Positions 1 to 64,000 of a DNA stretch of 64,000 nt are shown here, piece by piece. Below the pieces are notes generated by a model. That model had not been told where the DNA came from. It ran no database searches and worked only from the letters and a program-made list of their open reading frames with translations. The position numbers and the translations under genes are program-made. The stretch's first letter is position 1. The number at the start of each line of letters is the position of its first letter. This DNA comes from a virus. Location: IMG/VR virus record IMGVR_UViG_3300042691_047443, positions 1 to 64,000 of that record; one strand, 5' to 3'.

Positions 1-113
1 CTGTCATTACGACATTTTATCGTCACCAGGTCGCCCGGACAGATGTCTCGGGCTTCGCCATGCGCTTCCATGTCAATCTCTTTTTTCAACTTGATGATGT
101 CTCCTGATCCCAT
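1..113 (-). CDS. partial small protein, G-D-L-V family
   Basis: Starts at the ATG at 113, six bases after a clear GGAGG, and is still open at base 1, so only about 37 residues are visible. They contain a PGDLV segment near residue 26, the phrase that opens several of its neighbours. It overlaps the end of the preceding gene by 28 bases. Function unknown; a small SH3-like barrel is inferred from its neighbours. Confidence 0.6.
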   Translation of the reverse strand, partial: MGSGDIIKLKKEIDMEAHGEARDICPGDLVTIKCRND

Positions 114-331
114 GGGACCCTCCGGACCCGCAGGGCGACATTCACCACGTCGTCTTCCACCAAGGATAGCGACACGACACCTCGCCCCCGGGTCAGGATG
201 TGTACCTCTCCCCACACCGACATGAAGTCACGTATCTTGGAACTTGTCTTGTTGAACCCGACGACGAGTCCTTCGACCCCGAAACTGAAGTCGGGGTTGT
301 AGAGGATATAGTCACCTGGGCGGATACGCAT
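86..331 (-). CDS. small SH3-like protein (81 aa)
   Basis: Opens with MRIRPGDYILYN and continues with beta-rich, Val/Gly-rich sequence, as in the neighbouring small proteins. A GTG lies directly before the ATG at 331; the ATG is preferred because GAGG stands seven bases upstream and the TGATG junction with the preceding gene suggests translational coupling. No catalytic motif is visible. The fold is inferred from the repeated G-D-h-h start; the function is unknown. Confidence 0.55.
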   Translation of the reverse strand: MRIRPGDYILYNPDFSFGVEGLVVGFNKTSSKIRDFMSVWGEVHILTRGRGVVSLSLVEDDVVNVALRVRRVPWDQETSSS

Positions 332-711
332 CACTCATCCTCTACGATCTCAAACCGCACCCCGGGTCCGTCGCCTCGATTCCACCCGAGGAAACTTTCG
401 AACTTGAGAGCAAGTCGGTCACGCTCTTCCGGGGTCATCTCCTTCACCATCGCGACGATGTCTGGGTCACTCACGTAAATCTTGTGCATTCTGGGTTGAG
501 ACGCTGCGGGCGGACAAATTTCGTGGTTGTACGCGCCACGACCAGCTTCCCCGTTGTGCGAAATGAGGTTGTAGGAAACGCGATATTTTTCGTCAATGAT
601 TCCACCGTCTCCATGAATGAAGATACACACAACCCTCCATGGATTATACCCTCGCTCGTCGTCCACTAAATCTACAAGTTCATTAATACGATAACGAATG
701 TCGTAGTTCAT
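331..711 (-). CDS. unknown protein (126 aa)
   Basis: The start codon overlaps the stop of the preceding gene (ATGA). The N-terminal third (NELVDLVDDERG, then PWRVVCIFIHGDGG) looks like another small barrel resembling the neighbours. The C-terminal third (DPDIVAMVKEMTPEERDRL) is helical. I do not recognise the family. Its tight packing with the small-protein run suggests co-expression. Confidence 0.6.
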   Translation of the reverse strand: MNYDIRYRINELVDLVDDERGYNPWRVVCIFIHGDGGIIDEKYRVSYNLISHNGEAGRGAYNHEICPPAASQPRMHKIYVSDPDIVAMVKEMTPEERDRLALKFESFLGWNRGDGPGVRFEIVEDE

Positions 712-914
712 GACACTTTCTCCATATGATCACCTGTCACCCAGCCTGTATACCTGAATGATACAATCCTATACCAGCTTGTCACCTTTGTATCAACCTC
801 CAGAATGATTGCGAGGTCACCCTCACGCATCCAACCAATCATTTTGACATTCCACACCGTGGTCTCATCCGTGAATCTAGCGAGAGAACCAGGCGGAATG
901 ATGTTGACTTTCAT
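708..914 (-). CDS. small SH3-like protein (68 aa)
   Basis: The start at 914 is chosen because GAGGGG lies four to five bases upstream; an ATG at 932 would also be in frame. The protein begins MKVNIIPPGSLARF, has a central REGDLAIILEV strand pair and ends in YTGWVTGDHMEKV. That closing G-W-x-x-x-D pattern is shared with the 1153-1365 and 1352-1609 products. Function unknown. Confidence 0.6.
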   Translation of the reverse strand: MKVNIIPPGSLARFTDETTVWNVKMIGWMREGDLAIILEVDTKVTSWYRIVSFRYTGWVTGDHMEKVS

Positions 915-928
915 GTTTCCCCTCAAGA

Positions 929-1156
929 TCATCCCTTGCGCCGGACAATTTCCATATCGGTCCCCAACCCCCATCCCAACGATTCCTTATAAAGGACCTT
1001 CACCCACAGGTCCCCTGGGTGGTTCACAGACCCCAGCGTCGCGACCACGAGGTAACAATCACCATGAAATGTGGCGCGTTGGAACTTTACGTCCTCGTAG
1101 TCGTGAGGCGAATCCCACAAGAAAGTGGACCCGTTCACAAGGTCGCCGGGTCTCAT
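929..1156 (-). CDS. small SH3-like protein (75 aa)
   Basis: Begins MRPGDLVNGS and ends with LGWGLGTDMEIV, matching the pattern of its neighbours (G-D-L-V start, then a Gly-Trp plus Asp near the end). The ATG at 1156 overlaps the preceding stop as ATGA, which is why it is preferred over an upstream in-frame start. Probably a one-domain beta-barrel; role unknown. Confidence 0.6.
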   Translation of the reverse strand: MRPGDLVNGSTFLWDSPHDYEDVKFQRATFHGDCYLVVATLGSVNHPGDLWVKVLYKESLGWGLGTDMEIVRRKG

Positions 1157-1365
1157 GTGACACGCTCTACGAGACCATCCGATATCCACCCGGCTCCGCT
1201 TTTGGTCAAGATTTGAACCCTTCCAATGTGGGGATTGTGTGATACGACAACCGCAACTTCACCTTTCTTCAGCACACCAATAGGTCGAGGACCAGGAGGA
1301 TTGTCCCAGATGTAGAATTGTTGTGTGTCAATCCTAACTGTGCGAACTAGGTCACCATTTCTCAT
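1153..1365 (-). CDS. small SH3-like protein (70 aa)
   Basis: The cleanest member of the local family: MRNGDLVRTVR, then LKKGEVAVVVS, RVQILTKSGAGW and DGLVERV. The strand-turn-strand layout with a conserved Gly-Trp resembles SH3-like domains. AGGTGA sits about four bases before the ATG at 1365. No enzyme motif; perhaps a protein-binding or anti-host mini-protein (inference). Confidence 0.65.
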   Translation of the reverse strand: MRNGDLVRTVRIDTQQFYIWDNPPGPRPIGVLKKGEVAVVVSHNPHIGRVQILTKSGAGWISDGLVERVT

Positions 1366-1609
1366 TTATCACCTTCAGTGAGTCAGTCAACAACCATCCG
1401 AATCCATTGCTTCCAAACACTTGAGAAAAAGAGTCTTTAACTTCAATGACAAGGAGAGGTTCTTTTGGTTGAAGTAGGATTGAAGGTTCCCAGTGCTTGG
1501 GGCCGGGTCCGGGACCAGGATGCCCATAGGAGACCACAGGTATAGAACTATTGATTCTGGTGAGAGAACCTAGGCTTATTCTCTGTGCGGTGTCGGGTTC
1601 TCTTCCCAT
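1352..1609 (-). CDS. small SH3-like protein (85 aa)
   Basis: Contains SLGSLTRINSS near residue 12, a Pro/Gly-rich loop around residues 30-38 (GPGPGPKHW), LLVIEVKDS and a closing GFGWLLTDSLKVI. It is therefore a longer relative of the 1153-1365 product. The ATG at 1609 overlaps the end of the preceding gene by 34 bases, so the exact start is uncertain. Function unknown. Confidence 0.5.
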   Translation of the reverse strand: MGREPDTAQRISLGSLTRINSSIPVVSYGHPGPGPGPKHWEPSILLQPKEPLLVIEVKDSFSQVFGSNGFGWLLTDSLKVINEKW

Positions 1610-1890
1610 TCATATCCCTCGGGAACAACCATCGCGATGTCGTGCGCTGCACCATTGCTACCTTTGTCAAGACCCTTGCACACGATTCCCCACGAGGGTC
1701 TATACTTTACTTCATAGACCTTCATGTCAGGGTCGGGGTGACGAAACCATCCAAGAGTATATTCATCCGGACCGTTGTAGTATTTCTCTCCAAATCCATA
1801 GTGGAGATTACCATATTCAGACATCAGGGCTCGCCGAATGCGTCCCGAAGCGTCCATGATACAATTCCTAAACCTCTCGACCCGATTCAT
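1576..1890 (-). CDS. unknown protein (104 aa)
   Basis: The start at 1890 follows GGGAGG at ideal distance; an ATG four codons upstream is less well placed. It is rich in Tyr, Trp and Gly (YGFGEKYYNGPDEYTLGW) with a predicted helix at the N-terminus. Not recognised. It belongs to the same closely packed run of small genes. Confidence 0.55.
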   Translation of the reverse strand: MNRVERFRNCIMDASGRIRRALMSEYGNLHYGFGEKYYNGPDEYTLGWFRHPDPDMKVYEVKYRPSWGIVCKGLDKGSNGAAHDIAMVVPEGYEWEENPTPHRE

Positions 1891-1925
1891 CTTTCCTCCC
1901 ATTCCATATTCTAGAATTTAGAATA

Positions 1926-2306
1926 TCAAGCTCGACCGTAGTCATCCTGATAACGAACGATGTCTTCCTCCGCGAACGAATCTCCCCTCTGCACCTCGAT
2001 GAAGACGAGGGGTTCATTCTCAGAATCATTACGGACCCGGTGCTTCTGTTCCTTGTCGATGATGACGAATGTTACACCCTTGCGACCACAAGGCGCCTCG
2101 ATAATCTCTCGCTTGTTGCTCAGCATGTCTTCAAGTTCGATGACACCAACGCCAGAGATGAACGTCCAGTGCTCTTCCCTGTGAAAGTGGGACTGGAGAG
2201 ACAATCTCCCTCCTGGATTCACAACGATTCTTTTCACCTTACACATGTCGTCTTCGTAAAGTTCCGTGTAATGTCCCCAAGGTCTATGTGTGGTCTTATC
2301 AGTCAT
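1926..2306 (-). CDS. cupin, mannose-6-phosphate isomerase type II domain
   Basis: The whole 126-residue protein matches the C-terminal isomerase domain of bifunctional ManC/AlgA-type enzymes: RPWGHYTELYEDD, KVKRIVVNPGGRLSLQSH, REEHWTFISG, then FIEVQRGDSF and EEDIVRYQDDYGR at the end. The histidines of SLQSHFHREEHW are the expected cupin metal ligands. In the full enzymes this domain interconverts fructose-6-P and mannose-6-P. No guanylyltransferase domain is present, so here it is either a stand-alone isomerase or a sugar-binding cupin. The start is the ATG at 2306, which has no ribosome site but a TATCAT box six bases upstream. Confidence 0.85.
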   Translation of the reverse strand: MTDKTTHRPWGHYTELYEDDMCKVKRIVVNPGGRLSLQSHFHREEHWTFISGVGVIELEDMLSNKREIIEAPCGRKGVTFVIIDKEQKHRVRNDSENEPLVFIEVQRGDSFAEEDIVRYQDDYGRA

Positions 2307-2321
2307 GTGTATATGATACAC
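2307..2321. repeat. 6-3-6 inverted repeat at a start codon
   Basis: GTGTAT-ATG-ATACAC directly abuts the start codon of the cupin gene. It contains the minus-strand TATCAT box at 2313-2318 that could serve as the -10 of a leaderless promoter. A regulator site is possible; chance is not excluded for a 6-bp arm. Confidence 0.35.
2313..2318 (-). promoter_or_regulatory. candidate -10 box of a leaderless promoter
   Basis: TATCAT on the minus strand, six bases before the ATG of the cupin gene, which has no Shine-Dalgarno sequence. A weak TTGTCC lies 18 bases further upstream. Confidence 0.4.
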
Positions 2322-2345
2322 CAGAAGTGTTCATTTGGACAACTT

Positions 2346-2528
2346 TTAATCCGGTGTGGGGTTAAACACCTGCCCATCCCAATCCCAGGACCTGTGTGGG
2401 GCGTCCTGAGGATATTTCCGATTGAGTTCCCTCACAATGGCGTGGGGGATGTCCGTGGAACCGAGACCGCCGATCAGCTCGACCGGGTCGCCGTCCTTGT
2501 CACAGATTACCGTAAAAGGATTTACCAT
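2346..2528 (-). CDS. unknown small protein (60 aa)
   Basis: Begins MVNPFTVICDKDGDPV with GGTGG four bases upstream, the ATG overlapping the preceding stop. A beta-hairpin start is followed by a short helix (HAIVRELNRKYPQ) and a Trp-rich tail (SWDWDGQVFNP). No family recognised. Confidence 0.55.
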   Translation of the reverse strand: MVNPFTVICDKDGDPVELIGGLGSTDIPHAIVRELNRKYPQDAPHRSWDWDGQVFNPTPD

Positions 2529-2758
2529 CGGTCCACCCAATCCCAAACAGAAGTCGAGACAAAACGTTCCCCACCCTTGGGCAACTCATCTCCGACGTAC
2601 ATGACACGCCACAGGTGAGGTTGTACAACGTCGTCTTCACTCACGTATCTACTCAGAAGAACTGCAGGATATAAGTGAGACAGGCCAACCTTGTTCTTCC
2701 CAGGAACAAGGACGAGGTCGCCTGTCTGGTATTCTCTCTTTGGCCTGTGCTTCTTCAT
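2522..2758 (-). CDS. small SH3-like protein (78 aa)
   Basis: A basic N-terminus (MKKHRPKREY) leads into QTGDLVLVPGKNKVG, so it shares the G-D-L-V signature of the run. The remainder alternates hydrophobic and polar residues as in a small barrel and ends VWDWVDRW. Function unknown. Confidence 0.55.
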   Translation of the reverse strand: MKKHRPKREYQTGDLVLVPGKNKVGLSHLYPAVLLSRYVSEDDVVQPHLWRVMYVGDELPKGGERFVSTSVWDWVDRW

Positions 2759-2779
2759 TTTCTCATAATAACGTGTGAT

Positions 2780-2953
2780 TTAAATCAACGTCATGTACCT
2801 TGATGAAAACACCTTCACCCTTCCATTCGAAGATAGTACAGTGTAGAAAACACTGTCGCCCCTTCCTACATCATCTCTGCGGCCTAAGACGACACACAAA
2901 AAAGTTTGAAAGGTTACATTGGAATAATATCTGACGAGGTCCCCAGGTTTCAT
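2780..2953 (-). CDS. very small SH3-like protein (57 aa)
   Basis: Read directly from the minus strand: starts MKPGDLVRYYSNV, continues TFLCVVLGRRDD, VFYTVLSSNGRVKVF and ends RYMTLI before TAA at 2780-2782. The G-D-L-V-R start and strand pattern place it with the neighbouring mini-proteins. It fills what would otherwise be a gap of about 240 bases. Function unknown. Confidence 0.6.
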   Translation of the reverse strand: MKPGDLVRYYSNVTFQTFLCVVLGRRDDVGRGDSVFYTVLSSNGRVKVFSSRYMTLI

Positions 2954-2998
2954 TTACTTCCATGATAAGATGTTTAGGTGCGGGTTTTCACAAGAGAA

Positions 2999-4453
2999 TC
3001 AACTCCAGTTGTGTATGAAACCGTCTGGAGAGGCGACTATATTGCCGGGGTTCGCAGGATCACCGAAGAGCGTCGTTTCGTCCTTTCGGCAATTTACGAA
3101 CTTCGTGTCAGGATGTACAATGCAACTTCGAAAATCCACACCCCTCAGGTCCACGTTCTCAAACGTCACGCCCTTTAGGACGGTACGATCAAATTTTGTT
3201 TTGCTGAGGCCTAGGTCACGAAATGTTGTTGATGCGAATTTGCAATTTTTAAACTGCGTGCCCTTCAAGGAAGAGTTTGTGATGTTGCCGTTTGTGAACA
3301 CGCCGTAAGAAAACATCGAGGCATCGATCTTACAGTTCATGATTTCGCTGTCGGTGTAGCGTGTAGCACTGCTCTTTACCTTCGATAAGTCGCAATCGAT
3401 CAATTCGCCTCCTGCAAATTCGGAGCTGTTCAAGGCCGCTCCTTGAAAGAGGCAATTCACAAATTTTACCCGAGAGCTCGAAGACTGGTCTAGCGTAGTT
3501 TCGTTAAACTTGCAGTCTTGCACGGTGATACCGTTACCAAACGTAGGCCGTTCAAACTTAGTCCCAAAGAAATCTATCCCGCCGATGCTTCTATCAAACT
3601 TGACACCAACTAACATGCAAGTCAGAAAAGTAGAGCCTTTTGGAATTCGACCAAACGTATGGTCCACGAGACTTACGTCGTTATGGTGATTCTTTAGAGA
3701 TTGATCGAACAGTTGATCTGGATTCGTTGTCAGCTCATCTTTCTTGATAACATCAAGGAGCTCTAGGTAATTGGAGTCAAAGAATACGGATTGCGCTGGC
3801 TCTGGTCCGAAAATCACCCCATTACCAGGGTCCGCGACGCCATCATATTCCAGCAACCTGTGAATCACCTGAGCCCATTTATTTACAAAGTTCTCCTTGT
3901 CCTCAGTGTCTTGTGCCTCTTTGCTCGATGAGCGCTTGTCGCTTAGCATGCCCTTTGACACGATGCGCGAAAAGATACGAGACACGTTCCAGATCTTACC
4001 CGCGGGAGTCTGCACCCGAGCACGTTTCTTTGCCTCTTCGATGACGTCAGCGTCTAGCCCATTGTCCATGAGGATTTGCAGGTCTCTCTCAAGGTCACCC
4101 TCTGTGTAGCTGTCGTCAAGATTCAGGAGCCTCGTTGAGGACTTCGGCTTGAAGATGATCATGTAAGGCCTCTCCACCGCAAACTCAGAGATCTTACCGG
4201 GCTTGAGAGGATAACCGTAAAACCCCGTGGGGGTCGTGAACTTGTTGCTGGGATATATCCCGAACTTTGGAAAGAGCGAAAAGTGTATGTACACACCGGG
4301 CATCTTTGAATAGTGCTGGAGAGATTCTCGCCAGTCGCCGTAGCGCTTGTCTCCGTGGACCATGTCGAGCTTTTTTCCTGTCTCACGCTCGTACCTTGTG
4401 ATTTCTAACAAATTTTCGCGGATTGCCCACCTGAGAAGATCGTAACTTTGCAT
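2999..4453 (-). CDS. pentapeptide-repeat protein with extra N-terminal domain
   Basis: About residues 260-460 are a long run of A/N-(D/N)-L/F-X-X pentapeptides (for example VKFVNCLFQGAALNSSEF and GTQFKNCKFASTTF), which form a right-handed square beta-helix. The first 240 residues are a separate mixed domain with PGVYIHFSLFPKFGIYP near residue 55. It ends in YDGVADPGNGVIFGPEPAQS, a phrase faintly like the end of ADP-ribosyltransferase-fold domains in phage proteins (weak, from memory). Pentapeptide proteins can mimic DNA and protect gyrase, or be structural; neither can be decided here. GAGGT precedes the ATG at 4453. Confidence 0.8.
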   Translation of the reverse strand: MQSYDLLRWAIRENLLEITRYERETGKKLDMVHGDKRYGDWRESLQHYSKMPGVYIHFSLFPKFGIYPSNKFTTPTGFYGYPLKPGKISEFAVERPYMIIFKPKSSTRLLNLDDSYTEGDLERDLQILMDNGLDADVIEEAKKRARVQTPAGKIWNVSRIFSRIVSKGMLSDKRSSSKEAQDTEDKENFVNKWAQVIHRLLEYDGVADPGNGVIFGPEPAQSVFFDSNYLELLDVIKKDELTTNPDQLFDQSLKNHHNDVSLVDHTFGRIPKGSTFLTCMLVGVKFDRSIGGIDFFGTKFERPTFGNGITVQDCKFNETTLDQSSSSRVKFVNCLFQGAALNSSEFAGGELIDCDLSKVKSSATRYTDSEIMNCKIDASMFSYGVFTNGNITNSSLKGTQFKNCKFASTTFRDLGLSKTKFDRTVLKGVTFENVDLRGVDFRSCIVHPDTKFVNCRKDETTLFGDPANPGNIVASPDGFIHNWS

Positions 4454-4462
4454 TTGTTGACC

Positions 4463-4702
4463 TCAATTTTGCAAATATTCATTTAACCACGAAAGCAACG
4501 TGTCCCTGTCATAATGGATCTTTTCAGGTGCATCCTTGAGCCCATCCCTCAGGTCAGTCAACGCTCCAGTGAGAATAGCATTCTTTGTGTTGCTTTTCTC
4601 CAGCTTGTCGAGACAGATGACCAGATAATCGGTATAAGAATTGAATAGCGCAACCTTTTTCCGAGCGTCTTGTATCCAGTCGACTTCAGAAATTTCAGCC
4701 AT
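4463..4702 (-). CDS. unknown helical protein (79 aa)
   Basis: A strong AAGGAGG precedes the ATG at 4702. The product is all-helical and acidic at both ends (MAEISEVDWIQDARKK to LLSWLNEYLQN). It lies nine bases upstream of the pentapeptide-repeat gene and is probably co-transcribed with it, so it could be a partner or chaperone (inference). No family recognised. Confidence 0.65.
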   Translation of the reverse strand: MAEISEVDWIQDARKKVALFNSYTDYLVICLDKLEKSNTKNAILTGALTDLRDGLKDAPEKIHYDRDTLLSWLNEYLQN

Positions 4703-4753
4703 GTGAATCCTCCTTAGCGTGAATCTAACTCAGTGAAAAAAAGTTTTACAAGG

Positions 4754-5146
4754 TCAACCCACACCAGGATGGCCGTTAGATCCTGTGAGCGTCATGAAGT
4801 TTCTAACGGGTATTGTGGTGAGCCCACAAAATAACTGATAGTCAACATCAACACCCGCAGAACACGAAATGTACAAAGCACTACACCTTATGTTGTGATG
4901 GACTGTATCACCTTGATCAAGAGTGACAAAATTTCCCGTGTTAAACCCGTTTCTTGTGAATGCAACTGCAATCTTATCTGTTCCCACCGTTCCTTTGTTT
5001 GCAACATCTACAAAGCAACTAACAAATGGAAAACCGTGCTTCTGAATTTCACCATTTGAAATCAAGGAAGACGTCAGATACGGCAACGCTGAAATTTGAT
5101 ACGCTGGAACAAAATGTTCGTCGCTAGATGGCCAATTAATACCCAT
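4754..5146 (-). CDS. probable virion-associated protein (130 aa)
   Basis: A beta-rich protein ending FMTLTGSNGHPGVG, with FPFVSCFVDVANKGTVG and KIAVAFTRNGFNTGNF in the middle. From memory, sequences of this kind occur in marine phages and some large DNA viruses beside fibre-like proteins; the identification is tentative. The ATG at 5146 lacks a ribosome site but has a perfect TATAAT seven bases before it. Divergent from the 5178 gene, which is also probably structural. Confidence 0.6.
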   Translation of the reverse strand: MGINWPSSDEHFVPAYQISALPYLTSSLISNGEIQKHGFPFVSCFVDVANKGTVGTDKIAVAFTRNGFNTGNFVTLDQGDTVHHNIRCSALYISCSAGVDVDYQLFCGLTTIPVRNFMTLTGSNGHPGVG

Positions 5147-5153
5147 GCTCTTA

Positions 5154-5159
5154 ATTATA
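5154..5159 (-). promoter_or_regulatory. candidate -10 box of a leaderless promoter
   Basis: TATAAT on the minus strand, seven bases before the ATG at 5146. On the plus strand an overlapping TATATT (5158-5163) could serve the divergent 5178 gene, which does have GAGGGG before its ATG. Confidence 0.45.
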
Positions 5160-5177
5160 TATTGAGGGGAAAATTAT

Positions 5178-6725
5178 ATGTCTGGATTTACATCTCTTGG
5201 AAAGAAAAACGCAGGTGGGACTGGAGACGGTGGTGTCTTCAATGCAAATGCCATTGGCCCATTCGGGACGTCACTTGTGTCCAGCATGACGCCTTCCGGC
5301 CAGGGAACGTTTGTGCATGGCATAAACAGCGCTATCTGGACCACTGGATCCAACGGCAGCGGCGGCCCGACGGTCTCTGCAAGCGATGCCATCGCCACTT
5401 GCACATCAGGCGGTTCTCCATACGCGTCGGCGGTGCTTCGCCTGAACAGAAGCAGCAAATACAGGGCAGGTCAAGGGACCATTGCCAGACTCACTGCAAT
5501 ATTCGGGGGTGGAAGCGCTGACACCCTACAGCTGGCCGGTGTGGGTAACGCTGAGTGTGGTTATTACTTCGCGATGAGCGGCACGAACTTCGGCATTCTT
5601 CACCGCGAAAGATCCAAGAGAGAGATCAGGGAATTCGCAAACGTGACTGGCGTCGGTGCAACCACGTTGACTGTCACCCTCGGCGGTGTGGTGAAGAGCA
5701 TAACCATCGACGGCGGAAGCAACGCAAATCAAACCGCGTACCTGATATCGAAACAAGACTACTCAAGGGTGGGCATGGGTTGGACTGCTGAGGCCCACGG
5801 CGCCAAGGTGCATTTCATCTCCAGCACTCCTGGGCCTGTCGAGGGAACGTTCAGCATCTTCAATGGGGCATCCTCAATCGCAACGACGGCAAGGACGCAA
5901 GCAGGCGTTCTGCCCACAGAGACATTCATCCCTCAATCAAGTTGGAACGTCGATCCAATGGACGGGAATGGTCCCACACGCTTCGACATGGATCCGACCA
6001 AAGGCAATGTATACGGAATAGGTTATCAATTCCTCGGGTTTGGAAATCCAACGTTTAGCGTCGAAAACCCAGAGACTGGACTGTTGGCCCAATGTCACAT
6101 GATACAGTGGGCAGGTTCTCACACGAGCACTGTCTTAAAAAATCCTGCGATGACTATACGATGGGAAGCGATCAACAGCGGGTCTTCAGCATCTTCCGTG
6201 AGTGTCAGCGGGGCATCTGGCGGTTTGTTCACTGAAGGTATCGTCCAGCGAAATGTTGGAGTAGCATTCTCAGCGGCGGGCACAAAGTCCGACATCAGCA
6301 CAACAGAATTGCCCATCTTGACCGTAAGAGCAAACCAAATTTATGGTTCGGTCTGCAGTTATGGTGAGTTGGCCCCTTTTAACATCTCACTCGGCAACGA
6401 AACTGGAAACTCAAGCAGCGGAAAGTTGTTAAGAATAAATCTCTACAAAAATATCGGTTTGACGGGGCCAGTTAATTTTCAGAATCTAGACTCGGCCAGG
6501 TCGATTGCTTCTGTCGATACAACCGCGACCGGTATTTCTACGACGGCAAACCAGCAGCTTCTCAAGAGCATCATCGTGGCAGCAAATGATTCGATTGTGT
6601 TGAAACTTGAGGACGAAAACTTCTTCATCGTCAACGGGGACACCTTAACAATCACTGCGCAACGTGCGGGAGGCTCGAACATTGACACGGCAGCAGCGTC
6701 AGTCTCATGGTTCGAAGATCAGTGA
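5178..6725 (+). CDS. probable virion surface or fibre-like protein (515 aa)
   Basis: One of only three plus-strand genes. GAGGGG stands eight bases before the ATG. The sequence is low in charge, rich in Gly, Ser, Thr and Ala, and beta-rich throughout with no membrane segment, as in phage fibre or decoration proteins. A segment near residues 90-150 (YRAGQGTIARLTAIFGGG, CGYYFAMSGTNFGILHR) resembles conserved proteins I recall from marine phages and large algal viruses. No chaperone or lectin motif was identified. The gene ends exactly where the convergent 6726-7010 gene ends, leaving no intergenic space. Confidence 0.65.
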   Translation: MSGFTSLGKKNAGGTGDGGVFNANAIGPFGTSLVSSMTPSGQGTFVHGINSAIWTTGSNGSGGPTVSASDAIATCTSGGSPYASAVLRLNRSSKYRAGQGTIARLTAIFGGGSADTLQLAGVGNAECGYYFAMSGTNFGILHRERSKREIREFANVTGVGATTLTVTLGGVVKSITIDGGSNANQTAYLISKQDYSRVGMGWTAEAHGAKVHFISSTPGPVEGTFSIFNGASSIATTARTQAGVLPTETFIPQSSWNVDPMDGNGPTRFDMDPTKGNVYGIGYQFLGFGNPTFSVENPETGLLAQCHMIQWAGSHTSTVLKNPAMTIRWEAINSGSSASSVSVSGASGGLFTEGIVQRNVGVAFSAAGTKSDISTTELPILTVRANQIYGSVCSYGELAPFNISLGNETGNSSSGKLLRINLYKNIGLTGPVNFQNLDSARSIASVDTTATGISTTANQQLLKSIIVAANDSIVLKLEDENFFIVNGDTLTITAQRAGGSNIDTAAASVSWFEDQ

Positions 6726-7010
6726 TTAAGACATGAGTTGATCACCCGGAAGCTTCACGGGTGGCGGATCTTTAATGTCAAAGGAAAAGAACTGAGAGAC
6801 AGTATCGTCCCACATGGTGACGTCGCCATTTGCACCGACACCCTTGAAAATGCAGAGCGACACCTGCTTCTTGTCGTAACGAATCCTTTCTACAACGACC
6901 TTTTCCCCGAGAGACACGATAAACTTTCCGTCCACAATGGCATCAGCAGCCTTGCTAAAATCAAACTTGACCTTCTTGATTCGCTGGGCGGGCTTCTTCT
7001 CTTTCTTCAT
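6726..7010 (-). CDS. unknown small basic protein (94 aa)
   Basis: A Lys-rich start (MKKEKKPAQRIKKVKF) is followed by a beta-rich body (FIVSLGEKVVVERIRYD, QVSLCIFKGVG). It overlaps the end of the glycosylase gene by about 50 bases, so the start could be lower. No family recognised. Confidence 0.5.
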   Translation of the reverse strand: MKKEKKPAQRIKKVKFDFSKAADAIVDGKFIVSLGEKVVVERIRYDKKQVSLCIFKGVGANGDVTMWDDTVSQFFSFDIKDPPPVKLPGDQLMS

Positions 7011-7416
7011 GTAACTTTCTCCATTCGTAGTACCTCACAAGCGCACCGTCTTTCGGTGGCTCGGCAGGCAGCAATCCCCTACAGAATATATCATAAGCTG
7101 CTCCGGCGTATTCACCGATTCCAGGGAGCTCTCGGGCATCACTCCAGATGCCGTAAATATAAGCCTTAGACATCTTAATGATATTTTCAGAACGTCTGTT
7201 AGCGAAGCCCAGGGGCTTTATGATGTCAATCAAGGCACGTCTGTCACTGTCAATAAGCGCTTCAGGCGTAGGCCACGCGTAGAAGAACTTCGGCAATATT
7301 TTTTCAACTTGCTTCCTCGAAGTGCAATTCAAGAACATGCATGCCAGCAGAATCTTCCACTTGTCTGGCCACAGATCTTCCTGTATTAGTCCAAAGGGAG
7401 ACCGTGGCGGTATCAA
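6961..7416 (-). CDS. HhH-GPD mismatch DNA glycosylase (MBD4-like)
   Basis: Matches the compact helix-hairpin-helix glycosylases of the MBD4/thymine-DNA glycosylase type. Seen: WKILLACMFLNCTSRKQVE at the start, WPTPEALIDSD, a hairpin ELPGIGEYAGAAYDIFCRG and a catalytic-type aspartate in PPKDGALVRYYEW. There is no iron-sulfur Cys cluster. Family members remove T, U or hydroxymethyl-U opposite G. It starts at a TTG overlapping the AAA+ gene stop, implying coupled translation. If the phage DNA carries modified cytosine, an enzyme that repairs its deamination product makes sense (inference). Confidence 0.85.
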   Translation of the reverse strand: MIPPRSPFGLIQEDLWPDKWKILLACMFLNCTSRKQVEKILPKFFYAWPTPEALIDSDRRALIDIIKPLGFANRRSENIIKMSKAYIYGIWSDARELPGIGEYAGAAYDIFCRGLLPAEPPKDGALVRYYEWRKLHEEREEARPANQEGQV

Positions 7417-8411
7417 TGAACTTCCTTATAGTGAAACACTTGATCCAACGTCATGCCTGCTGACTGCTCGACTAGATCCCTGTCAGAGAGGATCTGCATC
7501 CTGACGTCTTCGTTAGGTCCTGAAAACTCTCTCACAAACTTGAACCTTGACGGGCGCTTCTTCAGAGAATCGTCGATCTTATCAATGTCATTTGCTGTCA
7601 TGATGAAGACGACGCCCTTGTAGTCGTTGTAGGCGCCGTCCAACGCATTGATGATGGAATCAAACGTGAATCTGACGTGTTCGTTCTTCATGAGACATTC
7701 ACGACCATCGAAGTAGGTGTCAAAGTCCTCTAGGAGAACTATGCAGTTGGCTGGAATGTTAGCAAACATCGTTGAGATCTCGATGTTGGAGTACTCGGGT
7801 GAGAAGTACACAATGTTAATCGGCATATTATGTTTCTTTGCGAGGTACTTGACGAACTGTGTCTTTCCGTTGCCTGGCTTACCGTAAAGTAACATGCTCG
7901 TCTTATGAGCCCTGCCGGAAAGGACGTTAATGACGTCGGCTTCCATGTCACGGAAGTCCTCAGGACTCATGTAAAGCTTCGGATCGTCTTCCTTGATGAT
8001 CTCTCCGAGCTTCTCATTTCCACCTGGGCTCAACGCATTGACAGGTACGGTCACTTCGTCCGAGGAGCGTGTAAAGAGCTTGTCCATCTTCGACCTATTC
8101 CACCTCAAGAAGGTTGCCTGGCTGATATCCTCTTTGCTTTTCCACCCCGCGTTGAGGAGCCTTTCTTCACGAGAGAAATAGAATGAAACACCATCAAGAC
8201 GGACGACTGCAGAAAAAGTTTCAGGCAGCTTTGGAGGAATTGTGTGCTGAGAGTTTATGATATACTTAAACTTTTTCTCAAAAAGGATCCTTGACAGGAT
8301 TCTCTTTGAGGTGTCAGACTCAAGTCGATAAGTGCAGATAAGCACGTAACGAAAGAAAGCCCAGATAGAGCCTAAAAAGCCGATGATCGCAGTGATGCTT
8401 AGAAAATTCAT
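7413..8411 (-). CDS. BCS1-like AAA+ ATPase with N-terminal membrane anchor
   Basis: A hydrophobic segment at residues 5-25 (ITAIIGFLGSIWAFF) precedes a beta-rich domain and then an AAA+ core: Walker A YGKPGNGKTQF near residue 180, Walker B CIVLLEDFDTYF, sensor VVFIMTANDIDKID and an arginine-finger region KKRPSRFKF. Order and spacing resemble mitochondrial BCS1 and its bacterial and phage relatives, which remodel or translocate folded proteins at membranes. GAGG precedes the ATG. The function in this phage is unknown. Confidence 0.85.
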   Translation of the reverse strand: MNFLSITAIIGFLGSIWAFFRYVLICTYRLESDTSKRILSRILFEKKFKYIINSQHTIPPKLPETFSAVVRLDGVSFYFSREERLLNAGWKSKEDISQATFLRWNRSKMDKLFTRSSDEVTVPVNALSPGGNEKLGEIIKEDDPKLYMSPEDFRDMEADVINVLSGRAHKTSMLLYGKPGNGKTQFVKYLAKKHNMPINIVYFSPEYSNIEISTMFANIPANCIVLLEDFDTYFDGRECLMKNEHVRFTFDSIINALDGAYNDYKGVVFIMTANDIDKIDDSLKKRPSRFKFVREFSGPNEDVRMQILSDRDLVEQSAGMTLDQVFHYKEVH

Positions 8412-8417
8412 GTTTCC

Positions 8418-8675
8418 TCAACAGGGGTTGTTTCTGTACCATTCGATGAGACGAAGGATCTCACCTGCTTGAGAATCGTCGCAGTCTTTGTAAGACTTGC
8501 CTAAACGAGCCTTCAGGCGCTCCCAAATGTGAGCGTATGAATTGCGTTGCTTCAAAAATGGACAAGGTGGGAGTTTTCCCTTTAGATGATCTCCTGCCTC
8601 ACGGGCAGCCATCCTAATGATCTTTTGATTGTCTGGGGATAATGCCATACCTTTATGGTATTCGGTTACCTTCAT
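8418..8675 (-). CDS. unknown helical protein (85 aa)
   Basis: Helical, with two basic stretches (IIRMAAREAGDHLKGK and HIWERLKARLGKSYKD) and an acidic segment DCDDSQAGEILRLIEWY. The start overlaps the preceding gene by 23 bases; an ATG at 8648 (MALSPDN) is an alternative. No family recognised. Confidence 0.5.
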   Translation of the reverse strand: MKVTEYHKGMALSPDNQKIIRMAAREAGDHLKGKLPPCPFLKQRNSYAHIWERLKARLGKSYKDCDDSQAGEILRLIEWYRNNPC

Positions 8676-8868
8676 CTTTTACAAGACGATCTTCTTCGAA
8701 TTCCCAACCATTCAGATCTTCAAGATCTGCAAAAATACCCCTGTTTTGATGCCCAGATGTTGAATCGCCCTGGCGTATGTTTCCCAAAGCCCTGTCTGGG
8801 CCGGTTGAGCTCAGCGAACGAAATCCGGTGAGCACTTCGCGAATGTATTGTTTGAGGACAAGATTCAC
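8653..8868 (-). CDS. small protein with I-x-E leader (71 aa)
   Basis: The GTG at 8868 overlaps the preceding stop as GTGA. It starts MNLVLKQYIREVLTGF, one of the repeated L-x-x-x-I-R-E leaders of this phage. The rest is polar and low in hydrophobic residues, probably disordered. Possible packaged internal protein (inference). Confidence 0.55.
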   Translation of the reverse strand: MNLVLKQYIREVLTGFRSLSSTGPDRALGNIRQGDSTSGHQNRGIFADLEDLNGWEFEEDRLVKDEGNRIP

Positions 8869-9554
8869 TTTGACGGAACCTTGCTTTTAATGTATTTATT
8901 AAACCTTGTGTTCACCTGACTGACTAATTTTGCAATGTCATATGAGGTCATTTTTTGACGAACCCTACCAGAAAGCTCTGCCTGAAGATAAGACTTCAGG
9001 TCATCTACAAACATCCTATCTTTGAATTTTCTATTCACGGGAACAGTCTTTTTGTCATTGTGAAATTTTTCAAGCTCGTCTAGAACGTTCTGCGTCACTT
9101 GTGCCCAAGAAGCCTCAGAAGGAGGTGTCTTCATCTTATCAAGATGAGTCTTAAAACGTTCATTGAGACTTTTTATGATTTTTTGCATCTCGGTTGATGA
9201 AGGAACGTCAGCGTGATTTCTTGCATAATGTTTGACATAAGGCCCAATCTCTTTGAGGAAATCTTTGTCAAATTTTACTTTTACACTTTTCTCCCACTGA
9301 GAAACGATACTGTTGGCAACGTCGAGATGATTGTCCTTTTCTTTACTTGAAGACGTACCAGAGACCTCTCTTTCAGAGGAGGATTTTTCTGAAGAAGAAT
9401 CCGTTTTTAGTGAAGTCTTGGTCGAAGAGGTTTTATTTGAATGAGGAACGTATTCACCCTTCAACATCTCAACCGCGTTAGTGTATGCATCTTTATTCAT
9501 CCGAAGCTCTTGAAGGACAAAAGACACAAACTCACGCAAGAGAAGTGGTGTCAT
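8865..9554 (-). CDS. Ser/Lys-rich protein with leader helix (229 aa)
   Basis: The ATG at 9554 forms a TGATG junction with the metallopeptidase gene stop. The leader MTPLLLREFVSFVLQELRM has an L-x-E end; residues 35-75 are almost only Ser, Thr, Lys and Glu (disordered), and the C-terminal 150 residues are helical and basic. The make-up (leader, charged linker, basic domain) is like that of phage internal head proteins, but no homologue is recognised. Confidence 0.6.
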   Translation of the reverse strand: MTPLLLREFVSFVLQELRMNKDAYTNAVEMLKGEYVPHSNKTSSTKTSLKTDSSSEKSSSEREVSGTSSSKEKDNHLDVANSIVSQWEKSVKVKFDKDFLKEIGPYVKHYARNHADVPSSTEMQKIIKSLNERFKTHLDKMKTPPSEASWAQVTQNVLDELEKFHNDKKTVPVNRKFKDRMFVDDLKSYLQAELSGRVRQKMTSYDIAKLVSQVNTRFNKYIKSKVPSK

Positions 9555-9994
9555 CACTTACGCACCTCAATTTTTTGGCCCGCAACGCGTCTTGCGTCGA
9601 CTTCAAACGGGTTGTAATAGTATGGATGAGTTCCCGGGCATCCGATTCTCATCGCCACAAGATTTATTCCATAGATAATGGGTTGAAAAACTCCCAAACG
9701 CATGACTTGCTCGACATGACGCAACTCGTGTGTGAGAGTCTCACGGCTGTCCATGATAGACTGCTTCAAGACGACCACGTTACCGATAGCATGTCCACCC
9801 CAGCGTCTCCAGTAATTCTTGAGCCAGGATGGAGTCTTTTCATGATTCACTTCCCATATCATTCCATCGTCTACGATACCGCCCCAGTTATACCATCCCA
9901 TGGCCCAAAAGAGCGTGACATACAGAAGCCCTAAAAGAGTAACTGGTGCTGCCCATGCGTAACCGAGGAATTTTTTAAATTTTGAAAGTGTCAT
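9554..9994 (-). CDS. membrane-anchored zinc metallopeptidase-like protein
   Basis: Residues 10-35 form one membrane segment (WAAPVTLLGLLYVTLFWAM). The remainder carries a zinc-type HExxH motif in TLTHELRHVEQVMRLG and a possible third ligand in NPFEVDARRVAG. The order of anchor, HELRH and FEVDA suggests a small membrane-bound peptidase facing the periplasm or cytoplasm. The substrate is unknown. The GAGG before the ATG is partly buried in an 8-bp hairpin (10001-10021). Confidence 0.7.
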   Translation of the reverse strand: MTLSKFKKFLGYAWAAPVTLLGLLYVTLFWAMGWYNWGGIVDDGMIWEVNHEKTPSWLKNYWRRWGGHAIGNVVVLKQSIMDSRETLTHELRHVEQVMRLGVFQPIIYGINLVAMRIGCPGTHPYYYNPFEVDARRVAGQKIEVRK

Positions 9995-10000
9995 ATAAAC

Positions 10001-10021
10001 CTCAAGATTATCTATCTTGAG
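10001..10021 (-). promoter_or_regulatory. hairpin covering a ribosome binding site
   Basis: On the minus strand CTCAAGAT-AGATA-ATCTTGAG forms a perfect 8-bp stem with a 5-nt loop. The last three bases of its 3' arm are the GAG of the GAGG Shine-Dalgarno of the metallopeptidase gene. There is no U-tract, so translational control is likelier than termination. Confidence 0.5.
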
Positions 10022-10032
10022 ATTCTGGATTG

Positions 10033-10863
10033 TTACCCCCAGAGCGAATCAAATGTTCCGATGAACTTATCCCACGAGCCCTCCTTGAGGAGGGAGGAAA
10101 ACCCGTACTTCTCGAAGACTTCTCGAAGAGGAACCCAGTCTCGGATTGGAGAAGAAGAAGTCATTTCCAGGCATTCTTCGTCTGACCAGAAAGCGAATTT
10201 GATGAGATCGTAATTTCTAATGAAAGTATCTGACTTGACAACGTCAGAGACGAGAAATTCGTCAAGCATCTTTGAGTCTCTAGAGAGTACCTCCGCCGTC
10301 TTATCACCAACGCCGGGGATGCCTGGAATGTTATCGGAACCGTCTCCGCGGAGAGACTTCCACGTGACATAATCATATTCTGGGCAGACTACGTAACCCT
10401 TCTTCATCGGGTTCCAGATTTTTACGTTGTCGAACTCGTTGAGAAGCTGGGTGAAATCAGAGTCGTTTGAGACCACTGTCCACTGCACAGCTGAGGACCC
10501 GCGCTTGATCAAATTATAAATGGTGTCGTCGCATTCAAAGTGCGGGTGCCTTACGACCGTGACGGGAAATACAGTCTTCAAAAGAGCGATCACTTCATCT
10601 GATTGGGCAAAGAACTTTGCTCTTTCGGCTGCCTCAGGGGACTCGGGATCAATGACACGATTTGCCTTATATTCCTTGAAAGCCTCCTTCCGGTGGAGGG
10701 CTTTTCCCTCAAGGACAAAATAGACTCGCGTCGGCTTCAACTGATCGATGATCGATCGAAAGTTTCTCATGAAATTAAACATCACAGGGGCCGGACCCAT
10801 CTGCCAGCCAGATCGAGCCCTGTGCATAAAATTCATACCATCAATCGCGACAACGTGAGACAT
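10033..10863 (-). CDS. 5'-3' exonuclease / flap endonuclease (first copy)
   Basis: A complete FEN/Pol I 5'-nuclease fold: VVAIDGMNFMHRA at the N-terminus, FECDDTIYNL, VVSNDSDFTQLL and a helix-hairpin-helix LRGDGSDNIPGIPGVGDKTA. The acidic metal-binding residues of both sites are present. In T4 the related RNase H removes RNA primers behind the fork. A second, longer family member lies at 46868-47842. AAGGAG precedes the ATG. Confidence 0.9.
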   Translation of the reverse strand: MSHVVAIDGMNFMHRARSGWQMGPAPVMFNFMRNFRSIIDQLKPTRVYFVLEGKALHRKEAFKEYKANRVIDPESPEAAERAKFFAQSDEVIALLKTVFPVTVVRHPHFECDDTIYNLIKRGSSAVQWTVVSNDSDFTQLLNEFDNVKIWNPMKKGYVVCPEYDYVTWKSLRGDGSDNIPGIPGVGDKTAEVLSRDSKMLDEFLVSDVVKSDTFIRNYDLIKFAFWSDEECLEMTSSSPIRDWVPLREVFEKYGFSSLLKEGSWDKFIGTFDSLWG

Positions 10864-10895
10864 TTAACACACTCCTTATATAAAGGATGTAAACC

Positions 10896-10910
10896 ATCTC
10901 TACGAGAGAT
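10896..10910. repeat. 6-3-6 inverted repeat upstream of nuclease gene
   Basis: ATCTCT-ACG-AGAGAT lies in the 59-base gap before the 10863 start. Same arm and spacer lengths as the repeats at 2307 and 35581, different sequence. Possible operator; low confidence. Confidence 0.3.
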
Positions 10911-10922
10911 TTCACTCTTAAA

Positions 10923-11294
10923 TTAGGCGCAAGTTTGATAAGATGAAGATCTTGGCGTTAAGTCTACGCAATTACCTGCTCGACGTCTGACCAATCTTGC
11001 ATAGTTGTTTTTTTCATTTTCAACAGTAAAGTCTATGAGACTCACACCATCTGATGATTCAAAAACAACTGAACCTGACAAATCAGACATAAAAAAACAT
11101 AAGAACTTATCAGGACCCGAACATTCCCAATAAGAATTGCATATCTTATATTTGGACCTTGGCAACTGTTGCCCCTTGTTTACTTGAATGTTTACAAGAG
11201 AAAATTTGTTGCACCTTGGACATGTGCCTCTGCGTAGTCTTTCCGCATGCTCGTCGAGAAGAATTCGTCTTACTTTCATTCCCTTAAACCACAT
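10923..11294 (-). CDS. unknown protein with N-terminal Cys pair (123 aa)
   Basis: Starts MWFKGMKVRRILLDEHAERL, then GTCPRCNKFSLVNI, half of a zinc-ribbon; further cysteines occur at CNSYWECSG. The C-terminal half is mixed. A T4-like regulator or nucleic-acid-binding role is possible but not shown. The start codon lacks a good ribosome site. Confidence 0.55.
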   Translation of the reverse strand: MWFKGMKVRRILLDEHAERLRRGTCPRCNKFSLVNIQVNKGQQLPRSKYKICNSYWECSGPDKFLCFFMSDLSGSVVFESSDGVSLIDFTVENEKNNYARLVRRRAGNCVDLTPRSSSYQTCA

Positions 11295-11306
11295 TGTATC
11301 TTAACG

Positions 11307-11450
11307 TCAATCATAACTTTCTTCAAAGACATTGGGATTTTGTTTCCATTGGGGATCTTTCATCCCCATGAGATAAAGTATTTCACTACACAAACATTCA
11401 TTACAGGCCTGAACGTTAACCCATCTTAATATATACTTAGGCCTTACCAA
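11307..11450 (-). CDS. probable small Cys protein (47 codons, TTG start)
   Basis: An open frame from a TTG at 11450 to TGA at 11307 occupies most of the largest stretch without a longer gene (11295-11519). Its translation looks coded: RWVNVQACNECLCSE then YLMGMKDPQWKQNP and VFEESYD, with a C-x-x-C-x-C cluster. No ATG before residue 28 and no ribosome site, so it may be a remnant, a TTG-started gene, or chance. The GGGGAT/ATCCCC hairpin at 11351-11367 falls inside it. Confidence 0.45.
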   Translation of the reverse strand: MVRPKYILRWVNVQACNECLCSEILYLMGMKDPQWKQNPNVFEESYD

Positions 11451-11519
11451 AATTTAAAACGAGCAGTGCATGACATTTCTTTCCAAACTGTGTCAACTGC
11501 CTGAATTTTTCTATCTTAC

Positions 11520-11924
11520 TTATGAAAGTCTCAATTTACCCTTGACGCCATTTCCAAGATCAACGTACGCAGTATCTGAATCCCCGGTGGAGTAGGAATC
11601 TTCCTCTGGTTCTGCGGCAGTTTCTGCAAACCATTCCGTTGCCTTGTTCACCGCCAACTCAATGTGTTTATTCACTGATCTTGTCGCTCTGTCTAACATC
11701 ACTGTTCTTGCATGTTCAGCTGACTCAAACACCTCACCCTGTATGCTACTTAACAGATAATGTTTTGGATTTGCGCCGCCTGATTTTAAAGAATATTCTG
11801 TCTCCGTGGAGATCTCGCCTGCGTGCCATATCTTCTTTGTAATCTCTTCGTCCACACGCATCGGATATACAACCGTCTGTTTGTCGGGTATAACGTATAC
11901 TATTTGACCTACGTTAAGTTTCAT
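11520..11924 (-). CDS. unknown protein (134 aa)
   Basis: AAGGAG stands five to six bases before the ATG at 11924. The N-terminal 45 residues are strand-rich (KLNVGQIVYVIPDKQTVVYP), followed by a helix and an acidic tail (EPEEDSYSTGDSDTAYVD). No family recognised. Co-transcribed with the next gene upstream, separated by two bases. Confidence 0.6.
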   Translation of the reverse strand: MKLNVGQIVYVIPDKQTVVYPMRVDEEITKKIWHAGEISTETEYSLKSGGANPKHYLLSSIQGEVFESAEHARTVMLDRATRSVNKHIELAVNKATEWFAETAAEPEEDSYSTGDSDTAYVDLGNGVKGKLRLS

Positions 11925-11926
11925 TT

Positions 11927-12304
11927 TCACTCCTTTTTAGGAAAGAGAGAATTGGTGACGCCATCCTCGTCGTCATCCTCGTCGTCATCATCATCCTCAT
12001 CGTTATCTGATGGCTCATTTGCAAGTTGAAATACTCCCAGAGGGGACATTCCGGTCGGGGCGATTACGTAATCAGGCGCGCTATCACCTGTTGGAAGACC
12101 TACCTCCTGACAAGCATTCACAAGCTTTTGCCACAACATTGACTCTATCATTTGGCGATTTTCTAAAGTCGCCAGAGAATTACTTATCGTTTGCTTTCCC
12201 TCCGGAGGGAGGGAAATGCTCATTAAATCCCTGAGGTGTAATAATTCGTACTTGGTGAATCTAATCTCATATGTCTTTCGAAGTTTAATTTCAGGTTTAT
12301 TCAT
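11927..12304 (-). CDS. unknown protein with Asp/Glu-rich tail (125 aa)
   Basis: The helical N-terminal part (YELLHLRDLMSISLPPEG) is followed by LWQKLVNACQEVGLP, then an almost uninterrupted acidic tract encoded by 11960-12005. The ATG at 12304 has no ribosome site but TAATAT six bases upstream. Resembles conserved hypothetical proteins of T4-like phages; not identified further. Confidence 0.6.
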   Translation of the reverse strand: MNKPEIKLRKTYEIRFTKYELLHLRDLMSISLPPEGKQTISNSLATLENRQMIESMLWQKLVNACQEVGLPTGDSAPDYVIAPTGMSPLGVFQLANEPSDNDEDDDDDEDDDEDGVTNSLFPKKE

Positions 12305-12310
12305 GCAGTT

Positions 12311-12316
12311 ATATTA
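12311..12316 (-). promoter_or_regulatory. candidate -10 box of a leaderless promoter
   Basis: TAATAT on the minus strand, exactly six bases before the ATG at 12304, which lacks a Shine-Dalgarno sequence. Same box and spacing as before thyX. Confidence 0.4.
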
Positions 12317-12340
12317 CAACTTTTTATTGCTTGTGTTTAA

Positions 12341-12631
12341 TCACTGATTACTTTCGTCAAGTACTTCCATAAAGAGATCATACGTATCCCTGTGTTCAAC
12401 GCCCTTTTGAATCTTTGCGACCTTTAAAGCGGCCTGAAGAGTTTTGTAATCGAGCTTTTCGCTGTACTCTTCGATCACCTCTTTGCGATCTTCCTTGAGA
12501 AGCTCAATCTCATCATCGATTGATTCAATTTTCTTTACGAACTCTTTGACCAAAGCACGAAGAGCATTGATCTCTGTGGGTTGCATGACTGCGATATTGT
12601 ACTGCTTTTCAGATTTATTCTTTTTTCCCAT
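12341..12631 (-). CDS. GapR/DUF2312-like coiled-coil protein
   Basis: The core INALRALVKEFVKKIESIDD, ELLKEDRKEVIEEY, DYKTLQAALKVAKIQK has the helix pattern of the DUF2312/GapR family. GapR clamps overtwisted DNA in alphaproteobacteria; phages carry relatives of unknown role. The match is by eye. The start is taken as MGKKNKSEK at 12631; GTG at 12649 is an alternative. A nucleoid-binding or replication accessory role is inferred. Confidence 0.6.
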   Translation of the reverse strand: MGKKNKSEKQYNIAVMQPTEINALRALVKEFVKKIESIDDEIELLKEDRKEVIEEYSEKLDYKTLQAALKVAKIQKGVEHRDTYDLFMEVLDESNQ

Positions 12632-12663
12632 AAGGGAAAAATAAGTCACACATCATCATATGT

Positions 12664-13737
12664 TCACATGGATTGAATCTTCTTGATTGTCTCTTTGTAC
12701 CGAGCTAAAACGTAGTTTTCGTCAGTGATTTTTGCGTTCGTCAACGACTTGATTTTTTGCAACATCTTTTTTATTGCATAATCTTTGATCATTTTTTTCA
12801 TGGAAGCAAATTGCTCTTGAGACAATTTTTGATCAGGAATTTTTGCCTTTTTCCCTAACTGCTGAAGCTCTTTGCCGGTTTGAATTTTCTTACCTGTCAA
12901 TTTTTCTATCTGTTGCACACTTTTCAGTGAAAGTAGTTGCTGCGTCTTTTCTATGATACCTGTCGTTTCTTCATCAACTATTCTCTTCGCCTCGGCGCGC
13001 ATTTTTTTGACCCTTGGATTGTCATTTATTGCTTTTATCATCTCTGGCGATGACAGCACGCTGGCCAATTTTTTCGGAGACTGTTTCGTGGCTGCCTGAC
13101 CTTTTCCTTTTACTTTACCTTTTCCCCCACTGGGAGATTCGTCTTCAAAGAGAAAGTTATTTCCCCTGCCGTAAGAACTGGTTTGTATGTTAGAACCAAT
13201 TGCAGCTACCGCGCCTACCTTTGCTACTGAACTTGCTGCATCTTTGATCTTTTTCAACTTATCTGTCATGGTACCTCCCGTTACAACATCAATGGCGTCG
13301 ACGGCAAGTTCCGGAGCTTTTTGTAAAAAAGCATTCGTGATCACAAGAGAGGGATTGGCAAAAAATGCCAAAGAAGCAACGTCACTATTTCCTAAAATTT
13401 TAGCAGTTTCATCGTAAGCTTCTCTGAAGACCGGATCGTTCTTTATGGCTTCTATATTTTTTTCTGATTCTTTAAATATTTCGTCATATTCTGCTGACGC
13501 AAACGGAATAAGGATTGATCCCACCGCTTCAAGTGAAATTCTGACGGCTGTTTTTACCTGCTCAAGCATTTCTTTGGATTTTCCAATCACAGTCTTGAAT
13601 AGTCTTGTAAAACCCCTAAAATACCCCTTTTCACTGATAGAAATTTCAGGTTCACTTGTGATGTCTCCGTCTGACCACTCGACTAAAATATCTTTGATGT
13701 ATTTACGCAGGATTGCTTCATTAATGTTGTTTTTCAT
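12664..13737 (-). CDS. unknown protein with leader helix (357 aa)
   Basis: Starts MKNNINEAILRKYIKDILVE, one of the repeated L-R-x-x-I leaders. Residues 40-190 are helical with hydrophobic stretches (VGSILIPFASAEY, VASLAFFANPSLVI) and residues 200-225 are a Gly/Lys-rich linker. The C-terminal 150 residues are very basic and helical. It could be an internal head or membrane-associated protein; no family recognised. Confidence 0.65.
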   Translation of the reverse strand: MKNNINEAILRKYIKDILVEWSDGDITSEPEISISEKGYFRGFTRLFKTVIGKSKEMLEQVKTAVRISLEAVGSILIPFASAEYDEIFKESEKNIEAIKNDPVFREAYDETAKILGNSDVASLAFFANPSLVITNAFLQKAPELAVDAIDVVTGGTMTDKLKKIKDAASSVAKVGAVAAIGSNIQTSSYGRGNNFLFEDESPSGGKGKVKGKGQAATKQSPKKLASVLSSPEMIKAINDNPRVKKMRAEAKRIVDEETTGIIEKTQQLLSLKSVQQIEKLTGKKIQTGKELQQLGKKAKIPDQKLSQEQFASMKKMIKDYAIKKMLQKIKSLTNAKITDENYVLARYKETIKKIQSM

Positions 13738-13954
13738 TTTCTCTAAATATTATCGGTCTGCCGGATAATTCTGTCCAAAGAGCTGCAACTTGAGACTCAA
13801 GTTCAATTTTTGCGATAATGTCTGATTCGCCGAACTTCTTTCTTTCTTGCGAGGGCAACGATTTTAACAACTCGCGTTTTATGATATTCCAGTCATCTAC
13901 GTGACCTGCGTATGCATATACTTCTCTAATTTTATTTATAATCTTTTCATTCAT
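13721..13954 (-). CDS. unknown helical protein (77 aa)
   Basis: The ATG at 13954 overlaps the Nudix stop by eight bases. Begins MNEKIINKIREVYAYAG and is helical throughout (DIIAKIELESQVAALWTEL). It overlaps the next gene by 17 bases. Unrecognised. Confidence 0.55.
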   Translation of the reverse strand: MNEKIINKIREVYAYAGHVDDWNIIKRELLKSLPSQERKKFGESDIIAKIELESQVAALWTELSGRPIIFRENEKQH

Positions 13955-14411
13955 TTGTTTGGGCCATAATGTTAAGTCGAAGAACATCCAGGGCTTTATC
14001 TATCAGAGGTTTTTGGTAACTTTGTATGGGAGGTAAGTTATCTACACGAAACCACGACGCATCTGCAACCTCAGAATCTGGATCTTTTACGTTCGGTACG
14101 TTATTGCATACCTGCCGCGCGAGATAAGCAATCACCGTTTTTGTCTTGTTTTTCAGTTGAATCTTAACGCTTCCAAGCGGGGATTCAATTTCTACAAGAA
14201 TTCCGGTTTCTTCCTGGGTCTCTCTGATTGCGCATTCTTCGTGCGATTCACCCTTGTTGATTTTACCCTTAGGCATACCCCAGACATCGCTGTCAGAGAA
14301 TTGTTTAATCAGAAGAATTTGTGCATCCTGAAAAGAACGTGACATCTTGTAGGTTATAGACCCGCAGGATGTCACGTTCTTTTCTTCGTTGTTATTCAGT
14401 TTTTTAATCAT
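13947..14411 (-). CDS. Nudix hydrolase
   Basis: The Nudix box is complete: GKINKGESHEECAIRETQ followed by EETGI, with the glutamates that bind the metal. It is preceded by LLIKQFSDSDVWGMPKG, typical of MutT-like proteins acting on nucleoside di- or triphosphate derivatives. Substrate not predictable; NTP sanitation, dinucleotide polyphosphates or ADP-ribose are candidates. The ATG at 14411 has no ribosome site but TAAGAT seven bases upstream. Confidence 0.9.
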   Translation of the reverse strand: MIKKLNNNEEKNVTSCGSITYKMSRSFQDAQILLIKQFSDSDVWGMPKGKINKGESHEECAIRETQEETGILVEIESPLGSVKIQLKNKTKTVIAYLARQVCNNVPNVKDPDSEVADASWFRVDNLPPIQSYQKPLIDKALDVLRLNIMAQTNE

Positions 14412-14418
14412 GTGCTAA

Positions 14419-14424
14419 ATCTTA
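14419..14424 (-). promoter_or_regulatory. candidate -10 box of a leaderless promoter
   Basis: TAAGAT on the minus strand, seven bases before the Nudix ATG, in a 46-base intergenic gap that also holds the CAGTATACTG palindrome at 14439-14448. Confidence 0.4.
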
Positions 14425-14438
14425 ACACAATAATTACA

Positions 14439-14448
14439 CAGTATACTG
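14439..14448. repeat. 10-bp perfect palindrome
   Basis: CAGTATACTG about 15 bases upstream of the TAAGAT box of the Nudix gene, a plausible operator position. Ten base pairs alone could be chance. Confidence 0.3.
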
Positions 14449-14457
14449 AACTCAATT

Positions 14458-14673
14458 CTAAACACTTAAATTAGCTTCTTCTTTTGAGATTGCGTTGTTT
14501 ATCGCCCCCCATAGAAACATTCTAACGTGATCGTCAGTCAAACGTTCGCTACCTAGATTAAAAGTTTCACGAATCTTATTCGTTATGACGTTGGTCAAGT
14601 CAATCCTTAGTTCATTGCCATTTGGCAGTCTAATCACCCTAGAGTCAACGAAATTAATTGTTTGATTTTCCAT
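14458..14673 (-). CDS. unknown protein (71 aa)
   Basis: A small beta-then-helix protein (VDSRVIRLPNGNELRIDLTN, then HVRMFLWGAINNAIS). It follows the upstream stop by five bases without its own ribosome site, so translation is probably coupled. No family recognised. Confidence 0.55.
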   Translation of the reverse strand: MENQTINFVDSRVIRLPNGNELRIDLTNVITNKIRETFNLGSERLTDDHVRMFLWGAINNAISKEEANLSV

Positions 14674-14678
14674 ATTGC

Positions 14679-15206
14679 TTATTTTTTAGGTTTAATCGGA
14701 GTGGGTCCAGAAGTGTCTTCTTCCGGGGCTGAATCTTTTTTCTCGGATCTTACAATGGTGGGTTTGATGGTGATTGTTTTTCCGTTGGATTTCCGTTTCA
14801 TCCAAATGTTGGCTGGATAATCTGAGGGATCAATTACCTCTTCAGCTGGAATTTCAGCTGTAACAATCTGGGAGATTGCCTTGAGAAATGCAAGCAACGC
14901 GACTTGCTCTGCTTCCTTCAAGGAGGAGATGTATCTCTGCATCGTTGTCTGTATTTTTTCATCCCTGAATGATCTTCCCGACCTGATCGAATTCAGTTTT
15001 TCGATTATATCGTCGACTTTCACATTTCCCTTCTTTAGAAGAAGGTCATCTTCGTCTTCATCACCCTCATCGCCACCTGACATCATGTCCTGAACTTCTT
15101 CCTCTGTTATGGCCTGCGTCTGAAGTTTTGATCGCAAGGTTTCACTGATTACAGAGTTGAAGTAATCCTTTAGACTCTTCACGTTGTTAATGTGTTTTAC
15201 GCTCAT
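14679..15206 (-). CDS. unknown acidic protein (175 aa)
   Basis: GGGAG lies about ten bases before the ATG at 15206. The N-terminal helix (SLKDYFNSVISETLRSKL) has the I-x-E type end. Next come an acidic segment (GGDEGDEDEDDLL), a helical core, and a Pro/Lys-rich tail. The architecture is similar to other leader-bearing proteins here. Function unknown. Confidence 0.6.
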   Translation of the reverse strand: MSVKHINNVKSLKDYFNSVISETLRSKLQTQAITEEEVQDMMSGGDEGDEDEDDLLLKKGNVKVDDIIEKLNSIRSGRSFRDEKIQTTMQRYISSLKEAEQVALLAFLKAISQIVTAEIPAEEVIDPSDYPANIWMKRKSNGKTITIKPTIVRSEKKDSAPEEDTSGPTPIKPKK

Positions 15207-15208
15207 TG

Positions 15209-15451
15209 TCAATTTCTCCCAAATTTAATCCTGTTCAGGGGTCTTTCTTGATGTCTTCTCGCCCTTTCTCTATTGGGAGAATCAGGTGATTGCTTACGAT
15301 ATAACTCCTGAATGACGATAGCATCCATGAACTTATCGAAGGCGAATGACTCTTTATTTATTTTTTTGCAAGTGCAGCCGTCACAGTCTTCATCACAACT
15401 GCAATTTTCCCTATCTTCATCACAGCACTCGCATTTATCACCGTTTTTCAT
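15209..15451 (-). CDS. Cys/Asp-rich small protein (80 aa)
   Basis: The start at 15451 is chosen for GAGGTG five bases upstream. Residues 6-28 hold ten cysteines among acidic residues (KCECCDEDRENC, then CDEDCDGCTCK), typical of a metal-binding knot or metallothionein-like segment; the remainder is a short basic tail (ERARRHQERPLNRIKFGRN). No known family fits exactly. Possibly a zinc or copper scavenger, or a virion protein that folds around metal. Confidence 0.6.
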   Translation of the reverse strand: MKNGDKCECCDEDRENCSCDEDCDGCTCKKINKESFAFDKFMDAIVIQELYRKQSPDSPNRERARRHQERPLNRIKFGRN

Positions 15452-15474
15452 AAACACCTCTTTAATAAATATGG

Positions 15475-15858
15475 TCATTCTTTGATCAATTGCATGCTTA
15501 TGACGCAAGTTCTATGCTCAGGAGAAATGCTCTTTATTGCAAAGGCGTTTATAGAATATGTGCCTTTGTGTTTTATAACTTCATCGCCCAAAGTGAGATG
15601 AAACTCTGACACCTTAAGCGATGACCACGCCTCCGAAAGACCGAATGCATCTTCGTATATGACCTTAACGTCAAGATCAATTTCATTTCTACGAAAATTA
15701 CACGAGACAAGAGAACTGTTTAATGGTTCAATATTTTCACCAACAAGCAGAAACACGTCCACAAGAATGAAATTACTTTCATAATCTTCCATCTCTGTCT
15801 CAGAGAGCTGATTCTTGATCGCGTCGCTGATCAACATCTTCGCTTCATCTTGCAACAT
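15475..15858 (-). CDS. unknown protein (127 aa)
   Basis: The likely start MLQDEAKMLISDAIKN at 15858 sits five bases after the preceding stop. A helical first 25 residues are followed by a beta-rich domain (NFILVDVFLLVG, IDLDVKVIYED, TCVISMQLI). Possibly a structural or adaptor protein; not recognised. Confidence 0.5.
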   Translation of the reverse strand: MLQDEAKMLISDAIKNQLSETEMEDYESNFILVDVFLLVGENIEPLNSSLVSCNFRRNEIDLDVKVIYEDAFGLSEAWSSLKVSEFHLTLGDEVIKHKGTYSINAFAIKSISPEHRTCVISMQLIKE

Positions 15859-15862
15859 AAAT

Positions 15863-16255
15863 TTACTCAGTCTTTTTTTTGCTGGAGTATGAATAATAAA
15901 CAATGTCTTTGAAAACTTCATCTGCGTACTTTGCGTACTCCAGATCAAGTTCGGTTATTGTCTCAATATTTTTTGTGAAAAGCTCTAGTTGTAGTGTTTC
16001 TTCTTTTACAACCATGTCAGCATTATGTTGCATTTGCTCCTCGTAGTCCAAGAGAAGCTTGATCATCAGGCTTCTGTCGCCTGACCTACGAAATCTAAAC
16101 GTTTTTACAAGACGTTTTGGGTCATTTTTTTTGACCCACTTATCCATGGGAATGACAGGTAACTCAATGTTTTTAGGTTCGACAGGCAGTCTTCCAAATG
16201 ACATCGGTCTCTTCGAAGATTGAATGTAATTTTCATGTATGGTTTTTAACTTCAT
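15863..16255 (-). CDS. pterin-4a-carbinolamine dehydratase-like protein
   Basis: The central 85 residues follow the DCoH/PCD pattern: MDKWVKKNDPKRLVKTFRF, LLLDYEEQMQHNADMVVK, ETLQLELFTKNIETITELD, LEYAKYADEVF. In active enzymes the region QMQHNAD reads E-H-H-P; here one histidine and the proline are missing, so catalysis is doubtful. Relatives occur in cyanophages and other marine phages. The ATG overlaps the nitrilase stop (ATGA). It might act as a binding or virion protein. Confidence 0.6.
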   Translation of the reverse strand: MKLKTIHENYIQSSKRPMSFGRLPVEPKNIELPVIPMDKWVKKNDPKRLVKTFRFRRSGDRSLMIKLLLDYEEQMQHNADMVVKEETLQLELFTKNIETITELDLEYAKYADEVFKDIVYYSYSSKKKTE

Positions 16256-17007
16256 GGTATGACCATTCCACCGACAACGGCCGCCTCAGTGAAGGAAGAG
16301 CCGTTTGTCCATATTTTTCTATTTCTATCAATGACGCAGGACCCACCCTTGAATTTCAGGTCCCTCTCTTTTCCCACTCGATTAGAGACGATGACATTCG
16401 CTCCAGTCTGTTCTGATAGTTCCACCCAAGAAGAATCAGGATAACCATATGTCGAACCCCAGTTAGTCAACAAGGCTATTGTATCAACCGACCCAGGATA
16501 ATAAAATTTCTGACCCGGCTTATAGAACTTATATGATTCCCTGTATCTGTTCGCAGAATCTCTACAAATGAGAACACCTAACCTGCCCGTCGGCGTATTC
16601 ACAACTGGGTGTAATTCGTCAGATGGTTGTGCCCACATATTATCGCTTCCCCAAAGATTGTGTTTTTGACAATTACCCTCCAATCCATACGGGCCAACAA
16701 TGGCCGCAGAATTGTAAAGCTTATCTTCAGATAGTTCAGGATAGCCGAATATGATGTGACAACCAAACTTTCTCGCAATGGGCACAAAAGATTGCGTCTG
16801 ATAACCGTTCTTAGGTTGAGAACAATCAGACGCCTCGCGTAAATTTCTTAACACGAACCCAGACGTACATAACTCAGGTAAAACAACCACGCGAGCACCC
16901 TTTGCAGCGGCCTCAAACGCCATCTGCTGTGCAATGGCAATGTTGCTTCTTACGTCGTGTAATTTTGGCTCAAATTGAACCGCTGCGACAATGATGGGTG
17001 CCTGCAT
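16252..17007 (-). CDS. carbon-nitrogen hydrolase (nitrilase superfamily)
   Basis: The Glu-Lys-Cys triad of the superfamily is present: E in VVVLPELCTSGF (near residue 46), K in CQKHNLWGSD, C in RLGVLICRDSANR. Length (251 aa) and the final GANVIVSNRVG fit a complete amidase domain. Family members hydrolyse amides such as N-carbamoylputrescine, glutamine (in NAD synthetase) or deaminated glutathione. The substrate here is unknown. It is tightly coupled to the dehydratase-like gene downstream. Confidence 0.85.
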   Translation of the reverse strand: MQAPIIVAAVQFEPKLHDVRSNIAIAQQMAFEAAAKGARVVVLPELCTSGFVLRNLREASDCSQPKNGYQTQSFVPIARKFGCHIIFGYPELSEDKLYNSAAIVGPYGLEGNCQKHNLWGSDNMWAQPSDELHPVVNTPTGRLGVLICRDSANRYRESYKFYKPGQKFYYPGSVDTIALLTNWGSTYGYPDSSWVELSEQTGANVIVSNRVGKERDLKFKGGSCVIDRNRKIWTNGSSFTEAAVVGGMVIP

Positions 17008-17012
17008 GTGTT

Positions 17013-18086
17013 TTACTCTCTTGCGTTATCAATCTTTCTCAGGACATCTTTGAGACCGCTTGCTACTTCCTTTCCACTTGCGCCTTTGTGCTTCTTTTGA
17101 AGTTCTGAAAAGACTTTCTTGTATTCCTTACTGTCGGAGAAGGTTCTCAAGGAATCAAGCATGTCGTAATTGTCACGCAAAAAGTCAAGCAAAAACACAC
17201 AGATAAAGCTTGGCAGCGTGACAACGGCTTCAGGATGCTGTCTAAATGCTTCAACGTCATCTTCTGAGATCATGTCAGAGGGATCTTCGTAGTTTTCCGG
17301 ATCTGTTAACCATCTGTCCACGAACAAGTTGATTGCATCCCTTACCTGCGGATCAGCGGCGAGCTTCGGAACATCGTCAGAATTGACCAAAGATTCGCCG
17401 GTATCCTTAAGAGGGTCTGCGCTCCATTGCTTCAAGGCATCTTTTTCAAGCCTGTTCAGGAATTCAATCCCTGCCTTGCGAAATTGTGCCATACCTGACG
17501 CGGGTATAGAATACATCCAGAGGTTGTCAGAGAACTTTTTACGTCCCTCTCTGTCGTCCCTCCAAACTCCTGAGGTTGACTTGCCCAACGCCTTTGCAAT
17601 GTCACTCAGTGCCATCTCAGACTCATCGCCAGCGGAGATATACTCCTTCTTCTCTGCACCATCTTCTTTCTTTGGGCGACCCGGTCTGCGGGCGGGGGTT
17701 GGTAGTGCTTCAAATAGCGATCTATTTTCGCGGATCATTTTACGAATTCTTGATCTTACAAGAGACTCAACCTTTGTGTCTTTTCTGTTCATTTTCTTAT
17801 CACCTTTTTTGTCATTTAAGTGCTGAATTACGCCCATCATTTTTTGATAAACGTCAGGAATTTTTTCCTGTGGGATTTCATCTTTCATCGAGCTTAACGC
17901 AATCGTAAGTTCTTCAAAACTGTCAGGCTTATAGTTTGGATTTCCTGGGTTTGTGAGAATCGCGGATGGGTCTACCACGTTATTTACTTTCACTGGTTCT
18001 TTTGACGAATTAGGCGACCTTGAATGCAAGACCTCTTTGATAAGATCCCTTATTGCACCTTCGCTTACGATGACATTTTGTTGCAT
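17013..18086 (-). CDS. putative DNA-binding protein with I-x-E leader (357 aa)
   Basis: The leader MQQNVIVSEGAIRDLIKEVL ends in I-K-E, and a second similar segment (VRSRIRKMIRENRSLFE) occurs near residue 115. Next come an AT-hook-like RRPGRPKKED and a helix-turn-helix-like ALSDIAKALGKSTSGVWRDD. The rest is helical. GGAG lies close before the ATG at 18086, which forms a TGATG junction. A packaged or regulatory DNA-binding protein is inferred. Confidence 0.6.
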   Translation of the reverse strand: MQQNVIVSEGAIRDLIKEVLHSRSPNSSKEPVKVNNVVDPSAILTNPGNPNYKPDSFEELTIALSSMKDEIPQEKIPDVYQKMMGVIQHLNDKKGDKKMNRKDTKVESLVRSRIRKMIRENRSLFEALPTPARRPGRPKKEDGAEKKEYISAGDESEMALSDIAKALGKSTSGVWRDDREGRKKFSDNLWMYSIPASGMAQFRKAGIEFLNRLEKDALKQWSADPLKDTGESLVNSDDVPKLAADPQVRDAINLFVDRWLTDPENYEDPSDMISEDDVEAFRQHPEAVVTLPSFICVFLLDFLRDNYDMLDSLRTFSDSKEYKKVFSELQKKHKGASGKEVASGLKDVLRKIDNARE

Positions 18087-18394
18087 CACTCCTCCACATC
18101 ATCAGTCTTTTGGTCAATCTTTACAGGTAACTTTGCATCAGTCCATTTTCTACCGAAATAAAGTGTAAGAATGGGAACTAAATACGCTCCCACGGCACCT
18201 GCATCAAATTCCCTAAATTCAACGTTGCCAATTTTTTCAAACCAAGATGCAACGTAGGCAAAAGTTGTCACCCAAAATGAAACAAGCATCAGTGTCACGG
18301 TCACAGATCCATGCCCTCGAGAGTCTCTAAGCATATACCAGGGTTTTTTATCGCCCTTTTGAGTCTTTTCTTTTTGAGGCCGTGTGCTTGACAT
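18086..18394 (-). CDS. two-TM membrane protein, holin candidate (102 aa)
   Basis: A basic N-terminus (KEKTQKGDKKPWY), a first membrane helix VTLMLVSFWVTTFAYVA and a second GAVGAYLVPILTLYF, then a charged tail. AGAGG stands before the ATG at 18394. Size and topology fit a class II holin but also many small phage membrane proteins. It is followed upstream by two genes for periplasmic coiled-coil proteins, which strengthens the idea of a lysis group. Confidence 0.6.
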   Translation of the reverse strand: MSSTRPQKEKTQKGDKKPWYMLRDSRGHGSVTVTLMLVSFWVTTFAYVASWFEKIGNVEFREFDAGAVGAYLVPILTLYFGRKWTDAKLPVKIDQKTDDVEE

Positions 18395-18439
18395 AAACAT
18401 CCTCTTACGCTAATTCTAGCCTTAAATAGGAAGAAAAAA

Positions 18440-18946
18440 TTAATTTGATGCTTGAATGGCAAACATTGTTAAAAGCGTAATACCGATTCCACCAAAAAAA
18501 CCAAGAGATGCCCACAAGGTGACGTTTGGTCGATTTTCTATTTCTTTTTGCAGTTGGGATCCTAGATCTAGTACTTGTTTTTCACTTGACGCCAACCTAG
18601 AAGATATAATCGTTTTTTCTGTCTCGTGTTCAATTTTTTGATTAGTAAGCTCACGATCGAGGTTGGCTGAGTGTTCTTTTATTAACCTGTCTTTCTCTAT
18701 GGTGACTGCTTCTTCGTAAGAAGATATTTCGGCAATAATCTCAGCGATTGCGCGGGGAGACAATAAGAGACCACTGAACGGCGCTTTCTGTGTTTTAATC
18801 AAAGGGCTAATCACCGCCCCAAGATCTGATTCAGATGAAGGAGACGAGATCGTGGGCAATTTTATTGCCAACTGAGGTTGATCTGCATGTACGTTTGTTG
18901 TATTTAACAAAAACGCCACAATGATCAATGATGAGAGAAATTTCAT
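18440..18946 (-). CDS. exported coiled-coil protein with C-terminal TM (168 aa)
   Basis: The start at 18946 is set by GAGGGGTG directly upstream. A cleavable signal peptide (MKFLSSLIIVAFLLN, probable cut after VHA) leads to a Pro/Ser region, a coiled coil of about 80 residues (IEKDRLIKEHSANLDREL onward) and a C-terminal membrane helix LGFFGGIGITLLTMFAI. There is no lipobox. Likely spans the periplasm; could be part of a spanin-like lysis complex. Confidence 0.6.
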   Translation of the reverse strand: MKFLSSLIIVAFLLNTTNVHADQPQLAIKLPTISSPSSESDLGAVISPLIKTQKAPFSGLLLSPRAIAEIIAEISSYEEAVTIEKDRLIKEHSANLDRELTNQKIEHETEKTIISSRLASSEKQVLDLGSQLQKEIENRPNVTLWASLGFFGGIGITLLTMFAIQASN

Positions 18947-18947
18947 A

Positions 18948-19334
18948 TCACCCCTCGGGCATAATAATATCGAATCCGGTAACTTTTGAGAGTTGTATAG
19001 CGAGTTCGGCTGGATCATTTCCGTGATGAGACACAATTGTTTCTATCTGTTTTTTCTTTTTTTCTGTCAACTCTTTTTTAGCAGATTCATATTGTAGTTG
19101 AATACTTGCGATGATTTCTTGGTATTTTGCCTCGTTCAATTCGCGTAGTCTTCTTTCCTTTTCTAAAGATTCAGATATTTTTTTTATCTGCTGGTCGTGA
19201 TCTAGCTGTATTGACCTTAGCTTTGTGGTAAAGTCCGCGTCACGACGTCTAAAGAAAACGACAGAAAGCAAAACACCTAAAATTAATATGATGATTTGCC
19301 AATTCTTTTTTAATGTCAAGAATATCTTTTTCAC
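18948..19334 (-). CDS. Rz-like membrane coiled-coil protein, inner-spanin candidate
   Basis: An N-terminal membrane anchor (WQIIILILGVLLSVVFF) is followed by a charged coiled coil from residue 35 to 100 (KISESLEKERRLRELNEAK) and a short globular end. This is the layout of an inner-membrane spanin. GTG start at 19334. No outer-membrane lipoprotein partner was found nearby, so the assignment stays tentative. Confidence 0.5.
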   Translation of the reverse strand: MKKIFLTLKKNWQIIILILGVLLSVVFFRRRDADFTTKLRSIQLDHDQQIKKISESLEKERRLRELNEAKYQEIIASIQLQYESAKKELTEKKKKQIETIVSHHGNDPAELAIQLSKVTGFDIIMPEG

Positions 19335-19568
19335 TTAATTCAACTTTAGTTCGTCAAAAACAAATTCTATATCTTCGTGAGGTTCACTTAATCTCTTCAA
19401 CAACTCTTTTTGAAAAAGAAGAAGATCAGTCAATGCACTATGGTGTGCATGAACAATGAGGCTAAGTTGATCAACTGAATCCGACAGATTAACAATCTTT
19501 TTCTTCGTCTCAGCGTATTCATCTGAGATCTTGAGTGATTTTTCAAAATATTTGTGTAATATGGACAT
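19335..19568 (-). CDS. small coiled-coil protein (77 aa)
   Basis: Helical throughout with heptads (KKKIVNLSDSVDQLSLIVHA) and an acidic end. GAGG precedes the ATG at 19568, which adjoins the preceding stop. It directly precedes the spanin-like gene, so it may belong to the same functional group. Unrecognised. Confidence 0.55.
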   Translation of the reverse strand: MSILHKYFEKSLKISDEYAETKKKIVNLSDSVDQLSLIVHAHHSALTDLLLFQKELLKRLSEPHEDIEFVFDELKLN

Positions 19569-19870
19569 CAATCCTCTTTGTCAGAATTAATCATTGTATA
19601 CAGAGATTCAGAGTCAATTTCATTAAATGAACCCCGATTATTAGATCTCTTGGGACGACCCTCCAACGCATCCTGCAATTTTCTCTTTACGATACTTTCG
19701 ATTATATTTTTACCAAACCTTGTGTCTTCAACGATCTGCTTTGCACATTCATCAAATATTTCTTGCATAGAAATATTGTGTTTGAATAGCCTTGTTCTAA
19801 GCTCAAAGTGAGTGTTTTTTTCAAGACTAACGTGGATGCTTTTTCTTCCCTGAAAAAGATCATGCCCCAT
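19568..19870 (-). CDS. putative ribbon-helix-helix DNA-binding protein (100 aa)
   Basis: Residues 10-48 read as a strand then two helices (KSIHVSLEKNTHFELRTRLF, NISMQEIFDECAKQIVED), the ribbon-helix-helix layout of Arc/CopG/ParD repressors, followed by a basic tail (RPKRSNN). A phage transcription regulator is plausible. The start overlaps the preceding stop by one base. Confidence 0.5.
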   Translation of the reverse strand: MGHDLFQGRKSIHVSLEKNTHFELRTRLFKHNISMQEIFDECAKQIVEDTRFGKNIIESIVKRKLQDALEGRPKRSNNRGSFNEIDSESLYTMINSDKED

Positions 19871-20433
19871 CAGGCCCCTCCTCCTCCGCTTGAGCCCGCC
19901 CTATCTGCAAACGGTGCCTGAAATTCATCAGATGATGTATTAGGCGATCCATCGACAGACAAATCGAACTGATCTTCCATGATGTCCTTAAACTTTTCAA
20001 CAACGTCAAGTTCGTAGTTTTTATTGATAAAGTTTGTGGCACGACGTAATATTGTCGTCCTGATCTCAAGCAAAGAATCGTAATTGTCTATTAGGCGAGA
20101 AATGCTGTTTGCAAAATTATTTAAATCTATGTCTTCAATCTTAAGCTTCTCGGCTTTTGTCTCTTCTGCGTCACTGCCACTGCCTGAGTCTTCGTCGCCC
20201 TCTTCTTCATCACCCTCAGCCTCAAGGAGGCGTCGAAGGAGTCTTCTCCAGTCCTTGGACTCGTTTTTTGACATCTTAGACTCTGATTCGTAATCTGATA
20301 GAAATCGATCGATCTGTATATCGATTGAATCATTGCCTCTTTCTTGAGGGGTCTCTTCCGCCTCATTCAAAATTTTTTTTCTTGACTCAGATACGAGTCT
20401 TTTCCATCCTATCTTAGGGCTATAACGCATCAT
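19870..20433 (-). CDS. acidic unknown protein (187 aa)
   Basis: Begins MMRYSPKIGWKRLVSESRKK. An acidic, Gly/Ser linker around residues 73-92 separates two helical parts, and the end is Ser/Gly-rich (DRAGSSGGGGA). The first ATG overlaps the superoxide dismutase stop (ATGA). Composition resembles the other disordered, leader-bearing proteins. Function unknown. Confidence 0.55.
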   Translation of the reverse strand: MMRYSPKIGWKRLVSESRKKILNEAEETPQERGNDSIDIQIDRFLSDYESESKMSKNESKDWRRLLRRLLEAEGDEEEGDEDSGSGSDAEETKAEKLKIEDIDLNNFANSISRLIDNYDSLLEIRTTILRRATNFINKNYELDVVEKFKDIMEDQFDLSVDGSPNTSSDEFQAPFADRAGSSGGGGA

Positions 20434-21155
20434 GATTTCACCGCCTGAGCGATCAACTCTGCGCGCTCCACCCGTTCCTCAATGACGCTCCATTTGAATT
20501 CTTTCATTTGAGAAACAAGATAGCTTTTCTTGTCAGAGAGGTAATCTCTTGTATAGCTGTGCTCCCACATGTCAACGACGATTACTGGAAATACGCCCAA
20601 CATCACGTCTCCACTGTGATGGCTTACGATCATGTTCACAAACCTACGCAAGAACATGTGGTATCCACAGACTGCCCAGCCGTTTCCGGCAGACATTGCT
20701 GTCGCCATGAAGTCCTTTTGCCACGTATCAAAAGTTCCAAAGTCCCTCTGTAGTCGCAGATAGGCCTTGGAATCCATGACAATTTCGCTGTGTGGATCAA
20801 AACAATTTGCAAAATAAAGTTCGTGAAGCCAGACTGCATTGAGGTTATACGACTCATCTAGTTTCAGTGAACGAAATTCAGAGTGACGTGGATTTGCCTC
20901 TGATCGATCTGCGGTATCCAACTTCGAAGAAACGTCGTTCAGCGACTGAATGTAATTCTTGTAGAGGCCTTGGTGCATGTCTTTCGTTTTTTGAGAGACT
21001 AGTTCAGAAACCTGCTTGAATTGCTTCGGTTCTGCAACATATGCTTCATCCAAGGTGCTTCTGTTTTGTGTAACAGATTCTTTGACTGTTTTCTTCAAAA
21101 GCATGTCTAGGTCCGTACTGTCTATGATTGAACGTCCTGAATTAATCGACCTCAT
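20430..21155 (-). CDS. Fe/Mn superoxide dismutase with N-terminal extension
   Basis: All four metal ligands of the Fe/Mn family can be placed: H61 (KDMHQGLYKNYI), H111 (AVWLHELYFANCF), D195 and H199 (VVDMWEHSYTRDY). The spacings (50, 84, 4) are very close to the bacterial enzymes. FGTFDTWQKDFMATAMSAGN and GNGWAVCGYH occupy the usual active-site loop region. The first 45 residues are extra and contain a helix LDMLLKKTVKES, similar to the leader found on many proteins here. It would dismutate superoxide during infection or be carried in the virion. GGAG precedes the ATG. Confidence 0.9.
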   Translation of the reverse strand: MRSINSGRSIIDSTDLDMLLKKTVKESVTQNRSTLDEAYVAEPKQFKQVSELVSQKTKDMHQGLYKNYIQSLNDVSSKLDTADRSEANPRHSEFRSLKLDESYNLNAVWLHELYFANCFDPHSEIVMDSKAYLRLQRDFGTFDTWQKDFMATAMSAGNGWAVCGYHMFLRRFVNMIVSHHSGDVMLGVFPVIVVDMWEHSYTRDYLSDKKSYLVSQMKEFKWSVIEERVERAELIAQAVKS

Positions 21156-21450
21156 AATTTTTCTCCAACTTTTTGGCGGTTACTAGAAAATCTTTTCCTT
21201 CCGGCGTTCTTAAGACACAATCTTCGTTGTTGACGGATATTACAGTATAGCGTATCTGAGACTTTTTGTGACGAACTTTCAATCCCGGTGACAGGACAGG
21301 GATTTCCTCCTTTGGGACTTTTCCCTTCGAAGGAATCTTCACCGCATAATCTATGCCTACTTCTTCCGCAAGGTTTTTCAGTTTTGCTTCCCATTCCTCA
21401 CGAATCATTCTGATGATATCGGCTTCTGAAAGTTTCTTTATTTCCTGCAT
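21142..21450 (-). CDS. small protein with I-x-E leader and SH3/KOW-like tail (102 aa)
   Basis: Residues 9-22 (EADIIRMIREEWEAKL) are a strong example of the repeated leader. Residues 50-100 (PGLKVRHKKSQIRYTVISV, then CVLRTPEGKDFLV) look like an SH3/KOW-type barrel. Overlaps the dismutase start by 14 bases, so the two are co-translated. Function unknown. Confidence 0.55.
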   Translation of the reverse strand: MQEIKKLSEADIIRMIREEWEAKLKNLAEEVGIDYAVKIPSKGKVPKEEIPVLSPGLKVRHKKSQIRYTVISVNNEDCVLRTPEGKDFLVTAKKLEKNYEVD

Positions 21451-21458
21451 ATGACTAA

Positions 21459-21896
21459 TTACCCCGATTTGTCCATTTTGATCGCGTCTTGATAACTGAG
21501 CACCTCAATTCCGGCAGATCTCATCATTTCAAGACCTGAAGTGTCCCTGTATTCGTGCAGGTATATGACTCTAGAGATTTCAGCGTTTATTATAAGTTTT
21601 GAGCATGCCCGACAGGGGCTATGCGTAACATACATATGTTTCTTTTTAGAAAAGTTGTAATCACACTTAATTAATGCATTAACTTCTGCGTGAATAAACC
21701 CGCTTTGGCCTGGTTCTTGTGATTCGTGACAATTAGGGCCGCCCTTGTAGTTACCATTGTAACCCATCGACAACATCTGAGTGTTGTCTTCTGCTACGAC
21801 AATGGCACCAACTTTTAACCGTGGATCGTAAGATCTTCCAGAGATAACGTTTGCAACGTCCATCCACGTTTCTGACCAATATTTTCTTTGATTCAT
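21459..21896 (-). CDS. dCMP deaminase
   Basis: The zinc-deaminase signature is complete: HAE in SGFIHAEVNALIKC and PCRAC in THSPCRACSKLII. Preceding residues (RLKVGAIVVAEDN, SMGYNGNYKGGPNC) match deoxycytidylate deaminases. It converts dCMP to dUMP, feeding ThyX (41115-41774). In a phage that modifies cytosine it would also help drain unmodified dCMP (inference). The start overlaps the thymidine kinase stop (ATGA). Confidence 0.93.
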   Translation of the reverse strand: MNQRKYWSETWMDVANVISGRSYDPRLKVGAIVVAEDNTQMLSMGYNGNYKGGPNCHESQEPGQSGFIHAEVNALIKCDYNFSKKKHMYVTHSPCRACSKLIINAEISRVIYLHEYRDTSGLEMMRSAGIEVLSYQDAIKMDKSG

Positions 21897-22471
21897 TTCT
21901 TTAACTTAAGATTAAAAACTGTTGGAAAATGAGTGGCGCACCTGGGTTCGTAAAGTTCATCGCCACCCACCTCAACCACAAATTCATCTCCGCCTAATGT
22001 CTTTTTATGCGTAAAGGGGGCATCATCTCCACAAACGGTGCAAACCGCAGTGCACTTCTCTATCCGGGTTGCCCAAGGCAACATCTGAGAAATTTCAGGG
22101 AAAGGCTTTCCGTTCGATGCCATGTCCAGCGTTGACACGATCACGTTAAAACCACTTTGGTACAAAAAGACAAGAACCTCAGCAATTCCCGGAATCATAA
22201 AGGCTTCATCTACGGCAATAACGTGAGGATCTTCACTTGCATTGGCAAGAAAGTGCAAGATATCTGCGCCTTCTTGCACACAAACTGCAGAATGCCTCCA
22301 TCCACCGTGTGTCATGATTTCAGCAACGCTGTACCTCGTGTCCATGGTGGGTTTAAAAACAGCAACCCTTTCACGTTGATACTTGTAACGTTCCAGGTCC
22401 ATCAATAACCTAGACGTTTTTGAGCTAAACATGGGACCACAGTATACATTAAAGACAGGATTTTTCTGCAT
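21893..22471 (-). CDS. thymidine kinase (type II)
   Basis: P-loop NVYCGPMFSSKTSRLL at the N-terminus, lid and Walker-B-like VIAVDEAFMIPG, and a zinc-type Cys pair in CTAVCTVCGDDAPFTHKK fit cellular and T4-type Tdk. Phosphorylates thymidine and deoxyuridine. The start MQKNPVF at 22471 follows GGGG by six bases; a GTG at 22483 is possible. Confidence 0.92.
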   Translation of the reverse strand: MQKNPVFNVYCGPMFSSKTSRLLMDLERYKYQRERVAVFKPTMDTRYSVAEIMTHGGWRHSAVCVQEGADILHFLANASEDPHVIAVDEAFMIPGIAEVLVFLYQSGFNVIVSTLDMASNGKPFPEISQMLPWATRIEKCTAVCTVCGDDAPFTHKKTLGGDEFVVEVGGDELYEPRCATHFPTVFNLKLKK

Positions 22472-22482
22472 CAGATTCCCCA

Positions 22483-23070
22483 CTAATCTAAGGTATAATT
22501 TTTACATAAGGTGTTCATCAACAAAATATTCAAATTTTCCTTGAATGGCGTCCTGAGCCATTCTGGGATGACATCATGCCAATGGTGAGGCTTATAATTG
22601 TTTCTGTCTGCCGCAACGTTGAAATGCCTATCATAATTAGGACCTTTCTCATGTACGTGACCATGAACAATATGCAAAAAATCACCCAAGGCTGATTCGT
22701 CAAACTTTTTATCGGAAAGTGACTTAAGTGGATAGTGTGACAACGCCACACCCCCTAGGTTAAGATAATCGTAAACAGCGATGAAACCTGAATCTATGTA
22801 CCACTGATCCTGCTGGTGATCGTGATTACCTCTGATCAGGATCTTCTTACCGTTCATTCGCCGGATCAATTCTCTTAATTCTTCAATTCTTCCCTTTAAT
22901 CCGGCCGATATGTCGCCTACAAAAACCCCGACGTCGTTTTCCTCTACCCGAGAGTTCCAGTTCTCTAACATGTGTTCGTTCATTTGGGCTGAGTCCACGA
23001 AGGGCCTGGAACAATACCTGATGATATTTTCGTGAAAATAGTGATTGTCTGATGTGAAATAAACCGTCAT
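22483..23070 (-). CDS. calcineurin-like metallophosphoesterase
   Basis: The metal-binding blocks appear in order: YFTSDNHYFH (D-x-H), GVFVGDISAG (G-D), LIRGNHDHQ (G-N-H-D), ALSHYPL and VHGHVHEKG. A complete small phosphoesterase of the type found in T4-like phages. Substrate unknown; possibilities are cyclic or RNA 2',3' phosphates. It lies directly next to the RNA-ligase-like gene, so it could heal RNA ends for it (inference). Confidence 0.85.
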   Translation of the reverse strand: MTVYFTSDNHYFHENIIRYCSRPFVDSAQMNEHMLENWNSRVEENDVGVFVGDISAGLKGRIEELRELIRRMNGKKILIRGNHDHQQDQWYIDSGFIAVYDYLNLGGVALSHYPLKSLSDKKFDESALGDFLHIVHGHVHEKGPNYDRHFNVAADRNNYKPHHWHDVIPEWLRTPFKENLNILLMNTLCKNYTLD

Positions 23071-23071
23071 A

Positions 23072-24661
23072 TTAAATTCTCAATGTGTTCCAAATTGTGT
23101 CCTTGTTGTCCTCTGACAGCCAGGATGGTAAATTTTCCTTGAAAATTCTGCTCTCCCCTGAAGAGAGGTAATCTCTCATATCGCTTGCACACAAACCATT
23201 TGTCAACGTCCTTGAGATCGACACGTGTGATAGTCGTTCCTTAAATTGTGGGAGACGTGTGAGGAACGACTCCAACCTTGACTTCGCATCATCGTCGCCA
23301 TCGCCTGTGGAGCCTCCATAGATTGACACAGAACCAGATGCTCCGGTCAAGAATCTTTTTGCAAACAACAAGGCTTCCGTCATAGGAGACCCGGAAAACG
23401 AAGCATAAAGACCCGAGCCGTACATAATTTCCATCTTAGGAAAGTACACGTCCCTCCACAACGTCAGCATGTCATGTGTTGATACGTTTGAACGATCTTT
23501 CGTCGACAAGAACAACATCACTGACTTGCAACCGTCACTAAATGCACGATCAATTAGAGAGGCATGACCAGCGTGAAAAGGCTTTGCAGCCATGGGAATC
23601 AAGGCAACGTTGTCTGACTTGTCAGGTCCCAATAGGTTCAGCTTTGCGGTAAGAAACACATCATCTTGGACACTCAAAAGTGTTTTTATGGAATGTGCTG
23701 GTAGCGTTTTTGTTCGATAAATGCGAGAAGACAGTTCTCCAAAAGTCTCCTGTAGATCACTTATTACGACGTCTTTAGTCATTTCAGCAGCTACTTTGTG
23801 AATAGCTTCCCAGTATGTTTCCTCGTCTCTTTCTGTTGCTTTGAATCTTGATTTCTTTGCGTCTCGTACTTCTTTCAAGTGTTGGTCAGGAGCAAGCACT
23901 TTGCTAAGAGATTTCCCGTCGTCGCCTGTACGTTCAATCACTACACCTTCGGATTGACCACCGAGAACAGATTGAAAATCCTCAAACACGCCTATCAGAC
24001 GTTTCATCACCTCTTCGTGACGATCGAAATCAACGTGTCGAAAAGCCGAAATCAACAATTCTCTAACGCTACCAACAGCCGAACCGAATTCAATCGCCTC
24101 AGGTGCATTCATCCGTCCTTTAAATAAAGTTGGAAATTCACCAAGCTGTAACAATTGTCGATATTTTTCAAAGCGCTGCGCGTCATCGTGAAACATCGAA
24201 GAGCTGTACAGACGACCACGAAACTGTACAAAATTGCAGTCGCCAAAACCCACAAGGAACATGTTGTGTTTCAGCACATAGTCACGAGTAATCGTGGGCT
24301 TATTCTGTACAAACTCAACGAAAAATTCAGTGTTTCTCGGAATCTCTGCACAATCAGGGTGAACCTTCCGTAAATGATCATGCACAAACTTATATTGAGA
24401 CGTGCCGATGGAAAATTCCCGTATCTCGGAATCACGCTCAGCAAGACCACAAAATTCAGTGGCGTGAATGATGTTGTCCTTGTATGACACAATCCAGTTT
24501 TTGGTATAATCGATAGGATCAAATACTTCACAATTTCTGATTAACGTAAGCTTTGTTCCATCAATCTTTTCCACGATCTTCAGGTGACCGTCGAAAAAAA
24601 TCTTTGCCTTGCTTGCGGATGTTATTGTCTTCTTTAAGTCTTTAATCGAAATATCAAGCAT
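23072..24661 (-). CDS. fusion: RNA-ligase-like domain plus HxGH adenylyltransferase
   Basis: Residues 1-260 carry the covalent nucleotidyltransferase motifs: K32 in KIVEKIDGTKL (motif I), TEFFVEF at 111-117 (motif III), EGVVIER at 238-244 (motif IV) and a lysine near 254 (motif V). Residues 350-529 are a second enzyme of the cytidylyl/NMN-adenylyltransferase type: PFHAGHASLIDRA (H363-H366) and a late LCASDMRDYL resembling S-x-T-x-x-R. So a ligase-type adenylating domain is joined to an HxGH nucleotidyltransferase. Possible roles are RNA repair linked to NAD or nucleotide supply. The downstream neighbour is a phosphoesterase and the upstream one a pol-beta-type nucleotidyltransferase. AGGA precedes the ATG. 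Confidence 0.8.
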   Translation of the reverse strand: MLDISIKDLKKTITSASKAKIFFDGHLKIVEKIDGTKLTLIRNCEVFDPIDYTKNWIVSYKDNIIHATEFCGLAERDSEIREFSIGTSQYKFVHDHLRKVHPDCAEIPRNTEFFVEFVQNKPTITRDYVLKHNMFLVGFGDCNFVQFRGRLYSSSMFHDDAQRFEKYRQLLQLGEFPTLFKGRMNAPEAIEFGSAVGSVRELLISAFRHVDFDRHEEVMKRLIGVFEDFQSVLGGQSEGVVIERTGDDGKSLSKVLAPDQHLKEVRDAKKSRFKATERDEETYWEAIHKVAAEMTKDVVISDLQETFGELSSRIYRTKTLPAHSIKTLLSVQDDVFLTAKLNLLGPDKSDNVALIPMAAKPFHAGHASLIDRAFSDGCKSVMLFLSTKDRSNVSTHDMLTLWRDVYFPKMEIMYGSGLYASFSGSPMTEALLFAKRFLTGASGSVSIYGGSTGDGDDDAKSRLESFLTRLPQFKERLSHVSISRTLTNGLCASDMRDYLSSGESRIFKENLPSWLSEDNKDTIWNTLRI

Positions 24662-25814
24662 TCAACTTCCTATTATAGTACGAAGCGATCATCTTCTCTA
24701 CGTGATGATCATACACCTTCAGAAATTGAAGTTCATTCCTGAACATATTTACCGCAGGCATCTTTGTGCTATAATCATTCGATTCATCAAAAATGTCGAG
24801 GACTTGGCTTTTTTGACCGAAAAGTTTGTGATCTACGAAGTCAAGGTATATGTCACATATAACCTTTTCTTCAAAGAAAGAGTTCAGCAGCGTCAACAGG
24901 CCCAGAAATGATGAGAACAAGTTCAGATCATCTTTAGTCGGGACTCGTGACACGAGCATTTCAAAAATGTCAGATTTACTCCTGACAAAAATAGAATCAC
25001 GTGCCTCAGTCTTTTTATATGCAAATTTTCCCGACACCATGACAGGAGTACAATCACGGTAGAATTGTTGTTCAGCTGCAACTCTCAATCCTTTGTCAAC
25101 AGAAAATGACAAAGTGTGAACATGGTCTGATTTTGCAAGCCTAATTTTTTCGAACGGTTCTAACGGGCTTTGTGGCGTTAACAACACTGCATCATGTCTG
25201 GATGATACAACAGTTGCAATACTTCTCAACAGAAGTTTGTGGAACACGCCTTTGACGCCTGCCTTTACGTCAAACCAATTTGATGACTTAGAAAATTTAA
25301 TGAACTCGAGCGGACCATTAGCATCATATGGTGTCCCTTCAAAATCTATCTGAACCTTTAACTTGTTTAACTCATTGAGTTCATATTCAAAAACAGAATT
25401 TATCTGACCGTTTGTTAATGAAGGCTTCTGACCTAAAAAGCTATGCTTTTCGGTAATTTTTTTACCCTGCATTGAACTAAGAACCTCGGACAGCGCACGT
25501 AAATTATTGTCTGGTACTGTTATGTCAAGATCGCCGATCTTCGGCTTGTATCGAACAAACTCCTCAGAGGAAATACCGTAGTCAAACAAGTGAGATGAAG
25601 AACCGTTGAAAACAGCGCATGTTGAAAAAAGATCGCTCCTCACCCCTTTTGGCCAAAGATTTAGACCGACGTGATCATGATACGCAGAATCTATCTGCTC
25701 AAACAAAAGTAAGAAATCATTCACAAAACGATCCCTATCTAGGATCCTGAAGTCAGGTTTGTCAGGCCTTTGATTGAGTCCATTAACGTCAACAACAACA
25801 ACATTCCCACCCAT
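24654..25814 (-). CDS. pol-beta-type nucleotidyltransferase
   Basis: The superfamily signature is seen as FNGSSSHLFDYG (residues 69-80) followed by KPKIGDLDITV with D95 and D97, and a third acidic strand KLKVQIDFEG near 155. The remaining 220 residues are not recognised. The family includes CCA-adding and poly(A) enzymes, aminoglycoside transferases and antitoxin-type transferases. The gene overlaps the ligase fusion by eight bases, so the two proteins probably act together, for instance in tRNA or RNA end repair (inference). Confidence 0.75.
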   Translation of the reverse strand: MGGNVVVVDVNGLNQRPDKPDFRILDRDRFVNDFLLLFEQIDSAYHDHVGLNLWPKGVRSDLFSTCAVFNGSSSHLFDYGISSEEFVRYKPKIGDLDITVPDNNLRALSEVLSSMQGKKITEKHSFLGQKPSLTNGQINSVFEYELNELNKLKVQIDFEGTPYDANGPLEFIKFSKSSNWFDVKAGVKGVFHKLLLRSIATVVSSRHDAVLLTPQSPLEPFEKIRLAKSDHVHTLSFSVDKGLRVAAEQQFYRDCTPVMVSGKFAYKKTEARDSIFVRSKSDIFEMLVSRVPTKDDLNLFSSFLGLLTLLNSFFEEKVICDIYLDFVDHKLFGQKSQVLDIFDESNDYSTKMPAVNMFRNELQFLKVYDHHVEKMIASYYNRKLNA

Positions 25815-25820
25815 CTTAAT

Positions 25821-26369
25821 TTAATCCTGGTTCAATACTACGAACGGAGATTTTACGCTGGGAGAATACTCCCCTGCGACCGCAAGGGCCCTTTCTATCT
25901 TTTGCTTTGGCGTCAGCGATATGTCATGGTAAAGAACATTCATCGCGCCTAGCGCATATGCAAATCCAGAGCCTGACACTGCAAACTTTTGTCTTAAAGA
26001 ACTTACGTTAAAGTCGGCCTCAATCACGTATATGTTTCCCTTGAATCCAAGAACGATCTCGGAGTCATGAGCATCTCCAGTTTCTTCCTTGAAAAGAACG
26101 CCCTTTGTGTCAAGCAGATTTCTCAGGCACTCCACAAAGTCGCACACTAGATATTCCATGTGTGCCTTATTGTTGAGAAACTTGGGAGGCCTGAGAGACC
26201 AACGTAACAGTTGTCCTATTCTGAAACTGCCTGAAAATCCAATAAGAAACTCACCGTTCTTGAAAACCTTTTCATCTTGACGAATGAGAACCTCATCCTC
26301 CCGATAAGAAGCGGAATCTGCACCCATCCAGATGGAACCATTATCTTCAAGTGCGACAACGCAGGTCAC
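25821..26369 (-). CDS. HslV/proteasome-beta-like Ntn hydrolase
   Basis: The protein begins (M)TCVVALEDNGSIWMGADS, so initiator removal would expose Thr1. Asp in GADSAS and Lys in DEKVFKNGEFLIGFSGS correspond to the Asp17/Lys33 pair of HslV. FAVSGSGFAYALGAMNVL matches the G-S-G turn, and the end resembles HslV helix 5. The length of 182 aa equals HslV. Translation starts at a GTG overlapping the upstream stop (GTGA) with AAAGG seven bases before. It may assemble as a peptidase ring with host HslU or another ATPase. No unfoldase is adjacent. Confidence 0.85.
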   Translation of the reverse strand: MTCVVALEDNGSIWMGADSASYREDEVLIRQDEKVFKNGEFLIGFSGSFRIGQLLRWSLRPPKFLNNKAHMEYLVCDFVECLRNLLDTKGVLFKEETGDAHDSEIVLGFKGNIYVIEADFNVSSLRQKFAVSGSGFAYALGAMNVLYHDISLTPKQKIERALAVAGEYSPSVKSPFVVLNQD

Positions 26370-27130
26370 TTGAAAGCCTTTCCATATACAGACTCAGGAT
26401 AAGCGTCTCGATACTTTGACCTTGTAATACTCAACTCGCCAGTTTTCAAAAAGTGATCGACTAGGTAAAAATCTCTCTCATATACATGGATGCTTCCGAC
26501 CTGCCAGTGCAGATTACCTGCAGGATAACCAAGCTCACTCGCTACCTTCTCTAACATATGTTGCTGCCAAGATCTATCATTCTTGTATCCAATTAGCGCA
26601 TCGTTACTACGCATTTGCACGATAGCATGGCACTGTCCATTTCTTATAACATACTGAACTGCGTTGGTACACATGAAATCACTGCGACCGTTTGCGCTGT
26701 AATCTTCCCACATTGAAGGTCTTGTGTAGATGATGATTGCCCGTCGACTTTCTGGGTTCTTCCTCAATTCGCCTACGACCTTTTCGAACTGAGATCCGTT
26801 CTCGGGGCTTCGGACGCACCACCCATAGTTAGAGTTGATCTTACCGTCGGCACAGGCAATTGCACGCCAAACAGCAGGTGCGCCACCGGGAAAATCATTC
26901 ACGTTAAGCGACATGGAGTCATACCACTCTTCTTCACGCTTTACGTAATCATGGTTCACTTCTCCGAAAATAACTTCGTCGCCTGCAATGAAACTGGCAC
27001 CGACAATCTCAATCGTGCGAGACCCCATGAGATTGGTCATTGATGCCTCTCGATTGATGGACGTGAAGTGATTCCCCAAAAATAGATTTGCGAACTCATT
27101 CCTAATATCGATCACATTATTGTAATTCAC
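26366..27130 (-). CDS. thymidylate-synthase family, probable dCMP hydroxymethylase
   Basis: The TS fold signature is clear: SRRAIIIYTRPS, catalytic C154 in DFMCTNAVQY, RSND at 174-177 and IHVYERD near 217. Counting from the cysteine without gaps, the residue that selects the base in E. coli TS (Asn177, 31 after the Cys) is here D185. T4 dCMP hydroxymethylase has Asp at the same place. The phage also encodes ThyX, so dTMP synthesis does not need this enzyme. It would make 5-hydroxymethyl-dCMP. GTG at 27130, overlapping the epimerase stop (GTGA) eight bases after GAGG, is chosen over upstream ATG/TTG codons. Confidence 0.8.
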   Translation of the reverse strand: MNYNNVIDIRNEFANLFLGNHFTSINREASMTNLMGSRTIEIVGASFIAGDEVIFGEVNHDYVKREEEWYDSMSLNVNDFPGGAPAVWRAIACADGKINSNYGWCVRSPENGSQFEKVVGELRKNPESRRAIIIYTRPSMWEDYSANGRSDFMCTNAVQYVIRNGQCHAIVQMRSNDALIGYKNDRSWQQHMLEKVASELGYPAGNLHWQVGSIHVYERDFYLVDHFLKTGELSITRSKYRDAYPESVYGKAFK

Positions 27131-28095
27131 TTGTTTAACCTCATGTTGCTGATCCATGACCAATTGTTATTATACCACTCGATAGTACGTTCCAGACCTT
27201 CCCAGAATCTAACAAGGGGACTATATCCCAACGTTATATGGATACAGTTAACGCTTGCTTGAGTGTGCATCACATCGCCCGAGCGCCATGGTGCATCGTG
27301 GCTTTTTGCATCTGGAAATCTTCCTTTAAGAAACTCAAGGATTTCTTTATTTGTTGTCCTGTCGCCGCAGGCAACATTGAAACAAGCGGCCGCAAGATCG
27401 TTATGGTGCGCTGCTGCACGCACGCAGGCATCTGTCACGTTATCAACGTAGCACATGTCTCGTGACTGTGAACCGTCTCCGTCACTGCGCATCGACATGC
27501 CTTTGTTTATGGCCGTAAGCCACGCAGAAACCGCAGTTGAATATGGAGAATCTCCCAATTGATTTGGTCCGAATACGTTGAAGAACCTCAAGGCAACTGA
27601 ATCAAGTTCGTACAGATCATAATAGATCTTCAGGTAATCTTCAATAATTGACTTCTGCAACGCATAGGGGGACTTTGGGTCCTTCTTTGTGGCTTCAACC
27701 GTTGGAAGCTTTTGAGCCCCACCATAGACAGAGGACGAAGATGCAAACACAAAGCGTTTTACGTTGTTGCGACAGGCTTCCATCAATTGAAGCGTCTTAT
27801 TTACGTTGGTTTCGTGCGTCTCAATGGGGTGTTCCACAGAATAACTCACCCGTGGTACAGCTGCGAGGTGAAAAATCACATCAAACCACTTTGACCTAAT
27901 CCTCGAAAGAACAGACTCAGAAGAAAAGTCTTCCTTTAAAAAGAGATTTGGATTGGCTGCAAAAAGAGGGGGCAAAAATTCCGTGTGACCATTTGAAAGA
28001 TCATCAACACCTGTGACATCCCAACCTTCCTTGAGACACCTTGCTACGAGGTTACTTCCGATAAAACCTGCAGCACCTGTGATCAAAACTCGCAT
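27127..28095 (-). CDS. NAD-dependent UDP-sugar 4-epimerase (extended SDR)
   Basis: Rossmann start MRVLITGAAGFIGSNLVARC, VDDLSNGH, FHLAAVPRVSYSV, catalytic YALQK preceded by SSSSVYGG, and FFNVFGPNQ mark an extended short-chain dehydrogenase of the UDP-hexose/UDP-pentose 4-epimerase type. Substrate preference cannot be read with certainty. Near-neighbours are a hydroxymethylase and a glycosyltransferase, and a UDP-glucuronate decarboxylase lies 7 kb away. UDP-xylose to UDP-arabinose conversion is therefore attractive (inference). AGGAG precedes the ATG. Confidence 0.88.
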   Translation of the reverse strand: MRVLITGAAGFIGSNLVARCLKEGWDVTGVDDLSNGHTEFLPPLFAANPNLFLKEDFSSESVLSRIRSKWFDVIFHLAAVPRVSYSVEHPIETHETNVNKTLQLMEACRNNVKRFVFASSSSVYGGAQKLPTVEATKKDPKSPYALQKSIIEDYLKIYYDLYELDSVALRFFNVFGPNQLGDSPYSTAVSAWLTAINKGMSMRSDGDGSQSRDMCYVDNVTDACVRAAAHHNDLAAACFNVACGDRTTNKEILEFLKGRFPDAKSHDAPWRSGDVMHTQASVNCIHITLGYSPLVRFWEGLERTIEWYNNNWSWISNMRLNK

Positions 28096-28150
28096 CTAAA
28101 TCTCCTGAATGAAACAAATTTACAACAGAAAAAGCTCATGTACACATGAC

Positions 28151-29473
28151 TCAAAGTAGGTTCATCTTACGCATTGCATGTGTGGTTGTCGACTCATAGG
28201 AACAACGATCCCTCACAACGTTGAGCAACGGAACCATCGAATTGCACCACTCTTTTGTGCCCTTGTTTTGCTTAACGTGATCTATGAGATTGGACGCAAC
28301 TTCAACTATGTCAGAGAAATCTGACTTTGCTAGAACGGGTACTTTAAACCCAAGCTCAGATGCATCTCGAATGATTCCGGAGTATTCAAAATTATTCAAC
28401 CATAGAGGTAAACAGCCCAATTCTACACACTCTCTGGCGACAGTTCCACCATACGTGTCTTGGTCATACAGGCCTAAAGCGATGTCGACATGCGTTGCAA
28501 CAACCTTGAATTCATCACGTGTAAACGAATCAGGAACAAGAGAGACGTAACCGTTGTGACCGCACTCTGACGTAAGTTCCTCATTGGAGAACTTCTGGCT
28601 TGGGTTCCCAGCAAGAACGACGAAATCATTTCGTCTCTCATGTAAACGTGGAAGTACGTCAAACATGAATTTGCCACAATTTGTGTAATCTGACGATCTT
28701 CCTTTGCCACCGATCCGGTTTGGAACAAAGATAATTGTCTTGCCTTGCTCACGCCATCGATTGAAGACATTGGGATCAAATCGGATCCCATCAAGGTCAG
28801 GCGCGGACCTAATCTCCTCGATCGAATATCCGTCATCCCACGGTGATGATTTTGCCATTACAGCGTCCACGACGCCATCACGGAATAACTTACGTGCCTC
28901 TGCCTCAAATTCAGAAAGCGCGGACCCACATTGCCAAAAGTTCCAATCTGCCTTTAAGGCGGCCTCACATTGACCCAACCACAATGATGCATCAATCGGA
29001 AACTTGGGACAGGACGGCACATCTACAAAGTGTGAATGAACATAAAATTTAGGTTGATATCCACCTTCAAGGAGGAACATCGCCTTAAAGTTTCTAAGGT
29101 GCATCGGATCGTTGAGATACACCGCATCATATCTCACTGTAACTTCCGTCTTGTGCCTTGAAAGACCTAGTCTACGTGACAGCGAAGAAACGTCAAAGTT
29201 GTACCGAGTCGCAAGTGCATTCGGAAAAATGTCATGCTCCACGTAGTGTACACGTGAACCCCATGGAATATCAGGATTTACCTGATACGGTGTGGTGACC
29301 ACAGACCCTTCGGAAAGAAGGGGACCCATAACGTGAATCACGAGATCCGGATTCTGTTTTAGCATTTCACGGACACGACCCATGACCATCTGCCATCCAG
29401 AGTCACACTCAAGGATGAATCTGCCTCGTGTGTCATAGTTAGAAAGTTGTGTTTGAATAAGTAATTTTTTCAT
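28151..29473 (-). CDS. GT-B glycosyltransferase
   Basis: A two-domain GT-B layout: an N-terminal half starting MKKLLIQTQLSNYDTRGR, and a C-terminal donor half with TIIFVPNRIGGKGRSSDY, DFVVLAGNPS, VDIALGLYDQDTYGGTVARE and ELGCLPLWLN. The E-x-x-x-x-G-x-x-P region is typical for nucleotide-sugar binding in retaining GT4-like enzymes. There is no membrane segment, so a soluble acceptor is likely. Its place between the hydroxymethylase/epimerase and the dNMP-kinase-like gene suggests it glycosylates hydroxymethylated DNA, as T4 alpha-GT does (inference). Confidence 0.82.
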   Translation of the reverse strand: MKKLLIQTQLSNYDTRGRFILECDSGWQMVMGRVREMLKQNPDLVIHVMGPLLSEGSVVTTPYQVNPDIPWGSRVHYVEHDIFPNALATRYNFDVSSLSRRLGLSRHKTEVTVRYDAVYLNDPMHLRNFKAMFLLEGGYQPKFYVHSHFVDVPSCPKFPIDASLWLGQCEAALKADWNFWQCGSALSEFEAEARKLFRDGVVDAVMAKSSPWDDGYSIEEIRSAPDLDGIRFDPNVFNRWREQGKTIIFVPNRIGGKGRSSDYTNCGKFMFDVLPRLHERRNDFVVLAGNPSQKFSNEELTSECGHNGYVSLVPDSFTRDEFKVVATHVDIALGLYDQDTYGGTVARECVELGCLPLWLNNFEYSGIIRDASELGFKVPVLAKSDFSDIVEVASNLIDHVKQNKGTKEWCNSMVPLLNVVRDRCSYESTTTHAMRKMNLL

Positions 29474-29486
29474 GTGTTTCTTTGTG

Positions 29487-30029
29487 TTATCCCAGAAAAG
29501 AAATGATATCAGACACTTCTCTGTCTAGATTTTCGTCGTCGACATTCAGCTTCATATAATCACAGGCTGTGATTTCATGTAGGTATTTTTCATAGTGATC
29601 GTCTAGCTTCTGCAGGGTTTCTTGCTGAATTCTAGAATCTAGATCATCAATGATTCCTGTGTACGAACTTCTGCGACAAAAGATTATTTTTGCCCCCAAG
29701 GATGCCCACTGCTTGTCCATGTGGACAAGAAACTTCTCATCAGTCTTGCGATGAAACACGGATGAATAGACCCATTCACACGGAAAACCCCTGTCAAATA
29801 TAACTCCGTAACCGGTCTGCTTCAAAAGATCAAGTACGCGAGGATCGGCATGCCGCAATTGTGACAGAAACAATTCATTTTTGTCATCCATCGACAAAAA
29901 CGATGAATGTTCAGAGGAGGCCTTAAAATAAGGAACACTTAGTCGGACCGACAACTCTTTTGCAATCTGTGTCTTGCCACACATATCAGGACCAACCATG
30001 AACACTAAACGTTGTTTTTGTTTCAACAT
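29487..30029 (-). CDS. P-loop kinase, probable deoxynucleoside-monophosphate kinase
   Basis: Walker A MVGPDMCGKTQIAKELSVRL at residues 11-30, Asp-Arg in GVIFDRGFPCEWVYS, and lid-type IIFCRRSSYTGIIDD fit thymidylate/deoxynucleotide kinases. T4 gp1 is the precedent for phosphorylating hydroxymethyl-dCMP. The ATG at 30029 has no ribosome site; TAAGAT lies six bases upstream, inside a double palindrome. Confidence 0.75.
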   Translation of the reverse strand: MLKQKQRLVFMVGPDMCGKTQIAKELSVRLSVPYFKASSEHSSFLSMDDKNELFLSQLRHADPRVLDLLKQTGYGVIFDRGFPCEWVYSSVFHRKTDEKFLVHMDKQWASLGAKIIFCRRSSYTGIIDDLDSRIQQETLQKLDDHYEKYLHEITACDYMKLNVDDENLDREVSDIISFLG

Positions 30030-30030
30030 G

Positions 30031-30050
30031 AAGATATCTTAACTTAAGTT
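30031..30050. repeat. two adjacent perfect 10-bp palindromes
   Basis: AAGATATCTT followed at once by AACTTAAGTT fills the short gap between the 30049 gene stop and the kinase start. The minus-strand TAAGAT box (30036-30041) spans their junction. A tandem operator or an RNA structure is possible. Confidence 0.45.
30036..30041 (-). promoter_or_regulatory. candidate -10 box of a leaderless promoter
   Basis: TAAGAT on the minus strand exactly six bases before the kinase ATG (30029), which lacks a Shine-Dalgarno sequence. Confidence 0.4.
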
Positions 30051-30588
30051 ATGTCGCTGTACACACTTCAAAATCGATGATGTGACCGTGCGTACCCGCA
30101 CCCTTCTTGACATGTCCATGTTGGGGGCAGTGAATTGTGTACTGTGCTGCGTCTGGATAGATTTTAATGATCTCTCCTGTTTCCTTTTTGCCCTTAAATG
30201 TAAAGGACACCTGATCTCCTAAAGCAAACTTTGCAGTGACCCCGTGTGCAAGAATCCAGCTATGATATACAATCTCCTTATGTGCAAGGTAACGCTGATG
30301 TGCAACGTCTTCAAGCAAGTCAACAAGATCGGCATCAGGGTCCCAGCCAGCGTGTTCCAAGTTCTTGGCGATGTGATACGCATCGTCGTCGTACTCAATC
30401 GCTGAAAAAATCTCAGCCTTTATCACCTCAAGCTCTTGAGCTGAAGGAGCCCCGCCTTCTTGGCACACCCACTGGATGATTTTTGGTGTGACGCGTTCTG
30501 AAGTGAGAGAGTTGACTTCCTTGCTAAGATAGCGAGGTCGCGGCGGAAGAGGAAGGTCATCGAATAGCTGAAGTTGCATACCTTTCAT
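30049..30588 (-). CDS. unknown protein (179 aa)
   Basis: AAAGGA precedes the ATG. Residues 1-35 are Pro-rich and extended, 36-110 helical and acidic (ELEVIKAEIFSAIEYDDDAY), and the last 60 form a barrel-like part (FALGDQVSFTFKGKKETGEI) ending with a His-rich stretch (HCPQHGHVKKGAGTHGH). Possibly an SH3-like domain with a metal site. Not recognised. Confidence 0.6.
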   Translation of the reverse strand: MKGMQLQLFDDLPLPPRPRYLSKEVNSLTSERVTPKIIQWVCQEGGAPSAQELEVIKAEIFSAIEYDDDAYHIAKNLEHAGWDPDADLVDLLEDVAHQRYLAHKEIVYHSWILAHGVTAKFALGDQVSFTFKGKKETGEIIKIYPDAAQYTIHCPQHGHVKKGAGTHGHIIDFEVCTAT

Positions 30589-30620
30589 AGGTTAATCCTT
30601 TAACAGGTCGTATAAAGATT

Positions 30621-30830
30621 TCACTTTTTATTTCCATAACCATCAGCGTACCACCCACCGCCTTGCAGGAGGAAACCTGAGCCCCCCGTGATGAGCCTGT
30701 TCCGAGTCTCTGAACCGCACTTTGGACACGTGGCTCGAGCTTCTTCTTTCATCGACTGATTCACTTCAAACTGATTTTCGCATGCATCACATTTATAATC
30801 GTACTTCACGTTATCTTCCTCATTTTCCAT
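30621..30830 (-). CDS. FmdB-type zinc-ribbon protein (69 aa)
   Basis: YDYKCDACENQFEV and ATCPKCGSETRNR give the C-x-x-C...C-x-x-C ribbon of the FmdB family, followed by the typical GGSGFLLQGGGWYADGYG tail. Such proteins occur in bacteria and large phages, with unclear roles (regulation or metal handling). The start lies inside the end of the DnaE gene (25-base overlap). Confidence 0.88.
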   Translation of the reverse strand: MENEEDNVKYDYKCDACENQFEVNQSMKEEARATCPKCGSETRNRLITGGSGFLLQGGGWYADGYGNKK

Positions 30831-33800
30831 TGGGATGTTGAAAGTCCAAAATCATCTCTCTTGACTTCTGCACAGAACAAGGTAAATGCATCAGGCAGGT
30901 CCTTTTGCCCCCAAACTGTCACTCGTTGAACCTTGCCTGTAGGGCCTGCAACATAGATTTGGACGTATTCCTTTCCTGCCTTTGAGGATTTTTTGATACC
31001 TGTCACAGGCGTTGCTCCCTTCTTCGGGGAAGTTGGAGATACAACCATCCAACACAATTGCGGATCTCCTTGTTCAACCTCTTCGATCGATTTGATGCCC
31101 CTTGTTTCAAAGGCGTTCAACACATTTGAATCTATCAGGCTGATGATGTCAATCGCACCAAACACCTCCACCATGTTTTGCGCCCTCTCCGTCGGAGACC
31201 ATTCCTCTACGGAAGAATTTTGCCTCAGTAAGTTGTAAAAATTCTTGAGTCCTTCGTGAGGATCAGACTTTGTCGAGCGTTTGATGAGTGCCGAGTGATC
31301 AAATTCAACATCCTCCGTGACTTCAATTCCCTTCTTTTTCCTTGTCACGGACTCAACATGCGATCCAAGCAAGGTTTGGTACATGTGATTGTAGTTGTTA
31401 AATAACATACCTTCACCAACCATGTTCATGGAGTCAAAAGCCCCAATCTTTATCAGGGCCTCAAGCGCCTTCTTGTTGAACTTACTGTGTCTCCATTCAA
31501 AGTTTTTGTCCCACAGCAGCTCTTCAATCGTAGAATAGGGCCGATTTTGGACAATCTCTTCAAGAGCGGAAGAACCGACACCCTTACACGATGTCATAGA
31601 AGGCATCAATCTTCTTCCCGGAAGAACTGTCCAACCAGACGTCGCAAGATTGATATCGATTGGTACGATCTGATAACCCAGAGACTTTACCTCACCGAAG
31701 GCTTTGGCACGCGACTCCGGGTTGTTTGACATTGACTCAAGGTATGCGGAAATCCACTCCTCCTCGTGGTAGGTGAGCAACCATGCACACCAAAACGAAT
31801 CAATTGCGTATGCAACTGCATGTGCCTGATTGAAACCGTATCCCGAGAAATACAGAATCTTGTCGTAGAGGTTGTTTGCCACAGGTTCAAGGTAACCATT
31901 TTTTACGCAACCAATCACAAAGCTCGATCGCGTCTCCTCTGCTGCTTTCTTTGCTGCCTCGCCCCCTGAGATAGAACGCTTCATGATGGCTCGACGAACC
32001 TCATCGCACTGCTCCTTAGGGAATCCGGCACACTTCTCTGCCAACTCCATGACCTGTTCCTGGAAGATGATCAGGCCTCGTGTCTTTTCCAGGATTTTGT
32101 TGATTCTTTGATCACCCCATTCGTACTCTTTTCCTTCCCTTGCCTCAAGGTACAGCTTGTCCACGTTTGCAGCAAGAGGACCCGGTCGATAGATTGACGT
32201 CAGCGCCGCAATGTCAATGATGCTCTTTGGTTTTGCCTTCACAAAGAGTTTCTGCGCGCCTTGAGACGTCAGCTGGAAGATACCAGACCACTTTGCTTTT
32301 TCATATACCTCATAAGGTTTTGGGTCATTGAAATCGATCTTACTGGGGGCCATGTGTTCGTCATACCATGCCCTGATGTCGGAAAACGTGGGATTCTGAT
32401 TCCCGCCCTTGCGAAGGACCAATTCAATTGTCCTTTCAATCAAACGAAGGGTCTCAAGGCCGAGAAGGTCGTACTTGATGAAGTTGCCAATATATTCTAG
32501 GTGTTTAAAATTTACCCCTTCGACCCATGGAGACTGTGGCTCACCACCGGATGTGATGAGTGGCATCTTTCGTGGAAGATCATCTGCGATGAGAACGCCG
32601 CCTGCGTGGCGACCCAGTGAACGATTCTGTTTGAAGAGAATCTTGATGGATTCGGCAACGTGTGGATACTTGTCGATGAAGTCCTTGAAAGTAGGAGAGT
32701 GGGCGTATGCATCATCATATTGCAGCACGAAAAGGTTTTTGTCATCGCCATGCTTCGTGGTCGCCCTTCTTACGTCCTCCTCAACCGTCTTTGTTGCTGC
32801 ATTTACCTCTTCAAAGGGAATTCCGTAAAACTTGCTTACGTCCTTGACGAGACTTTTCACCTTGAAGGTGTTGTAGTTCGAGATAGGAACCACGTTGTCA
32901 AATCCGAAGTAGTTTCGCAACTGTTCAAGGACCTTATCTCTGTCGGCAAGGTCGGTATCAATGTCAGGTGCACCTTTACGATACACCGAGAGAAAACGGC
33001 TGAAAGGCAAGTCCCAAAAGACAGGATCAAGGTCTGTAATGTACAGTACGTAATTGACTAGAGAACCTCCTCCCGATCCACGTCCGGGGCCGACAAGGCA
33101 CACTTTTCTCGCAAGTTCAATGATTTTCTGGTACGAGATGAAATAGTCTGCGTTCTTCATCGTCTTGATGACGCCTAGTTCTTCACGTAAACGCTCGATG
33201 TACTCAGGCTTATCCTGTAATCCTCGCTTCACCATTCCTTCCTTACAGAGGGAAACAAGGTGATTGAACGAAGAAATGTCTTTGGGAACCAACCTTTGGG
33301 TTGGAAACTTGGAGGTCCTGTCTGGCGGCACTTCGCCGATAACGTGATGCGCGATGTCGTGAGAGCGTTCGATGGCCTCCAGCACCTCATCATCATCGTA
33401 AAAGCCTGTCTCCTCCTTAGAGCGGAGGTACTCCTCCCATACCTGAGAGGCGTTCTTGGGGTACAGCTCACACTTCAGATCATCCTTTGACTTGGGGAGA
33501 GAATCTGGGCTGTACGTGGTGTAGTTCATGAACCCGAGCTTCTTATACAGCTCACGCTCTTTCCACAGCTCGGGCCGGTGGTAGTGCGAATCGCAGGTTA
33601 CCACGAGCTGTTTAGTTGTCCCCGTACGACGTGCAAACTCGAGAATCGCACGATTGACAAGGTTCTGAGCGGGAAGCCTATTGAACTGCAACTCGAGAAA
33701 GTAATTCTCTCGACCCACCGCAGAGGTCATCATGTCGTACACATTGCCGATGGCATTTACGCACTTATTCAAGAGGACGGCGTCATCAAGCAACTTCTCG

Positions 33801-34498
33801 TTCAGGTTGTCAAAAGCCACTCTCTGCAACTCTTGAAAGACAACCCAGGACGGAAAACCACCGAGGCAAGCGGAGGAAACAACAATATCACCGTTTTTTC
33901 CAGCCTCACGCAGCATACCGAGATCCATTCGAGGAAACCTATAAAAGCCATGTAGATATGACTTAGAGGTTGCCTCGAACAGAGACAGGAGACCACGCTG
34001 GTTCTTCGGTAGGATCACCATGTGATGGCGTCGATTCACTGGATTAAAGTGCTTCGTCGACTTTGACTCGTCCTCATTCTCAATGGTGAGAGCGTTTGTA
34101 GTCTCAATCTCTTCTGTCTCATCCTCAGAGTCCACCCGAGCGATGATCCTCGTCTTCAGGTCTTCCTGTTGCTTCTGCAACTTTGAAGCAGCCTTCTTGT
34201 CGATGGCGGCCTGATCAGCCAGATCCTTGTCACGCTGCCACTGGGCAAGATCTGGGTGGAAGTACGCCTCGATTCCAGGAATGTACTTAAACTTTCCCTT
34301 GTCGGAAGAATTCCACTTTTCTACCCAAAGCTGGGCGTGTGCATATGAATTAAAGTTACCGTGTTCAGTGAGAGCATGGGCGTCAAGGCCGTTCTCCATG
34401 CACCAAGTAAAATGCTCATCAGGATAGCCTAAGCCGTCAAAGGGGCTGAAGCCTGAATGACCGTGAAGGCCGACGAAACGATTGGGTGTGCGAGACAT
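30806..34498 (-). CDS. dnaE: DNA polymerase III alpha subunit (DnaE-type, family C)
   Basis: A complete replicative polymerase. The N-terminal PHP domain has FVGLHGHSGFSPFDGLG, ALTEHGNF, GIEAYF and a late VTCDSHYH. The catalytic palm holds VGPGRGSGGGSLVNYV and PDIDTDLAD (two catalytic Asp) plus LGRHAGGVLIA. Further on are FQLTSQGAQKLFVKAKPKS, DEVRRAIMKR, FNQAHAVAYAIDSFWCAWL, and a C-terminal OB-like region. The length of 1230 aa is normal for DnaE. No family-B (gp43-type) polymerase is present in this window, although helicase, SSB and RecA are T4-like. The ATG has no ribosome site; TATGAT stands six bases upstream. Confidence 0.95.
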   Translation of the reverse strand: MSRTPNRFVGLHGHSGFSPFDGLGYPDEHFTWCMENGLDAHALTEHGNFNSYAHAQLWVEKWNSSDKGKFKYIPGIEAYFHPDLAQWQRDKDLADQAAIDKKAASKLQKQQEDLKTRIIARVDSEDETEEIETTNALTIENEDESKSTKHFNPVNRRHHMVILPKNQRGLLSLFEATSKSYLHGFYRFPRMDLGMLREAGKNGDIVVSSACLGGFPSWVVFQELQRVAFDNLNEKLLDDAVLLNKCVNAIGNVYDMMTSAVGRENYFLELQFNRLPAQNLVNRAILEFARRTGTTKQLVVTCDSHYHRPELWKERELYKKLGFMNYTTYSPDSLPKSKDDLKCELYPKNASQVWEEYLRSKEETGFYDDDEVLEAIERSHDIAHHVIGEVPPDRTSKFPTQRLVPKDISSFNHLVSLCKEGMVKRGLQDKPEYIERLREELGVIKTMKNADYFISYQKIIELARKVCLVGPGRGSGGGSLVNYVLYITDLDPVFWDLPFSRFLSVYRKGAPDIDTDLADRDKVLEQLRNYFGFDNVVPISNYNTFKVKSLVKDVSKFYGIPFEEVNAATKTVEEDVRRATTKHGDDKNLFVLQYDDAYAHSPTFKDFIDKYPHVAESIKILFKQNRSLGRHAGGVLIADDLPRKMPLITSGGEPQSPWVEGVNFKHLEYIGNFIKYDLLGLETLRLIERTIELVLRKGGNQNPTFSDIRAWYDEHMAPSKIDFNDPKPYEVYEKAKWSGIFQLTSQGAQKLFVKAKPKSIIDIAALTSIYRPGPLAANVDKLYLEAREGKEYEWGDQRINKILEKTRGLIIFQEQVMELAEKCAGFPKEQCDEVRRAIMKRSISGGEAAKKAAEETRSSFVIGCVKNGYLEPVANNLYDKILYFSGYGFNQAHAVAYAIDSFWCAWLLTYHEEEWISAYLESMSNNPESRAKAFGEVKSLGYQIVPIDINLATSGWTVLPGRRLMPSMTSCKGVGSSALEEIVQNRPYSTIEELLWDKNFEWRHSKFNKKALEALIKIGAFDSMNMVGEGMLFNNYNHMYQTLLGSHVESVTRKKKGIEVTEDVEFDHSALIKRSTKSDPHEGLKNFYNLLRQNSSVEEWSPTERAQNMVEVFGAIDIISLIDSNVLNAFETRGIKSIEEVEQGDPQLCWMVVSPTSPKKGATPVTGIKKSSKAGKEYVQIYVAGPTGKVQRVTVWGQKDLPDAFTLFCAEVKRDDFGLSTSQWKMRKIT

Positions 34499-34504
34499 GT
34501 GCCA

Positions 34505-34510
34505 ATCATA
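34505..34510 (-). promoter_or_regulatory. candidate -10 box of a leaderless promoter
   Basis: TATGAT on the minus strand exactly six bases before the dnaE ATG (34498), in the 25-base gap after the decarboxylase stop. No Shine-Dalgarno sequence is visible for dnaE. Confidence 0.42.
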
Positions 34511-34523
34511 ACTTGTGTCAATG

Positions 34524-35531
34524 CTAGTTTACACTAGAAAGTTCTTCCATGAACCACTTGATCGTACGACGGACCCCTTCCTCAAGGTCTACGGTGGGTT
34601 CCCATCCAAGAATCTCTTTTGCACGAGAAATGTCAGGTCTTCTCTGAAGAGGATCATCCTTGGGCAGGGGCATGTTGATCAATTCGGGTTTTGTCGCACC
34701 ATACAACAGGCGATTCACGAGGAGGGCAAGATCCATTACTGTGAACTCTGCGGGATTTCCAAGATTGATCGGCCCCCCTGGATTTTTCGACAGTCCTGCG
34801 AGTGTCGTGATGCCCCTGATCAAATCAGACACATAGCAAAAACTTCGGGTCTGCTTTCCACCGCCGTAGATGGTGTATGGCTGCCTCTTCAAGGCCTGAA
34901 CAATGAAATTACTGACGACTCGACCGTCAAGGGGATCCATGTTTTCGCCGTACGTGTTGAATATCCTGACGAGTCTTGCATCAACACCGTGCTTGTGCAG
35001 ATAATCGTAACACAAGGCCTCAGCGGCGCGCTTTCCTTCATCGTAACAGGATCTTGGGCCATATGAATTGACGTTTCCCTTGTAGGATTCCGACTGTGGC
35101 GAGACGTCTGGGTCTCCGTACACTTCAGACGTTGACGCGTGAACAAACACAGAATTGTGCTTTCGAGCAACATCCAGTATGTTTACGGTGCCTGCGGTAC
35201 AGGTAAGAAGCGTCTCGACGGGAATCTCCTGATATCTAGGAGGTGACGCAGGACACGCAAAGTTGTATATCAGGTCGATTTTTCCACCGTTTGTAGTAAT
35301 GAAATCATCAACTGCCGCGACGACGTCAAGTGTTGAACATATGTCAACTTTTCGAATCATTGCACGTTCAGGACTGTACATCTTGCGCACAAACATCGAA
35401 TGATGAGAATCTTCTCGGGAGGAGGAATAGTTGTCAAGTCCTAACACATTGTCACCAGCCTTTAAGTGATGAATCGTGAGATGACTTCCGAGAAAACCAG
35501 CCGCACCAGTGATCATAACATTCTTACCCAT
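34524..35531 (-). CDS. UDP-glucuronate decarboxylase (UDP-xylose synthase)
   Basis: The family fingerprint is strong: MITGAAGFLGSHL, NFACPASPPRYQEIPVET, HASTSEVYGDPDVSPQSE, then GPRSCYDEGKRAAEAL with catalytic Tyr and Lys, RIFNTYGENMDPLDGRVVSN and GGGKQTRSFCYVSDL. It oxidises and decarboxylates UDP-glucuronate to UDP-xylose. No UDP-glucose dehydrogenase was seen, so UDP-glucuronate would come from the host or from genes outside the window. Start: AGGA lies five bases before the ATG at 35531; 35537 is also possible. Confidence 0.93.
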   Translation of the reverse strand: MGKNVMITGAAGFLGSHLTIHHLKAGDNVLGLDNYSSSREDSHHSMFVRKMYSPERAMIRKVDICSTLDVVAAVDDFITTNGGKIDLIYNFACPASPPRYQEIPVETLLTCTAGTVNILDVARKHNSVFVHASTSEVYGDPDVSPQSESYKGNVNSYGPRSCYDEGKRAAEALCYDYLHKHGVDARLVRIFNTYGENMDPLDGRVVSNFIVQALKRQPYTIYGGGKQTRSFCYVSDLIRGITTLAGLSKNPGGPINLGNPAEFTVMDLALLVNRLLYGATKPELINMPLPKDDPLQRRPDISRAKEILGWEPTVDLEEGVRRTIKWFMEELSSVN

Positions 35532-35571
35532 AACCATCCTTTGCTCAAGATTAAAGAGCGCAAAATTACTA

Positions 35572-35577
35572 TATAAT
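35572..35577 (+). promoter_or_regulatory. candidate promoter -10 box for plus-strand gene
   Basis: TATAAT about 28 bases before the ATG at 35606, between divergent genes. It is followed by the TGTACA-ATG-TGTACA inverted repeat and an AAGGA ribosome site. Confidence 0.45.
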
Positions 35578-35580
35578 AAG

Positions 35581-35595
35581 TGTACAATGTGTACA
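35581..35595. repeat. 6-3-6 inverted repeat in divergent promoter region
   Basis: TGTACA-ATG-TGTACA lies between the candidate -10 box and the AAGGA site of the 35606 gene, a typical operator position. The arms are self-complementary, so it could also be read as two short palindromes. Confidence 0.35.
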
Positions 35596-35605
35596 AGGAA
35601 CAAAC

Positions 35606-35887
35606 ATGAACAATCAAAGGCTCAATGAAAGTGATGTCACGTACTACAATCAAATTCTGACCGAGAGGTTTGGAAGACCTATCGGTGATTCACCCTCAAC
35701 CGTCGGAGTCCCAGATGAACGTGAGGAACTCACGGAGAAGAAAAAAGGCCCATCAAAGAAGACAGCGAGAAAGATCTTGAAGGGAACCAAGACCTTTAAA
35801 GACAAGGTTAAAAAAGTGTCTTCTTGGGCAGAAGATCCAGAGGCCATGGCCGGTTGGTTGATGAAACGTGCGGACTACAAGAAGTAA
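35606..35887 (+). CDS. small basic protein with leader helix (93 aa)
   Basis: One of three plus-strand genes, between the divergent decarboxylase gene and the convergent Dps-like gene. Starts MNNQRLNESDVTYYNQILTE and turns into a Lys-rich body (KKKGPSKKTARKILKGTK). It ends AMAGWLMKRADYKK. AAGGA precedes the ATG. Small basic internal protein or DNA-binding factor; unrecognised. Confidence 0.65.
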   Translation: MNNQRLNESDVTYYNQILTERFGRPIGDSPSTVGVPDEREELTEKKKGPSKKTARKILKGTKTFKDKVKKVSSWAEDPEAMAGWLMKRADYKK

Positions 35888-35890
35888 TGA

Positions 35891-36442
35891 TCAACTCATA
35901 CAGCGCTGCTTGAGCAAGTACACGTGAGATTCGTGCTTATCCTCAATGCCTGCAATCATATTATCGAGACCACGTGTAAGAAGTCCGCATTCCTTGAGAC
36001 ATTCAACGAGGTGAGCGGCAACCTTAAGGAAGGTCATTTCCACCTGATAAGATCGACGTATCAGTTCCGAAGTCTGCGCAACTGTCGATGTAGGACCATA
36101 GTTTTGAACCAATTTATTACACTGAGCTGTGACAAGGCCAATGTCTACGTTATGTATCGAACCTAGGCCCACAACTTTCTCGGCCACCATGTCGATTTCG
36201 TCCTCAATACATTCGTACAACCTAGAAAACAGGAGGTGGTCGCCATAAAATGGATCGCCTTTTGCAATCCAGTGATGTGTATGATGAACCTTATTCAAGA
36301 ACTGAAGATAGGATAGAAGTACAGAGAGTTCAGCGTAACGAACCCCTCCCCACTCAGCGATCATGTTATCAACTACAATTCCAGTGTTGGGCTCGACCAC
36401 TAGCGATAACTCAAACGTCTCTTTTAAGGTTCTTCTCTTCAT
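35891..36442 (-). CDS. Dps/ferritin-like protein (183 aa)
   Basis: The Dps-type ferroxidase region is visible: LLSYLQFLNKVHHTHHWIAKGD, then HLLFSRLYECIEDEIDMVAEKVVGLG, with the W-x-x-x-G, H, E and D pattern of the family. The C-terminal helices (ELIRRSYQVEMTFLKVAAHL; IEDKHESHVYLLKQ) also follow Dps. The N-terminal 40 residues are an extension. It could bind iron and protect DNA from peroxide, complementing the superoxide dismutase. Start: ATG at 36442 forms a TGATG junction with GGAG nine bases upstream. Confidence 0.8.
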   Translation of the reverse strand: MKRRTLKETFELSLVVEPNTGIVVDNMIAEWGGVRYAELSVLLSYLQFLNKVHHTHHWIAKGDPFYGDHLLFSRLYECIEDEIDMVAEKVVGLGSIHNVDIGLVTAQCNKLVQNYGPTSTVAQTSELIRRSYQVEMTFLKVAAHLVECLKECGLLTRGLDNMIAGIEDKHESHVYLLKQRCMS

Positions 36443-37542
36443 CACTTCAGCTCCACGTTAAAGGAAAATGATCCGATGGACATCGTGTTAGGGGTCCATC
36501 CTATTCTCACGGGTTCACCCCTTCTCGACTGAACGTCGTTCCACTTATTTACGTACATGTCAAGTGCACGCTCAGTCTTCGGCGTCATCCCCATTCCAAA
36601 AGGAAGCTTTCCCGTGCAAGGAATCATGATATCACCGGATAGACCCTCTGTCATCCTATACTTACGCAATCCTGCGGGCATGATTGATTCCCTGATCGAA
36701 AATAACCTATTCGCCCGTGTCACATATTCGTGAGACGAAATATTTGATTCAACAAGTTCTGTGACAGGGTCAACTTGCTCATAAGCGTCGTCTTCTCCCA
36801 ATTCATTATATGAAACCCTCGACTCTTTCAGAGAATTTCTTTCCAGAACGCGATCGTCACGGTCTGTTAGACGTTGTTGAATTGCCTTCCATAGCCTCGC
36901 GGGCTCATACTGGATACCTGTCGTCGCCTTCACTGAGGCACAATACCTGACAACAAATGGTTCGTCCCACTGGCCTTCGATGTTTGAGTTATAATCGCTT
37001 ATTGCCTTCTGTGCCAGAAGCTGATACGTAAAGTCGCTCAGTTCAGGGGAATTTGGAACTTTAACGTTGCCCTTTAGTCTCTCTCCGATGGAAACTTCAG
37101 CGGCTTCGCCAAGCCTTCTGCTACGATAAATTACGTGTAACTCGTCGTCGCCCGGTGATCTGCGCAACATTTCTTTCACTAGAGAAAGAGGAACTCTTTT
37201 TGCCGCGGCATGCCTGACGTAAGGATCTCTATCTGTGATAAAGTTCCTTGCAAACTTTTCAGGCAAAAGCCTGACCACGAGTCTTCTGACTTCCGGATTT
37301 GGATTATTTGCAAATCTGAGAAGCGTCGCAGGCCTAAACCCTTGTCTTAATTCACGACCCGTTCTTTCAAGAACGTCCATTCTGTCGTTGATGTTTTCGG
37401 CAAGTTGGTCAAGTTTCACCTCAGTGATCACAGATGGTCCAAGGTTACGTGTTGTTTCTTCACGTAAAACATCTAACGCCCTCTCTTCTGCGAGGGTTTG
37501 ATTTAAAACTTTCTTTAGTTCTTTAACTGTGATAGTTTTCAT
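36442..37542 (-). CDS. HEAT-like repeat protein with leader helix (366 aa)
   Basis: The leader MKTITVKELKKVLNQTLAEE ends in L-x-E. Residues 65-130 contain helical repeats like HEAT or variant-leucine repeats (LLRFANNPNPEVRRLVVRLL, ITDRDPYVRHAAAKRV). The remainder is mixed, with no recognised motif. A scaffold or virion role is possible. The ATG lacks a ribosome site but TATATC lies seven bases upstream. Confidence 0.65.
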   Translation of the reverse strand: MKTITVKELKKVLNQTLAEERALDVLREETTRNLGPSVITEVKLDQLAENINDRMDVLERTGRELRQGFRPATLLRFANNPNPEVRRLVVRLLPEKFARNFITDRDPYVRHAAAKRVPLSLVKEMLRRSPGDDELHVIYRSRRLGEAAEVSIGERLKGNVKVPNSPELSDFTYQLLAQKAISDYNSNIEGQWDEPFVVRYCASVKATTGIQYEPARLWKAIQQRLTDRDDRVLERNSLKESRVSYNELGEDDAYEQVDPVTELVESNISSHEYVTRANRLFSIRESIMPAGLRKYRMTEGLSGDIMIPCTGKLPFGMGMTPKTERALDMYVNKWNDVQSRRGEPVRIGWTPNTMSIGSFSFNVELK

Positions 37543-37549
37543 GAGAATA

Positions 37550-37555
37550 GATATA
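37550..37555 (-). promoter_or_regulatory. candidate -10 box of a leaderless promoter
   Basis: TATATC on the minus strand seven bases before the ATG at 37542, in a 69-base gap. It is the poorest match of the set, with final C rather than T. Confidence 0.3.
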
Positions 37556-37611
37556 TCAATGCCTACGTCAAAATCAAGGTAAGAGTCTTACTATGTGAAT
37601 TAAACATATAT

Positions 37612-37806
37612 CTAGCCAAGCATCATGTCTTTTATCCATTTTTTGATGGACTTTTTGATATCATCAGGCACGTAAACGCTTTTTGAATTAATGGATTCAT
37701 CGTCATACAATTTTTTATCGTATGATTCTGCCAACCATTCTTCTCTTAAGGAACGTACTTCAGCAATGATGAAAGATCTCAGCGTTGATATTTCGTTTGT
37801 CATCAC
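37612..37806 (-). CDS. small protein with I-x-E leader (64 aa)
   Basis: Starts MMTNEISTLRSFIIAEVRSL, with the repeated leader ending I-A-E, and ends in a short amphipathic helix (IKKSIKKWIKDMMLG). A second ATG one codon later is equally likely. Function unknown. Confidence 0.55.
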   Translation of the reverse strand: MMTNEISTLRSFIIAEVRSLREEWLAESYDKKLYDDESINSKSVYVPDDIKKSIKKWIKDMMLG

Positions 37807-37815
37807 TCATAAGTA

Positions 37816-38343
37816 TCACTTACGTTTGATAAACATTGACCAATCTTCGTGCCACTCTTTGCCCCTTGCGTTTTCCCAAAATTGAAATGGACTTGGCTCT
37901 GCGGGAATCGTCAAAAGGGGCATATTTGCTTCGTGCGGCGTCTTATTGGCTTTTTTTCTATTGCAGAACTTACAAGACGCAACACAGTTCTTCCACGAAG
38001 TTTTTCCGCCACGAGAACGCGGTTGAACATGATCGATGGTTGCGGAATTTTTACCTAGGTCCATTCCACAGTATTGACAACACCAATTGTCACGCGTGTA
38101 GATTGCAGATTTTCTGAATCTTGGTGGTTGCCACTTTCTGTTCACCCTATTTAACAAACGAATAGTTGCGGGAAGCGCGATGGATTCCTTTGTGGTGTTA
38201 ATAACCTGCTGAGACCAGGTACTTAACTTACCTCCTGTGTCCAATATTTCTGCCCTACCTTTGTGTACGAGTAGAAATGCACGTACATTGCTGACAAAGT
38301 GCATAGGAGAGTAGTCAGAATTGAGGAGAAGTGCCTTGCTCAT
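37816..38343 (-). CDS. HNH endonuclease
   Basis: The HNH fold is complete: NWCCQYCGMDLG, ATIDHVQPRSRGGKTSW, NCVASCKFCNRKKANKTP, so both Cys pairs of the zinc-bound beta-beta-alpha core and the catalytic DH are present. The N-terminal part (KALLLNSDYSPMHFVSN) is shared with stand-alone bacterial HNH proteins of about this length. It may be a homing or host-DNA nuclease. No intron or intein was seen next to it. Confidence 0.9.
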   Translation of the reverse strand: MSKALLLNSDYSPMHFVSNVRAFLLVHKGRAEILDTGGKLSTWSQQVINTTKESIALPATIRLLNRVNRKWQPPRFRKSAIYTRDNWCCQYCGMDLGKNSATIDHVQPRSRGGKTSWKNCVASCKFCNRKKANKTPHEANMPLLTIPAEPSPFQFWENARGKEWHEDWSMFIKRK

Positions 38344-38383
38344 GCTTCAAATTCCCTGATCATATACGACCATCATACACCCT

Positions 38384-38713
38384 CTATTCCCAAACTACAA
38401 GATTCAACCTCTCTAAAAGAAATTTTATCTGTTCCACAAGAAGCAGCGATTCCTCTTGCTCTATCTTTGCGGCAGACAGTCTTTTTTTGATTCTTTCAAG
38501 TTTTGATATCGAAAGGTCTTTTGACGATTGACGTTCAAGAAGATCTTCCAGTCGGTGTCGACGCGAAGACGAAGACGTTAATTTAAAGCTGTACGTTTGC
38601 CAGAGTTTTTTAACGTACTCTGGGTCGTTCTCTAGATCTTTTTGCTCGTCTTTTGCTTCTTTACTTTTCTTCGTCAACGATCCCGGACGATAATTTTTCA
38701 ACGAAGCGGCCAT
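38384..38713 (-). CDS. unknown basic helical protein (109 aa)
   Basis: GAGGGA precedes the ATG at 38713, inside the end of the methyltransferase gene. The product is charged and helical with a coiled-coil stretch (SISKLERIKKRLSAAKIEQE). No family recognised. Confidence 0.6.
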   Translation of the reverse strand: MAASLKNYRPGSLTKKSKEAKDEQKDLENDPEYVKKLWQTYSFKLTSSSSRRHRLEDLLERQSSKDLSISKLERIKKRLSAAKIEQEESLLLVEQIKFLLERLNLVVWE

Positions 38714-39446
38714 AGTGTCCCTCATCCTGTTCTATTGCGATGAACTTTCTGCCTAACTTGCGAGCCGCAAATGCAGCAACACCAGATCCGGCAAACGGAT
38801 CTATTACCCAGTCACCTTGATTTGTGTTTACTTCAATTGGTATTTCAAATATTTTTGTCGGTTTTTGTGTTGGATGAACCTTTCCCGAAAATAGTTCATT
38901 TACGTCCATCCATACGTTAGTCCTTCTATAAAATTCGCTTTTGGCAGGATATTTGGCATTATAACCCGCATAACCTCTTTTTGTTTCAAGAAGCGGAACG
39001 TTAAAAACGGCGGGTTTCTTTATGTCTCCCTTGATCATGTACAATAGTTCTTCACGCGTAGATAGGTAATTGTGTTGTACGCCATAAGCACGCTTCTTCG
39101 ACCAGGTGATCAGGTTTGAAACGTTCATATCTGACTCTGATTCTATACGCGAAGCGTATTCAAAGAACGGCCTAAATCCTGCAACACCATAACCTCCCCA
39201 AACATACATTGCGCCCTGTGGAACCAGCAAATTGGAATAGGATTTGGTCCAAGAGATCATCCAGTCAACAAATTCAGACTGTGTTCCACTCCATCTGTCC
39301 CAACCATGGCGCAATATATTTCCGTAAGGAGGATCTGTGCACACAACGTGAACCTTGTCAACGATTGTTTTCACAAAGGAAACGACTTCTTCGCTGGTTG
39401 AGTCTCCGCAGATTGCAACGCCGTCATCGAATCTTTCAAACTTCAT
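38661..39446 (-). CDS. site-specific DNA methyltransferase (beta-class, N4/N6)
   Basis: Catalytic TDPPYG at 37-42 precedes the AdoMet-binding WVIDPFAGSGVAAFAARKLG (from about 213), the order of beta-class amino-methyltransferases. The central part (YLSTREELLYMIKGD, HPTQKP) is typical. It would methylate adenine N6 or cytosine N4 at an unknown site. No restriction partner is adjacent, so self-protection or regulation is likely. AAGGAG precedes the ATG, which overlaps the preceding stop (ATGA). Confidence 0.92.
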   Translation of the reverse strand: MKFERFDDGVAICGDSTSEEVVSFVKTIVDKVHVVCTDPPYGNILRHGWDRWSGTQSEFVDWMISWTKSYSNLLVPQGAMYVWGGYGVAGFRPFFEYASRIESESDMNVSNLITWSKKRAYGVQHNYLSTREELLYMIKGDIKKPAVFNVPLLETKRGYAGYNAKYPAKSEFYRRTNVWMDVNELFSGKVHPTQKPTKIFEIPIEVNTNQGDWVIDPFAGSGVAAFAARKLGRKFIAIEQDEGHYGRFVEKLSSGIVDEEK

Positions 39447-39967
39447 TTCCGGTACTCCTTGAATCCGGACAGTCGATACAACAACGACTTTAGGTCGCTT
39501 GGATTATTGACGCTCCATCTTGTGTAATAGTGTTCCATCTGCGAAGGGTACAATGTTGACATTTGTATTGCATGATTCAATACAACATTTAGATCACTTG
39601 CTGACGTACATAACAACTCAGAATAACAAGCGGGCGCCTTTAAGGCGGCCACGATGTCTTCATCGTTTAACAGTGAAAACATCGTGAGGTGACAGCGCCG
39701 ATAATGAATCGCATCCCTTTCTAGGGAGAACTGTTTGAAGTCAGGTGTTGGTTCACCATCATGACCCAATGCAACCCATGATTCTTTAACAAGATCGTGA
39801 TGTGCCAGGGTGCAATAAATTCTGATGTCGTTAAATTTTGTCTTGTATTGATCAACGTGAATCGTAGAAATGACGCCTGTGCCATTGCAAGGTGGTACTG
39901 GGTGTCTTAACGCTGCCCCTACAAACATTGCAATATCATTCATCGAAGATTTGTTATGGAAGTTCAT
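39443..39967 (-). CDS. unknown protein (174 aa)
   Basis: Mixed alpha/beta with several cysteines (PPCNGTGVIST, RIYCTLAHHDLV, APACYSELLCTS). The ATG is preceded by AT-rich sequence with a TATATT nine bases upstream and no ribosome site. Stop/start overlap with the methyltransferase gene suggests a partner role. No family recognised. Confidence 0.6.
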   Translation of the reverse strand: MNFHNKSSMNDIAMFVGAALRHPVPPCNGTGVISTIHVDQYKTKFNDIRIYCTLAHHDLVKESWVALGHDGEPTPDFKQFSLERDAIHYRRCHLTMFSLLNDEDIVAALKAPACYSELLCTSASDLNVVLNHAIQMSTLYPSQMEHYYTRWSVNNPSDLKSLLYRLSGFKEYRK

Positions 39968-39999
39968 AACAAATAAAATATAGCGAAGAACTAAAAAAT

Positions 40000-40020
40000 A
40001 AAAGGGGACCGCTAGTCCCC
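40000..40020 (-). terminator. rho-independent terminator after hsp20 gene
   Basis: On the minus strand GGGGAC-TAGCG-GTCCCC is followed by TTTTATTTTTT. It lies 21 bases past the Hsp20 stop. The plus strand also has a short T-run, so it may work in both directions. Confidence 0.8.
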
Positions 40021-40040
40021 TTTAAATTTACCAAATTTTG

Positions 40041-40400
40041 TCACTTAATTGGAATCTTATAGGCCTTTGGCTTGGCTGTTTCAAGCTTGTTGAAAACAAG
40101 CGTTAGGACACCGTCCTCTAATCTAGCAGATCCAGATAGGGGATCGTAGTTCTTGGGAAGTCGATAATTGTAGAGAAAATCCTTACCTTTTTGCTTTCCC
40201 GTAATCTTTACGTCACCTGAAACTGATTCTACGAGTAGGTCAGAGGACTTAGCGCCGGGTAAATCCATGTTTAAGGTGATACCAGATTCATTTTCATGAA
40301 TCTCAAAATTGACTGTGTTCACCTTTGCGGCCCAAGGGTCAAGTAATCTATTGTAAACCAAAGAACCGTACTTATTAGTATCAGTATACCACCAATTCAT
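40041..40400 (-). CDS. small heat-shock protein (Hsp20/alpha-crystallin)
   Basis: The alpha-crystallin domain spans residues 28-118: VNFEIHENESGITLNMDLPG, DLLVESVSGDVKITGKQKG, YNYRLPKNYDP and the hallmark ARLEDGVLTLVFNK. AAGGAG precedes the ATG. Small heat-shock proteins are recurrent in T4-like cyanophages and other marine phages and keep proteins soluble during virion assembly. The gene is followed by a terminator. Confidence 0.92.
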   Translation of the reverse strand: MNWWYTDTNKYGSLVYNRLLDPWAAKVNTVNFEIHENESGITLNMDLPGAKSSDLLVESVSGDVKITGKQKGKDFLYNYRLPKNYDPLSGSARLEDGVLTLVFNKLETAKPKAYKIPIK

Positions 40401-40469
40401 TTTTCACTCCTTTTATTGAGGTTGTGAAATCAGTAAGAACATCTTGAAAGAAAGAAAGGAAAAAGTGCA

Positions 40470-40838
40470 TCAATATCCATTTTCAATCCTATCAAAATTT
40501 TTGACGCCTTTTTGCATGTATGCATGATACATTTCGTCAAGACTCACACCTGATGCAATCACAATCTCAAAGAAAAAATGCAGAGAATCAATAAGTTCCT
40601 CTAAATACGCATCTTTATCGAGGTCATTGACCTCTGTTGCACGGTGAGTTTTACTGTTCTTAAGCTCCTGATTTGCCTCGAATAATTCACCCATGCACTC
40701 ATAGGTGATGCTCTTCAGGAACTTTTGTCCAGCCTTTGAGCGAATGTCGACTGGGAACTCTGGAAATCCTCTCTTTTTCTTTAGAAGATTCATGAACTCC
40801 AGTTGCTGGTTCCACATTTCTTGTAATTTGTCCTGCAT
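40470..40838 (-). CDS. all-alpha NTP pyrophosphatase (dUTPase/dCTPase type)
   Basis: The MazG/dimeric-dUTPase metal sites are seen as YECMGELFEANQELK and YLEELIDSLHFFFEIVIASG, followed by MYHAYMQKGVKNFDRIENGY. T4 gp56, which destroys dCTP and dUTP so that hydroxymethyl-dCTP is used instead, belongs to this superfamily. A separate trimeric dUTPase (48342-48797) already covers dUTP here, so activity on dCTP is a fair prediction. Confidence 0.82.
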   Translation of the reverse strand: MQDKLQEMWNQQLEFMNLLKKKRGFPEFPVDIRSKAGQKFLKSITYECMGELFEANQELKNSKTHRATEVNDLDKDAYLEELIDSLHFFFEIVIASGVSLDEMYHAYMQKGVKNFDRIENGY

Positions 40839-40847
40839 AATTATCTC

Positions 40848-41102
40848 TCAGGAGTCAAAAAGAAATGTTGTGCTTTCTGCTCTCTTGTTTTGAAGAGAGT
40901 CTGCTTCCTGCAGCAACTTTTCATGATGTTCACGCACCCTCTTTGCATATTCTGCGGTCAACTCAAGCTCATGAGAGTCATCGACGCTATGCACGGGCTC
41001 AACTTCAATCTGCCTCATAAGATCCACAACATCAACGCCCAGAAGCATTCCCTCTTGGACGATCTGCGCAATTCTACCAATCACATTATCGCTAAACTTC
41101 AT
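40848..41102 (-). CDS. unknown helical acidic protein (84 aa)
   Basis: AAGGAG precedes the ATG. Begins MKFSDNVIGRIAQIVQEGML and continues helical with acidic patches (DDSHELELTAEYAKR). It sits between ThyX and the pyrophosphatase, so it is probably expressed with nucleotide metabolism. No family recognised. Confidence 0.6.
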   Translation of the reverse strand: MKFSDNVIGRIAQIVQEGMLLGVDVVDLMRQIEVEPVHSVDDSHELELTAEYAKRVREHHEKLLQEADSLQNKRAESTTFLFDS

Positions 41103-41114
41103 TTTAACTCCTTA

Positions 41115-41774
41115 TCATTCAAATGGCGGACAGGTGCTACCGTCTTCCAGGATCAACCCATGAGCCCGAAGACTAAGATCAAACTTACCAGTGTCACGAA
41201 CACACTCCAGCATTTTATACGCAACCTCTCTGATCTCCAACTGCGCATGCTTCGAGTACCTCAATTGCAAAAAATGGACAAAGCTTCTAAAATTAAACAT
41301 AACATCAGCTGTCAGCTGAACACCGTATGGAAGATAAAGTCGAGCTGATTCTTTGGCACGCTTTCTTGGTAAACCCTTGTCAATCAGGCGCTGAAGCGTC
41401 TCATGATAATTCTTAAGAGAAAGATTCAAGTGCTCAATGTATCGAGTCTTCTCTTCATCGTCCCAATCAACAGGAACATAAAACTTGTCATCCTTCAACT
41501 CCTTATAACGAGCTGACTCACCGTTAAGAGACACACCTGCTCGATGCTTGATAAGGTGAATGTGGGAAGCAATGTCGGTGGTGACAAGAAAATGGATGCT
41601 CGACTTTTCAAACGGCGTTCCGTGATTGTCACGAGCCAACATATTTAAGAGATTACCAATCCTGGAACGTTTTTCGTCGGTTAGGTCTCTTGAGGTGGAG
41701 GTCCATGCTGAAAGAGCATGAGTTTCATCTCCGCCATAAAATCCAATCAACTCTACTTTATTTTCATTCAGCAT
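41115..41774 (-). CDS. thyX: flavin-dependent thymidylate synthase ThyX
   Basis: The ThyX motif is present as KHRAGVSLNGESARYKEL (residues 76-93), a variant common in phage ThyX. NLLNMLARDNHGTPFEKSSI and VMFNFRSFVHFLQLR fit the substrate and FAD-binding regions. It makes dTMP from dUMP with methylene-tetrahydrofolate, FAD and NADPH. Its presence makes the TS-like enzyme at 26366-27130 redundant for dTMP. The ATG has no ribosome site; TAATAT stands six bases upstream in a 7-2-7 inverted repeat. Confidence 0.95.
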   Translation of the reverse strand: MLNENKVELIGFYGGDETHALSAWTSTSRDLTDEKRSRIGNLLNMLARDNHGTPFEKSSIHFLVTTDIASHIHLIKHRAGVSLNGESARYKELKDDKFYVPVDWDDEEKTRYIEHLNLSLKNYHETLQRLIDKGLPRKRAKESARLYLPYGVQLTADVMFNFRSFVHFLQLRYSKHAQLEIREVAYKMLECVRDTGKFDLSLRAHGLILEDGSTCPPFE

Positions 41775-41778
41775 GTGT

Positions 41779-41794
41779 GCATATTACAATATGC
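41779..41794. repeat. 7-2-7 perfect inverted repeat upstream of thyX
   Basis: GCATATT-AC-AATATGC ends four bases before the thyX ATG. It contains the minus-strand TAATAT box (41781-41786). The position fits an operator over the promoter. Confidence 0.45.
41781..41786 (-). promoter_or_regulatory. candidate -10 box of a leaderless promoter
   Basis: TAATAT on the minus strand exactly six bases before the thyX ATG. TTGAAC lies 17 bases upstream of it, a fair -35 match. Confidence 0.48.
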
Positions 41795-41805
41795 AATGGT
41801 TTTGT

Positions 41806-42069
41806 TCAAGATTTGTGCATGAATGACCAAATTTTCCCTTCAATTGTGTCGAACAATTCTTTTTTTAGGTCTTCAAGCATTTCATTAGCATTGTCATGCA
41901 ACTGTCTTGCCTCTAGCGGACTCTGCGACTTGAGTTGGATGTACCTTTTTATGTGACCTTCAACCTTAGAAGCGCAGTCTTCCACAACTTCTCTTACCAT
42001 AAACTCAGGAACACCACGCATGTATTCTTCTGCAATGATGCTCCTGAGATTTTTTGCCGTGAGTTTCAT
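41806..42069 (-). CDS. small protein with I-x-E leader (87 aa)
   Basis: Starts MKLTAKNLRSIIAEEYMRG, nearly identical in plan to the leaders at 48278 and 52246. The rest is helical (EVVEDCASKVEGHIKRYI; NANEMLEDLKKELF). The start at 42069 has no ribosome site but overlapping TATATA/TATATT three to five bases upstream. Function unknown. Confidence 0.6.
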   Translation of the reverse strand: MKLTAKNLRSIIAEEYMRGVPEFMVREVVEDCASKVEGHIKRYIQLKSQSPLEARQLHDNANEMLEDLKKELFDTIEGKIWSFMHKS

Positions 42070-42082
42070 GACAATATATAGT

Positions 42083-44422
42083 TTATGCGCTGCAAACCTG
42101 ACACTCTTCAGGATTTTCTGTTGAACGAACGACGTCATCTGCATCACCGTGTTTGTCTTCCACGGTAATTGCCTTAGCATTTGATGCAGGCTTTGAACGC
42201 AGGTAATACATTCCTGTCTTTAACCCCTTTTGCCAGGCGTAAAAGTGCATAGAATTGACAGACCCAACTGTCGGCGATGCAATAAAGAGGTTCATAGATT
42301 GAGACTGACAGACGTACACTCCTCTGTCTGCAGCTTGATCAATGATGGGCCTCATGGACATTTCCCACACAGTCCGATACCTTTTACGAATGTTCTCAGG
42401 AATAGTTGTGATAAATTGTATTGACCCTCCATGCTTGACAATTTCGTTCTTTATGTCTTCGTTCCAAAGTTTAAGTGCAATGAGATCGTTAACAAGATGT
42501 CTGTTCACGACGACAAATTCGCCAGACAGGACTCGTCTCACATAAATGTTTGAAGTGAACGGTTCAAAACACTCGTTGTTACCCAATATCTGAGACGTTG
42601 ACGCAGTAGGCATCGGAGCAAGCAACAGGGAGTTACGAAGCCCAGTCTTTGCAATTTTCCCCTTCAACGCATCCCAATCAAGCGTTGAATGAGGCGACAC
42701 TCCCCACATGTCAAATTGCAACTGACCTTGAGACACCGGACTGCCTTCGTAAGAATCATATGTTCCATCACGTTCCGCAAGGTCAGAAGAGGCCTCAAGT
42801 GCACCATAATAAATATTAGCAAAGATCCTCTTATTGACTTCCTCGGCGTCTCGAGAATCAAAGTCCATCTTCATCATGGCATATACGTCAGCAAGCCCCT
42901 GAACACCAATTCCTATCGGGCGGTGCTTAAGATTAGAGACCTTGGTCTCGGGGGTCGGATAAAAGTTCCTATCTATAACCTTATTCAAATTATGGGTGAC
43001 CTCATATGCCGTCTTCTTGAGCGACTCGTAATCAATTCTGGAGTCTACTACAAACTTTGGAAGGGCAATTGACGCCAGATTGCACACTGCAGTTTCATCC
43101 GGTGATGAAAACTCCATGATCTCCGTACAGAGATTTGAGGATTTGATCGTGCCCAGGTTGTTCTGATTGCTCTTCGCATTTGCGGCATCCTTGTACAGGA
43201 TGTAAGGTACGCCAGTTTCCATCTGCGCAGTTAGAATCTTGAGCCACAGGTCTCTTGCCTTTACTTGACGAACAAAGCGACCTTCACTTTCATATTTTGT
43301 GTACAAAGAATCAAATGCATCTCCCCAAACCTCTGAAAGGCCAGGGCATTGGTGTGGACACATCAGCGACCAGTCTTCATCATTTTGAACCCTTCGCATG
43401 AATAGATCAGGCGTCCATAGGGCGTAAAACAGATCCCGCGCCCTCATCTCTTCCTTGCCATGGTTCTTCTTCAAGTCAAGAAAGTCTTCAACGTCAGAGT
43501 GCCAAGGTTCAAGATAGACGGCAAACGCGCCCTTGCGTTTTCCTCCTTGGTTAACGTACCGAGCAACTTCGTTCAAGACCTTGATCATTGGAACAACGCC
43601 ATCAGACATGCCCCCGGTCCCATTTATCAGGGTTCCTTTTGCACGTAAGTCATGAATGTGTAGACCGATACCTCCAGCCCACTTTGAAATGTGGGCAGTC
43701 TGCTTGTACGTGCTAAAGATACCATCGATTGAATCATCGGCAAGGCTTTGCAAGAAACAACTTGCCATCTGAGGTCGCGGAGTTCCAGCGTTAAATAAGG
43801 TCGGAGTTGCGTGTATGTATTTACCCGTACTTAACCCTTCATAACACTTGATTGTAGACTCGATATCGTCACCATGAATTCCCAATGCGACACGCATCCA
43901 GAGAAATTGAGGCGTCTCAGCAACCTGACCGTTAACAAGCTTCAGGTAACCTTTTGCGAGGGTTGTAAGCCCAAAATAGTCAAAATTCCTATCTCTATCG
44001 TGAATAATTGCGCGATCAATGTGCTCTGCGTGCTTTGGATTTAAAGCAATGTTGACAAGTTCATCACTCACAAGAGGAGAATGTCTACCCGTGACAGTGT
44101 CAATATTATCATAAAGCCTGACTACGTTTTCAGAAAAACTCACGGGTATTGTCTTTTGCCATCTTGTGACCAAGACTCGACCAGCAAGATAAGAATAGTC
44201 AGGATGAATTGTCACCATCCTTGCCGCTTCTTGCGCGATGATATTGTCAATTTCTGCTGTTGTGATCCCATCAACAATAGACTCCGCAACTCGACGAGTG
44301 ACCTCCGTTGCGACTACATACCTTTCATCGAGGTCTTTGCACAATCTTTTGATGCGTTGAGTGATCTTATCGAACTTAATTTCTTCTGACTTTCCATTAC
44401 TTTTGACGACACAGTGACGCAT
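42083..44422 (-). CDS. nrdA: ribonucleotide reductase class I, large subunit
   Basis: An N-terminal ATP cone (VKSNGKSEEIKFDKITQRIKR), then active-site cysteines in RPQMASCFLQ, SSNLCTEIMEF and AVCNLASIALP, the P-loop-like PMPTASTSQILGNNECFEPF, and a C-terminal E-C-Q-V-C-S-A redox tail. Length 779 aa is normal. It reduces NDPs together with NrdB. AAGGAG lies six bases before the ATG at 44422, which overlaps the NrdB stop (TGATG). Confidence 0.97.
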   Translation of the reverse strand: MRHCVVKSNGKSEEIKFDKITQRIKRLCKDLDERYVVATEVTRRVAESIVDGITTAEIDNIIAQEAARMVTIHPDYSYLAGRVLVTRWQKTIPVSFSENVVRLYDNIDTVTGRHSPLVSDELVNIALNPKHAEHIDRAIIHDRDRNFDYFGLTTLAKGYLKLVNGQVAETPQFLWMRVALGIHGDDIESTIKCYEGLSTGKYIHATPTLFNAGTPRPQMASCFLQSLADDSIDGIFSTYKQTAHISKWAGGIGLHIHDLRAKGTLINGTGGMSDGVVPMIKVLNEVARYVNQGGKRKGAFAVYLEPWHSDVEDFLDLKKNHGKEEMRARDLFYALWTPDLFMRRVQNDEDWSLMCPHQCPGLSEVWGDAFDSLYTKYESEGRFVRQVKARDLWLKILTAQMETGVPYILYKDAANAKSNQNNLGTIKSSNLCTEIMEFSSPDETAVCNLASIALPKFVVDSRIDYESLKKTAYEVTHNLNKVIDRNFYPTPETKVSNLKHRPIGIGVQGLADVYAMMKMDFDSRDAEEVNKRIFANIYYGALEASSDLAERDGTYDSYEGSPVSQGQLQFDMWGVSPHSTLDWDALKGKIAKTGLRNSLLLAPMPTASTSQILGNNECFEPFTSNIYVRRVLSGEFVVVNRHLVNDLIALKLWNEDIKNEIVKHGGSIQFITTIPENIRKRYRTVWEMSMRPIIDQAADRGVYVCQSQSMNLFIASPTVGSVNSMHFYAWQKGLKTGMYYLRSKPASNAKAITVEDKHGDADDVVRSTENPEECQVCSA

Positions 44423-45390
44423 CAAAAATCTCCTTCCCAAGTTAAGGTCTGGGTTGCACCGTTCTTTACGCCTGCCTTGGCGTATTCACTAACTCGTCTC
44501 TCAAAGAAGTTTGTCTTCCCTTCAAGACCTAACATCTCCATCCAAGGAAATGGATTCTTTACATTATATAATTTAGGACAACCCAGGTCAGTCAACAATC
44601 TGTCTGCAACAAACTCAATATAATTGGACATTGCGTCGGAGTTCATTCCGATCAGACTTACGGGCAAAGCTTCGCACACAAATTCTTTCTCGACTGCGAC
44701 GGCATCCGAGATGATCTGCTGGATAGTTTCCACCGAAGGTTTGTTCTTGATGTGATTTCTAAAAAGCTTAATCGCAAAATCAGTGTGAGCGGCCTCGTCC
44801 CTACTGATGAGCTCATTGGAAAAGGTCAAACCTTTCATCCCAAGCCCCCTGTGCTTCAACCAGAATATCGCGCAAAATGAGCCGCTGAAGAATATACCCT
44901 CGACACATGCGAAGGCCAGAAGCCTATTCACGAATGGCGCGTCGGCATTCATCCACTTTAAAGCCCATTCTGCCTTCTTCTTCACGGCAGGAATGGTCTC
45001 TATGGCACGGAGCAACCGAAGCTTTTCCGTAGAGTCATTTATGTAGGTGTCAATCAACAGCGAGTAAGTTTCGCTGTGAATTGTCTCCATAGCAGCCTGA
45101 AAGGTGTACGCGGCTCGTGCCTCTGGGTACTGGACCTCACTGGCAAAGCGGTAACACAGATTTTCATTTACGATACCATCGGATGCAGCAAAGAACGCGA
45201 GCACATGCTTGATGAAGTGACGTTCGTTGTCCTTCAACTTGAGCCAGTCATTTCTGTCCTCGGCAAGATCTATCTCTTCCGCGGTCCAAAAGGACGCCTC
45301 TTGTCGTTTGAACTCTTTCCAGAGATCATCGTGTACGATAGGATAAATGACAAACCTGTCTGGGTTGTGCTGAAGAATCGGTTCTTCCAT
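44422..45390 (-). CDS. nrdB: ribonucleotide reductase class I, small subunit
   Basis: The di-iron ligands and radical tyrosine can be placed: [25 protein letters not shown] (Glu, His and Tyr at the class Ia spacing), [21 protein letters not shown]. The C-terminus ([11 protein letters not shown]) is the tail that binds NrdA. GGAG lies five bases before the ATG at 45390. Confidence 0.97.
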
Positions 45391-45449
45391 AATTTCTCCA
45401 AATGAGACACGCATAACTATCTTCTTGCTCCCTATATGACAGGCAGATT

Positions 45450-46871
45450 TTAGACTTCACTTACTTTTGACATGCGCTTAGAGAATTCAGGATCATCGCG
45501 TAGTTCCTTCCATTTGAGCCTTAAGGCCTTTTTGACTTCATCTTCGTCTTCCTTTGCAGTCGCATCCAAAGACCCAGCACCCCCGATGATTTCGAACCTA
45601 CTACGAGCAGTGTCAATCTTTAGCGGAAAAACGAGACCGTCACGGCCGGCTCGATTCTTTGCAACATACAACCTACCAAAACCTGTGGACTTTTCATGTG
45701 ACTTACGAGAAATACCAACTACAATGTCTGCGACCTGTGCCTTTCCGTACGCTTCACTCATGTTGCTGAGATCCACGATGTCACTCTGCGAACCTTCCTT
45801 GTTGGACTGGGAAGCCGTCCAGATCGGAATACCTCTTTCACCCGCAAGACCACGAAGCTCTTCATAGATCAACTTCAACTCGTGCCGAAGAGAATCATAC
45901 TGTCGCGTAGACCGCATGATGTCGGCATAATCGATGATGATAACGCCTGGTCTAAACCCCTTCACGTCAAGGCGTTCGATATGGCTTCTGAGCGTGTAGA
46001 TGGACGCAGTATTAGTCGGAAACTCTTTGATGATAAGTCTTCCCAGCTTCATGTCCTTGTATTTCTCGAGCACCTGGTCTTTGTTGTCGATGACAGTGTT
46101 CGAATCCATATCACAAAGATTCGAATCGTAACGAAGACCGATCGCAGATTCAGACAACTCAAAAGTATAATGAAGCACGTCAATGCCCTGCGTAAGAGCG
46201 TAGGCGCCCAGGTTGATCAAGAAGTGAGACTTTCCGACACCGGTCGGGGCGACGACGACACCGATTTCACCTGCCCCGAGGCCACCGTTGAAGATGTCTT
46301 TCTTGTCTAGCTCGCCGAGACCTGTAGGAACTGCGTTTCGCTGAAGCCGAGTGAACCTGCTCTCATAATCTGCAAAAAAGTCGTGACCGAGTTGGGGAGC
46401 TGTTCCAACCATGACAGCCTTCTTGATGCCATCCACGATAGACTCATACTTTTCAGCCTGAATCTGCTCGACTGCCTCCTCGAGGGCCTTCTTAAGGGCC
46501 TGCTTTTTGCAAAAGTCAAGAGACTTTTCACGGACATACTGGAGATCGCCAGGGTCTGGATTCGCTCGCATTCGCTGGAGATAATCCACAATCTGGTCTC
46601 TGATGATCGTGTCGGTTCCAGTCTTCAGTTCATCACGAATGATGGTGAGAAGAAGCTGGAGAGTCGGGAAAACCTTATACTTTTTAGCATAAGAGAAATA
46701 CCGATCTGCCAAATATTGCAGATACTTCGGTTCAAAGTAACCCACTTCGAACACTTCAAGCATTTGCTCGGCATAGTGCTTGTCCACAAGAAATGCCTGA
46801 ACAACTTTTTCTTGAAATGACTTTCCATAAGTGCCAAAAGACACTTTTGTGACAACTTTATCCTCGATCAT
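45450..46871 (-). CDS. replicative DNA helicase (DnaB/gp41-like)
   Basis: The N-terminal 150 residues are helical. The RecA-like motor has [21 protein letters not shown] (Walker A), [31 protein letters not shown] (Walker B), [12 protein letters not shown] and VVGISRK. This is a ring helicase unwinding ahead of the DnaE-type polymerase. No DnaG-type primase was recognised in the window. The ATG overlaps the nuclease stop (ATGA). Confidence 0.93.
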
Positions 46872-47842
46872 TCATTCCTCGTGTTTTCGATGTTTTCGAT
46901 GCAATTGAAGGTCATCAAGAATTCCGCCACGTCGAAATCATTGACACCCTCTTTGATCAGGTTCTTGACAAGACCCATCCTATCCGCCCGGGGGACATAT
47001 GTATCAATTAACGAATCTATCTTGGAGGCCTGATGAGGTGACAACATGCCTCCGTCAAGGTGAACAAGTTTCCAGTTTCTCCTTATTTCATCCTTGGATT
47101 CTAGAATCCTCCTGTAGGAAACAGATTCATCTGAGTGTGAACCGCAGTAGTCAAATACATCCTGAAGAAGGATGTCATTCTCAAGGGAAAGAAACGGCAG
47201 AATTTTTGCAACTGTCTTAAACCCCAGTCCTTTGACGCCTGGGATGTTATCAGAGGGATCACCGCACAATGCCTTTGCAAGTGCAAAATTTTTAGGCTGC
47301 ACTCGAAATTCATTTACTACATCCTCTGTGGTAACATACGTCTTTTTGTGAAGATTATAGATCTTCGTTGTGTCGTCTAAAAGTTGATACATGTCCTTGT
47401 CTGATGACACAATTATCTTGAGTCTGTCCTTGAATCTCCTGCGAGAGAGGTATGCGATGACGTCATCGCCTTCGCAATCGGAGACATAAAGTTGACATGC
47501 AGGAACTCCTTTCAACATGCCCAAAAGCGCTATGATTTGGTGTTTTTTGTTTTCGTCTGAGTCGGGAATGTCGTCTTCATAGAAACGATTCAGTTTCTCG
47601 GGCTTTCTATTCATCTTGTATTCTGAATATAGGGCCCTGCGTTTCTGTGAACCCCCACCTTCCCAAGCAACATATATTGCTCGAGGACCTATTTCGTAGA
47701 CAAGTCTGCGAAACGTTTTTAAAAAACCGATGCAACCTCCCATCTGGTAACCGTGAGACGACATCGTCGGATATGCGCTGTACGAACGTACAAAGAGGTT
47801 CATCGCATCTACGATGAGAATCGGTCTTTCGTTGATTGACAT
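46868..47842 (-). CDS. 5'-3' exonuclease / flap endonuclease (second copy)
   Basis: ILIVDAMNLFVRSYS, SDCEGDDVIAYLS, IVSSDKDMYQLLDD and GDPSDNIPGVKGLGFKT give the full FEN active site and helix-hairpin-helix. At 324 aa it is longer than the 10033-10863 copy and lies in the replication cluster, so it is the likelier primer-removal RNase H counterpart. Upstream MVC alternative start at 47854. Confidence 0.92.
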   Translation of the reverse strand: MSINERPILIVDAMNLFVRSYSAYPTMSSHGYQMGGCIGFLKTFRRLVYEIGPRAIYVAWEGGGSQKRRALYSEYKMNRKPEKLNRFYEDDIPDSDENKKHQIIALLGMLKGVPACQLYVSDCEGDDVIAYLSRRRFKDRLKIIVSSDKDMYQLLDDTTKIYNLHKKTYVTTEDVVNEFRVQPKNFALAKALCGDPSDNIPGVKGLGFKTVAKILPFLSLENDILLQDVFDYCGSHSDESVSYRRILESKDEIRRNWKLVHLDGGMLSPHQASKIDSLIDTYVPRADRMGLVKNLIKEGVNDFDVAEFLMTFNCIENIENTRNE

Positions 47843-47894
47843 GTAGCAGACCATAACATAAATGGTCGCTCAAGTACACCACGATGCACACGCA

Positions 47895-47931
47895 GGGAAA
47901 AAACAAAACCCACTGTGGTATTCAGTGGGTT
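47895..47931 (-). terminator. rho-independent terminator
   Basis: On the minus strand AACCCACTG-AATACCA-CAGTGGGTT forms a 9-bp stem followed by TTTTGTTTTTT. It lies just past the stop of the 47940-48278 gene and before the nuclease-helicase pair. Confidence 0.85.
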
Positions 47932-47939
47932 GAACATCA

Positions 47940-48278
47940 TTAGGGCCTGTGAACACTCACAGGGTGATGTCTTTCAACGTCGTCGATTTCCTCCCATCGA
48001 CCCTCTTCGTCAAGCCAGTACTCTACATCGACTCCTTCTTTTTGACCAACGATCTGACCGTACACCACGTGATAGGAAAGCTTTGTGTCCACTGCAAGAC
48101 CAGCAGAAGAAAGCAATTTGTGAGGAACCATCCTTGTGGGATCATTGTCGTATGCAACGATTATCTTAAATAATTTCATTCTATCGATTTTTGATTCTCT
48201 TACAGGAGACCCACGCCCTGTCGCCGCCCTGTATTCTTCAATAATGGCCTGTTTTAACTGTGAAAGTGTGATCTTCAT
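47940..48278 (-). CDS. small protein with I-x-E leader (112 aa)
   Basis: Starts MKITLSQLKQAIIEEYRAAT, a textbook case of the repeated leader. The following 90 residues are strand-rich with a C-terminal YWLDEEGRWEEIDDVERHHP. The start lacks a ribosome site and sits in AT-rich palindromic sequence. Followed by a strong terminator. Function unknown. Confidence 0.65.
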   Translation of the reverse strand: MKITLSQLKQAIIEEYRAATGRGSPVRESKIDRMKLFKIIVAYDNDPTRMVPHKLLSSAGLAVDTKLSYHVVYGQIVGQKEGVDVEYWLDEEGRWEEIDDVERHHPVSVHRP

Positions 48279-48310
48279 ATGCAATACATATACACAAATC
48301 GTGCATTTTT

Positions 48311-48338
48311 TAAAAATTGCCCCTACTGACGGGGCAAT
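48311..48338 (-). terminator. rho-independent terminator after dut
   Basis: On the minus strand ATTGCCCC-GTCAGTA-GGGGCAAT forms an 8-bp stem followed by TTTTTAAAAAA. Begins three bases past the dUTPase stop and ends the recA-dut transcript. Confidence 0.8.
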
Positions 48339-48341
48339 CAG

Positions 48342-48797
48342 TCACTTTCCGGTTGACCCAAATCCGCTAGCGGAACGTTTCGTGTTGGCAAGATCTGCCG
48401 CAGACACCTTGACAAAGATGACGCTGGGAATCTTCGAGAACACAAGCTGTGCCACCCTCATTCCCTTTTCTACGAGAAAATCGTTTTTTCCCATGTTTGC
48501 AAGAATGACCTTCACTTCTCCCCTGTAGTCGCTGTCAATCGTACCGACACCATTTAAAACAAAAATGCCTTCCTTGGCTGCCAGACCAGATCTTGATCTG
48601 ACTTGACATTCATAACCTTTGGGAATTTCCATCGAAAGTCCTGTCGGCACCGGCGCCCAACCTCCCTTTGGGATCCACGTATTTTCAGAGGCAGTGACAT
48701 CGCAGCCCGCGGCACCGTGAGACTGGTAGCTTGGCTGCGTTTCTCCTGCGTACTTGACTGTAATAACGTTATCCTTGTAGTCGTCTACGTCAATCAT
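48342..48797 (-). CDS. dut: trimeric dUTPase
   Basis: All five dUTPase motifs are seen: AAGCDVTASE, CQVRSRSGLA, GVGTIDSDYRGEVKV, KGMRVAQLVF and the C-terminal RSASGFGSTGK. It hydrolyses dUTP to dUMP and pyrophosphate, feeding ThyX. The ATG at 48797 overlaps the recA stop by eight bases with GAGGAA eight bases upstream; in-frame upstream ATGs lie inside recA and are less likely. Confidence 0.96.
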   Translation of the reverse strand: MIDVDDYKDNVITVKYAGETQPSYQSHGAAGCDVTASENTWIPKGGWAPVPTGLSMEIPKGYECQVRSRSGLAAKEGIFVLNGVGTIDSDYRGEVKVILANMGKNDFLVEKGMRVAQLVFSKIPSVIFVKVSAADLANTKRSASGFGSTGK

Positions 48798-50037
48798 CGG
48801 ATGATTCCTCTTCATGTTCATCAAGTTCTGCTTCGAGTTCAGTGACACTACCTCCGTTGATTGTCAGGGCGCAGTCAACGATCTTGTCGATGAATGGTTT
48901 GTGAGCCGGACTCTTCATCAGTTCTCCAAACTCACTCTTGTAGAATTTCTTCTCCAAAATAACTTCACCAGTTGACGCATCGCTGACAGTGAGATCCTTC
49001 CATGCTCCGGTTCCAGAGATAGATACCTCTACTTCACGAGTGACCTTCTTGTCATCGATCCATGACATGGTTGCCTTGTTCTTATCACACCAAGCTCTAC
49101 ATTCATCAAAGATGTACTCGTATTCCACAATGCCCTTTCCAAAGTGGATGTCAAACTCGCACTTTCGGAATGGTGGGGCGACTTTGTTCTTTTTGAGAGA
49201 AACTGTCGTGTGAATACCTATGATGTTTCCCGCCTTATCCTTGATCGGATTTCCGCTACCGAGACGAATTCTCACGGAAGCGTGAAACGGAAGAGACTTT
49301 CCTCCTGGGCTGACAAGAGGATCGCCGTGCATCACGCCGATCGCTTCACGTAACTGATTGATGCAGATCAACGTTACGTTGTTTTGACCGATTACACCCG
49401 TGATCTTGCGGAATCCCTTACTTAACACTCGAGCCTGTAGGCCGACGGTGTTCTGATCGTAGTCGCCGTCTAGTTCTGCCTTTGGAGACGTGGCTGCCAC
49501 GGAGTCCCATATCACCAGGATAGGAACGTTCTTGTCCACGAGCTGCTTTGCCTTAGTGATGGTGCTTTCAATGATGGAAAACACCTCCTCAGTGCAGTGT
49601 GTATCGCAGTACACAAACCTCTTTGCCACGTCAATTCCCATGTGACGCAGTTTTTCTAGAGGTGTGGCATTTTCGGTATCAACGTAGACGACCAGACCGC
49701 CTTGCGATTGTGTCACAGCTGCTGCATGATACGCAAGGTGCGACTTTCCTGAAGACGGAAGACCTGAAATCTCGATGATTCTGCCTTCGGGATAACCACC
49801 GCCAAGCGCATTTTTGATGGCGTAATTGAGTTGTATCGATCCGGTGTCTATCCATCGCTTGACGATGGTGGGAGCCTCATCTTCACTTAGGTTATAAGCC
49901 ACCCTTTGCCCAAATTCCTTGTTTAACTGCTTGATAAGATCAGCAGTGAGATTGTCCATCTCATCACCGACCTTCTTTCTTGCAGATTTTTCAGGAACAT
50001 CGACAGGAGCAGCAACCTTATTCGTTGCCTTTACCAT
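48790..50037 (-). CDS. RecA/UvsX-type recombinase
   Basis: RIIEISGLPSSGKSHLAYHA (Walker A), LVVYVDTENATP, PILVIWDSVAAT (Walker B), CINQLREAIGVMHGD and SPGGKSLPFHASVRIRL (L2 and following) match RecA closely. An N-terminal Lys-rich segment and a C-terminal domain of 120 residues with an acidic tail (EAELDEHEEESSDD) are phage-specific. Roles: strand exchange, recombination-dependent replication. AAAGGA precedes the ATG. Confidence 0.94.
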   Translation of the reverse strand: MVKATNKVAAPVDVPEKSARKKVGDEMDNLTADLIKQLNKEFGQRVAYNLSEDEAPTIVKRWIDTGSIQLNYAIKNALGGGYPEGRIIEISGLPSSGKSHLAYHAAAVTQSQGGLVVYVDTENATPLEKLRHMGIDVAKRFVYCDTHCTEEVFSIIESTITKAKQLVDKNVPILVIWDSVAATSPKAELDGDYDQNTVGLQARVLSKGFRKITGVIGQNNVTLICINQLREAIGVMHGDPLVSPGGKSLPFHASVRIRLGSGNPIKDKAGNIIGIHTTVSLKKNKVAPPFRKCEFDIHFGKGIVEYEYIFDECRAWCDKNKATMSWIDDKKVTREVEVSISGTGAWKDLTVSDASTGEVILEKKFYKSEFGELMKSPAHKPFIDKIVDCALTINGGSVTELEAELDEHEEESSDD

Positions 50038-50053
50038 GTTTTTGTCCTTTGGT

Positions 50054-50896
50054 TCAATCGTCGTTCATCAGGTCTTCAAAGGCCTCGTCGAGTGTCTGCT
50101 TCCTTGACACAGGCGCAGTATCATCAACTGACGGCTTTGGTGGTTTTGCCACCGACTTTACATCATCAATGATGTCATCCAAGGATTCACGGACCTGCGT
50201 ATTACCTCTCGTTGTTCCTTCGTCTGAAACATTGGGAACAACATCACCATTCAACCAGGCATTGAGAATCGTCTCAATCTCCTCTCGAGACTTGAGTCGA
50301 TACATGTCATCAATATTGGGAACAGAGTCCATCCACTTCTTCACCATGGTAGGATCATCGTGGATCTTTGTAGGCCTTCCCTTACAGTCGACGACCGTGT
50401 CCTGAAACTGCTTTCCTGGAGGCTGCGTGATCGTGACCTTCAGATCAAAACCCTCGTTGGGGTCAAGGATGTCGCCGTAATCTTCATCGATAAAAAAGCT
50501 GAGAAGGCGTTGGTAAACGATCTTGCCAAAAGACCAAACCATCGGTCCCTTATCTTCCTGACCACGAACAATGACTGGCGCATATGCGCGCATCTTAGAC
50601 TGAAGCTGCTTTGCAAGCGTACGATCATCTGGCTTGCCCGAACTGTAAAGCTTGCGAATCAGATCATCAATCGGATCTGGCTTACCGAACTGCTTGGGGG
50701 CAAGAATACCTGCGTTATTACCGATGTAATAGAACCATCGCTCAACAAAGGGCTGTCCTTCAACCGAGTTCTTCCAGGGAAGACAACGAATCTTGTATTC
50801 TCCTACCCCCGGCTTCCACAGCTGGACGTTGGAAGTCTTCTTAACACCACTAAGTTCCGCCATGCGGCGACGAATTGCCTCTAGATCAACTGCCAT
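50054..50896 (-). CDS. gp32-like single-stranded DNA binding protein
   Basis: The core resembles T4 gp32: GEYKIRCLPWKNS, FVERWFYYIG, KMRAYAPVIVRGQEDKGP, SFGKIVYQRLLSFFID and FDLKVTITQPPGKQF. The last 70 residues are acidic and disordered with DEAFEDLMNDD, as expected for the gp32 protein-interaction tail. The zinc site of gp32 is not obvious. The ATG at 50896 follows GAGGAATAGGA; a hairpin at 50935-50949 lies in its leader. Confidence 0.82.
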   Translation of the reverse strand: MAVDLEAIRRRMAELSGVKKTSNVQLWKPGVGEYKIRCLPWKNSVEGQPFVERWFYYIGNNAGILAPKQFGKPDPIDDLIRKLYSSGKPDDRTLAKQLQSKMRAYAPVIVRGQEDKGPMVWSFGKIVYQRLLSFFIDEDYGDILDPNEGFDLKVTITQPPGKQFQDTVVDCKGRPTKIHDDPTMVKKWMDSVPNIDDMYRLKSREEIETILNAWLNGDVVPNVSDEGTTRGNTQVRESLDDIIDDVKSVAKPPKPSVDDTAPVSRKQTLDEAFEDLMNDD

Positions 50897-50934
50897 ATTG
50901 ATTCCTATTCCTCTTCCTCTTTGAGTTAGGTTTG

Positions 50935-50949
50935 CCCACACCCTGTGGG
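50935..50949 (-). promoter_or_regulatory. leader hairpin upstream of the gp32-like gene
   Basis: CCCACA-GGG-TGTGGG on the minus strand, about 40 bases before the ATG. T4 gene 32 mRNA has a structured operator in the same relative place that mediates autoregulation. A similar role is inferred only from position. Confidence 0.4.
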
Positions 50950-50995
50950 TATCCCCAACTTAAATTCAATTCCGCTGATAGTTCAAGTTTAAAAT

Positions 50996-51286
50996 TTAAT
51001 ACCACTTCTTTTTAGGACCGCGTTTTGATTTTACGCCCATGTCTGAGGCGCCGAGTCCTAAGGGTGCCGTGAAACCCGCTATTGCACCGACACCGGAAAA
51101 TTCAGCAAGCTCTGACTCATCTTGGTGATCAGAGTCATTCTGATTCTTTCGATCTCGTTTATCACCCTTTTTTTCGCCTTGAGGAACCTTAGGCGCGCTC
51201 GGCGGCAGCAATTGATCTGCCGCGGCCGGATTAACGTCTGTCTCAATGATCATCTTAATGAATTGTTCAAGCAAGGCATAGTTCAT
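50996..51286 (-). CDS. small protein with leader helix (96 aa)
   Basis: Starts MNYALLEQFIKMIIETDVNP (I-x-E end). A Pro/Lys-rich middle is followed by a Gly/Ala-rich region (GVGAIAGFTAPLGLGAS) and a basic end (KSKRGPKKKWY). The start at 51286 lacks a ribosome site but has TATATT six bases upstream. Possibly a packaged basic protein; unrecognised. Confidence 0.6.
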   Translation of the reverse strand: MNYALLEQFIKMIIETDVNPAAADQLLPPSAPKVPQGEKKGDKRDRKNQNDSDHQDESELAEFSGVGAIAGFTAPLGLGASDMGVKSKRGPKKKWY

Positions 51287-51292
51287 GTGATA

Positions 51293-51298
51293 AATATA
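51293..51298 (-). promoter_or_regulatory. candidate -10 box of a leaderless promoter
   Basis: TATATT on the minus strand exactly six bases before the ATG at 51286; no Shine-Dalgarno sequence. Confidence 0.42.
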
Positions 51299-51302
51299 AC
51301 AA

Positions 51303-51560
51303 TCACGCCAAAACGACCTTAGAACGTACAAGGTTTAAGGTCTCTGTGATCTTTCTATTTAACTCTTTCTTGAGGGCTTCAGAGTGTGCCTCAACTTCGG
51401 AGGCCTTCAATTCCTCAAGCAATACCCAGGCTGACTCTGCTTCATCCTTTAAAGCCTTGATTAACTCGATGGCTGCCTGCAAAGCGAAAAACATTTCAGC
51501 AGGTTCTGTCCAAGAACTTACACTTTCAAGCTCTTTAATCTCATTTTCAATGTCTCTCAT
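51303..51560 (-). CDS. coiled-coil protein (85 aa)
   Basis: Helical heptad sequence throughout (LIKALKDEAESAWVLLEELK). The ATG overlaps the HD-protein stop (ATGA). No family recognised. Could be a small partner of the HD protein or of the gp32-like protein downstream. Confidence 0.6.
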   Translation of the reverse strand: MRDIENEIKELESVSSWTEPAEMFFALQAAIELIKALKDEAESAWVLLEELKASEVEAHSEALKKELNRKITETLNLVRSKVVLA

Positions 51561-52165
51561 GTGAATTCACCTTTTTCTTGGCGAGTCGATACGTAGTCAG
51601 CCGTCATCACGACGTGAGACAACAAGGGCTCCTTTAGACAATACTGTTTGTTGTCATCCACAACAAATCCATCATTTAACAATATCGCAAGGTACTCATC
51701 TGTCTTTAGGTGAAGACCGTAGTGCTGGCACATGAAGACGCTGCGTTGAGGAGTCTTCATGTGAATGATACCCTTGTTGTGCTTGTACATCTCGCCCAAT
51801 TTTTCCCGGTGCCAATCGGAATCTTGAGGTACGTAATATTCATTAAACGTACCGTCTGGGCGGTGTAGTCCCACCTTGCCAATGTCATGAAACAGACAAC
51901 CTATGATGAGAGAGTCTTTCGGAAGAGACCACCCGAAACACCTTGTGTAGGCAATTGCGTTTTGCAACACACGCAAGGAATGATCAACGAGGCCACCCGG
52001 TTCAGCGAGGTGATAGTCTTTGCGGGCGGATGCCGGGCACAGTGCGAGCTTCTCCCCCAGGTCGTCGACCATGGACAAGGCCGCTGAAGACCTATCGCCC
52101 AATTTTTCGCACAAGGATCGAAACTTCAAGAAATTTTGCTCAATATGTTCTGCTGAAAGTGTCAT
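51557..52165 (-). CDS. HD-domain phosphohydrolase
   Basis: The HD metal site is clear: GGLVDHSLRVLQNA, then IIGCLFHDIGKVGLHR with the paired His-Asp, and later QHYGLHLKTDEYL and VVMTADYVSTR. The compact 202-residue protein resembles phage and plasmid HD hydrolases acting on nucleotides or RNA ends. Substrate unknown. The ATG lacks a ribosome site; TATATT stands six bases upstream, divergent from the plus-strand 52246 gene. Confidence 0.85.
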   Translation of the reverse strand: MTLSAEHIEQNFLKFRSLCEKLGDRSSAALSMVDDLGEKLALCPASARKDYHLAEPGGLVDHSLRVLQNAIAYTRCFGWSLPKDSLIIGCLFHDIGKVGLHRPDGTFNEYYVPQDSDWHREKLGEMYKHNKGIIHMKTPQRSVFMCQHYGLHLKTDEYLAILLNDGFVVDDNKQYCLKEPLLSHVVMTADYVSTRQEKGEFT

Positions 52166-52171
52166 AAAAAA

Positions 52172-52177
52172 AATATA
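52172..52177 (-). promoter_or_regulatory. candidate -10 box of a leaderless promoter
   Basis: TATATT on the minus strand exactly six bases before the HD-protein ATG (52165), with only T residues between. A second TATATT on the plus strand (52197-52202) could serve the divergent gene at 52246, which has a GGGGGTAAG ribosome site. Confidence 0.45.
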
Positions 52178-52245
52178 TCACACTGAAGACCGAGTGTATA
52201 TTTACATGGTCGTTTAGACGTAAATTCAAACAGTGGGGGTAAGTT

Positions 52246-52581
52246 ATGAGATTGACGATTGGACAGCTGAGAAGAATCATCAGGGAAACAGTGGAAGAGG
52301 TGGTCGAAGAGCAGGAGACGGCCGAGCTCGAAGAGCTCGAAGAGGGTGAGCCTAAGTCGTGGTTAGACTTTGCGGGCGGAGGTGGGTTCCTCGGCGGCGG
52401 TGGTGGTAAGTCCTCTAGAGACTCTGATGAAGACTCATATTCTTCAAGAAAAGAGCCTGAAGGCAACCCCTACGGGTACGGCGACTCTCGCGGGGGTGGC
52501 AGCTACTCGACCGACAGCGAAGGAAACTACCACGGTCGCTCAAGCGGCGGCGGCAATCAGCGCGGCGCAGCCTGGGACTGA
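52246..52581 (+). CDS. Gly-rich protein with I-x-E leader (111 aa)
   Basis: Starts MRLTIGQLRRIIRETVEEVV, the most typical leader in the window, followed by a Glu-rich segment and then a Gly/Ser/Asp-rich disordered half (GGGGFLGGGGG; YGYGDSRGGGSYST). A plus-strand gene wedged between divergent HD and convergent polymerase genes with three bases to spare. No domain visible. Possibly a packaged or virion protein. Confidence 0.65.
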   Translation: MRLTIGQLRRIIRETVEEVVEEQETAELEELEEGEPKSWLDFAGGGGFLGGGGGKSSRDSDEDSYSSRKEPEGNPYGYGDSRGGGSYSTDSEGNYHGRSSGGGNQRGAAWD

Positions 52582-52584
52582 TCC

Positions 52585-53793
52585 CTAGATTCTCTCCACT
52601 TTCACTGGGAACCTGTTCGCATAACCTGCGACGTTCACGCTGGAGAGTGAGTGCACTCTATCCAAAGACGAACTTGAAACGTCCAAGATGAGTGCATCGT
52701 GCAAGATGAAAAGGGGCCTGATGCCCGGGTCGCTCGCGAGCAAGTCCACGATGGTGGAAAAACCTAGCAGCGACACGTCGACCCCTGTCGATTGAGCGTA
52801 TGAATTGACGAAGATGTGGTCCAGGGGCTCATCGATCGCGATGCGTCGTCCGTGACGGTTGCGAATGAATCCCGACCTGATGAATTCCTCCTTCACGCGT
52901 TTCTTGAGCTCCGGAGTCTTGAACAGCGACCTGACACCCCTCACGACGGTGTCTAGTTCGACGCCAGATATGCCTAAAGCGATGCCCAGTTTTTCCTTAG
53001 AGGAGCCATACAACTCCGAGATCACCGCTCCCTTTGCGACCTTGCGACTCACCTTTCCACCGAACACATGTGATGATATGTGCTCGTATAGGTCGGCGTC
53101 GGGACAGTCACCACCGGCCTCGTACAACATGATGCGAGCCTCAAGGGCGGAAAAGTCTATCGACACGATGGCACCTCCTGGGTCCGAAGGCACGATCACG
53201 TTCCTGTATTCCTTTTTTAGGGTCAGGATGTCAGGACCTGACTTCACTGTCAGCCTGCCTGTCCGCGTTCCGAACCTATTGTAGGTCACCGGAGGTGCGT
53301 GACCGTCGGGACCCGGTCTAAAGCTGTCAACCACACGGTGGTTGATGCCGCTCTCCTCTCGGATCTGCGAGAAACGAACAGGATCAATCTTGGCGGGTAA
53401 CAGTGACCGCAGCAACCGCGTCTGAGGCGCCCACGTCTCCTCGAAGTAAGACCTATTTATTCGACCGAATGTTTCAACCACGTCATTTGTGAGCCTCTTC
53501 ACGAAGTCACGGTGTGCACACATGGGCATAACGTACTCCCAAGGCACTTGTCCCAGGGATCCCGTGACAAGAGACGACATCGACGTGACGAATCTCTCGG
53601 GAGGGTTTACGTCGATCGAGATACCTTCGGACGCAAAAAGGGAATCTAGGCAACGTTCCCTACGTGAATCAGGTCGACCCGAAAGACACCACGAATCTTC
53701 GGGAATTTCACCGAGCCACAAATACCCAGAATCAATCACCAAATGCCGTCTTGTGCCAAGAACATTTTTATCTATGCAGACCTTGTATGTCAC
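52585..53793 (-). CDS. family-A DNA polymerase, polymerase domain only
   Basis: Motif A is VSIDFSALEARIMLYEAG (catalytic Asp and the conserved Glu), motif B SRKVAKGAVISELYGSS, motif C LFILHDALILDV; NRFGTRTGRLT precedes motif A as in Pol I. The usual H-D-E of motif C is H-D-A; the catalytic Asp is kept. At 402 aa it lacks 3'-5' and 5'-3' exonuclease domains, but two separate 5' nucleases exist in the window. It probably fills gaps next to the DnaE replicase. GTG start at 53793. Confidence 0.85.
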   Translation of the reverse strand: MTYKVCIDKNVLGTRRHLVIDSGYLWLGEIPEDSWCLSGRPDSRRERCLDSLFASEGISIDVNPPERFVTSMSSLVTGSLGQVPWEYVMPMCAHRDFVKRLTNDVVETFGRINRSYFEETWAPQTRLLRSLLPAKIDPVRFSQIREESGINHRVVDSFRPGPDGHAPPVTYNRFGTRTGRLTVKSGPDILTLKKEYRNVIVPSDPGGAIVSIDFSALEARIMLYEAGGDCPDADLYEHISSHVFGGKVSRKVAKGAVISELYGSSKEKLGIALGISGVELDTVVRGVRSLFKTPELKKRVKEEFIRSGFIRNRHGRRIAIDEPLDHIFVNSYAQSTGVDVSLLGFSTIVDLLASDPGIRPLFILHDALILDVSSSSLDRVHSLSSVNVAGYANRFPVKVERI

Positions 53794-53830
53794 GATACCA
53801 AGGTAAACAATTGCTTCGTGATTTACACAA

Positions 53831-56800
53831 TCAACTTTGTACTCCGTTGAGTTCTTTCACACGAGACGCAAGATCCTCTATCTCGCCTTCAAGGGTAGCT
53901 GCCGATTCATACTTGCCATACGAATCATACGAAGCAAATGTCAGGTTAGTGTCGAACTTTCCTTGTCCAAAGGTATGAGTAATTCCAGATACACCATATA
54001 CGTTGTCCACGCTTGTTCCTGTGTTCATATCAACAAAAAACATCTGCGTAAAGCCAATTATAGGGATTCCTACTGTCCTCATTGACAACTGGGCAGGTAT
54101 GATTCGAAGAGGAAGGTTACCCACCCCTGAGCCTCGAGGAGTGGCTTGTGTCATATTACCTTTGCCCATCGATATCATTTGTGCAGCGGCAAGCATGGCA
54201 TTTCCCTGAGATCCCAGAGTGACCTCAAGAATACCGCTGCCATTTACACCAGGTATTAAGGTAGGAATCATTCGAGAAACATATGCCTTCGTCGAGTTCC
54301 AATCCGCAGCAGTACCGTTCACAATCAACTGCCTTCTCAGGACCTGACCTCCGTCAATCATTTTCGTGACATTGTCGGCCACTTCTATCGACTTTTTTAG
54401 TCTTCTTTGCGGATTTTTTTGCGATTCAGTCGCGTCTCTCACGTCCTCAGGTTTCAATTTTATCACTCTGTCTCTTGCGTATGGATTGTTAATCTCGTAC
54501 AGAGCGAGAAACGTATTTGTTTCACTGTTCCTGAATCTGAGAAAATTTGTCGCTTCCTTGTATGGATTCAAGGTACGATCATATATGTGAACCTTCAAAA
54601 TCCTGCTATAATCTTTGCCATATGGAGATGTGATTGGATTTGAATTTTGGTAAGCACGAAGCAAATCACCTGTTCCTTCTTCATACTTTACGCCATTAGG
54701 CGTACTCAATCGTCTTTTCTTATAAGTTACTTCAAGCAATATCTCTATTTCTGGTTGTTTAAACGGTCCTCTTCCTCTGTTAAATGACAGTGCAAGAGAG
54801 TTAAATAACGTATCCATATTTTCAGAAATTTGCGTAGGCTTGCCTTTTTCCCATGGGGTTAACAACGGATCTTTCATTCCCGTCTTTGCCCTGAACCCAT
54901 AAGGAACTGCAGCAAGATCTCTCACTTGAGATGTGATCACGAGTTGCAAAAATTGTTCTACAGTCATCGTAGTGCTGCCGTTATTTGCGATTGTTTCCCT
55001 GTAGGTGTATAAAAATGCAGGTAAATCTATCGCAAACTCGGCAATGTTTGTACTTGCCGCAAGACCGCAATATTCGTTCAGATTGTAAAAAATGATTTGT
55101 GATTCGTCTATTCCTTCCAATCCCAACAAGACGGGACCCATAAATACGCTAAATAGTTTACCAAAAGAAACTATCCTGCTGTTTATGATTTTTGTCAACT
55201 GATCGTTTGGTAATACAGTTTTAAAGTCTTTAACAAGATAAAGATATGGATATCCGTAGTCTGGGCCGTAACCCATGTCGTCTTGTAAAAGAAGTTTTTC
55301 CTTCTCGCTTGATGCAATGATGAACGGATCCGGAGTTGTCGCAAGTACGTCAAATTTCTTCTTTACTATTGCGTCTGCAACCTGTCTAAATGCCTGTCTT
55401 ATGGCTAATTTTTCACCGGAATCATTGTCCTGCGTGACCTCTTCAGTCTTCGATTCGGTCTCCGGTTCGTCTTCTGAATTTGTATCTTTATCTCCGACAG
55501 CGCTCGACTCTTCTTCCTCCTCCTCGGAAACTTTTGAGCGTGGCCTCTTTTTCCCGCCGTGATAATAATCGTCAAGTGCACTTCCAAGTGCACTAATCTT
55601 TTCCTGTGGAATCTGTTGATCTCCCCTCTTTTTCGCGAGCTGATTTGCCTTCTCGAGAGAATTAAGTAGTTCTGTGATGGCATCACCAACCTTGTTAGTG
55701 TCCATCTGAGGAATGGTCATGGTGGCAGCAGCGTTCAGGACCACCTGCGACCTAACTTCTGCAGCATCTGACGCTGATCCATTTCGAAGGTTGAGGTCAT
55801 TGGCAAGGTTGTTGATAAGTTGTGACAGACGACGCTGTCTTTCTTTCAGTTTTTTAAACTCAAGATCCTCATCAATTGTCGCCTTTTTGACATCTGAAAC
55901 GTGCTTTGTGAACAACTCGAGACTGATACCCACTCCACCACTCTGATTAAAAGAGTATGTAGAGCCCACGATACCGTAGGCTTCTCTGAGAAGCATGTTG
56001 TTGTTTATGAATTCTGCATATGTCCCGTTCGCATCATCACCAAGATTATCTGGATATCTCCAACCGTAGGTAAGCCACACGGTTGATCTACCGTAGGACG
56101 CCGGTTGCAACACATCGGCAAACTCTGATAATCTCGACTTGTCAAATAATGTCATGCTCAAGGCGGCTGTCTTGTGACTCATGACCCCCGTGGTTCCCTT
56201 GATGTTAATTGTGACGCTTTCAAGCGAAGCAAGAGGACGCATGGGGTCCAAGACGGGAACGTATCTATTGTTGGGATCCGTCGGATCCAGATTTATTAGC
56301 GTCTGTGGCGATGTAAAGAGCTCCATTCCTGCGGTTGTGCGTTGTCTGATGAGCTCGTCGCCGTAATAATTTGTTTCCTTGTATGAGCCACCATATTGTG
56401 ACTTATACATGATTGTGTTTGGATCACTTTCATTTTCACTTATTGAAGTTCCACCCATCAAAAACTTTAAAAGGCTTGGAGTGCTGAGCTTGTTTTCTGT
56501 CCCGTCAGGACGATCAAAGACAAATTCAAGTTCGACGTATGGGATACATTGCGATAAAATCACAGGAGGCAAGAAATTGAGGAATGTCTCAACTTTGCTT
56601 GCATCCCTTGTTGCCGGCGAGATGAAAGCATTTCTCGACAGACAGATGCTCATATTTTTTTCTTTAAGGCTCGGAGAGTTATCCGGAATGCCCAGTATGT
56701 TAGCGAAAGTCAGGCCGTCTTTGACCAATTTCCCAGTCTTTGGATCCTGATATGCGCGTGCAGACTTCTGGTACGATAATGTCGTATCACCTGATGATGA

Positions 56801-57055
56801 AAAGAACGAAAACCAACGATTCAACTGATTTCGTTGTTCAACATCTGTCTTTGCAGTCCCCAGTTCGTCTAATTTTTCTCGAAGAGCATCAACACCAAAT
56901 GATCCATTGTTGTTGCTCACAAGCAGTTCTGTGAGCCTCCTCACCATGGACAAAGGATCGTTTGCGTTACCATTGGAGTTCAGGAGCTCCGCCGCAATCT
57001 CTTGCGTAGGAGAGAAAATCCTGTATATGTTTTCAAGTTTTGTGAAGTCAGACAT
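53831..57055 (-). CDS. large virion protein, probable baseplate (1074 aa)
   Basis: No catalytic motif. Beta-rich ends flank a central coiled coil (residues 400-470, KKLKERQRRLSQLINNLAN) and a strongly acidic disordered stretch near 500-540. Its place directly after the gp53-like gene and in the tape-measure transcript indicates a tail or baseplate component. The C-terminal region (MRTVGIPIIGFTQMFFVDMN) is conserved-looking. Specific homologue not recognised. Confidence 0.7.
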   Translation of the reverse strand: MSDFTKLENIYRIFSPTQEIAAELLNSNGNANDPLSMVRRLTELLVSNNNGSFGVDALREKLDELGTAKTDVEQRNQLNRWFSFFSSSGDTTLSYQKSARAYQDPKTGKLVKDGLTFANILGIPDNSPSLKEKNMSICLSRNAFISPATRDASKVETFLNFLPPVILSQCIPYVELEFVFDRPDGTENKLSTPSLLKFLMGGTSISENESDPNTIMYKSQYGGSYKETNYYGDELIRQRTTAGMELFTSPQTLINLDPTDPNNRYVPVLDPMRPLASLESVTINIKGTTGVMSHKTAALSMTLFDKSRLSEFADVLQPASYGRSTVWLTYGWRYPDNLGDDANGTYAEFINNNMLLREAYGIVGSTYSFNQSGGVGISLELFTKHVSDVKKATIDEDLEFKKLKERQRRLSQLINNLANDLNLRNGSASDAAEVRSQVVLNAAATMTIPQMDTNKVGDAITELLNSLEKANQLAKKRGDQQIPQEKISALGSALDDYYHGGKKRPRSKVSEEEEEESSAVGDKDTNSEDEPETESKTEEVTQDNDSGEKLAIRQAFRQVADAIVKKKFDVLATTPDPFIIASSEKEKLLLQDDMGYGPDYGYPYLYLVKDFKTVLPNDQLTKIINSRIVSFGKLFSVFMGPVLLGLEGIDESQIIFYNLNEYCGLAASTNIAEFAIDLPAFLYTYRETIANNGSTTMTVEQFLQLVITSQVRDLAAVPYGFRAKTGMKDPLLTPWEKGKPTQISENMDTLFNSLALSFNRGRGPFKQPEIEILLEVTYKKRRLSTPNGVKYEEGTGDLLRAYQNSNPITSPYGKDYSRILKVHIYDRTLNPYKEATNFLRFRNSETNTFLALYEINNPYARDRVIKLKPEDVRDATESQKNPQRRLKKSIEVADNVTKMIDGGQVLRRQLIVNGTAADWNSTKAYVSRMIPTLIPGVNGSGILEVTLGSQGNAMLAAAQMISMGKGNMTQATPRGSGVGNLPLRIIPAQLSMRTVGIPIIGFTQMFFVDMNTGTSVDNVYGVSGITHTFGQGKFDTNLTFASYDSYGKYESAATLEGEIEDLASRVKELNGVQS

Positions 57056-57058
57056 TGA

Positions 57059-57352
57059 TCATCCAATCAGGTTTATGACGCTTGCGAGATCCGGTATTTT
57101 TATTTCGGTGTTGGGAGGAACCTGAAGTCCCCATCCGATATCGGAGGCGGCTGCTAACACCCACCAATAACGAGCATCACCATATATCTGTCCCGCTAGT
57201 ACGTCTAGACGTTCACGTTCCCTGAGAAACATTGCGTCGGTGTAAAGGCTTCCATTTTTAACCGCGGAACGTATCACGGCAATCGCAACAGAGGTTCCAT
57301 ATTGAGTCCCAAAAGATAAAATTGGTGTCCTATTATATCTGCTGTGTGGCAT
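57059..57352 (-). CDS. baseplate wedge protein, gp53/LysM-like (97 aa)
   Basis: The C-terminal 50 residues have the LysM-like pattern of T4 gp53 and related baseplate proteins: RERERLDVLAGQIYGDARYW, then WVLAAASDIGWGLQVPPNTE and IKIPDL. Short LysM proteins are a standard item next to tape-measure genes in contractile tails. AAAAGG precedes the ATG. Confidence 0.82.
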   Translation of the reverse strand: MPHSRYNRTPILSFGTQYGTSVAIAVIRSAVKNGSLYTDAMFLRERERLDVLAGQIYGDARYWWVLAAASDIGWGLQVPPNTEIKIPDLASVINLIG

Positions 57353-57376
57353 TGTCTACCTTTTTACAAGACATTC

Positions 57377-60300
57377 TTAATCTTCTTGCTTGGAATCTGA
57401 AATTTCCACCTGTTTGTTCATTGGCACTACTGAGTATATAGGCGCCCTATTGTAACCTTGCGAATCAAGACCCGGGCTGATGTCATGTATTGGCGAGAAT
57501 GAAATGGTGATCTTACAGGCCTTTGGCGCGACGCTGCCGTTTGTTTCCCAAGTGTACGTGAGCCAGTCAAAATTCATGCTCTCTATGACACCTGCAAGGC
57601 CCTTACCTGATGCAGATTTGAACGATTTTACGATTGCATTATTTTTTTCATCCAAAAATGACCCAAGGCCTTCAATCCTTGCTTTGTTACGTGCTTCCGG
57701 AGTCATCAGTTTTTGTGCGCGAGGAGTTAATCCAGAGATCCAGAGATCTCGTTCAAATAATATGTACACAGGTGGATTGGGAAAGGACTTTTCAAGGTCT
57801 TCATTCTTTTTACGAATTGCCTCCTGCTCCGAGGTCAGGACGTAGCCCTCTTTTTTCCAAAGTGCTTTATTTGCCCACGGAATCGTAAATGCCCACAACC
57901 ATTCCCCTTGCTGGATTACACCTTTCTTGGCGCTTGTTGGTACACCTTGCTGAGAAGCATCAAATTGAAATCTCTTTACTCTTTCAATTGGAACATTAAA
58001 CGATGGACGTTCCTTGAAAAAGTTAAGATCACCAGAAGAACGAAGGATTGAAGGCGAATATACGTCGCTTGTCAGTCCCGGTGCCAACCACTCTCCTTCA
58101 AGACGACGGCTGCGGACTACGATTTGACCTGTAGATAGGTTAAAAATTTTCTCTCCCGTATCTTCATACTTCTTTTTTGCTTCGGCCAACAAGGTGTTAG
58201 GGTTCGAAGTGGTTTGTTTTGGAGGTTCGTTTGTCGTTTCCTGACTTGTTTCAGTTACTTCAGCCTCTTTGTCAAATCTTGATTCAGGCAAATTTGCGCC
58301 GAACAAACGAGCAAGCGCAAATTTTGAGTAGTTGCTCTTAATGAGATCACCCAACCGAAGTCTGATGAGAGGCGTTGCGCCGACAAGTTGAGAAAAGGGT
58401 TGTATGAAACTGTAATTTGTTCCCACGTTGTGTCGACGGCCTTGCGTATACTGTGGATACATCAAAGTCGTCATTTTATTTATCTTTTCCCACATAAACT
58501 GGTAGTCTGATTCATTCGTGGAAACCACCACAAACGAGATGCCGATCTTTCTTTGGGTTCCTTTGTATATCCTCACTGGTTCGATTCTGCCTATTCCCTC
58601 TATCGATTCGTACGCCGTGGAAAAATCATCAGACAACGATTCAAGAAATGCGTGGAACGACACGATTTCATTTGTTCTCAGGTCGTGAAAATAAAATGGA
58701 ACGTATTCTGCGTCTAATCGTCTTTCCACGAAAGACACAGTCACATCGTCAAGAGATTTTGGTGGCACATCGTCGCCGTTCGGTATCCTCCCACTGATGG
58801 GACGAATGTATTTAACCCTGGAGAGGTCGTCCAACAGTTTGACCTGTGGGGTGTCCATTTGTGTTGCAACGTTACCAACAAACTCCTCAATATTTCTAGG
58901 AAGCAGTAAGGTGGCTATTGCCCTACTTGTTCCCATTGACAATCTGTTGGTTACGTTGCCGAACTTGTCGATCACACGTGGGAGATGTATTCTCGGAATT
59001 CCTGCCGATGCCTGTTCTGCTGCACTTTGCTCTTGAAAATAATATCGAGTAGCCAGGTCGTAATCGCCCTTGATGGCAGCAATCCTTATTGCTGCCATCA
59101 ACTTAGAGTTAGAGAGCTCCTCAATCAAATTTTTCATCTTATACAAAGATTCTGAAGGAGAACCTATCAGGTTTAAGCTAAAAAGACCTATCACCTGTTT
59201 TATCAATTTTATTCCCGACACGATTATCATCTTTATGTAAAAGACGACCTGGGCGACCCCAGAAATTCCGTTTATCGCAATTTCGCTCAAAGAATCAACT
59301 GAATCAGTCAGTCCACCGAGGCCCAAGGCGCTTTCAAAAATAAGCGAAGTGCCACGAACCACTGCCTCAGCCAGTGAAAATTGGGTGGGAGGTATTCCCA
59401 ACAGGTTCATCACCGGATTGATTTCTTGTGAACTTCCAAACTTCTTCCTGCTCGTTGTTGGCAAAAGACTCTCTTTCCCAAAGATGAGCAATAGGATCTG
59501 ATAGACCTCCTGAATGATTTCCACAACGACGTTGGACATGACGCTTGCCAACGCCAACATTGAGGTCGATGTAAATGTATTGATCACGTTGTTTACGTTT
59601 CCCCATGAAGCGTCATTGGTGACGTTCAGGTAGAACTCGTCTTTTAGGTCTAACTCAGATATCTCCTTGATGATCTCTTCGAGCTCTAAATCGACAAGAT
59701 CTACTGTTTGGCCTCGGGCTTGCTTTGCAAGCCACGACTTTTGCACCACGGCAGGATCATTTGCGGCCTGACTTGACACCACTGATTCACCGGTTGCTCG
59801 CAGTGAAAGCGCAGTTCCAATCTGGGCAAGACGACCCGCGGTAATGGCTCCATATCTTGGATGGTGAAACGTTGGATTGAACCGAACATCATCTTCAGTT
59901 TCAACGTTCACAACAGAGACTCCGTCCTGCTCAACCTTTGTTTTCTTCTTCTTCTTACCTTCGCCGCTGAAGGTCTGTGACCTGTCCGAAATTGACGCAA
60001 ACCGGTTATTTGCAAGGATCGCGTTTTGGTAACGAGTCATTGCTTGTTTCGGTTCATCCTTGAGAAGAGAATCTCCTGTCTGGGCATCGCGGCTTTCAAC
60101 CTGACTTTTGCCTTTTTTTACAACGTCCTTCAAGAGCGCCTCGGGAGTGTCTGAGGTCGCCGCAGTGGTGACCCATCCCCTGAGTGGACTGTCCGGAGAT
60201 TGCAGGTTTACGCCTGATAGATTACCTGCATCACGAGTGTGATAATTAGAATTTGTTGCACCCGGAGGTTGTATCTGCGGGGTTGTATTGTTTTCTCCGG

Positions 60301-60688
60301 TTATGCGAGTTTCTACGATCGAAGACACACCATCCACCGGGTATCGATTTACCTCTGTCTTTTTTCCAAGGTAATCAGCCAACGTTCTTTTTGTGTCCTT
60401 GCTCAGGTCTTTTGGCGTGTGATCAACGTTTACATTTCCTCCGCGAAGCGACAGGTCAAACGGCAGATCTGGGTCCTGTTGCCTCGCTGGATCACCCACG
60501 ATGTACGAATAAATCCCGGGTTTGGAGTTGTTTACATCCCCTGGACCGATGACCACACCACCCAACCCGGTGTCTATGCCAACGTAATCAGCGTCCACCC
60601 CGGGAGCCGGAAGAGGTGAAGCCTGAATTCCTGGTCTTGCTTGTCCCGGTGGTTGTGGCGTAAATGGTGGGGTCGGAGGTTGTGCCAT
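57377..60688 (-). CDS. large virion protein, probable baseplate (1103 aa)
   Basis: An unusual Pro/Gln-rich N-terminus (PPTPPFTPQPPGQARPG) and about 300 largely disordered residues are followed by a helical hydrophobic middle (residues 380-530) and a beta-rich C-terminal third (KGTQRKIGISFVVVSTNES; MNFDWLTYTWETNGSVAP). Directly follows the tape measure and a 79-aa gene, hence probably a tail or baseplate protein. No named homologue. Confidence 0.7.
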   Translation of the reverse strand: MAQPPTPPFTPQPPGQARPGIQASPLPAPGVDADYVGIDTGLGGVVIGPGDVNNSKPGIYSYIVGDPARQQDPDLPFDLSLRGGNVNVDHTPKDLSKDTKRTLADYLGKKTEVNRYPVDGVSSIVETRITGENNTTPQIQPPGATNSNYHTRDAGNLSGVNLQSPDSPLRGWVTTAATSDTPEALLKDVVKKGKSQVESRDAQTGDSLLKDEPKQAMTRYQNAILANNRFASISDRSQTFSGEGKKKKKTKVEQDGVSVVNVETEDDVRFNPTFHHPRYGAITAGRLAQIGTALSLRATGESVVSSQAANDPAVVQKSWLAKQARGQTVDLVDLELEEIIKEISELDLKDEFYLNVTNDASWGNVNNVINTFTSTSMLALASVMSNVVVEIIQEVYQILLLIFGKESLLPTTSRKKFGSSQEINPVMNLLGIPPTQFSLAEAVVRGTSLIFESALGLGGLTDSVDSLSEIAINGISGVAQVVFYIKMIIVSGIKLIKQVIGLFSLNLIGSPSESLYKMKNLIEELSNSKLMAAIRIAAIKGDYDLATRYYFQEQSAAEQASAGIPRIHLPRVIDKFGNVTNRLSMGTSRAIATLLLPRNIEEFVGNVATQMDTPQVKLLDDLSRVKYIRPISGRIPNGDDVPPKSLDDVTVSFVERRLDAEYVPFYFHDLRTNEIVSFHAFLESLSDDFSTAYESIEGIGRIEPVRIYKGTQRKIGISFVVVSTNESDYQFMWEKINKMTTLMYPQYTQGRRHNVGTNYSFIQPFSQLVGATPLIRLRLGDLIKSNYSKFALARLFGANLPESRFDKEAEVTETSQETTNEPPKQTTSNPNTLLAEAKKKYEDTGEKIFNLSTGQIVVRSRRLEGEWLAPGLTSDVYSPSILRSSGDLNFFKERPSFNVPIERVKRFQFDASQQGVPTSAKKGVIQQGEWLWAFTIPWANKALWKKEGYVLTSEQEAIRKKNEDLEKSFPNPPVYILFERDLWISGLTPRAQKLMTPEARNKARIEGLGSFLDEKNNAIVKSFKSASGKGLAGVIESMNFDWLTYTWETNGSVAPKACKITISFSPIHDISPGLDSQGYNRAPIYSVVPMNKQVEISDSKQED

Positions 60689-60709
60689 CTGTCATAATCC
60701 TATCTGAAG

Positions 60710-60949
60710 TCATGCGTTATTCTTAAGTATCGGCCATACATCCTTTGCGACTCTTGACAATTCATTGCGGACACCGACATCGGTCTTGATCTTGTCTAAG
60801 AACGTCTCGAGGCTCACAATAACGTCCAAAAATTCACCTTGGATCATACCTTCGATATTTTTTCTTTCGCCTTCTGGCGCTTTTTCTATGGCCTTTAGAT
60901 AAGTCTCGCCTTTGAGCATACTGGCGATTATTTCTTCCCTGGATCTCAT
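60710..60949 (-). CDS. small tail-region protein (79 aa)
   Basis: GGAGG lies seven bases before the ATG at 60949, overlapping the tape-measure end. Helical and acidic (REEIIASMLKGETYLKAIEK). It may be a tail assembly factor, judged by position only. Confidence 0.6.
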   Translation of the reverse strand: MRSREEIIASMLKGETYLKAIEKAPEGERKNIEGMIQGEFLDVIVSLETFLDKIKTDVGVRNELSRVAKDVWPILKNNA

Positions 60950-60950
60950 C

Positions 60951-63900
60951 TCATACCTCCGGTGTTGCTCCTGACGCCTGCAGACCAAAAGTCCTCGGCA
61001 GGCCGCTCGCTGTCGTTGCTGGGAACGGTGGTGGATTTCCCTCGTGCGGGATCGCAGAGGCAACCTTTGTCTTCTCTCCTCCTTGCTCGCCACCCGCCAA
61101 GAGGTTAATGTAGTCACGTATTATCGATTTCTTCCTGATGAGGATTGCACGTTCAAGCTCTGATGCAAGCATCTCCACGTGAACCTCAAGGTTGATCTGC
61201 AGTTGCTTATTCTTGATGACAAGGTCGTTCTTCCCACCGACACCCATGTTCTCAGCCAGTGATTTCAGGCGAGTCTTGATGTTTACCGTCCCCAGCTGAT
61301 CAGGGGCCAAGGCTTCATTCATGCTGTTGATAGAGCGCACCAAGTTGGTGACGGCATCCATCGTGCCTTGGGCGACGCCCTTGCTCATTGCGCTCTCTAC
61401 CTTTGCGAAGGACCGTTGTACCTTCACCAAAGAACCGGCAAGTTTGTCGAAATCAGATATCGCAGAATTCAGCGTTGCATAGTCGATGTTTTTTAACGCC
61501 GTGGTGAGTTCGGAAAGCTGGTTCTTACCGTCTTCGCCGACAAACCCCTTGGTCAATCCTCCCAAGGCAAGGGCAATCGAGGAAAACTTTTCAGGTGCAC
61601 CACTGAACCCAGCGGTGTCAATCTTGATGATGCTTTCAATTGATGATGCGGCATTCGCAAGGGACTCAGAAAACTTTGCCAGTCTTTCCATCATCTTGGT
61701 GCTGTTGGTCTTACCAAGAGAATCTCCAAGAGAATCTATGTGTCCCACGATATTTTCAACTGACTGCCCTATTCCCCCATTGCCCTTTCCAAGAATGACA
61801 TCAAGGGCCGACATTCCACTGCTCAAACCTTCTTGAAATGTCGGTTCATCGGCCTTCACAGTGTTGATTTTCGCACCGAAATCCCTGAGGCCGGTGAATG
61901 AATCCGAGAGTTTCTTCAGGTTTTCGAAGAACGTAGTGAGTTTTCCGGTGATCTTGGACAAGGACGTACTGCGGCCTTTCGTCAGGAAATCGTAGACCTT
62001 CTCCACTTTGTTCATCAGAGGAGGGAGGTACCCGCCGTTTGGACCTTCGATCATGCTTCCCATGATCTGTGTGATCCTCAAAATGGCGTCTCCCATGTCG
62101 AATTCCTTGATAACGATGTTTCCCTTGCTGTCCTTGGTCTCATCGAGGCTCCTCACGGCAGCGGCAAGTTCAGGCACCGCCTTCAACAGATTAAAGAGCC
62201 CAACCACTGTCTTCACCTTCTTGTCAAAGGTCTCACCGGCCTTGCCTGAAGGCATGGTGTCAGCAACACGCTGAACGCCTTCTACGAGGGACCCAAAGAG
62301 TGGGCCAATCTCACGTAAAATTTCAGTCAGCGTAGGCGCATTTGATGTGATATTGACAACGTTGCCCACGGCACCCTTGTCTATCTTCACTGACGGAACC
62401 TTTGCGCCCTGGTTGATCGCCGAACTAAGATCACCCACAGCCTTCAATATCTCCCCGATGCTGCCCATGGCGTTCAACTTGTCGACCGGTACGTCCTTCA
62501 CGTAATAAAGCAGGTCTTCGATCAGCCCTCCTGCCAACGTGCTAACCAATGATCTGATCCGTGGTAGGTATTCCTTGAAAAACTGTGTCACGCCCTCGAT
62601 GTCGAGCTTTTGGTTACCGTCTTTATCGGTGACCTTGAAGGCGTTTATCACCTCTGGGTTCGGTGATATGGCTTGCAATAAACTGGCTATTCCACTGAAC
62701 AATCCTCCTATGGCCTGTATCTTCTCAGGCGGCGGTAGAGGCTGTTCCAACATGCCCGAAACAGCATCGATCGAATAGCGGATGAGTTGCCGTAACGACC
62801 CGGTCATGGTCTTCATGGTCTCGTTGACGCCATCAACGAGTTCAGGAACGCTGGGCCCAAACATTGCCTCCGTTGCTTTGAAGAACTCGGGCGATGGAGT
62901 CAACGCCTTAGCCAGCTCTCCTACGGACCCGAGGACGCCGCTAAAAACACCAGCAGCTTCACCCATACCCTCAACGTTAAGATCCTTGATGGCGTTGATC
63001 ACGACCTCAACTATTCCAATAATTCCGTTGCCACCGCGTTCACCTATCAACATCTCAATAAATTCAGTCGCTTTGTTAATCTTCTTTGCAAAAGAGGTGC
63101 CCTGGATTATGTCACCCAGGCCTGGCGTCATCAATTCCATGATGCTGGCGATTGAATCAATCAGACTGCCAATGGACGACATCACCTTGACAAATACATC
63201 TGCCTTCGGTCCGATGTCGTCTGAAACATCTAGTTTATTGAGATCCTTTATGATCGTCATTGCAACTTCAGAGAGAGAGTACGTCGCGACCCCCAGGGCG
63301 GCAAATCCAGCCAACATGAATGGCAGCGCAAATGTTGCGGCGGCACCGACAATCACAGAAGCCAACAGGACAGGTACCATGATGAGGAATACGATCGCGA
63401 GTGACTCCAACATCGAGGTGTAAGCATTTACGATTTCCGGATCTATCTTCACCTCTTGTAAGGATTCAACGATGTTGATACCGATTTCGCTCAAGGCCCA
63501 AACGACGGCAGTGATCGCCGCGAGGCCGATGAGCACCTTGCCAATACCACCAGCTGATAAGCCGGATAGGCCCTCCATGCTCTTCATTACGAGAGAGGCG
63601 GCGAGTGAAACCGCACCGAGCAGAGCGGCGGCGATCCCGACCTCTTCAAGCGTGAATCCAGCCTCTGTGACAGATTGCAGGAGAGCATAGCCCACGAAGC
63701 TCAACGCAGCAATAGCGAGGGTCACGCCGACCAAAGCGCCAGCCATAGTCTTCCAGTCGACATCTTTCACATTTTCCATCATCAATCCCAGCGCACCCGC
63801 TGCCAGCGTCATCGCCCCTATCAAGGCTGCGGCCACCCCGATCTCTTCGATCTTGTAGTCCTTGACCATCTCTACGATTTTTGACCCTGCGAGGCCTAAA

Positions 63901-64000
63901 AGATATATGCCGAGTGCAAGTGAAGGCAGGATTCCCAAAAGGGCACCCCACGAGATGTCCTTGATCTTGTCGTACATCCCCCCGAACGCTATCGCGATGG
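60951..64000 (-). CDS. tape measure protein (C-terminal part)
   Basis: Open at the right edge, so the N-terminus lies outside the window; over 1010 residues are visible. Several long hydrophobic helices (GVTLAIAALSFVGYALL, ALIGAMTLAAGALGLMM, FLIMVPVLLASVIVGAAA) alternate with long amphipathic helices with regular Gly/Ser breaks, which is characteristic of tape-measure proteins that set tail length and enter the cell membrane. The last 60 residues are Pro/Gly-rich. Confidence 0.88.
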   Translation of the reverse strand, partial: IAIAFGGMYDKIKDISWGALLGILPSLALGIYLLGLAGSKIVEMVKDYKIEEIGVAAALIGAMTLAAGALGLMMENVKDVDWKTMAGALVGVTLAIAALSFVGYALLQSVTEAGFTLEEVGIAAALLGAVSLAASLVMKSMEGLSGLSAGGIGKVLIGLAAITAVVWALSEIGINIVESLQEVKIDPEIVNAYTSMLESLAIVFLIMVPVLLASVIVGAAATFALPFMLAGFAALGVATYSLSEVAMTIIKDLNKLDVSDDIGPKADVFVKVMSSIGSLIDSIASIMELMTPGLGDIIQGTSFAKKINKATEFIEMLIGERGGNGIIGIVEVVINAIKDLNVEGMGEAAGVFSGVLGSVGELAKALTPSPEFFKATEAMFGPSVPELVDGVNETMKTMTGSLRQLIRYSIDAVSGMLEQPLPPPEKIQAIGGLFSGIASLLQAISPNPEVINAFKVTDKDGNQKLDIEGVTQFFKEYLPRIRSLVSTLAGGLIEDLLYYVKDVPVDKLNAMGSIGEILKAVGDLSSAINQGAKVPSVKIDKGAVGNVVNITSNAPTLTEILREIGPLFGSLVEGVQRVADTMPSGKAGETFDKKVKTVVGLFNLLKAVPELAAAVRSLDETKDSKGNIVIKEFDMGDAILRITQIMGSMIEGPNGGYLPPLMNKVEKVYDFLTKGRSTSLSKITGKLTTFFENLKKLSDSFTGLRDFGAKINTVKADEPTFQEGLSSGMSALDVILGKGNGGIGQSVENIVGHIDSLGDSLGKTNSTKMMERLAKFSESLANAASSIESIIKIDTAGFSGAPEKFSSIALALGGLTKGFVGEDGKNQLSELTTALKNIDYATLNSAISDFDKLAGSLVKVQRSFAKVESAMSKGVAQGTMDAVTNLVRSINSMNEALAPDQLGTVNIKTRLKSLAENMGVGGKNDLVIKNKQLQINLEVHVEMLASELERAILIRKKSIIRDYINLLAGGEQGGEKTKVASAIPHEGNPPPFPATTASGLPRTFGLQASGATPEV

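Follow-up and report, generated by a model that had tools for sequence, protein, structure and literature searches.

The window analysed here, a 64,000-nucleotide (nt) stretch of viral DNA from a 76-kb fragment record (G000), carries at positions 22483 to 25814, on the minus strand and among nucleotide-metabolism genes, a pol-beta-type nucleotidyltransferase (NTase) gene, a gene encoding a fusion of ligase-like and HIGH adenylyltransferase domains, and a metallophosphoesterase gene. Open reading frame (ORF) analysis revealed that the NTase gene (24654–25814) and the fusion gene (23072–24661) overlap by 8 nt, whereas the phosphoesterase gene (22483–23070) lies 1 nt after the fusion end and overlaps a thymidine-kinase gene by one base. 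The three-gene arrangement described in an earlier, sequence-only reading of this DNA was borne out in its ORFs, its coordinates and the overlap of the NTase gene with the fusion gene. Chance ORFs were ruled out, because the active-site residues are retained in distant relatives with 24–49% (fusion) and 23–45% (NTase) identity. The features are as follows.

24654..25814, minus strand: pol-beta-type nucleotidyltransferase gene (386 aa; N-terminal GGN motif; phrog_19290, 'unknown function', 9e-39)
23072..24661, minus strand: ligase–HIGH fusion gene (529 aa; phrog_27149, 'unknown function', 4.8e-32)
23876..24661, minus strand: predicted RNA-ligase-like adenylyltransferase domain (about residues 1–262; nucleophile K32; fold match and motifs)
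23627..23875, minus strand: helical linker (about residues 263–345; DSSP of the fusion model)
23075..23617, minus strand: predicted HIGH (HxGH) adenylyltransferase domain (about residues 349–529; PPAT fold, PPAT/NMNAT profile matches)
23564..23575, minus strand: HxGH motif (residues 363–366, H363-A-G-H366)
22483..23070, minus strand: calcineurin-like metallophosphoesterase gene (195 aa; phrog_547, 1.4e-39; variable partner)

Predicted structures of the fusion protein and the NTase

The fusion protein was modelled with confidence (pLDDT 90.0, pTM 0.88), and the closest solved structures to its N-terminal half in Foldseek searches are RNA ligases, namely T4 Rnl2 (2hvr, 6.7e-8; 1s68, 5.8e-6), Naegleria RNA ligase and TbREL1, with no DNA ligase among the top 50 matches; the TM-scores of the Rnl2 match are low (0.35–0.44 by target) and its whole-chain rmsd is high. 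The ligase motifs are K32-x-D34-G35 (I), E116 (III), E238-G239 (IV) and K254 (V), where we take the numbering to be that of the covalent nucleotidyltransferases, and none of these seven residues varies among the 29 aligned relatives, in line with the motifs and the nucleophile position K32 that had been read from the sequence. DNA ligases and capping enzymes carry an OB-fold domain after motif V. The fusion model has none; residues 263–344 form helices only (263–270, 277–295, 303–316 and 328–344 by DSSP), followed by the HIGH domain. A DNA ligase identity is thus unlikely, given this helical linker in place of an OB fold and the RNA ligases among the structural matches.

RNA-ligase family profiles detect the ligase half only in relatives. 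The window fusion has no match to Pfam RNA_ligase (PF09414) at E ≤ 1, and that family has 0 matches in record G000; one relative's fusion passes the Pfam cut-off (L043/G019, 28.0 bits), another narrowly misses it (L004, 1.3e-5), and the PHROG 'RNA ligase' family phrog_548 matches a third (L016, 5e-4). The model assigns the N-terminal half to an RNA-ligase-like fold of the T4 Rnl2 kind, for which sealing activity is predicted. It shares with the Rnl2 family the adenylyltransferase fold, motifs I, III, IV and V and the absence of an OB fold, but differs in its HIGH domain, its very low sequence similarity and its near-constant NTase partner.

The C-terminal half of the model superimposes on phosphopantetheine adenylyltransferase (PPAT; Z 13.5, rmsd 2.8, 150 aligned), and its profile matches are PPAT (7e-8), NMNAT (5.7e-7), Pfam PF08218 (5.4e-5) and, weakly, the PHROG nicotinamide-nucleotide adenylyltransferase (0.012). 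Among the matches listed by VIA-align for the fusion, only PPAT/NMNAT-type proteins appear; the HIGH half fills them, so VIA-align is silent on the ligase half. All 29 aligned relatives and all 31 readable members dereplicated at 90% keep the last histidine of the HxGH motif (H366), whereas the first is retained in only 6 of the 31, and the second, ISxTxxR-type motif, which reads C-A-S-D-M-R in the window, keeps its final arginine in 7 of the 31. This drift raised the suspicion of an inactive HIGH domain, which we dropped because the last histidine persists in 31/31 members and an HxGH is kept in the sequences of a divergent clade described below. The C-terminal half is thus modelled as an adenylyltransferase fold of the PPAT/NMNAT type with predicted catalysis, sharing fold and HxGH signature with PPAT (CoaD) and NMNAT and differing from them in its fusion to a ligase and in its motif drift. 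Fold and profile matches support the HxGH adenylyltransferase domain that the sequence-only reading had placed after the ligase motifs. Its alternative of NAD chemistry coupled to ligation found no specific support, since the HIGH half resembles CoaD/PPAT no less closely than it does NMNAT. Structure prediction of both halves, which it had proposed as a check, gave a ligase fold in the N-terminal half, rather than a model lacking one, and a HIGH fold in the C-terminal half.

The NTase model (pLDDT 92.5) shows only moderate likeness to enzymes of the Pol X type, with an E-value of 3.7e-4 and a Z-score of 8.3, and has Pol lambda, mu and beta and TdT as its nearest structures, and the residues G71-S72, G94-D95-x-D97 and D157, which include the catalytic triad, are invariant in 21 of 21 sequences. 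No Pfam family matches it at E ≤ 1, and its profile finds no match among PDB sequences. On the strength of the GS, DxD and third-Asp motifs placed on a pol-beta fold, with moderate scores, the protein is assigned to the pol-beta superfamily, as the sequence-only reading had claimed. According to Iyer et al. 2021 (PMC7824862), RlaP is a pol-beta NTase that accompanies RNA ligases in phages and is predicted to replace nucleotides that have been lost. The present NTase likewise occurs alongside RNA-ligase-like proteins in phages, but it has another motif layout and is not an RlaP member: the RlaP family PF10127 has 0 matches in G000, and in 4 of 19 carrier records it matches a separate gene at places other than the NTase.

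Association of the NTase, ligase and HIGH modules across phages

Of 50,697 phage records, 21 contain the fusion family, and these 21 also contain the NTase family; they represent essentially two lineages, and the contigs counted below are not phylogenetically independent. The only further NTase record is Xanthomonas phage X1, in which NTase, ligase-like and HIGH proteins are encoded by separate adjacent genes. In IMG/VR, 31 of 40 contigs with the fusion have the NTase close by, and the NTase accompanies the fusion in 21 of 24 records; the 24-record and 19-record surveys cover hand-chosen records, and the 24 used for the CCA enzyme differ from the other 24. Cultured carriers are Campylobacter and Vibrio phages, and there are many environmental ones; one scan of genome contigs for cellular homologues returned 24 pattern matches and 0 relatives.

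A divergent ligase-like clade (lig2) extends this picture. Among the best 80 of its 140 loci, an NTase is present in 80, a count that is not fully independent because the sequences behind the query A5 had first come to light as neighbours of the NTase, and a HIGH domain in 74; 58 of the 80 encode single NTase–ligase–HIGH polypeptides. (NTase loci were surveyed as the best 80 of 117.) The HIGH domains of the two clades are homologous (HIGH1 versus HIGH2, hhalign 99.1%, 1e-18). Profile comparison gives no link between the two ligase-like clades themselves (probability 6.3 and 2.0), and A5 and A6, each searched alone against the PDB by sequence, find no RNA-ligase match. The NTase, ligase and HIGH modules travel together: the survey of co-occurrence in other phages suggested by the sequence-only reading found a strict association in relatives, and domains consistently apart from each other and from their neighbours did not appear.

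Other partners are more variable. The phosphoesterase has the metal-site motifs and matches 1xm7 (5.4e-29). Its gene does stand beside the fusion as proposed, but its standing as a module partner is weaker than claimed, since it is of a common calcineurin-like type and accompanies the fusion in 12 of 40 contigs. A kinase accompanies the fusion in about a fifth of contigs (8 of 40) and occurs in 11 of 24 records, three of them weakly (4.5e-9, 1.3e-7 and 1.2e-5, the last with internal stops); it is fused to the NTase in one relative (L004) and to ligase–HIGH in another (L061). Its profile matches the PDB entries 4gp7/4jst (4e-7), presumably the Pnkp kinase of C. thermocellum, and 1ly1 (T4 PNK, 0.006), far above PezT (0.88). 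Some members match Pfam Zeta_toxin (about 1e-3 to 1e-6); a Zeta toxin identity was rejected on the low rank of PezT relative to polynucleotide-kinase entries. The kinase was not found by tblastn in phage isolates, and profile models for the kinase and the CCA enzyme have no match in the 76-kb record of the window. That some relatives encode a predicted Pnkp-type kinase lends weight to an end-healing reading.

Some neighbours hint at a tRNA substrate. A CCA-adding-type enzyme, present in 6 of 24 records, adjoins the fusion in L016 and lies a few kb from it in Vibrio phages. In L017, 17 tRNA genes stand directly upstream of the fusion, but only 3 of 40 loci have tRNA genes and the 64,000-nt window has none. 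Rnl1 (PF09511) was found in 10 of 19 carrier records, including Firehammervirus and Vibrio carriers, and PF09414 in 11 of 19, partly the fusion itself; many carriers thus encode ordinary RNA ligases, and the module is not their sole ligase.

A candidate RNA end-repair module and its alternatives

The folds, active-site conservation and NTase–ligase–HIGH association are direct results of this analysis, whereas substrate, step order and biological role are inferred from them. We favour, with some reservation, a phage RNA end-repair module with predicted activities, probably serving tRNA cut by host defence nucleases. The phosphoesterase, or a Pnkp-type kinase where encoded, would heal the broken ends, a task otherwise left to other phage or host enzymes; the NTase would extend a 3′ end by one or a few nucleotides, as might be needed after a nuclease has excised one; and the Rnl2-like half would self-adenylylate on K32, activate the 5′ phosphate and seal. 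The HIGH half would provide a conserved nucleotidyl-transfer or nucleotide-binding site directed at that substrate or at its cofactor. Of the tRNA-repair set first proposed, the ligase, HIGH and NTase folds and their association held, and the kinase of some relatives adds to it, whereas the role of the phosphoesterase is weaker.

PPAT/NMNAT-type enzymes transfer AMP onto a phosphate monoester, the same group as an RNA 5′ end. It is accordingly conceivable, if unlikely, that the module modifies RNA or DNA ends in a capping-like manner: the HIGH domain would attach a nucleotide to phage nucleic acid at a 5′ or 3′ phosphate, and the ligase and NTase would finish or remove it, shielding the ends from exonucleases or sensors. 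The invariant HIGH catalytic histidine and the retention of three different nucleotidyl-transfer folds as one unit fit this idea, but the partner kinase and phosphoesterase are typical of end healing, and many members carry degenerate versions of HxGH and ISxTxxR. A somewhat smaller probability attaches to LigD-like repair of DNA breaks or gaps, in which polymerase, phosphoesterase and ligase would be assembled from unrelated folds; the resemblance of the NTase model to Pol lambda/mu/beta and TdT and the kinase or phosphoesterase of some relatives speak for it, against which stand the missing OB-fold domain, the RNA ligases as best structural matches and the T4-like DNA ligase that Firehammervirus already possesses (PMC2853527).

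The variability of the HIGH motifs, greater than a housekeeping enzyme would predict, counts against cofactor metabolism, which we regard as quite improbable. Here the HIGH half would make NAD, dephospho-CoA or another dinucleotide for the ligase half, much as in phage NAD salvage. The PPAT/NMNAT fold, the weak PHROG match and a kinase–HIGH pairing resembling NadR in outline agree with it; the kinase profile, however, matches polynucleotide kinases, not NadR, and the conserved NTase would be superfluous for cofactor synthesis. A general profile scan found no nicotinamide phosphoribosyltransferase or NR kinase among 10 window genes. Equally improbable is a virion-carried, polyvalent-type multi-enzyme protein with an early-infection role, not necessarily in RNA repair. 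Distant relatives are indeed proteins of 670–2135 aa, one with LysM and phage lysozyme domains and one with an amidoligase domain, and about 1.5 kb separates the X1 module from an annotated baseplate hub protein gene, but the window and most close relatives have stand-alone genes, and the CP220 gel bands listed in the available text of PMC2853527 name no such protein.

The preferred RNA end-repair reading invites comparison with known systems. Phage RNA repair is familiar chiefly from T4 Pnkp/Rnl1 and RlaP-linked ligases. The T4 set likewise combines kinase, end-healing and sealing functions within a phage, but the present module uses other ligase and phosphatase families, adds an NTase and a HIGH domain, and has the kinase and phosphoesterase as options. 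Bacterial Pnkp–Hen1 and Pnkp1–Rnl–Hen1 complexes also form a kinase, phosphatase and ligase set, and the associated kinase matches Pnkp-type entries; the module differs in its extra NTase and HIGH domains and its separate small proteins. The results listed by literature searches include no account of the fusion or the module, although Burroughs and Aravind 2016 (RNA repair) may mention it.

PHROGs 27149 and 19290, both labelled 'unknown function', can now be placed in a single conserved three-domain module. A bolder version, to which we give a low but appreciable probability, is that three nucleotidyltransferases of unrelated fold (pol-beta, covalent ligase and HIGH) form one machine on broken RNA, the HIGH domain acting directly on an RNA phosphate and the NTase replacing nucleotides excised by RloC-like nucleases. 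To our knowledge, there is no earlier case of a PPAT/NMNAT-type fold acting on RNA phosphate, and the module may represent a new RNA-modifying role for the HIGH adenylyltransferase fold. RloC-like nucleases excise a nucleotide, a lesion that has been proposed to escape the known phage tRNA repair (PMC2610378); the module is a candidate answer to how phages repair tRNAs lacking one nucleotide. Since cultured phages of Campylobacter and Vibrio carry the module, and a Xanthomonas phage encodes its parts in neighbouring separate genes, it is immediately testable.

Gene layout and predicted fold of the fusion protein

The window contains a tightly packed run of minus-strand genes, called as open reading frames (ORFs), that encode an HslV-like protein, a 386-residue pol-beta-type nucleotidyltransferase (NTase), a fusion of RNA-ligase-like and HIGH (HxGH) adenylyltransferase halves, a metallophosphoesterase, a thymidine kinase and a dCMP deaminase, with a thymidylate synthase and an epimerase upstream (Pfam and PHROGs). 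The virus record spans 76,489 bases. The central genes are as follows.

24654-25814, minus strand: NTase gene (ORF)
23072-24661, minus strand: fusion gene, 529 aa (ORF), overlapping the NTase gene by 8 nt
22483-23070, minus strand: metallophosphoesterase gene (ORF)

The sequence-only reading had described K32 and HxGH in the fusion and GDLD in the NTase, all correctly. The HslV-like Ntn-hydrolase gene (25821-26369, minus strand; phrog_1040, 8e-21) lies between the thymidylate synthase and NTase genes, and nucleotide-metabolism genes surround the module (21459-30029, minus strand: dCMP deaminase, thymidine kinase, thymidylate synthase, a thymidylate-kinase-like P-loop protein and a nucleotide-sugar epimerase).

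The fusion is difficult to classify from sequence alone. Pfam matched its HIGH half alone (PF08218, 5.4e-5), the protein falls below the Pfam cut-off for Rnl2-like ligases, and PHROGs lists both the fusion (phrog_27149) and the NTase (phrog_19290) as of unknown function. An AlphaFold2 model built with a 29-sequence alignment (mean pLDDT 90.0, pTM 0.88) best matched T4 RNA ligase 2 (Rnl2) in a Foldseek search of the PDB (2hvr, 6.7e-8; 1s68, 5.8e-6); Naegleria RNA ligase and TbREL1 were further matches, and no DNA ligase was among the top 50. In the model, only helices connect the two halves, at a position occupied by an OB fold in DNA ligases and capping enzymes. The ligase residues K32, D34, G35, E116, E238, G239 and K254 are invariant (29/29 sequences). 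By predicted fold and motifs, the fusion is a divergent Rnl2-like ligase. Its C-terminal half resembles phosphopantetheine adenylyltransferase (PPAT) in structure (Z 13.5, rmsd 2.8, 150 residues), and the fusion-family profile retrieved PPAT (7e-8) and NMNAT (5.7e-7); the modelled halves agree with the ligase–adenylyltransferase composition first proposed.

The HxGH region could be read in 31 of 32 dereplicated members. All 31 keep the last His (H366 in the fusion, also invariant in the 29 aligned sequences); the first is kept in six and replaced by Thr or Ser in the remainder. Thr at this position is known in PPAT too. The final Arg of an ISxTxxR-type motif is kept in 7/31 members, including that of the window.

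Association of the NTase with the fusion

The NTase model (pLDDT 92.5, pTM 0.89) is moderately similar to Pol lambda, mu, beta and TdT (Foldseek 3.7e-4; Z 8.3), and its GS, DxD and third Asp are invariant (21/21 aligned sequences). A PF10127 profile search ruled out its identity as RlaP, the NTase known beside phage RNA ligases.

The sequence-only reading had tied its proposal to co-occurrence, which the survey bore out. The fusion family occurs in 21 of 50,697 phage records (15 Campylobacter, 6 Vibrio). The NTase family occurs in these 21 and in one more, Xanthomonas phage X1, where neighbouring separate genes encode the NTase, ligase-like and HIGH modules, with one other gene between the NTase and ligase-like genes. 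In Campylobacter phage CPt10 the two genes are widely separated, one near 20 kb and the other near 86 kb, so their co-occurrence is not maintained by linkage alone. In IMG/VR, the fusion is found in 40 contigs, 31 of them with the NTase inside the retrieved stretch. Of the other nine, four end at a contig edge (L018, L026, L042 and L049), three Campylobacter phages and L017 encode the NTase at another place in their records, and L029 has none in its 183-kb record, searched whole. Whole-record searches found the NTase in 21/24 records. Across 34 loci, the neighbouring NTase–kinase cluster was present in 28, phosphoesterase in 10 and the next family in 5; no other family comes close to the first. 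In L035 (754-3095 and 5962-7614), two ORFs make up the NTase and another two the fusion, as insertions, introns or sequencing errors might produce.

An NTase profile search of IMG/VR (best 80 of 117 relatives used) revealed distant relatives forming the N-terminal portions of 670–2135-residue proteins; next comes a segment, A5, bearing ligase-like motifs, and in most of the proteins there is also a HIGH segment. Among the best 80 of 140 loci retrieved with A5, the NTase is present in 80, HIGH in 74 and NTase–ligase–HIGH single chains in 58. The HIGH domains of the two clades are homologous (hhalign 99.1%, 1e-18). Profile comparison did not link their ligase-like segments (2.0%, score 22.9 versus 11–16 for mismatched domains), and the divergent segment is therefore named ligase-like from motifs and position only. 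In three giant proteins the NTase, ligase-like and HIGH segments precede LysM and phage lysozyme (L121, 7908-12716), amidoligase and a second NTase-like domain (L102, 5761-11982) or an HD domain (L111, 7983-11537).

A possible role in RNA repair

By analogy, the module would work like a phage RNA-repair set. This earlier proposal held in part: the ligase fold, the HIGH fold, the NTase and their association favour it. Against it, a kinase search of the window's record and a tRNA-gene scan of the window found none, and many carriers encode Rnl1 (10/19 records) or have PF09414 matches (11/19, some being the fusion itself). Rival explanations are end modification, LigD-like DNA joining, cofactor synthesis and a virion-borne role, and the novelty of the module is provisional.

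In the RNA-repair reading, the pieces would fit a scheme of healing by the kinase and phosphoesterase, where present, nucleotide addition by the NTase and sealing by the Rnl2-like ligase. In T4, the published precedent, Pnk and Rnl1 repair tRNA-Lys cut by PrrC. RloC excises the wobble nucleotide, and the resulting damage has been proposed to lie beyond such repair (excerpted text of PMC2610378). A nucleotide-adding NTase would answer this need. RlaP is predicted to add lost nucleotides in this way (PMC7824862). The NTase of the module is not an RlaP member.

Partner genes

A ~180-residue kinase occurs in 8/40 fusion contigs; in L004 it is joined to the NTase, in L061 to ligase–HIGH. Its profile matched PDB entries labelled metallophosphoesterase (4gp7, 4jst, 4gp6 and 4mde, 3.8e-7 to 8e-6), which we take to be the C. 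thermocellum Pnkp kinase, and, lower, adenylate kinase (0.005), T4 PNK (0.006) and PezT (0.88). In L096 (11010-12419), a 469-residue protein combining the kinase with an apparent second pol-beta-like NTase (GDIDVIV...VQVDF) adjoins a full NTase, ligase–HIGH and phosphoesterase set. The phosphoesterase, present in 12/40 contigs, belongs to a widespread type (1xm7, 5e-29). A CCA-adding-type enzyme, found in 6/24 records, immediately follows the fusion in L016 (PolyA_pol, 3.7e-12) and lies a few kilobases from it in Vibrio phages. tRNA genes occur in only 3 of the 40 loci scanned; in L017 (1649-4185), 17 lie just upstream of a 715-residue fusion form.

Recurrent 400–450-residue neighbours (L032 3298-4662, matching phrog_1462 at 2e-79; L028 1990-3294; L031 7454-8680; L048 2851-4128) share an N-W-N-P-A/G-D ... 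S-L-K pattern, perhaps a nuclease-like one; L107 (6857-9505) has a similar pattern joined to its NTase.

Follow-up and report, generated by a model that had tools for sequence, protein, structure and literature searches.

The large, uncultured phage from which this DNA derives very probably swaps cytosine for hydroxymethylcytosine (hmC) in its genome and then caps the modified base with a sugar. The genes concerned lie in the 64,000-nt stretch analysed here (the window), which is a portion of a 76,489-base fragment. We would give a probability of about 0.6 to their forming, as a whole, a DNA hypermodification island whose sugar most likely derives from UDP-xylose or UDP-arabinose. In the pathway that we propose, a pyrophosphohydrolase probably removes dCTP, a thymidylate synthase (TS)-family enzyme would generate 5-hydroxymethyl-dCMP, and a P-loop kinase would help to convert this product into its triphosphate form, for insertion by the phage polymerase in place of dC. 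After replication, a GT-B transferase would add a sugar to the hydroxymethyl group, the donor most likely being UDP-xylose, formed from UDP-glucuronate by a decarboxylase, or UDP-arabinose following the action of an epimerase. These steps differ in their support: hydroxymethylation and decarboxylation of UDP-glucuronate can be inferred with confidence from sequence, sugar transfer is argued from gene linkage and from the swapping of enzymes at one genomic slot, and the choice of donor is the weakest part.

The gene island and its relatives

The features that bear on this pathway are as follows.

21459-21896, minus strand: dCMP deaminase (phrog_174, 1.2e-48), a syntenic nucleotide-pool gene
21893-22483, minus strand: thymidine-kinase-like gene, syntenic with the island (reading of the ORF; synteny)
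26366-27130, minus strand: predicted dCMP hydroxymethylase (HMase) of the TS family, with Asp at the position of E. coli N177 / T4 D179 (PDB, residues, tree)
27127-28095, minus strand: SDR nucleotide-sugar 4-epimerase, with UDP-xylose as proposed substrate (best PDB matches WbgU/WbpP-type)
28151-29473, minus strand: GT-B glycosyltransferase from an apparently new family, the proposed capping enzyme for hmC in DNA (AlphaFold, fold search, viral relatives)
29487-30029, minus strand: P-loop (deoxy)nucleotide kinase, proposed to act on hm-dCMP (phrog_761, model fold)
30806-34498, minus strand: PolIII-type DNA polymerase alpha (PolC), the lineage marker, between kinase and decarboxylase (tblastn, tree)
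34524-35531, minus strand: predicted UDP-glucuronate decarboxylase (UDP-xylose synthase, UXS; best PDB match human UXS1)
40470-40838, minus strand: MazG/dUTPase_2-type NTP pyrophosphohydrolase, proposed dCTPase (PF08761, phrog_12184)
41115-41774, minus strand: ThyX thymidylate synthase (PF02511, 7.2e-35)
48342-48848, minus strand: trimeric-type dUTPase (sequence motifs read by eye, no family scan)

The six ORFs named in a preliminary description of this DNA were all found intact at these coordinates, on the minus strand and free of internal stops, and all but the transferase could be assigned to sequence families. The HMase ORF begins with GTG and overlaps the stop of the epimerase gene by 4 bases, and only 13 bases separate the transferase from the kinase, so that the block reads as a single operon. 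The same genes, mostly in the same order, recur in 18 other viral contigs, with transferase identities of 46-62%, which argues that the arrangement is not due to chance. The 18 transferase relatives all belong to uncultured phages, of up to 369 kb. The kinase accompanies the transferase in 17 of them, the remaining locus being interrupted by the contig end, and the thymidine-kinase-like gene is kept next to the HMase in most.

The probable modified base and the nucleotide pool

The TS-family protein matched PF00303 (9.7e-15) and phrog_160 (1.4e-48), and its top PDB match was the T4 dCMP hydroxymethylase gp42 (1b49, 3.7e-74), with which it also formed a clade apart from the thymidylate synthases in a phylogenetic tree (support 100/99). 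In gp42, Cys148 is catalytic and Asp179 selects cytosine (PMC6400193). An alignment revealed that the T4 residues E60, S94, Y96, D145, C148, D171, D179 and Y218 are all kept in the window enzyme, and Cys148, Asp179, Ser94, Tyr96, Asp145 and Glu60 are present both there and in 17 distinct relatives. Since the genome also encodes ThyX and a dUTPase, the TS-family protein is dispensable for dTMP; a role as the thymidylate synthase was ruled out by ThyX together with the Asp that every copy carries at the selecting position. We infer with some firmness that the protein is a T4-type dCMP hydroxymethylase making hm-dCMP.

Pentosylated cytosine is known so far in RB69-type phages, where the sugar sits on 5-hydroxycytosine produced via a TS-family enzyme (PMC13390438), and the base in the window phage might likewise be 5-hydroxycytosine. 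This is very improbable, as the window enzyme is T4-type throughout and carries none of the substitutions S94T, D145E, D171N, Y218F and W82A seen in the enzyme of Yersinia phage TG1, the one reference sequence by which the hydroxycytosine lineage was represented in the alignment. 5-hydroxycytosine was thus rejected on active-site residues, and hmC, the base put forward in the preliminary description, emerged strongly supported by the complete set of catalytic residues and the gp42 clade.

The kinase gave a weak P-loop kinase match (phrog_761, 1.2e-7), and its structural model (pLDDT 89.6) resembles YorR and the deoxynucleoside (dAK) and thymidylate (TMK) kinases, with the T4 dNMP kinase gp1 lying outside the top 50 fold matches. 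The pyrophosphohydrolase, present in 17 of 19 records and directly upstream of PolC in three of them (L026, L030 and L035), matched PF08761 weakly (1.2e-5) and phrog_12184 at 1.6e-12, with no significant match in the PDB. The presence of a separate dUTPase would make a second one unnecessary, which favours a dCTPase role for this protein. By tblastn, the polymerase matched phage PolIII alpha subunits of the DnaE type.

Like the T4 glucosyl-hmC pathway (gp42, gp1, gp56 and the alpha- and beta-glucosyltransferases), this assembly of genes brings together in one genome a gp42-clade hydroxymethylase, a kinase for nucleotides, a putative dCTPase and a GT-B transferase. It differs in that the window transferase is unrelated in sequence to those of T4, orthology with gp1 and gp56 could not be demonstrated for the kinase and pyrophosphohydrolase, and the window has a decarboxylase and an epimerase of its own, together with a PolIII-type polymerase.

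The transferase and its exchangeable slot

The transferase had no match in Pfam, PHROG or NCBIfam, and we found no relatives in annotated phages; a cellular origin was set aside, no relative having been found among genome contigs. Its GT-B class was recognised from the predicted fold alone (AlphaFold; pLDDT 81.6, pTM 0.81). The nearest solved folds are the retaining GT-B enzymes MshA, BshA and PimA (GT4-type), none of them a DNA transferase, and a cyanophage 'DNA alpha-GT' ranked 22nd among viral-fold matches. The comparison with T4 DNA transferases suggested in the preliminary description bore out the GT-B fold, with the T4 alpha- and beta-glucosyltransferases outside the best 50 solved-fold matches, and with GT4-type neighbours the fold gave no decision as to the acceptor. 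Net charge was equally uninformative as a sign of DNA binding (-7, against 0 to -2 for T4-type comparators). A hypothetical protein adjoining the HMase of the Manatee Spring phage proved unrelated to the transferase. Judged against these family databases and annotated phages, the transferase appears to represent a new family, unrelated in sequence to the T4 DNA transferases. A similar case is reported by Pyle et al. 2024 (Cell Reports), namely virus-encoded glycosyltransferases from metaviromes that hypermodify DNA with diverse glycans.

An Asp-type HMase lies near the transferase in 18/18 relatives, and these HMases come from three different TS subfamilies. We then considered the wider DNA-polymerase lineage, found by a PolC alignment scan of viral contigs (scanning such contigs with a single UXS or PolC sequence gave almost no new records). 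Across this lineage, the transferase slot holds one of three mutually exclusive enzymes: the window-type GT-B transferase (class A), a CgeB-like transferase, often with a UDP-galactopyranose mutase (class B), or a carbamoyltransferase (class C; L188, L189, L201, L206, L207 and L254). The classes never co-occurred in 50 loci, and the PolC tree implies six or more changes of class at the slot. With pairs corrected for the tree, an HMase accompanied a decorating enzyme in about 5.6 of 7, and no pair ran the opposite way (median p 0.03). A phage carbamoyltransferase of the class C family has been validated as acting on 5hmC DNA (PMC8670742), so the exchange of this family with the window-type transferase speaks for modified DNA as the target. 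The phages of that study (MetaGPA, PMC8670742) likewise combine a TS-family gene of the Asp type with an enzyme that caps hmC, and sister phages of the window carry a carbamoyltransferase in the same slot; the window phage, however, would build its cap with a glycosyltransferase, and the MetaGPA contigs are not known to belong to its lineage.

The sugar enzymes and transferase might instead act on a phage protein or on the surface of the host, leaving plain hmC in the DNA. Consistent with this, the nearest folds are those of retaining GT4-type enzymes acting on small molecules and lipids; epimerase relatives also occur where an HMase is absent; and the closest viral fold, a protein of Arthrobacter phage Kitkat, comes from a genome in which no HMase was found in the stretch searched, for which reason it was dropped as a second DNA transferase. 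We nevertheless regard such a target as quite unlikely, given that all 18 transferases sit near an HMase within a block of replication and nucleotide-pool genes, in a slot that elsewhere houses a carbamoyltransferase of the 5hmC-DNA-acting family. The earlier proposal that hmC in DNA is the acceptor is thus well supported by gene context.

The proposed sugar donor and cap

Decarboxylase and epimerase are both SDR nucleotide-sugar enzymes (PF01370). The best PDB match of the decarboxylase is human UXS1 (4gll, 3.4e-88; next SDR class 1e-27), and the motifs ASTSEVYGDP (TSE), CYDEGKR (YxxxK) and QTRSF (QTR) align to those of UXS, strongly supporting the UDP-glucuronate decarboxylase activity previously suggested. 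A compact UDP-glucose dehydrogenase, found in 6 of 7 UXS-bearing records above 150 kb, is proposed to feed this decarboxylase in the larger relatives. The epimerase scored below the NCBIfam cut-offs for TviC and GalE; its best PDB matches support a 4-epimerase class, with UDP-xylose as a proposed substrate. Related SDRs are also present in class B/C and HMase-negative phages, with no exclusive tie to the pentose pathway or the transferase.

UXS was identified in 14/19 class A records as against 1/32 of classes B and C (Fisher 1e-7, uncorrected for descent). Its distribution follows lineage, and correction for descent leaves only 3 independent pairs, too few for a test. Two of the five class A records lacking UXS are short or partial fragments; G009 (267 kb), G013 and G018 also lack it, and their transferases form a single clade. 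Conversely, L242 and L243 have UXS without the transferase. Such gaps, together with the epimerases of HMase-negative phages, imply that neither enzyme is strictly tied to the transferase. While the decarboxylase assignment stood up well, a pentose on hmC, and arabinose in particular, is no more than plausible.

These gaps also bear on the possibility that the phage glycosylates hmC with a hexose or other UDP-sugar, taken from host UDP-glucose or from the epimerase, and that the decarboxylase serves another purpose. The class A transferases of G009, G013 and G018 occur with a diverged epimerase and no UXS, the window epimerase is nearest to WbgU/WbpP/TviC-type enzymes rather than to any proven UDP-xylose epimerase, and sugar genes are swapped in related phages, as with the class B mutase. 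Most class A phages nonetheless retain UXS alongside the transferase, six of them with UDP-glucose dehydrogenase, which makes a non-pentose sugar rather unlikely.

The pentose cap would resemble that of the RB69 and Thanatos phages, in which a pentose is likewise attached to cytosine through a handle made by a TS-family enzyme (PMC6024577, PMC12838424, PMC13390438). RB69-type phages use 5-hydroxycytosine, however, whereas the window phage would use hmC, and the sugar genes of RB69-type and Thanatos phages encode an isomerase, NTP-transferase or pyrophosphorylase in place of a UDP-glucuronate decarboxylase. As the RB69 base has since been corrected to arabinosyl-5-hydroxycytosine (PMC13390438), RB69 offers no precedent for pentosyl-hmC, of which our literature search found no report from any organism; should the cap prove to be a pentose, the base would therefore be new to DNA and the first pentosylated hmC.

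We tentatively extend this to the large-phage lineage as a whole, in a scheme to which we would give somewhat less than even odds: a constant hmC core would be joined to one exchangeable cap slot, with class A phages making 5-(pentosyloxymethyl)cytosine by a new DNA glycosyltransferase family via a viral route from UDP-glucose through UDP-glucuronate to UDP-xylose, the class with UDP-galactopyranose mutase placing a furanose on DNA, and the third carbamoylating it. Hypermodified cytosines protect the DNA of phages against restriction and CRISPR, and bacteria respond with nucleases and glycosylases specific for the modification. Were a lineage to retain the hydroxymethyl handle while exchanging the cap again and again, it would be a natural record of this arms race and a source of several new DNA-capping enzymes.

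A T4-type hydroxymethylase and the predicted base

The full record, from an uncultured virus, is 76,489 bases long, and the window covers bases 1-64,000. The genes named in the preliminary description are each intact, and the island, with its lineage-marking polymerase, reads as follows:

26366-27130, minus strand: TS-family dCMP hydroxymethylase
27127-28095, minus strand: epimerase (SDR)
28151-29473, minus strand: GT-B glycosyltransferase (the transferase)
29487-30029, minus strand: P-loop kinase
30806-34498, minus strand: PolIII-type DNA polymerase alpha
34524-35531, minus strand: UDP-glucuronate decarboxylase (UXS)
40470-40838, minus strand: pyrophosphohydrolase, proposed dCTPase

The hydroxymethylase and epimerase genes overlap by 4 bases, and 13 bases separate transferase from kinase. 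A PDB comparison identified T4 deoxycytidylate hydroxymethylase as the closest solved relative of the 26366-27130 product (3.7e-74), with thymidylate synthases far behind, and the protein forms a single clade with T4-like gp42 (support 100/99). Glu60, Ser94, Tyr96, Asp145, Cys148 and Asp179, important in the T4 enzyme by mutation or structure (PMC6400193), are all kept, together with Asp171 and Tyr218 (T4 numbering), in agreement with the dCMP-hydroxymethylase type first proposed. The Yersinia phage TG1 enzyme served as a stand-in for the RB69 5-hydroxycytosine lineage, as judged from the TG1 homologue of the RB69/Thanatos sugar gene (PMC12838424, PMC13390438). This enzyme departs from the T4-type residues (S94T, D145E, D171N, Y218F, W82A), whereas the window enzyme is conserved at S94, D145, D171 and Y218. 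Since the same genome encodes ThyX and, by reading of the ORF, a dUTPase, dTMP synthesis and dUTP removal do not account for the TS-family and pyrophosphohydrolase genes. The T4 match, the gp42 clade, the conserved residues and the presence of ThyX and dUTPase all point to 5-hydroxymethylcytosine (hmC) as the predicted base, with a probability of about 0.93.

The transferase and an exchangeable slot for proposed capping enzymes

The transferase has no match in Pfam, PHROGs or NCBIfam, nor among 50,697 annotated phage records, where a query from a relative, at E up to 10, likewise found none. A model built from seven sequences (pLDDT 81.6, pTM 0.81) adopts a GT-B fold. Its closest solved folds are retaining enzymes, including MshA, BshA, PimA and glycogen synthase, and its closest viral fold is a protein of Arthrobacter phage Kitkat, in whose examined sequence no hydroxymethylase was found; a cyanophage ‘DNA alpha-GT’ ranks 22nd. 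With such neighbours the fold does not single out an acceptor, so that the modelled structure supports the proposed glycosyltransferase but not a given target.

A profile scan recovered 18 relatives, all on viral contigs, the largest of which measures 369 kb; genome contigs yielded none. Each of the 18 has a hydroxymethylase close by, and these hydroxymethylases fall into three TS subfamilies (window/T4 type and those of related loci L005 and L006), all of which retain the complete set of residues. Upstream of the transferase, 17 of the 18 carry the kinase, the remaining one ending at a contig edge, and the pyrophosphohydrolase is present in 17 of the 19 transferase-bearing records. Scanning with the neighbouring polymerase yielded 80 loci, or 87 non-redundant loci when pooled with the transferase set. 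Flanked by polymerase or kinase on one side and hydroxymethylase or epimerase on the other, one slot holds one of three capping enzymes, and never two together.

Proposed capping enzymes in the slot of the polymerase lineage
Class A: the window's transferase; 18 loci; hydroxymethylase in 18/18
Class B: CgeB-like glycosyltransferase (PF13524 in some members); 26 loci, 13 with UDP-galactopyranose mutase; hydroxymethylase in 24/26
Class C: carbamoyltransferase plus ATP-grasp protein; 6 loci; hydroxymethylase in 6/6

Of the two class B loci lacking a local hydroxymethylase, L242 encodes one at another place in the record and L215 is incomplete. Diagnostic residues are retained in 49/49 checked hydroxymethylases of the polymerase set. 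At least six changes among the classes on the polymerase tree (quick method) indicate that capping enzymes were swapped repeatedly. Fourteen records have no hydroxymethylase near the polymerase, 12 of them none anywhere; at the loci of these 12, several of which are fragments, no class A, B or C enzyme was found. Correction for descent gives 7 independent pairs; in 5.6 of them capping enzyme and hydroxymethylase occur together, and in none is the direction opposite (median p 0.03). Carbamoylation of 5hmC in DNA has been demonstrated for a phage carbamoyltransferase that pairs with an Asp-type TS-family gene (PMC8670742), and we infer from family and context that class C shares this function. 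The simplest reading is that classes A and B would also act on hmC in DNA.

In 13 class B loci (L191:14679-15797 and 12 others) the mutase (PF03275, 1e-77) lies between the hmC-making enzyme and the CgeB-like glycosyltransferase, an arrangement suggestive of DNA capped with a furanose. In class C, the presence of an ATP-grasp protein may point to chemistry beyond simple carbamoylation; the slots of this class (L206:13995-17692, L207, L188, L189, L201, L254) also hold a conserved 217-aa protein without known family. At L002, L004, L006, L024 and L035 the polymerase gene is interrupted by intron- or intein-like insertions, some with endonuclease-like ORFs.

The sugar donor

The decarboxylase call was borne out by a match of 34524-35531 to human UDP-glucuronate decarboxylase 1 (3.4e-88; next SDR class 1e-27) with aligned UXS motifs. 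Sequence matches place the epimerase in the WbgU/WbpP/TviC group, as expected of the proposed UDP-sugar 4-epimerase, with UDP-xylose as a candidate substrate. Seven related records encode a UDP-glucose dehydrogenase of compact size (PF03721 + PF00984, ~320-360 aa; a third domain was looked for and not found), at L155:1495-2454 and in contigs G004, G005 (one TGA read through), G006, G008, G009 and G010; of the seven records that exceed 150 kb and bear UXS, six are in this group. In those six phages the virus itself encodes every step of the route from UDP-glucose through UDP-glucuronate to UDP-xylose. The window's own fragment lacks a dehydrogenase of this compact kind.

The proposal that UXS and epimerase supply a pentose fared less evenly. 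UXS occurs in 14/19 class A records versus 1/32 of class B or C, but descent accounts for a good part of the association: correction leaves just three independent pairs, too few for an informative test. Three records without UXS, G009, G013 and G018, have transferases that group in a single clade (100/100) and epimerases sharing just 41-45% identity with that of the window. Two fragments also lack UXS: G003 (31 kb, its transferase lying at the cut end) and G007 (92 kb, likewise a fragment). G016 has UXS without an epimerase of the window kind, and L242 and L243 have UXS without the class A transferase. Epimerase relatives also occur in hydroxymethylase-negative phages, so context alone does not place the epimerase in a DNA pathway. 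On balance, we consider a pentose cap slightly favoured, and arabinose rather than xylose is put forward with less confidence.

Relation to known bases, and neighbouring genes

Among modified bases, hmC is already known in glycosylated and in carbamoylated form, and hydroxycytosine in pentosylated form. The novelty lies in the transferase family, the decarboxylase route and, within the polymerase lineage, the exchangeable slot; a literature search found no description of these (Pyle 2024 and Lee 2025 lay outside the comparison). For years the RB69 base was described as arabinosyl-hmC (PMC6024577), but it has been reassigned to arabinosyl-hydroxycytosine (PMC13390438), and pentosyl-hmC, if correct, would therefore be a new DNA base.

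An Fe/Mn superoxide dismutase C-terminal domain (20430-21155, PF02777) adjoins the island in most transferase-bearing relatives, and a product with weak proteasome-subunit likeness (25821-26369, PF00227, 0.003) lies beside the hydroxymethylase; many relatives carry it too, either singly or in duplicate. The window also encodes a nitrilase-type carbon-nitrogen hydrolase, unusual for a phage (16252-17007, PF00795), and a mannose-6-phosphate-isomerase-type cupin (1926-2321, PF01050); cupin-like proteins with a similar DDYGR ending sit within the island of many relatives. A conserved ~260 aa protein of no family lies within the island of several relatives (L243:13504-14292; also L024, L025, L190), and in a related phage a myo-inositol-1-phosphate synthase (L228:16727-17917, PF01658) is found near a diverged hydroxymethylase.
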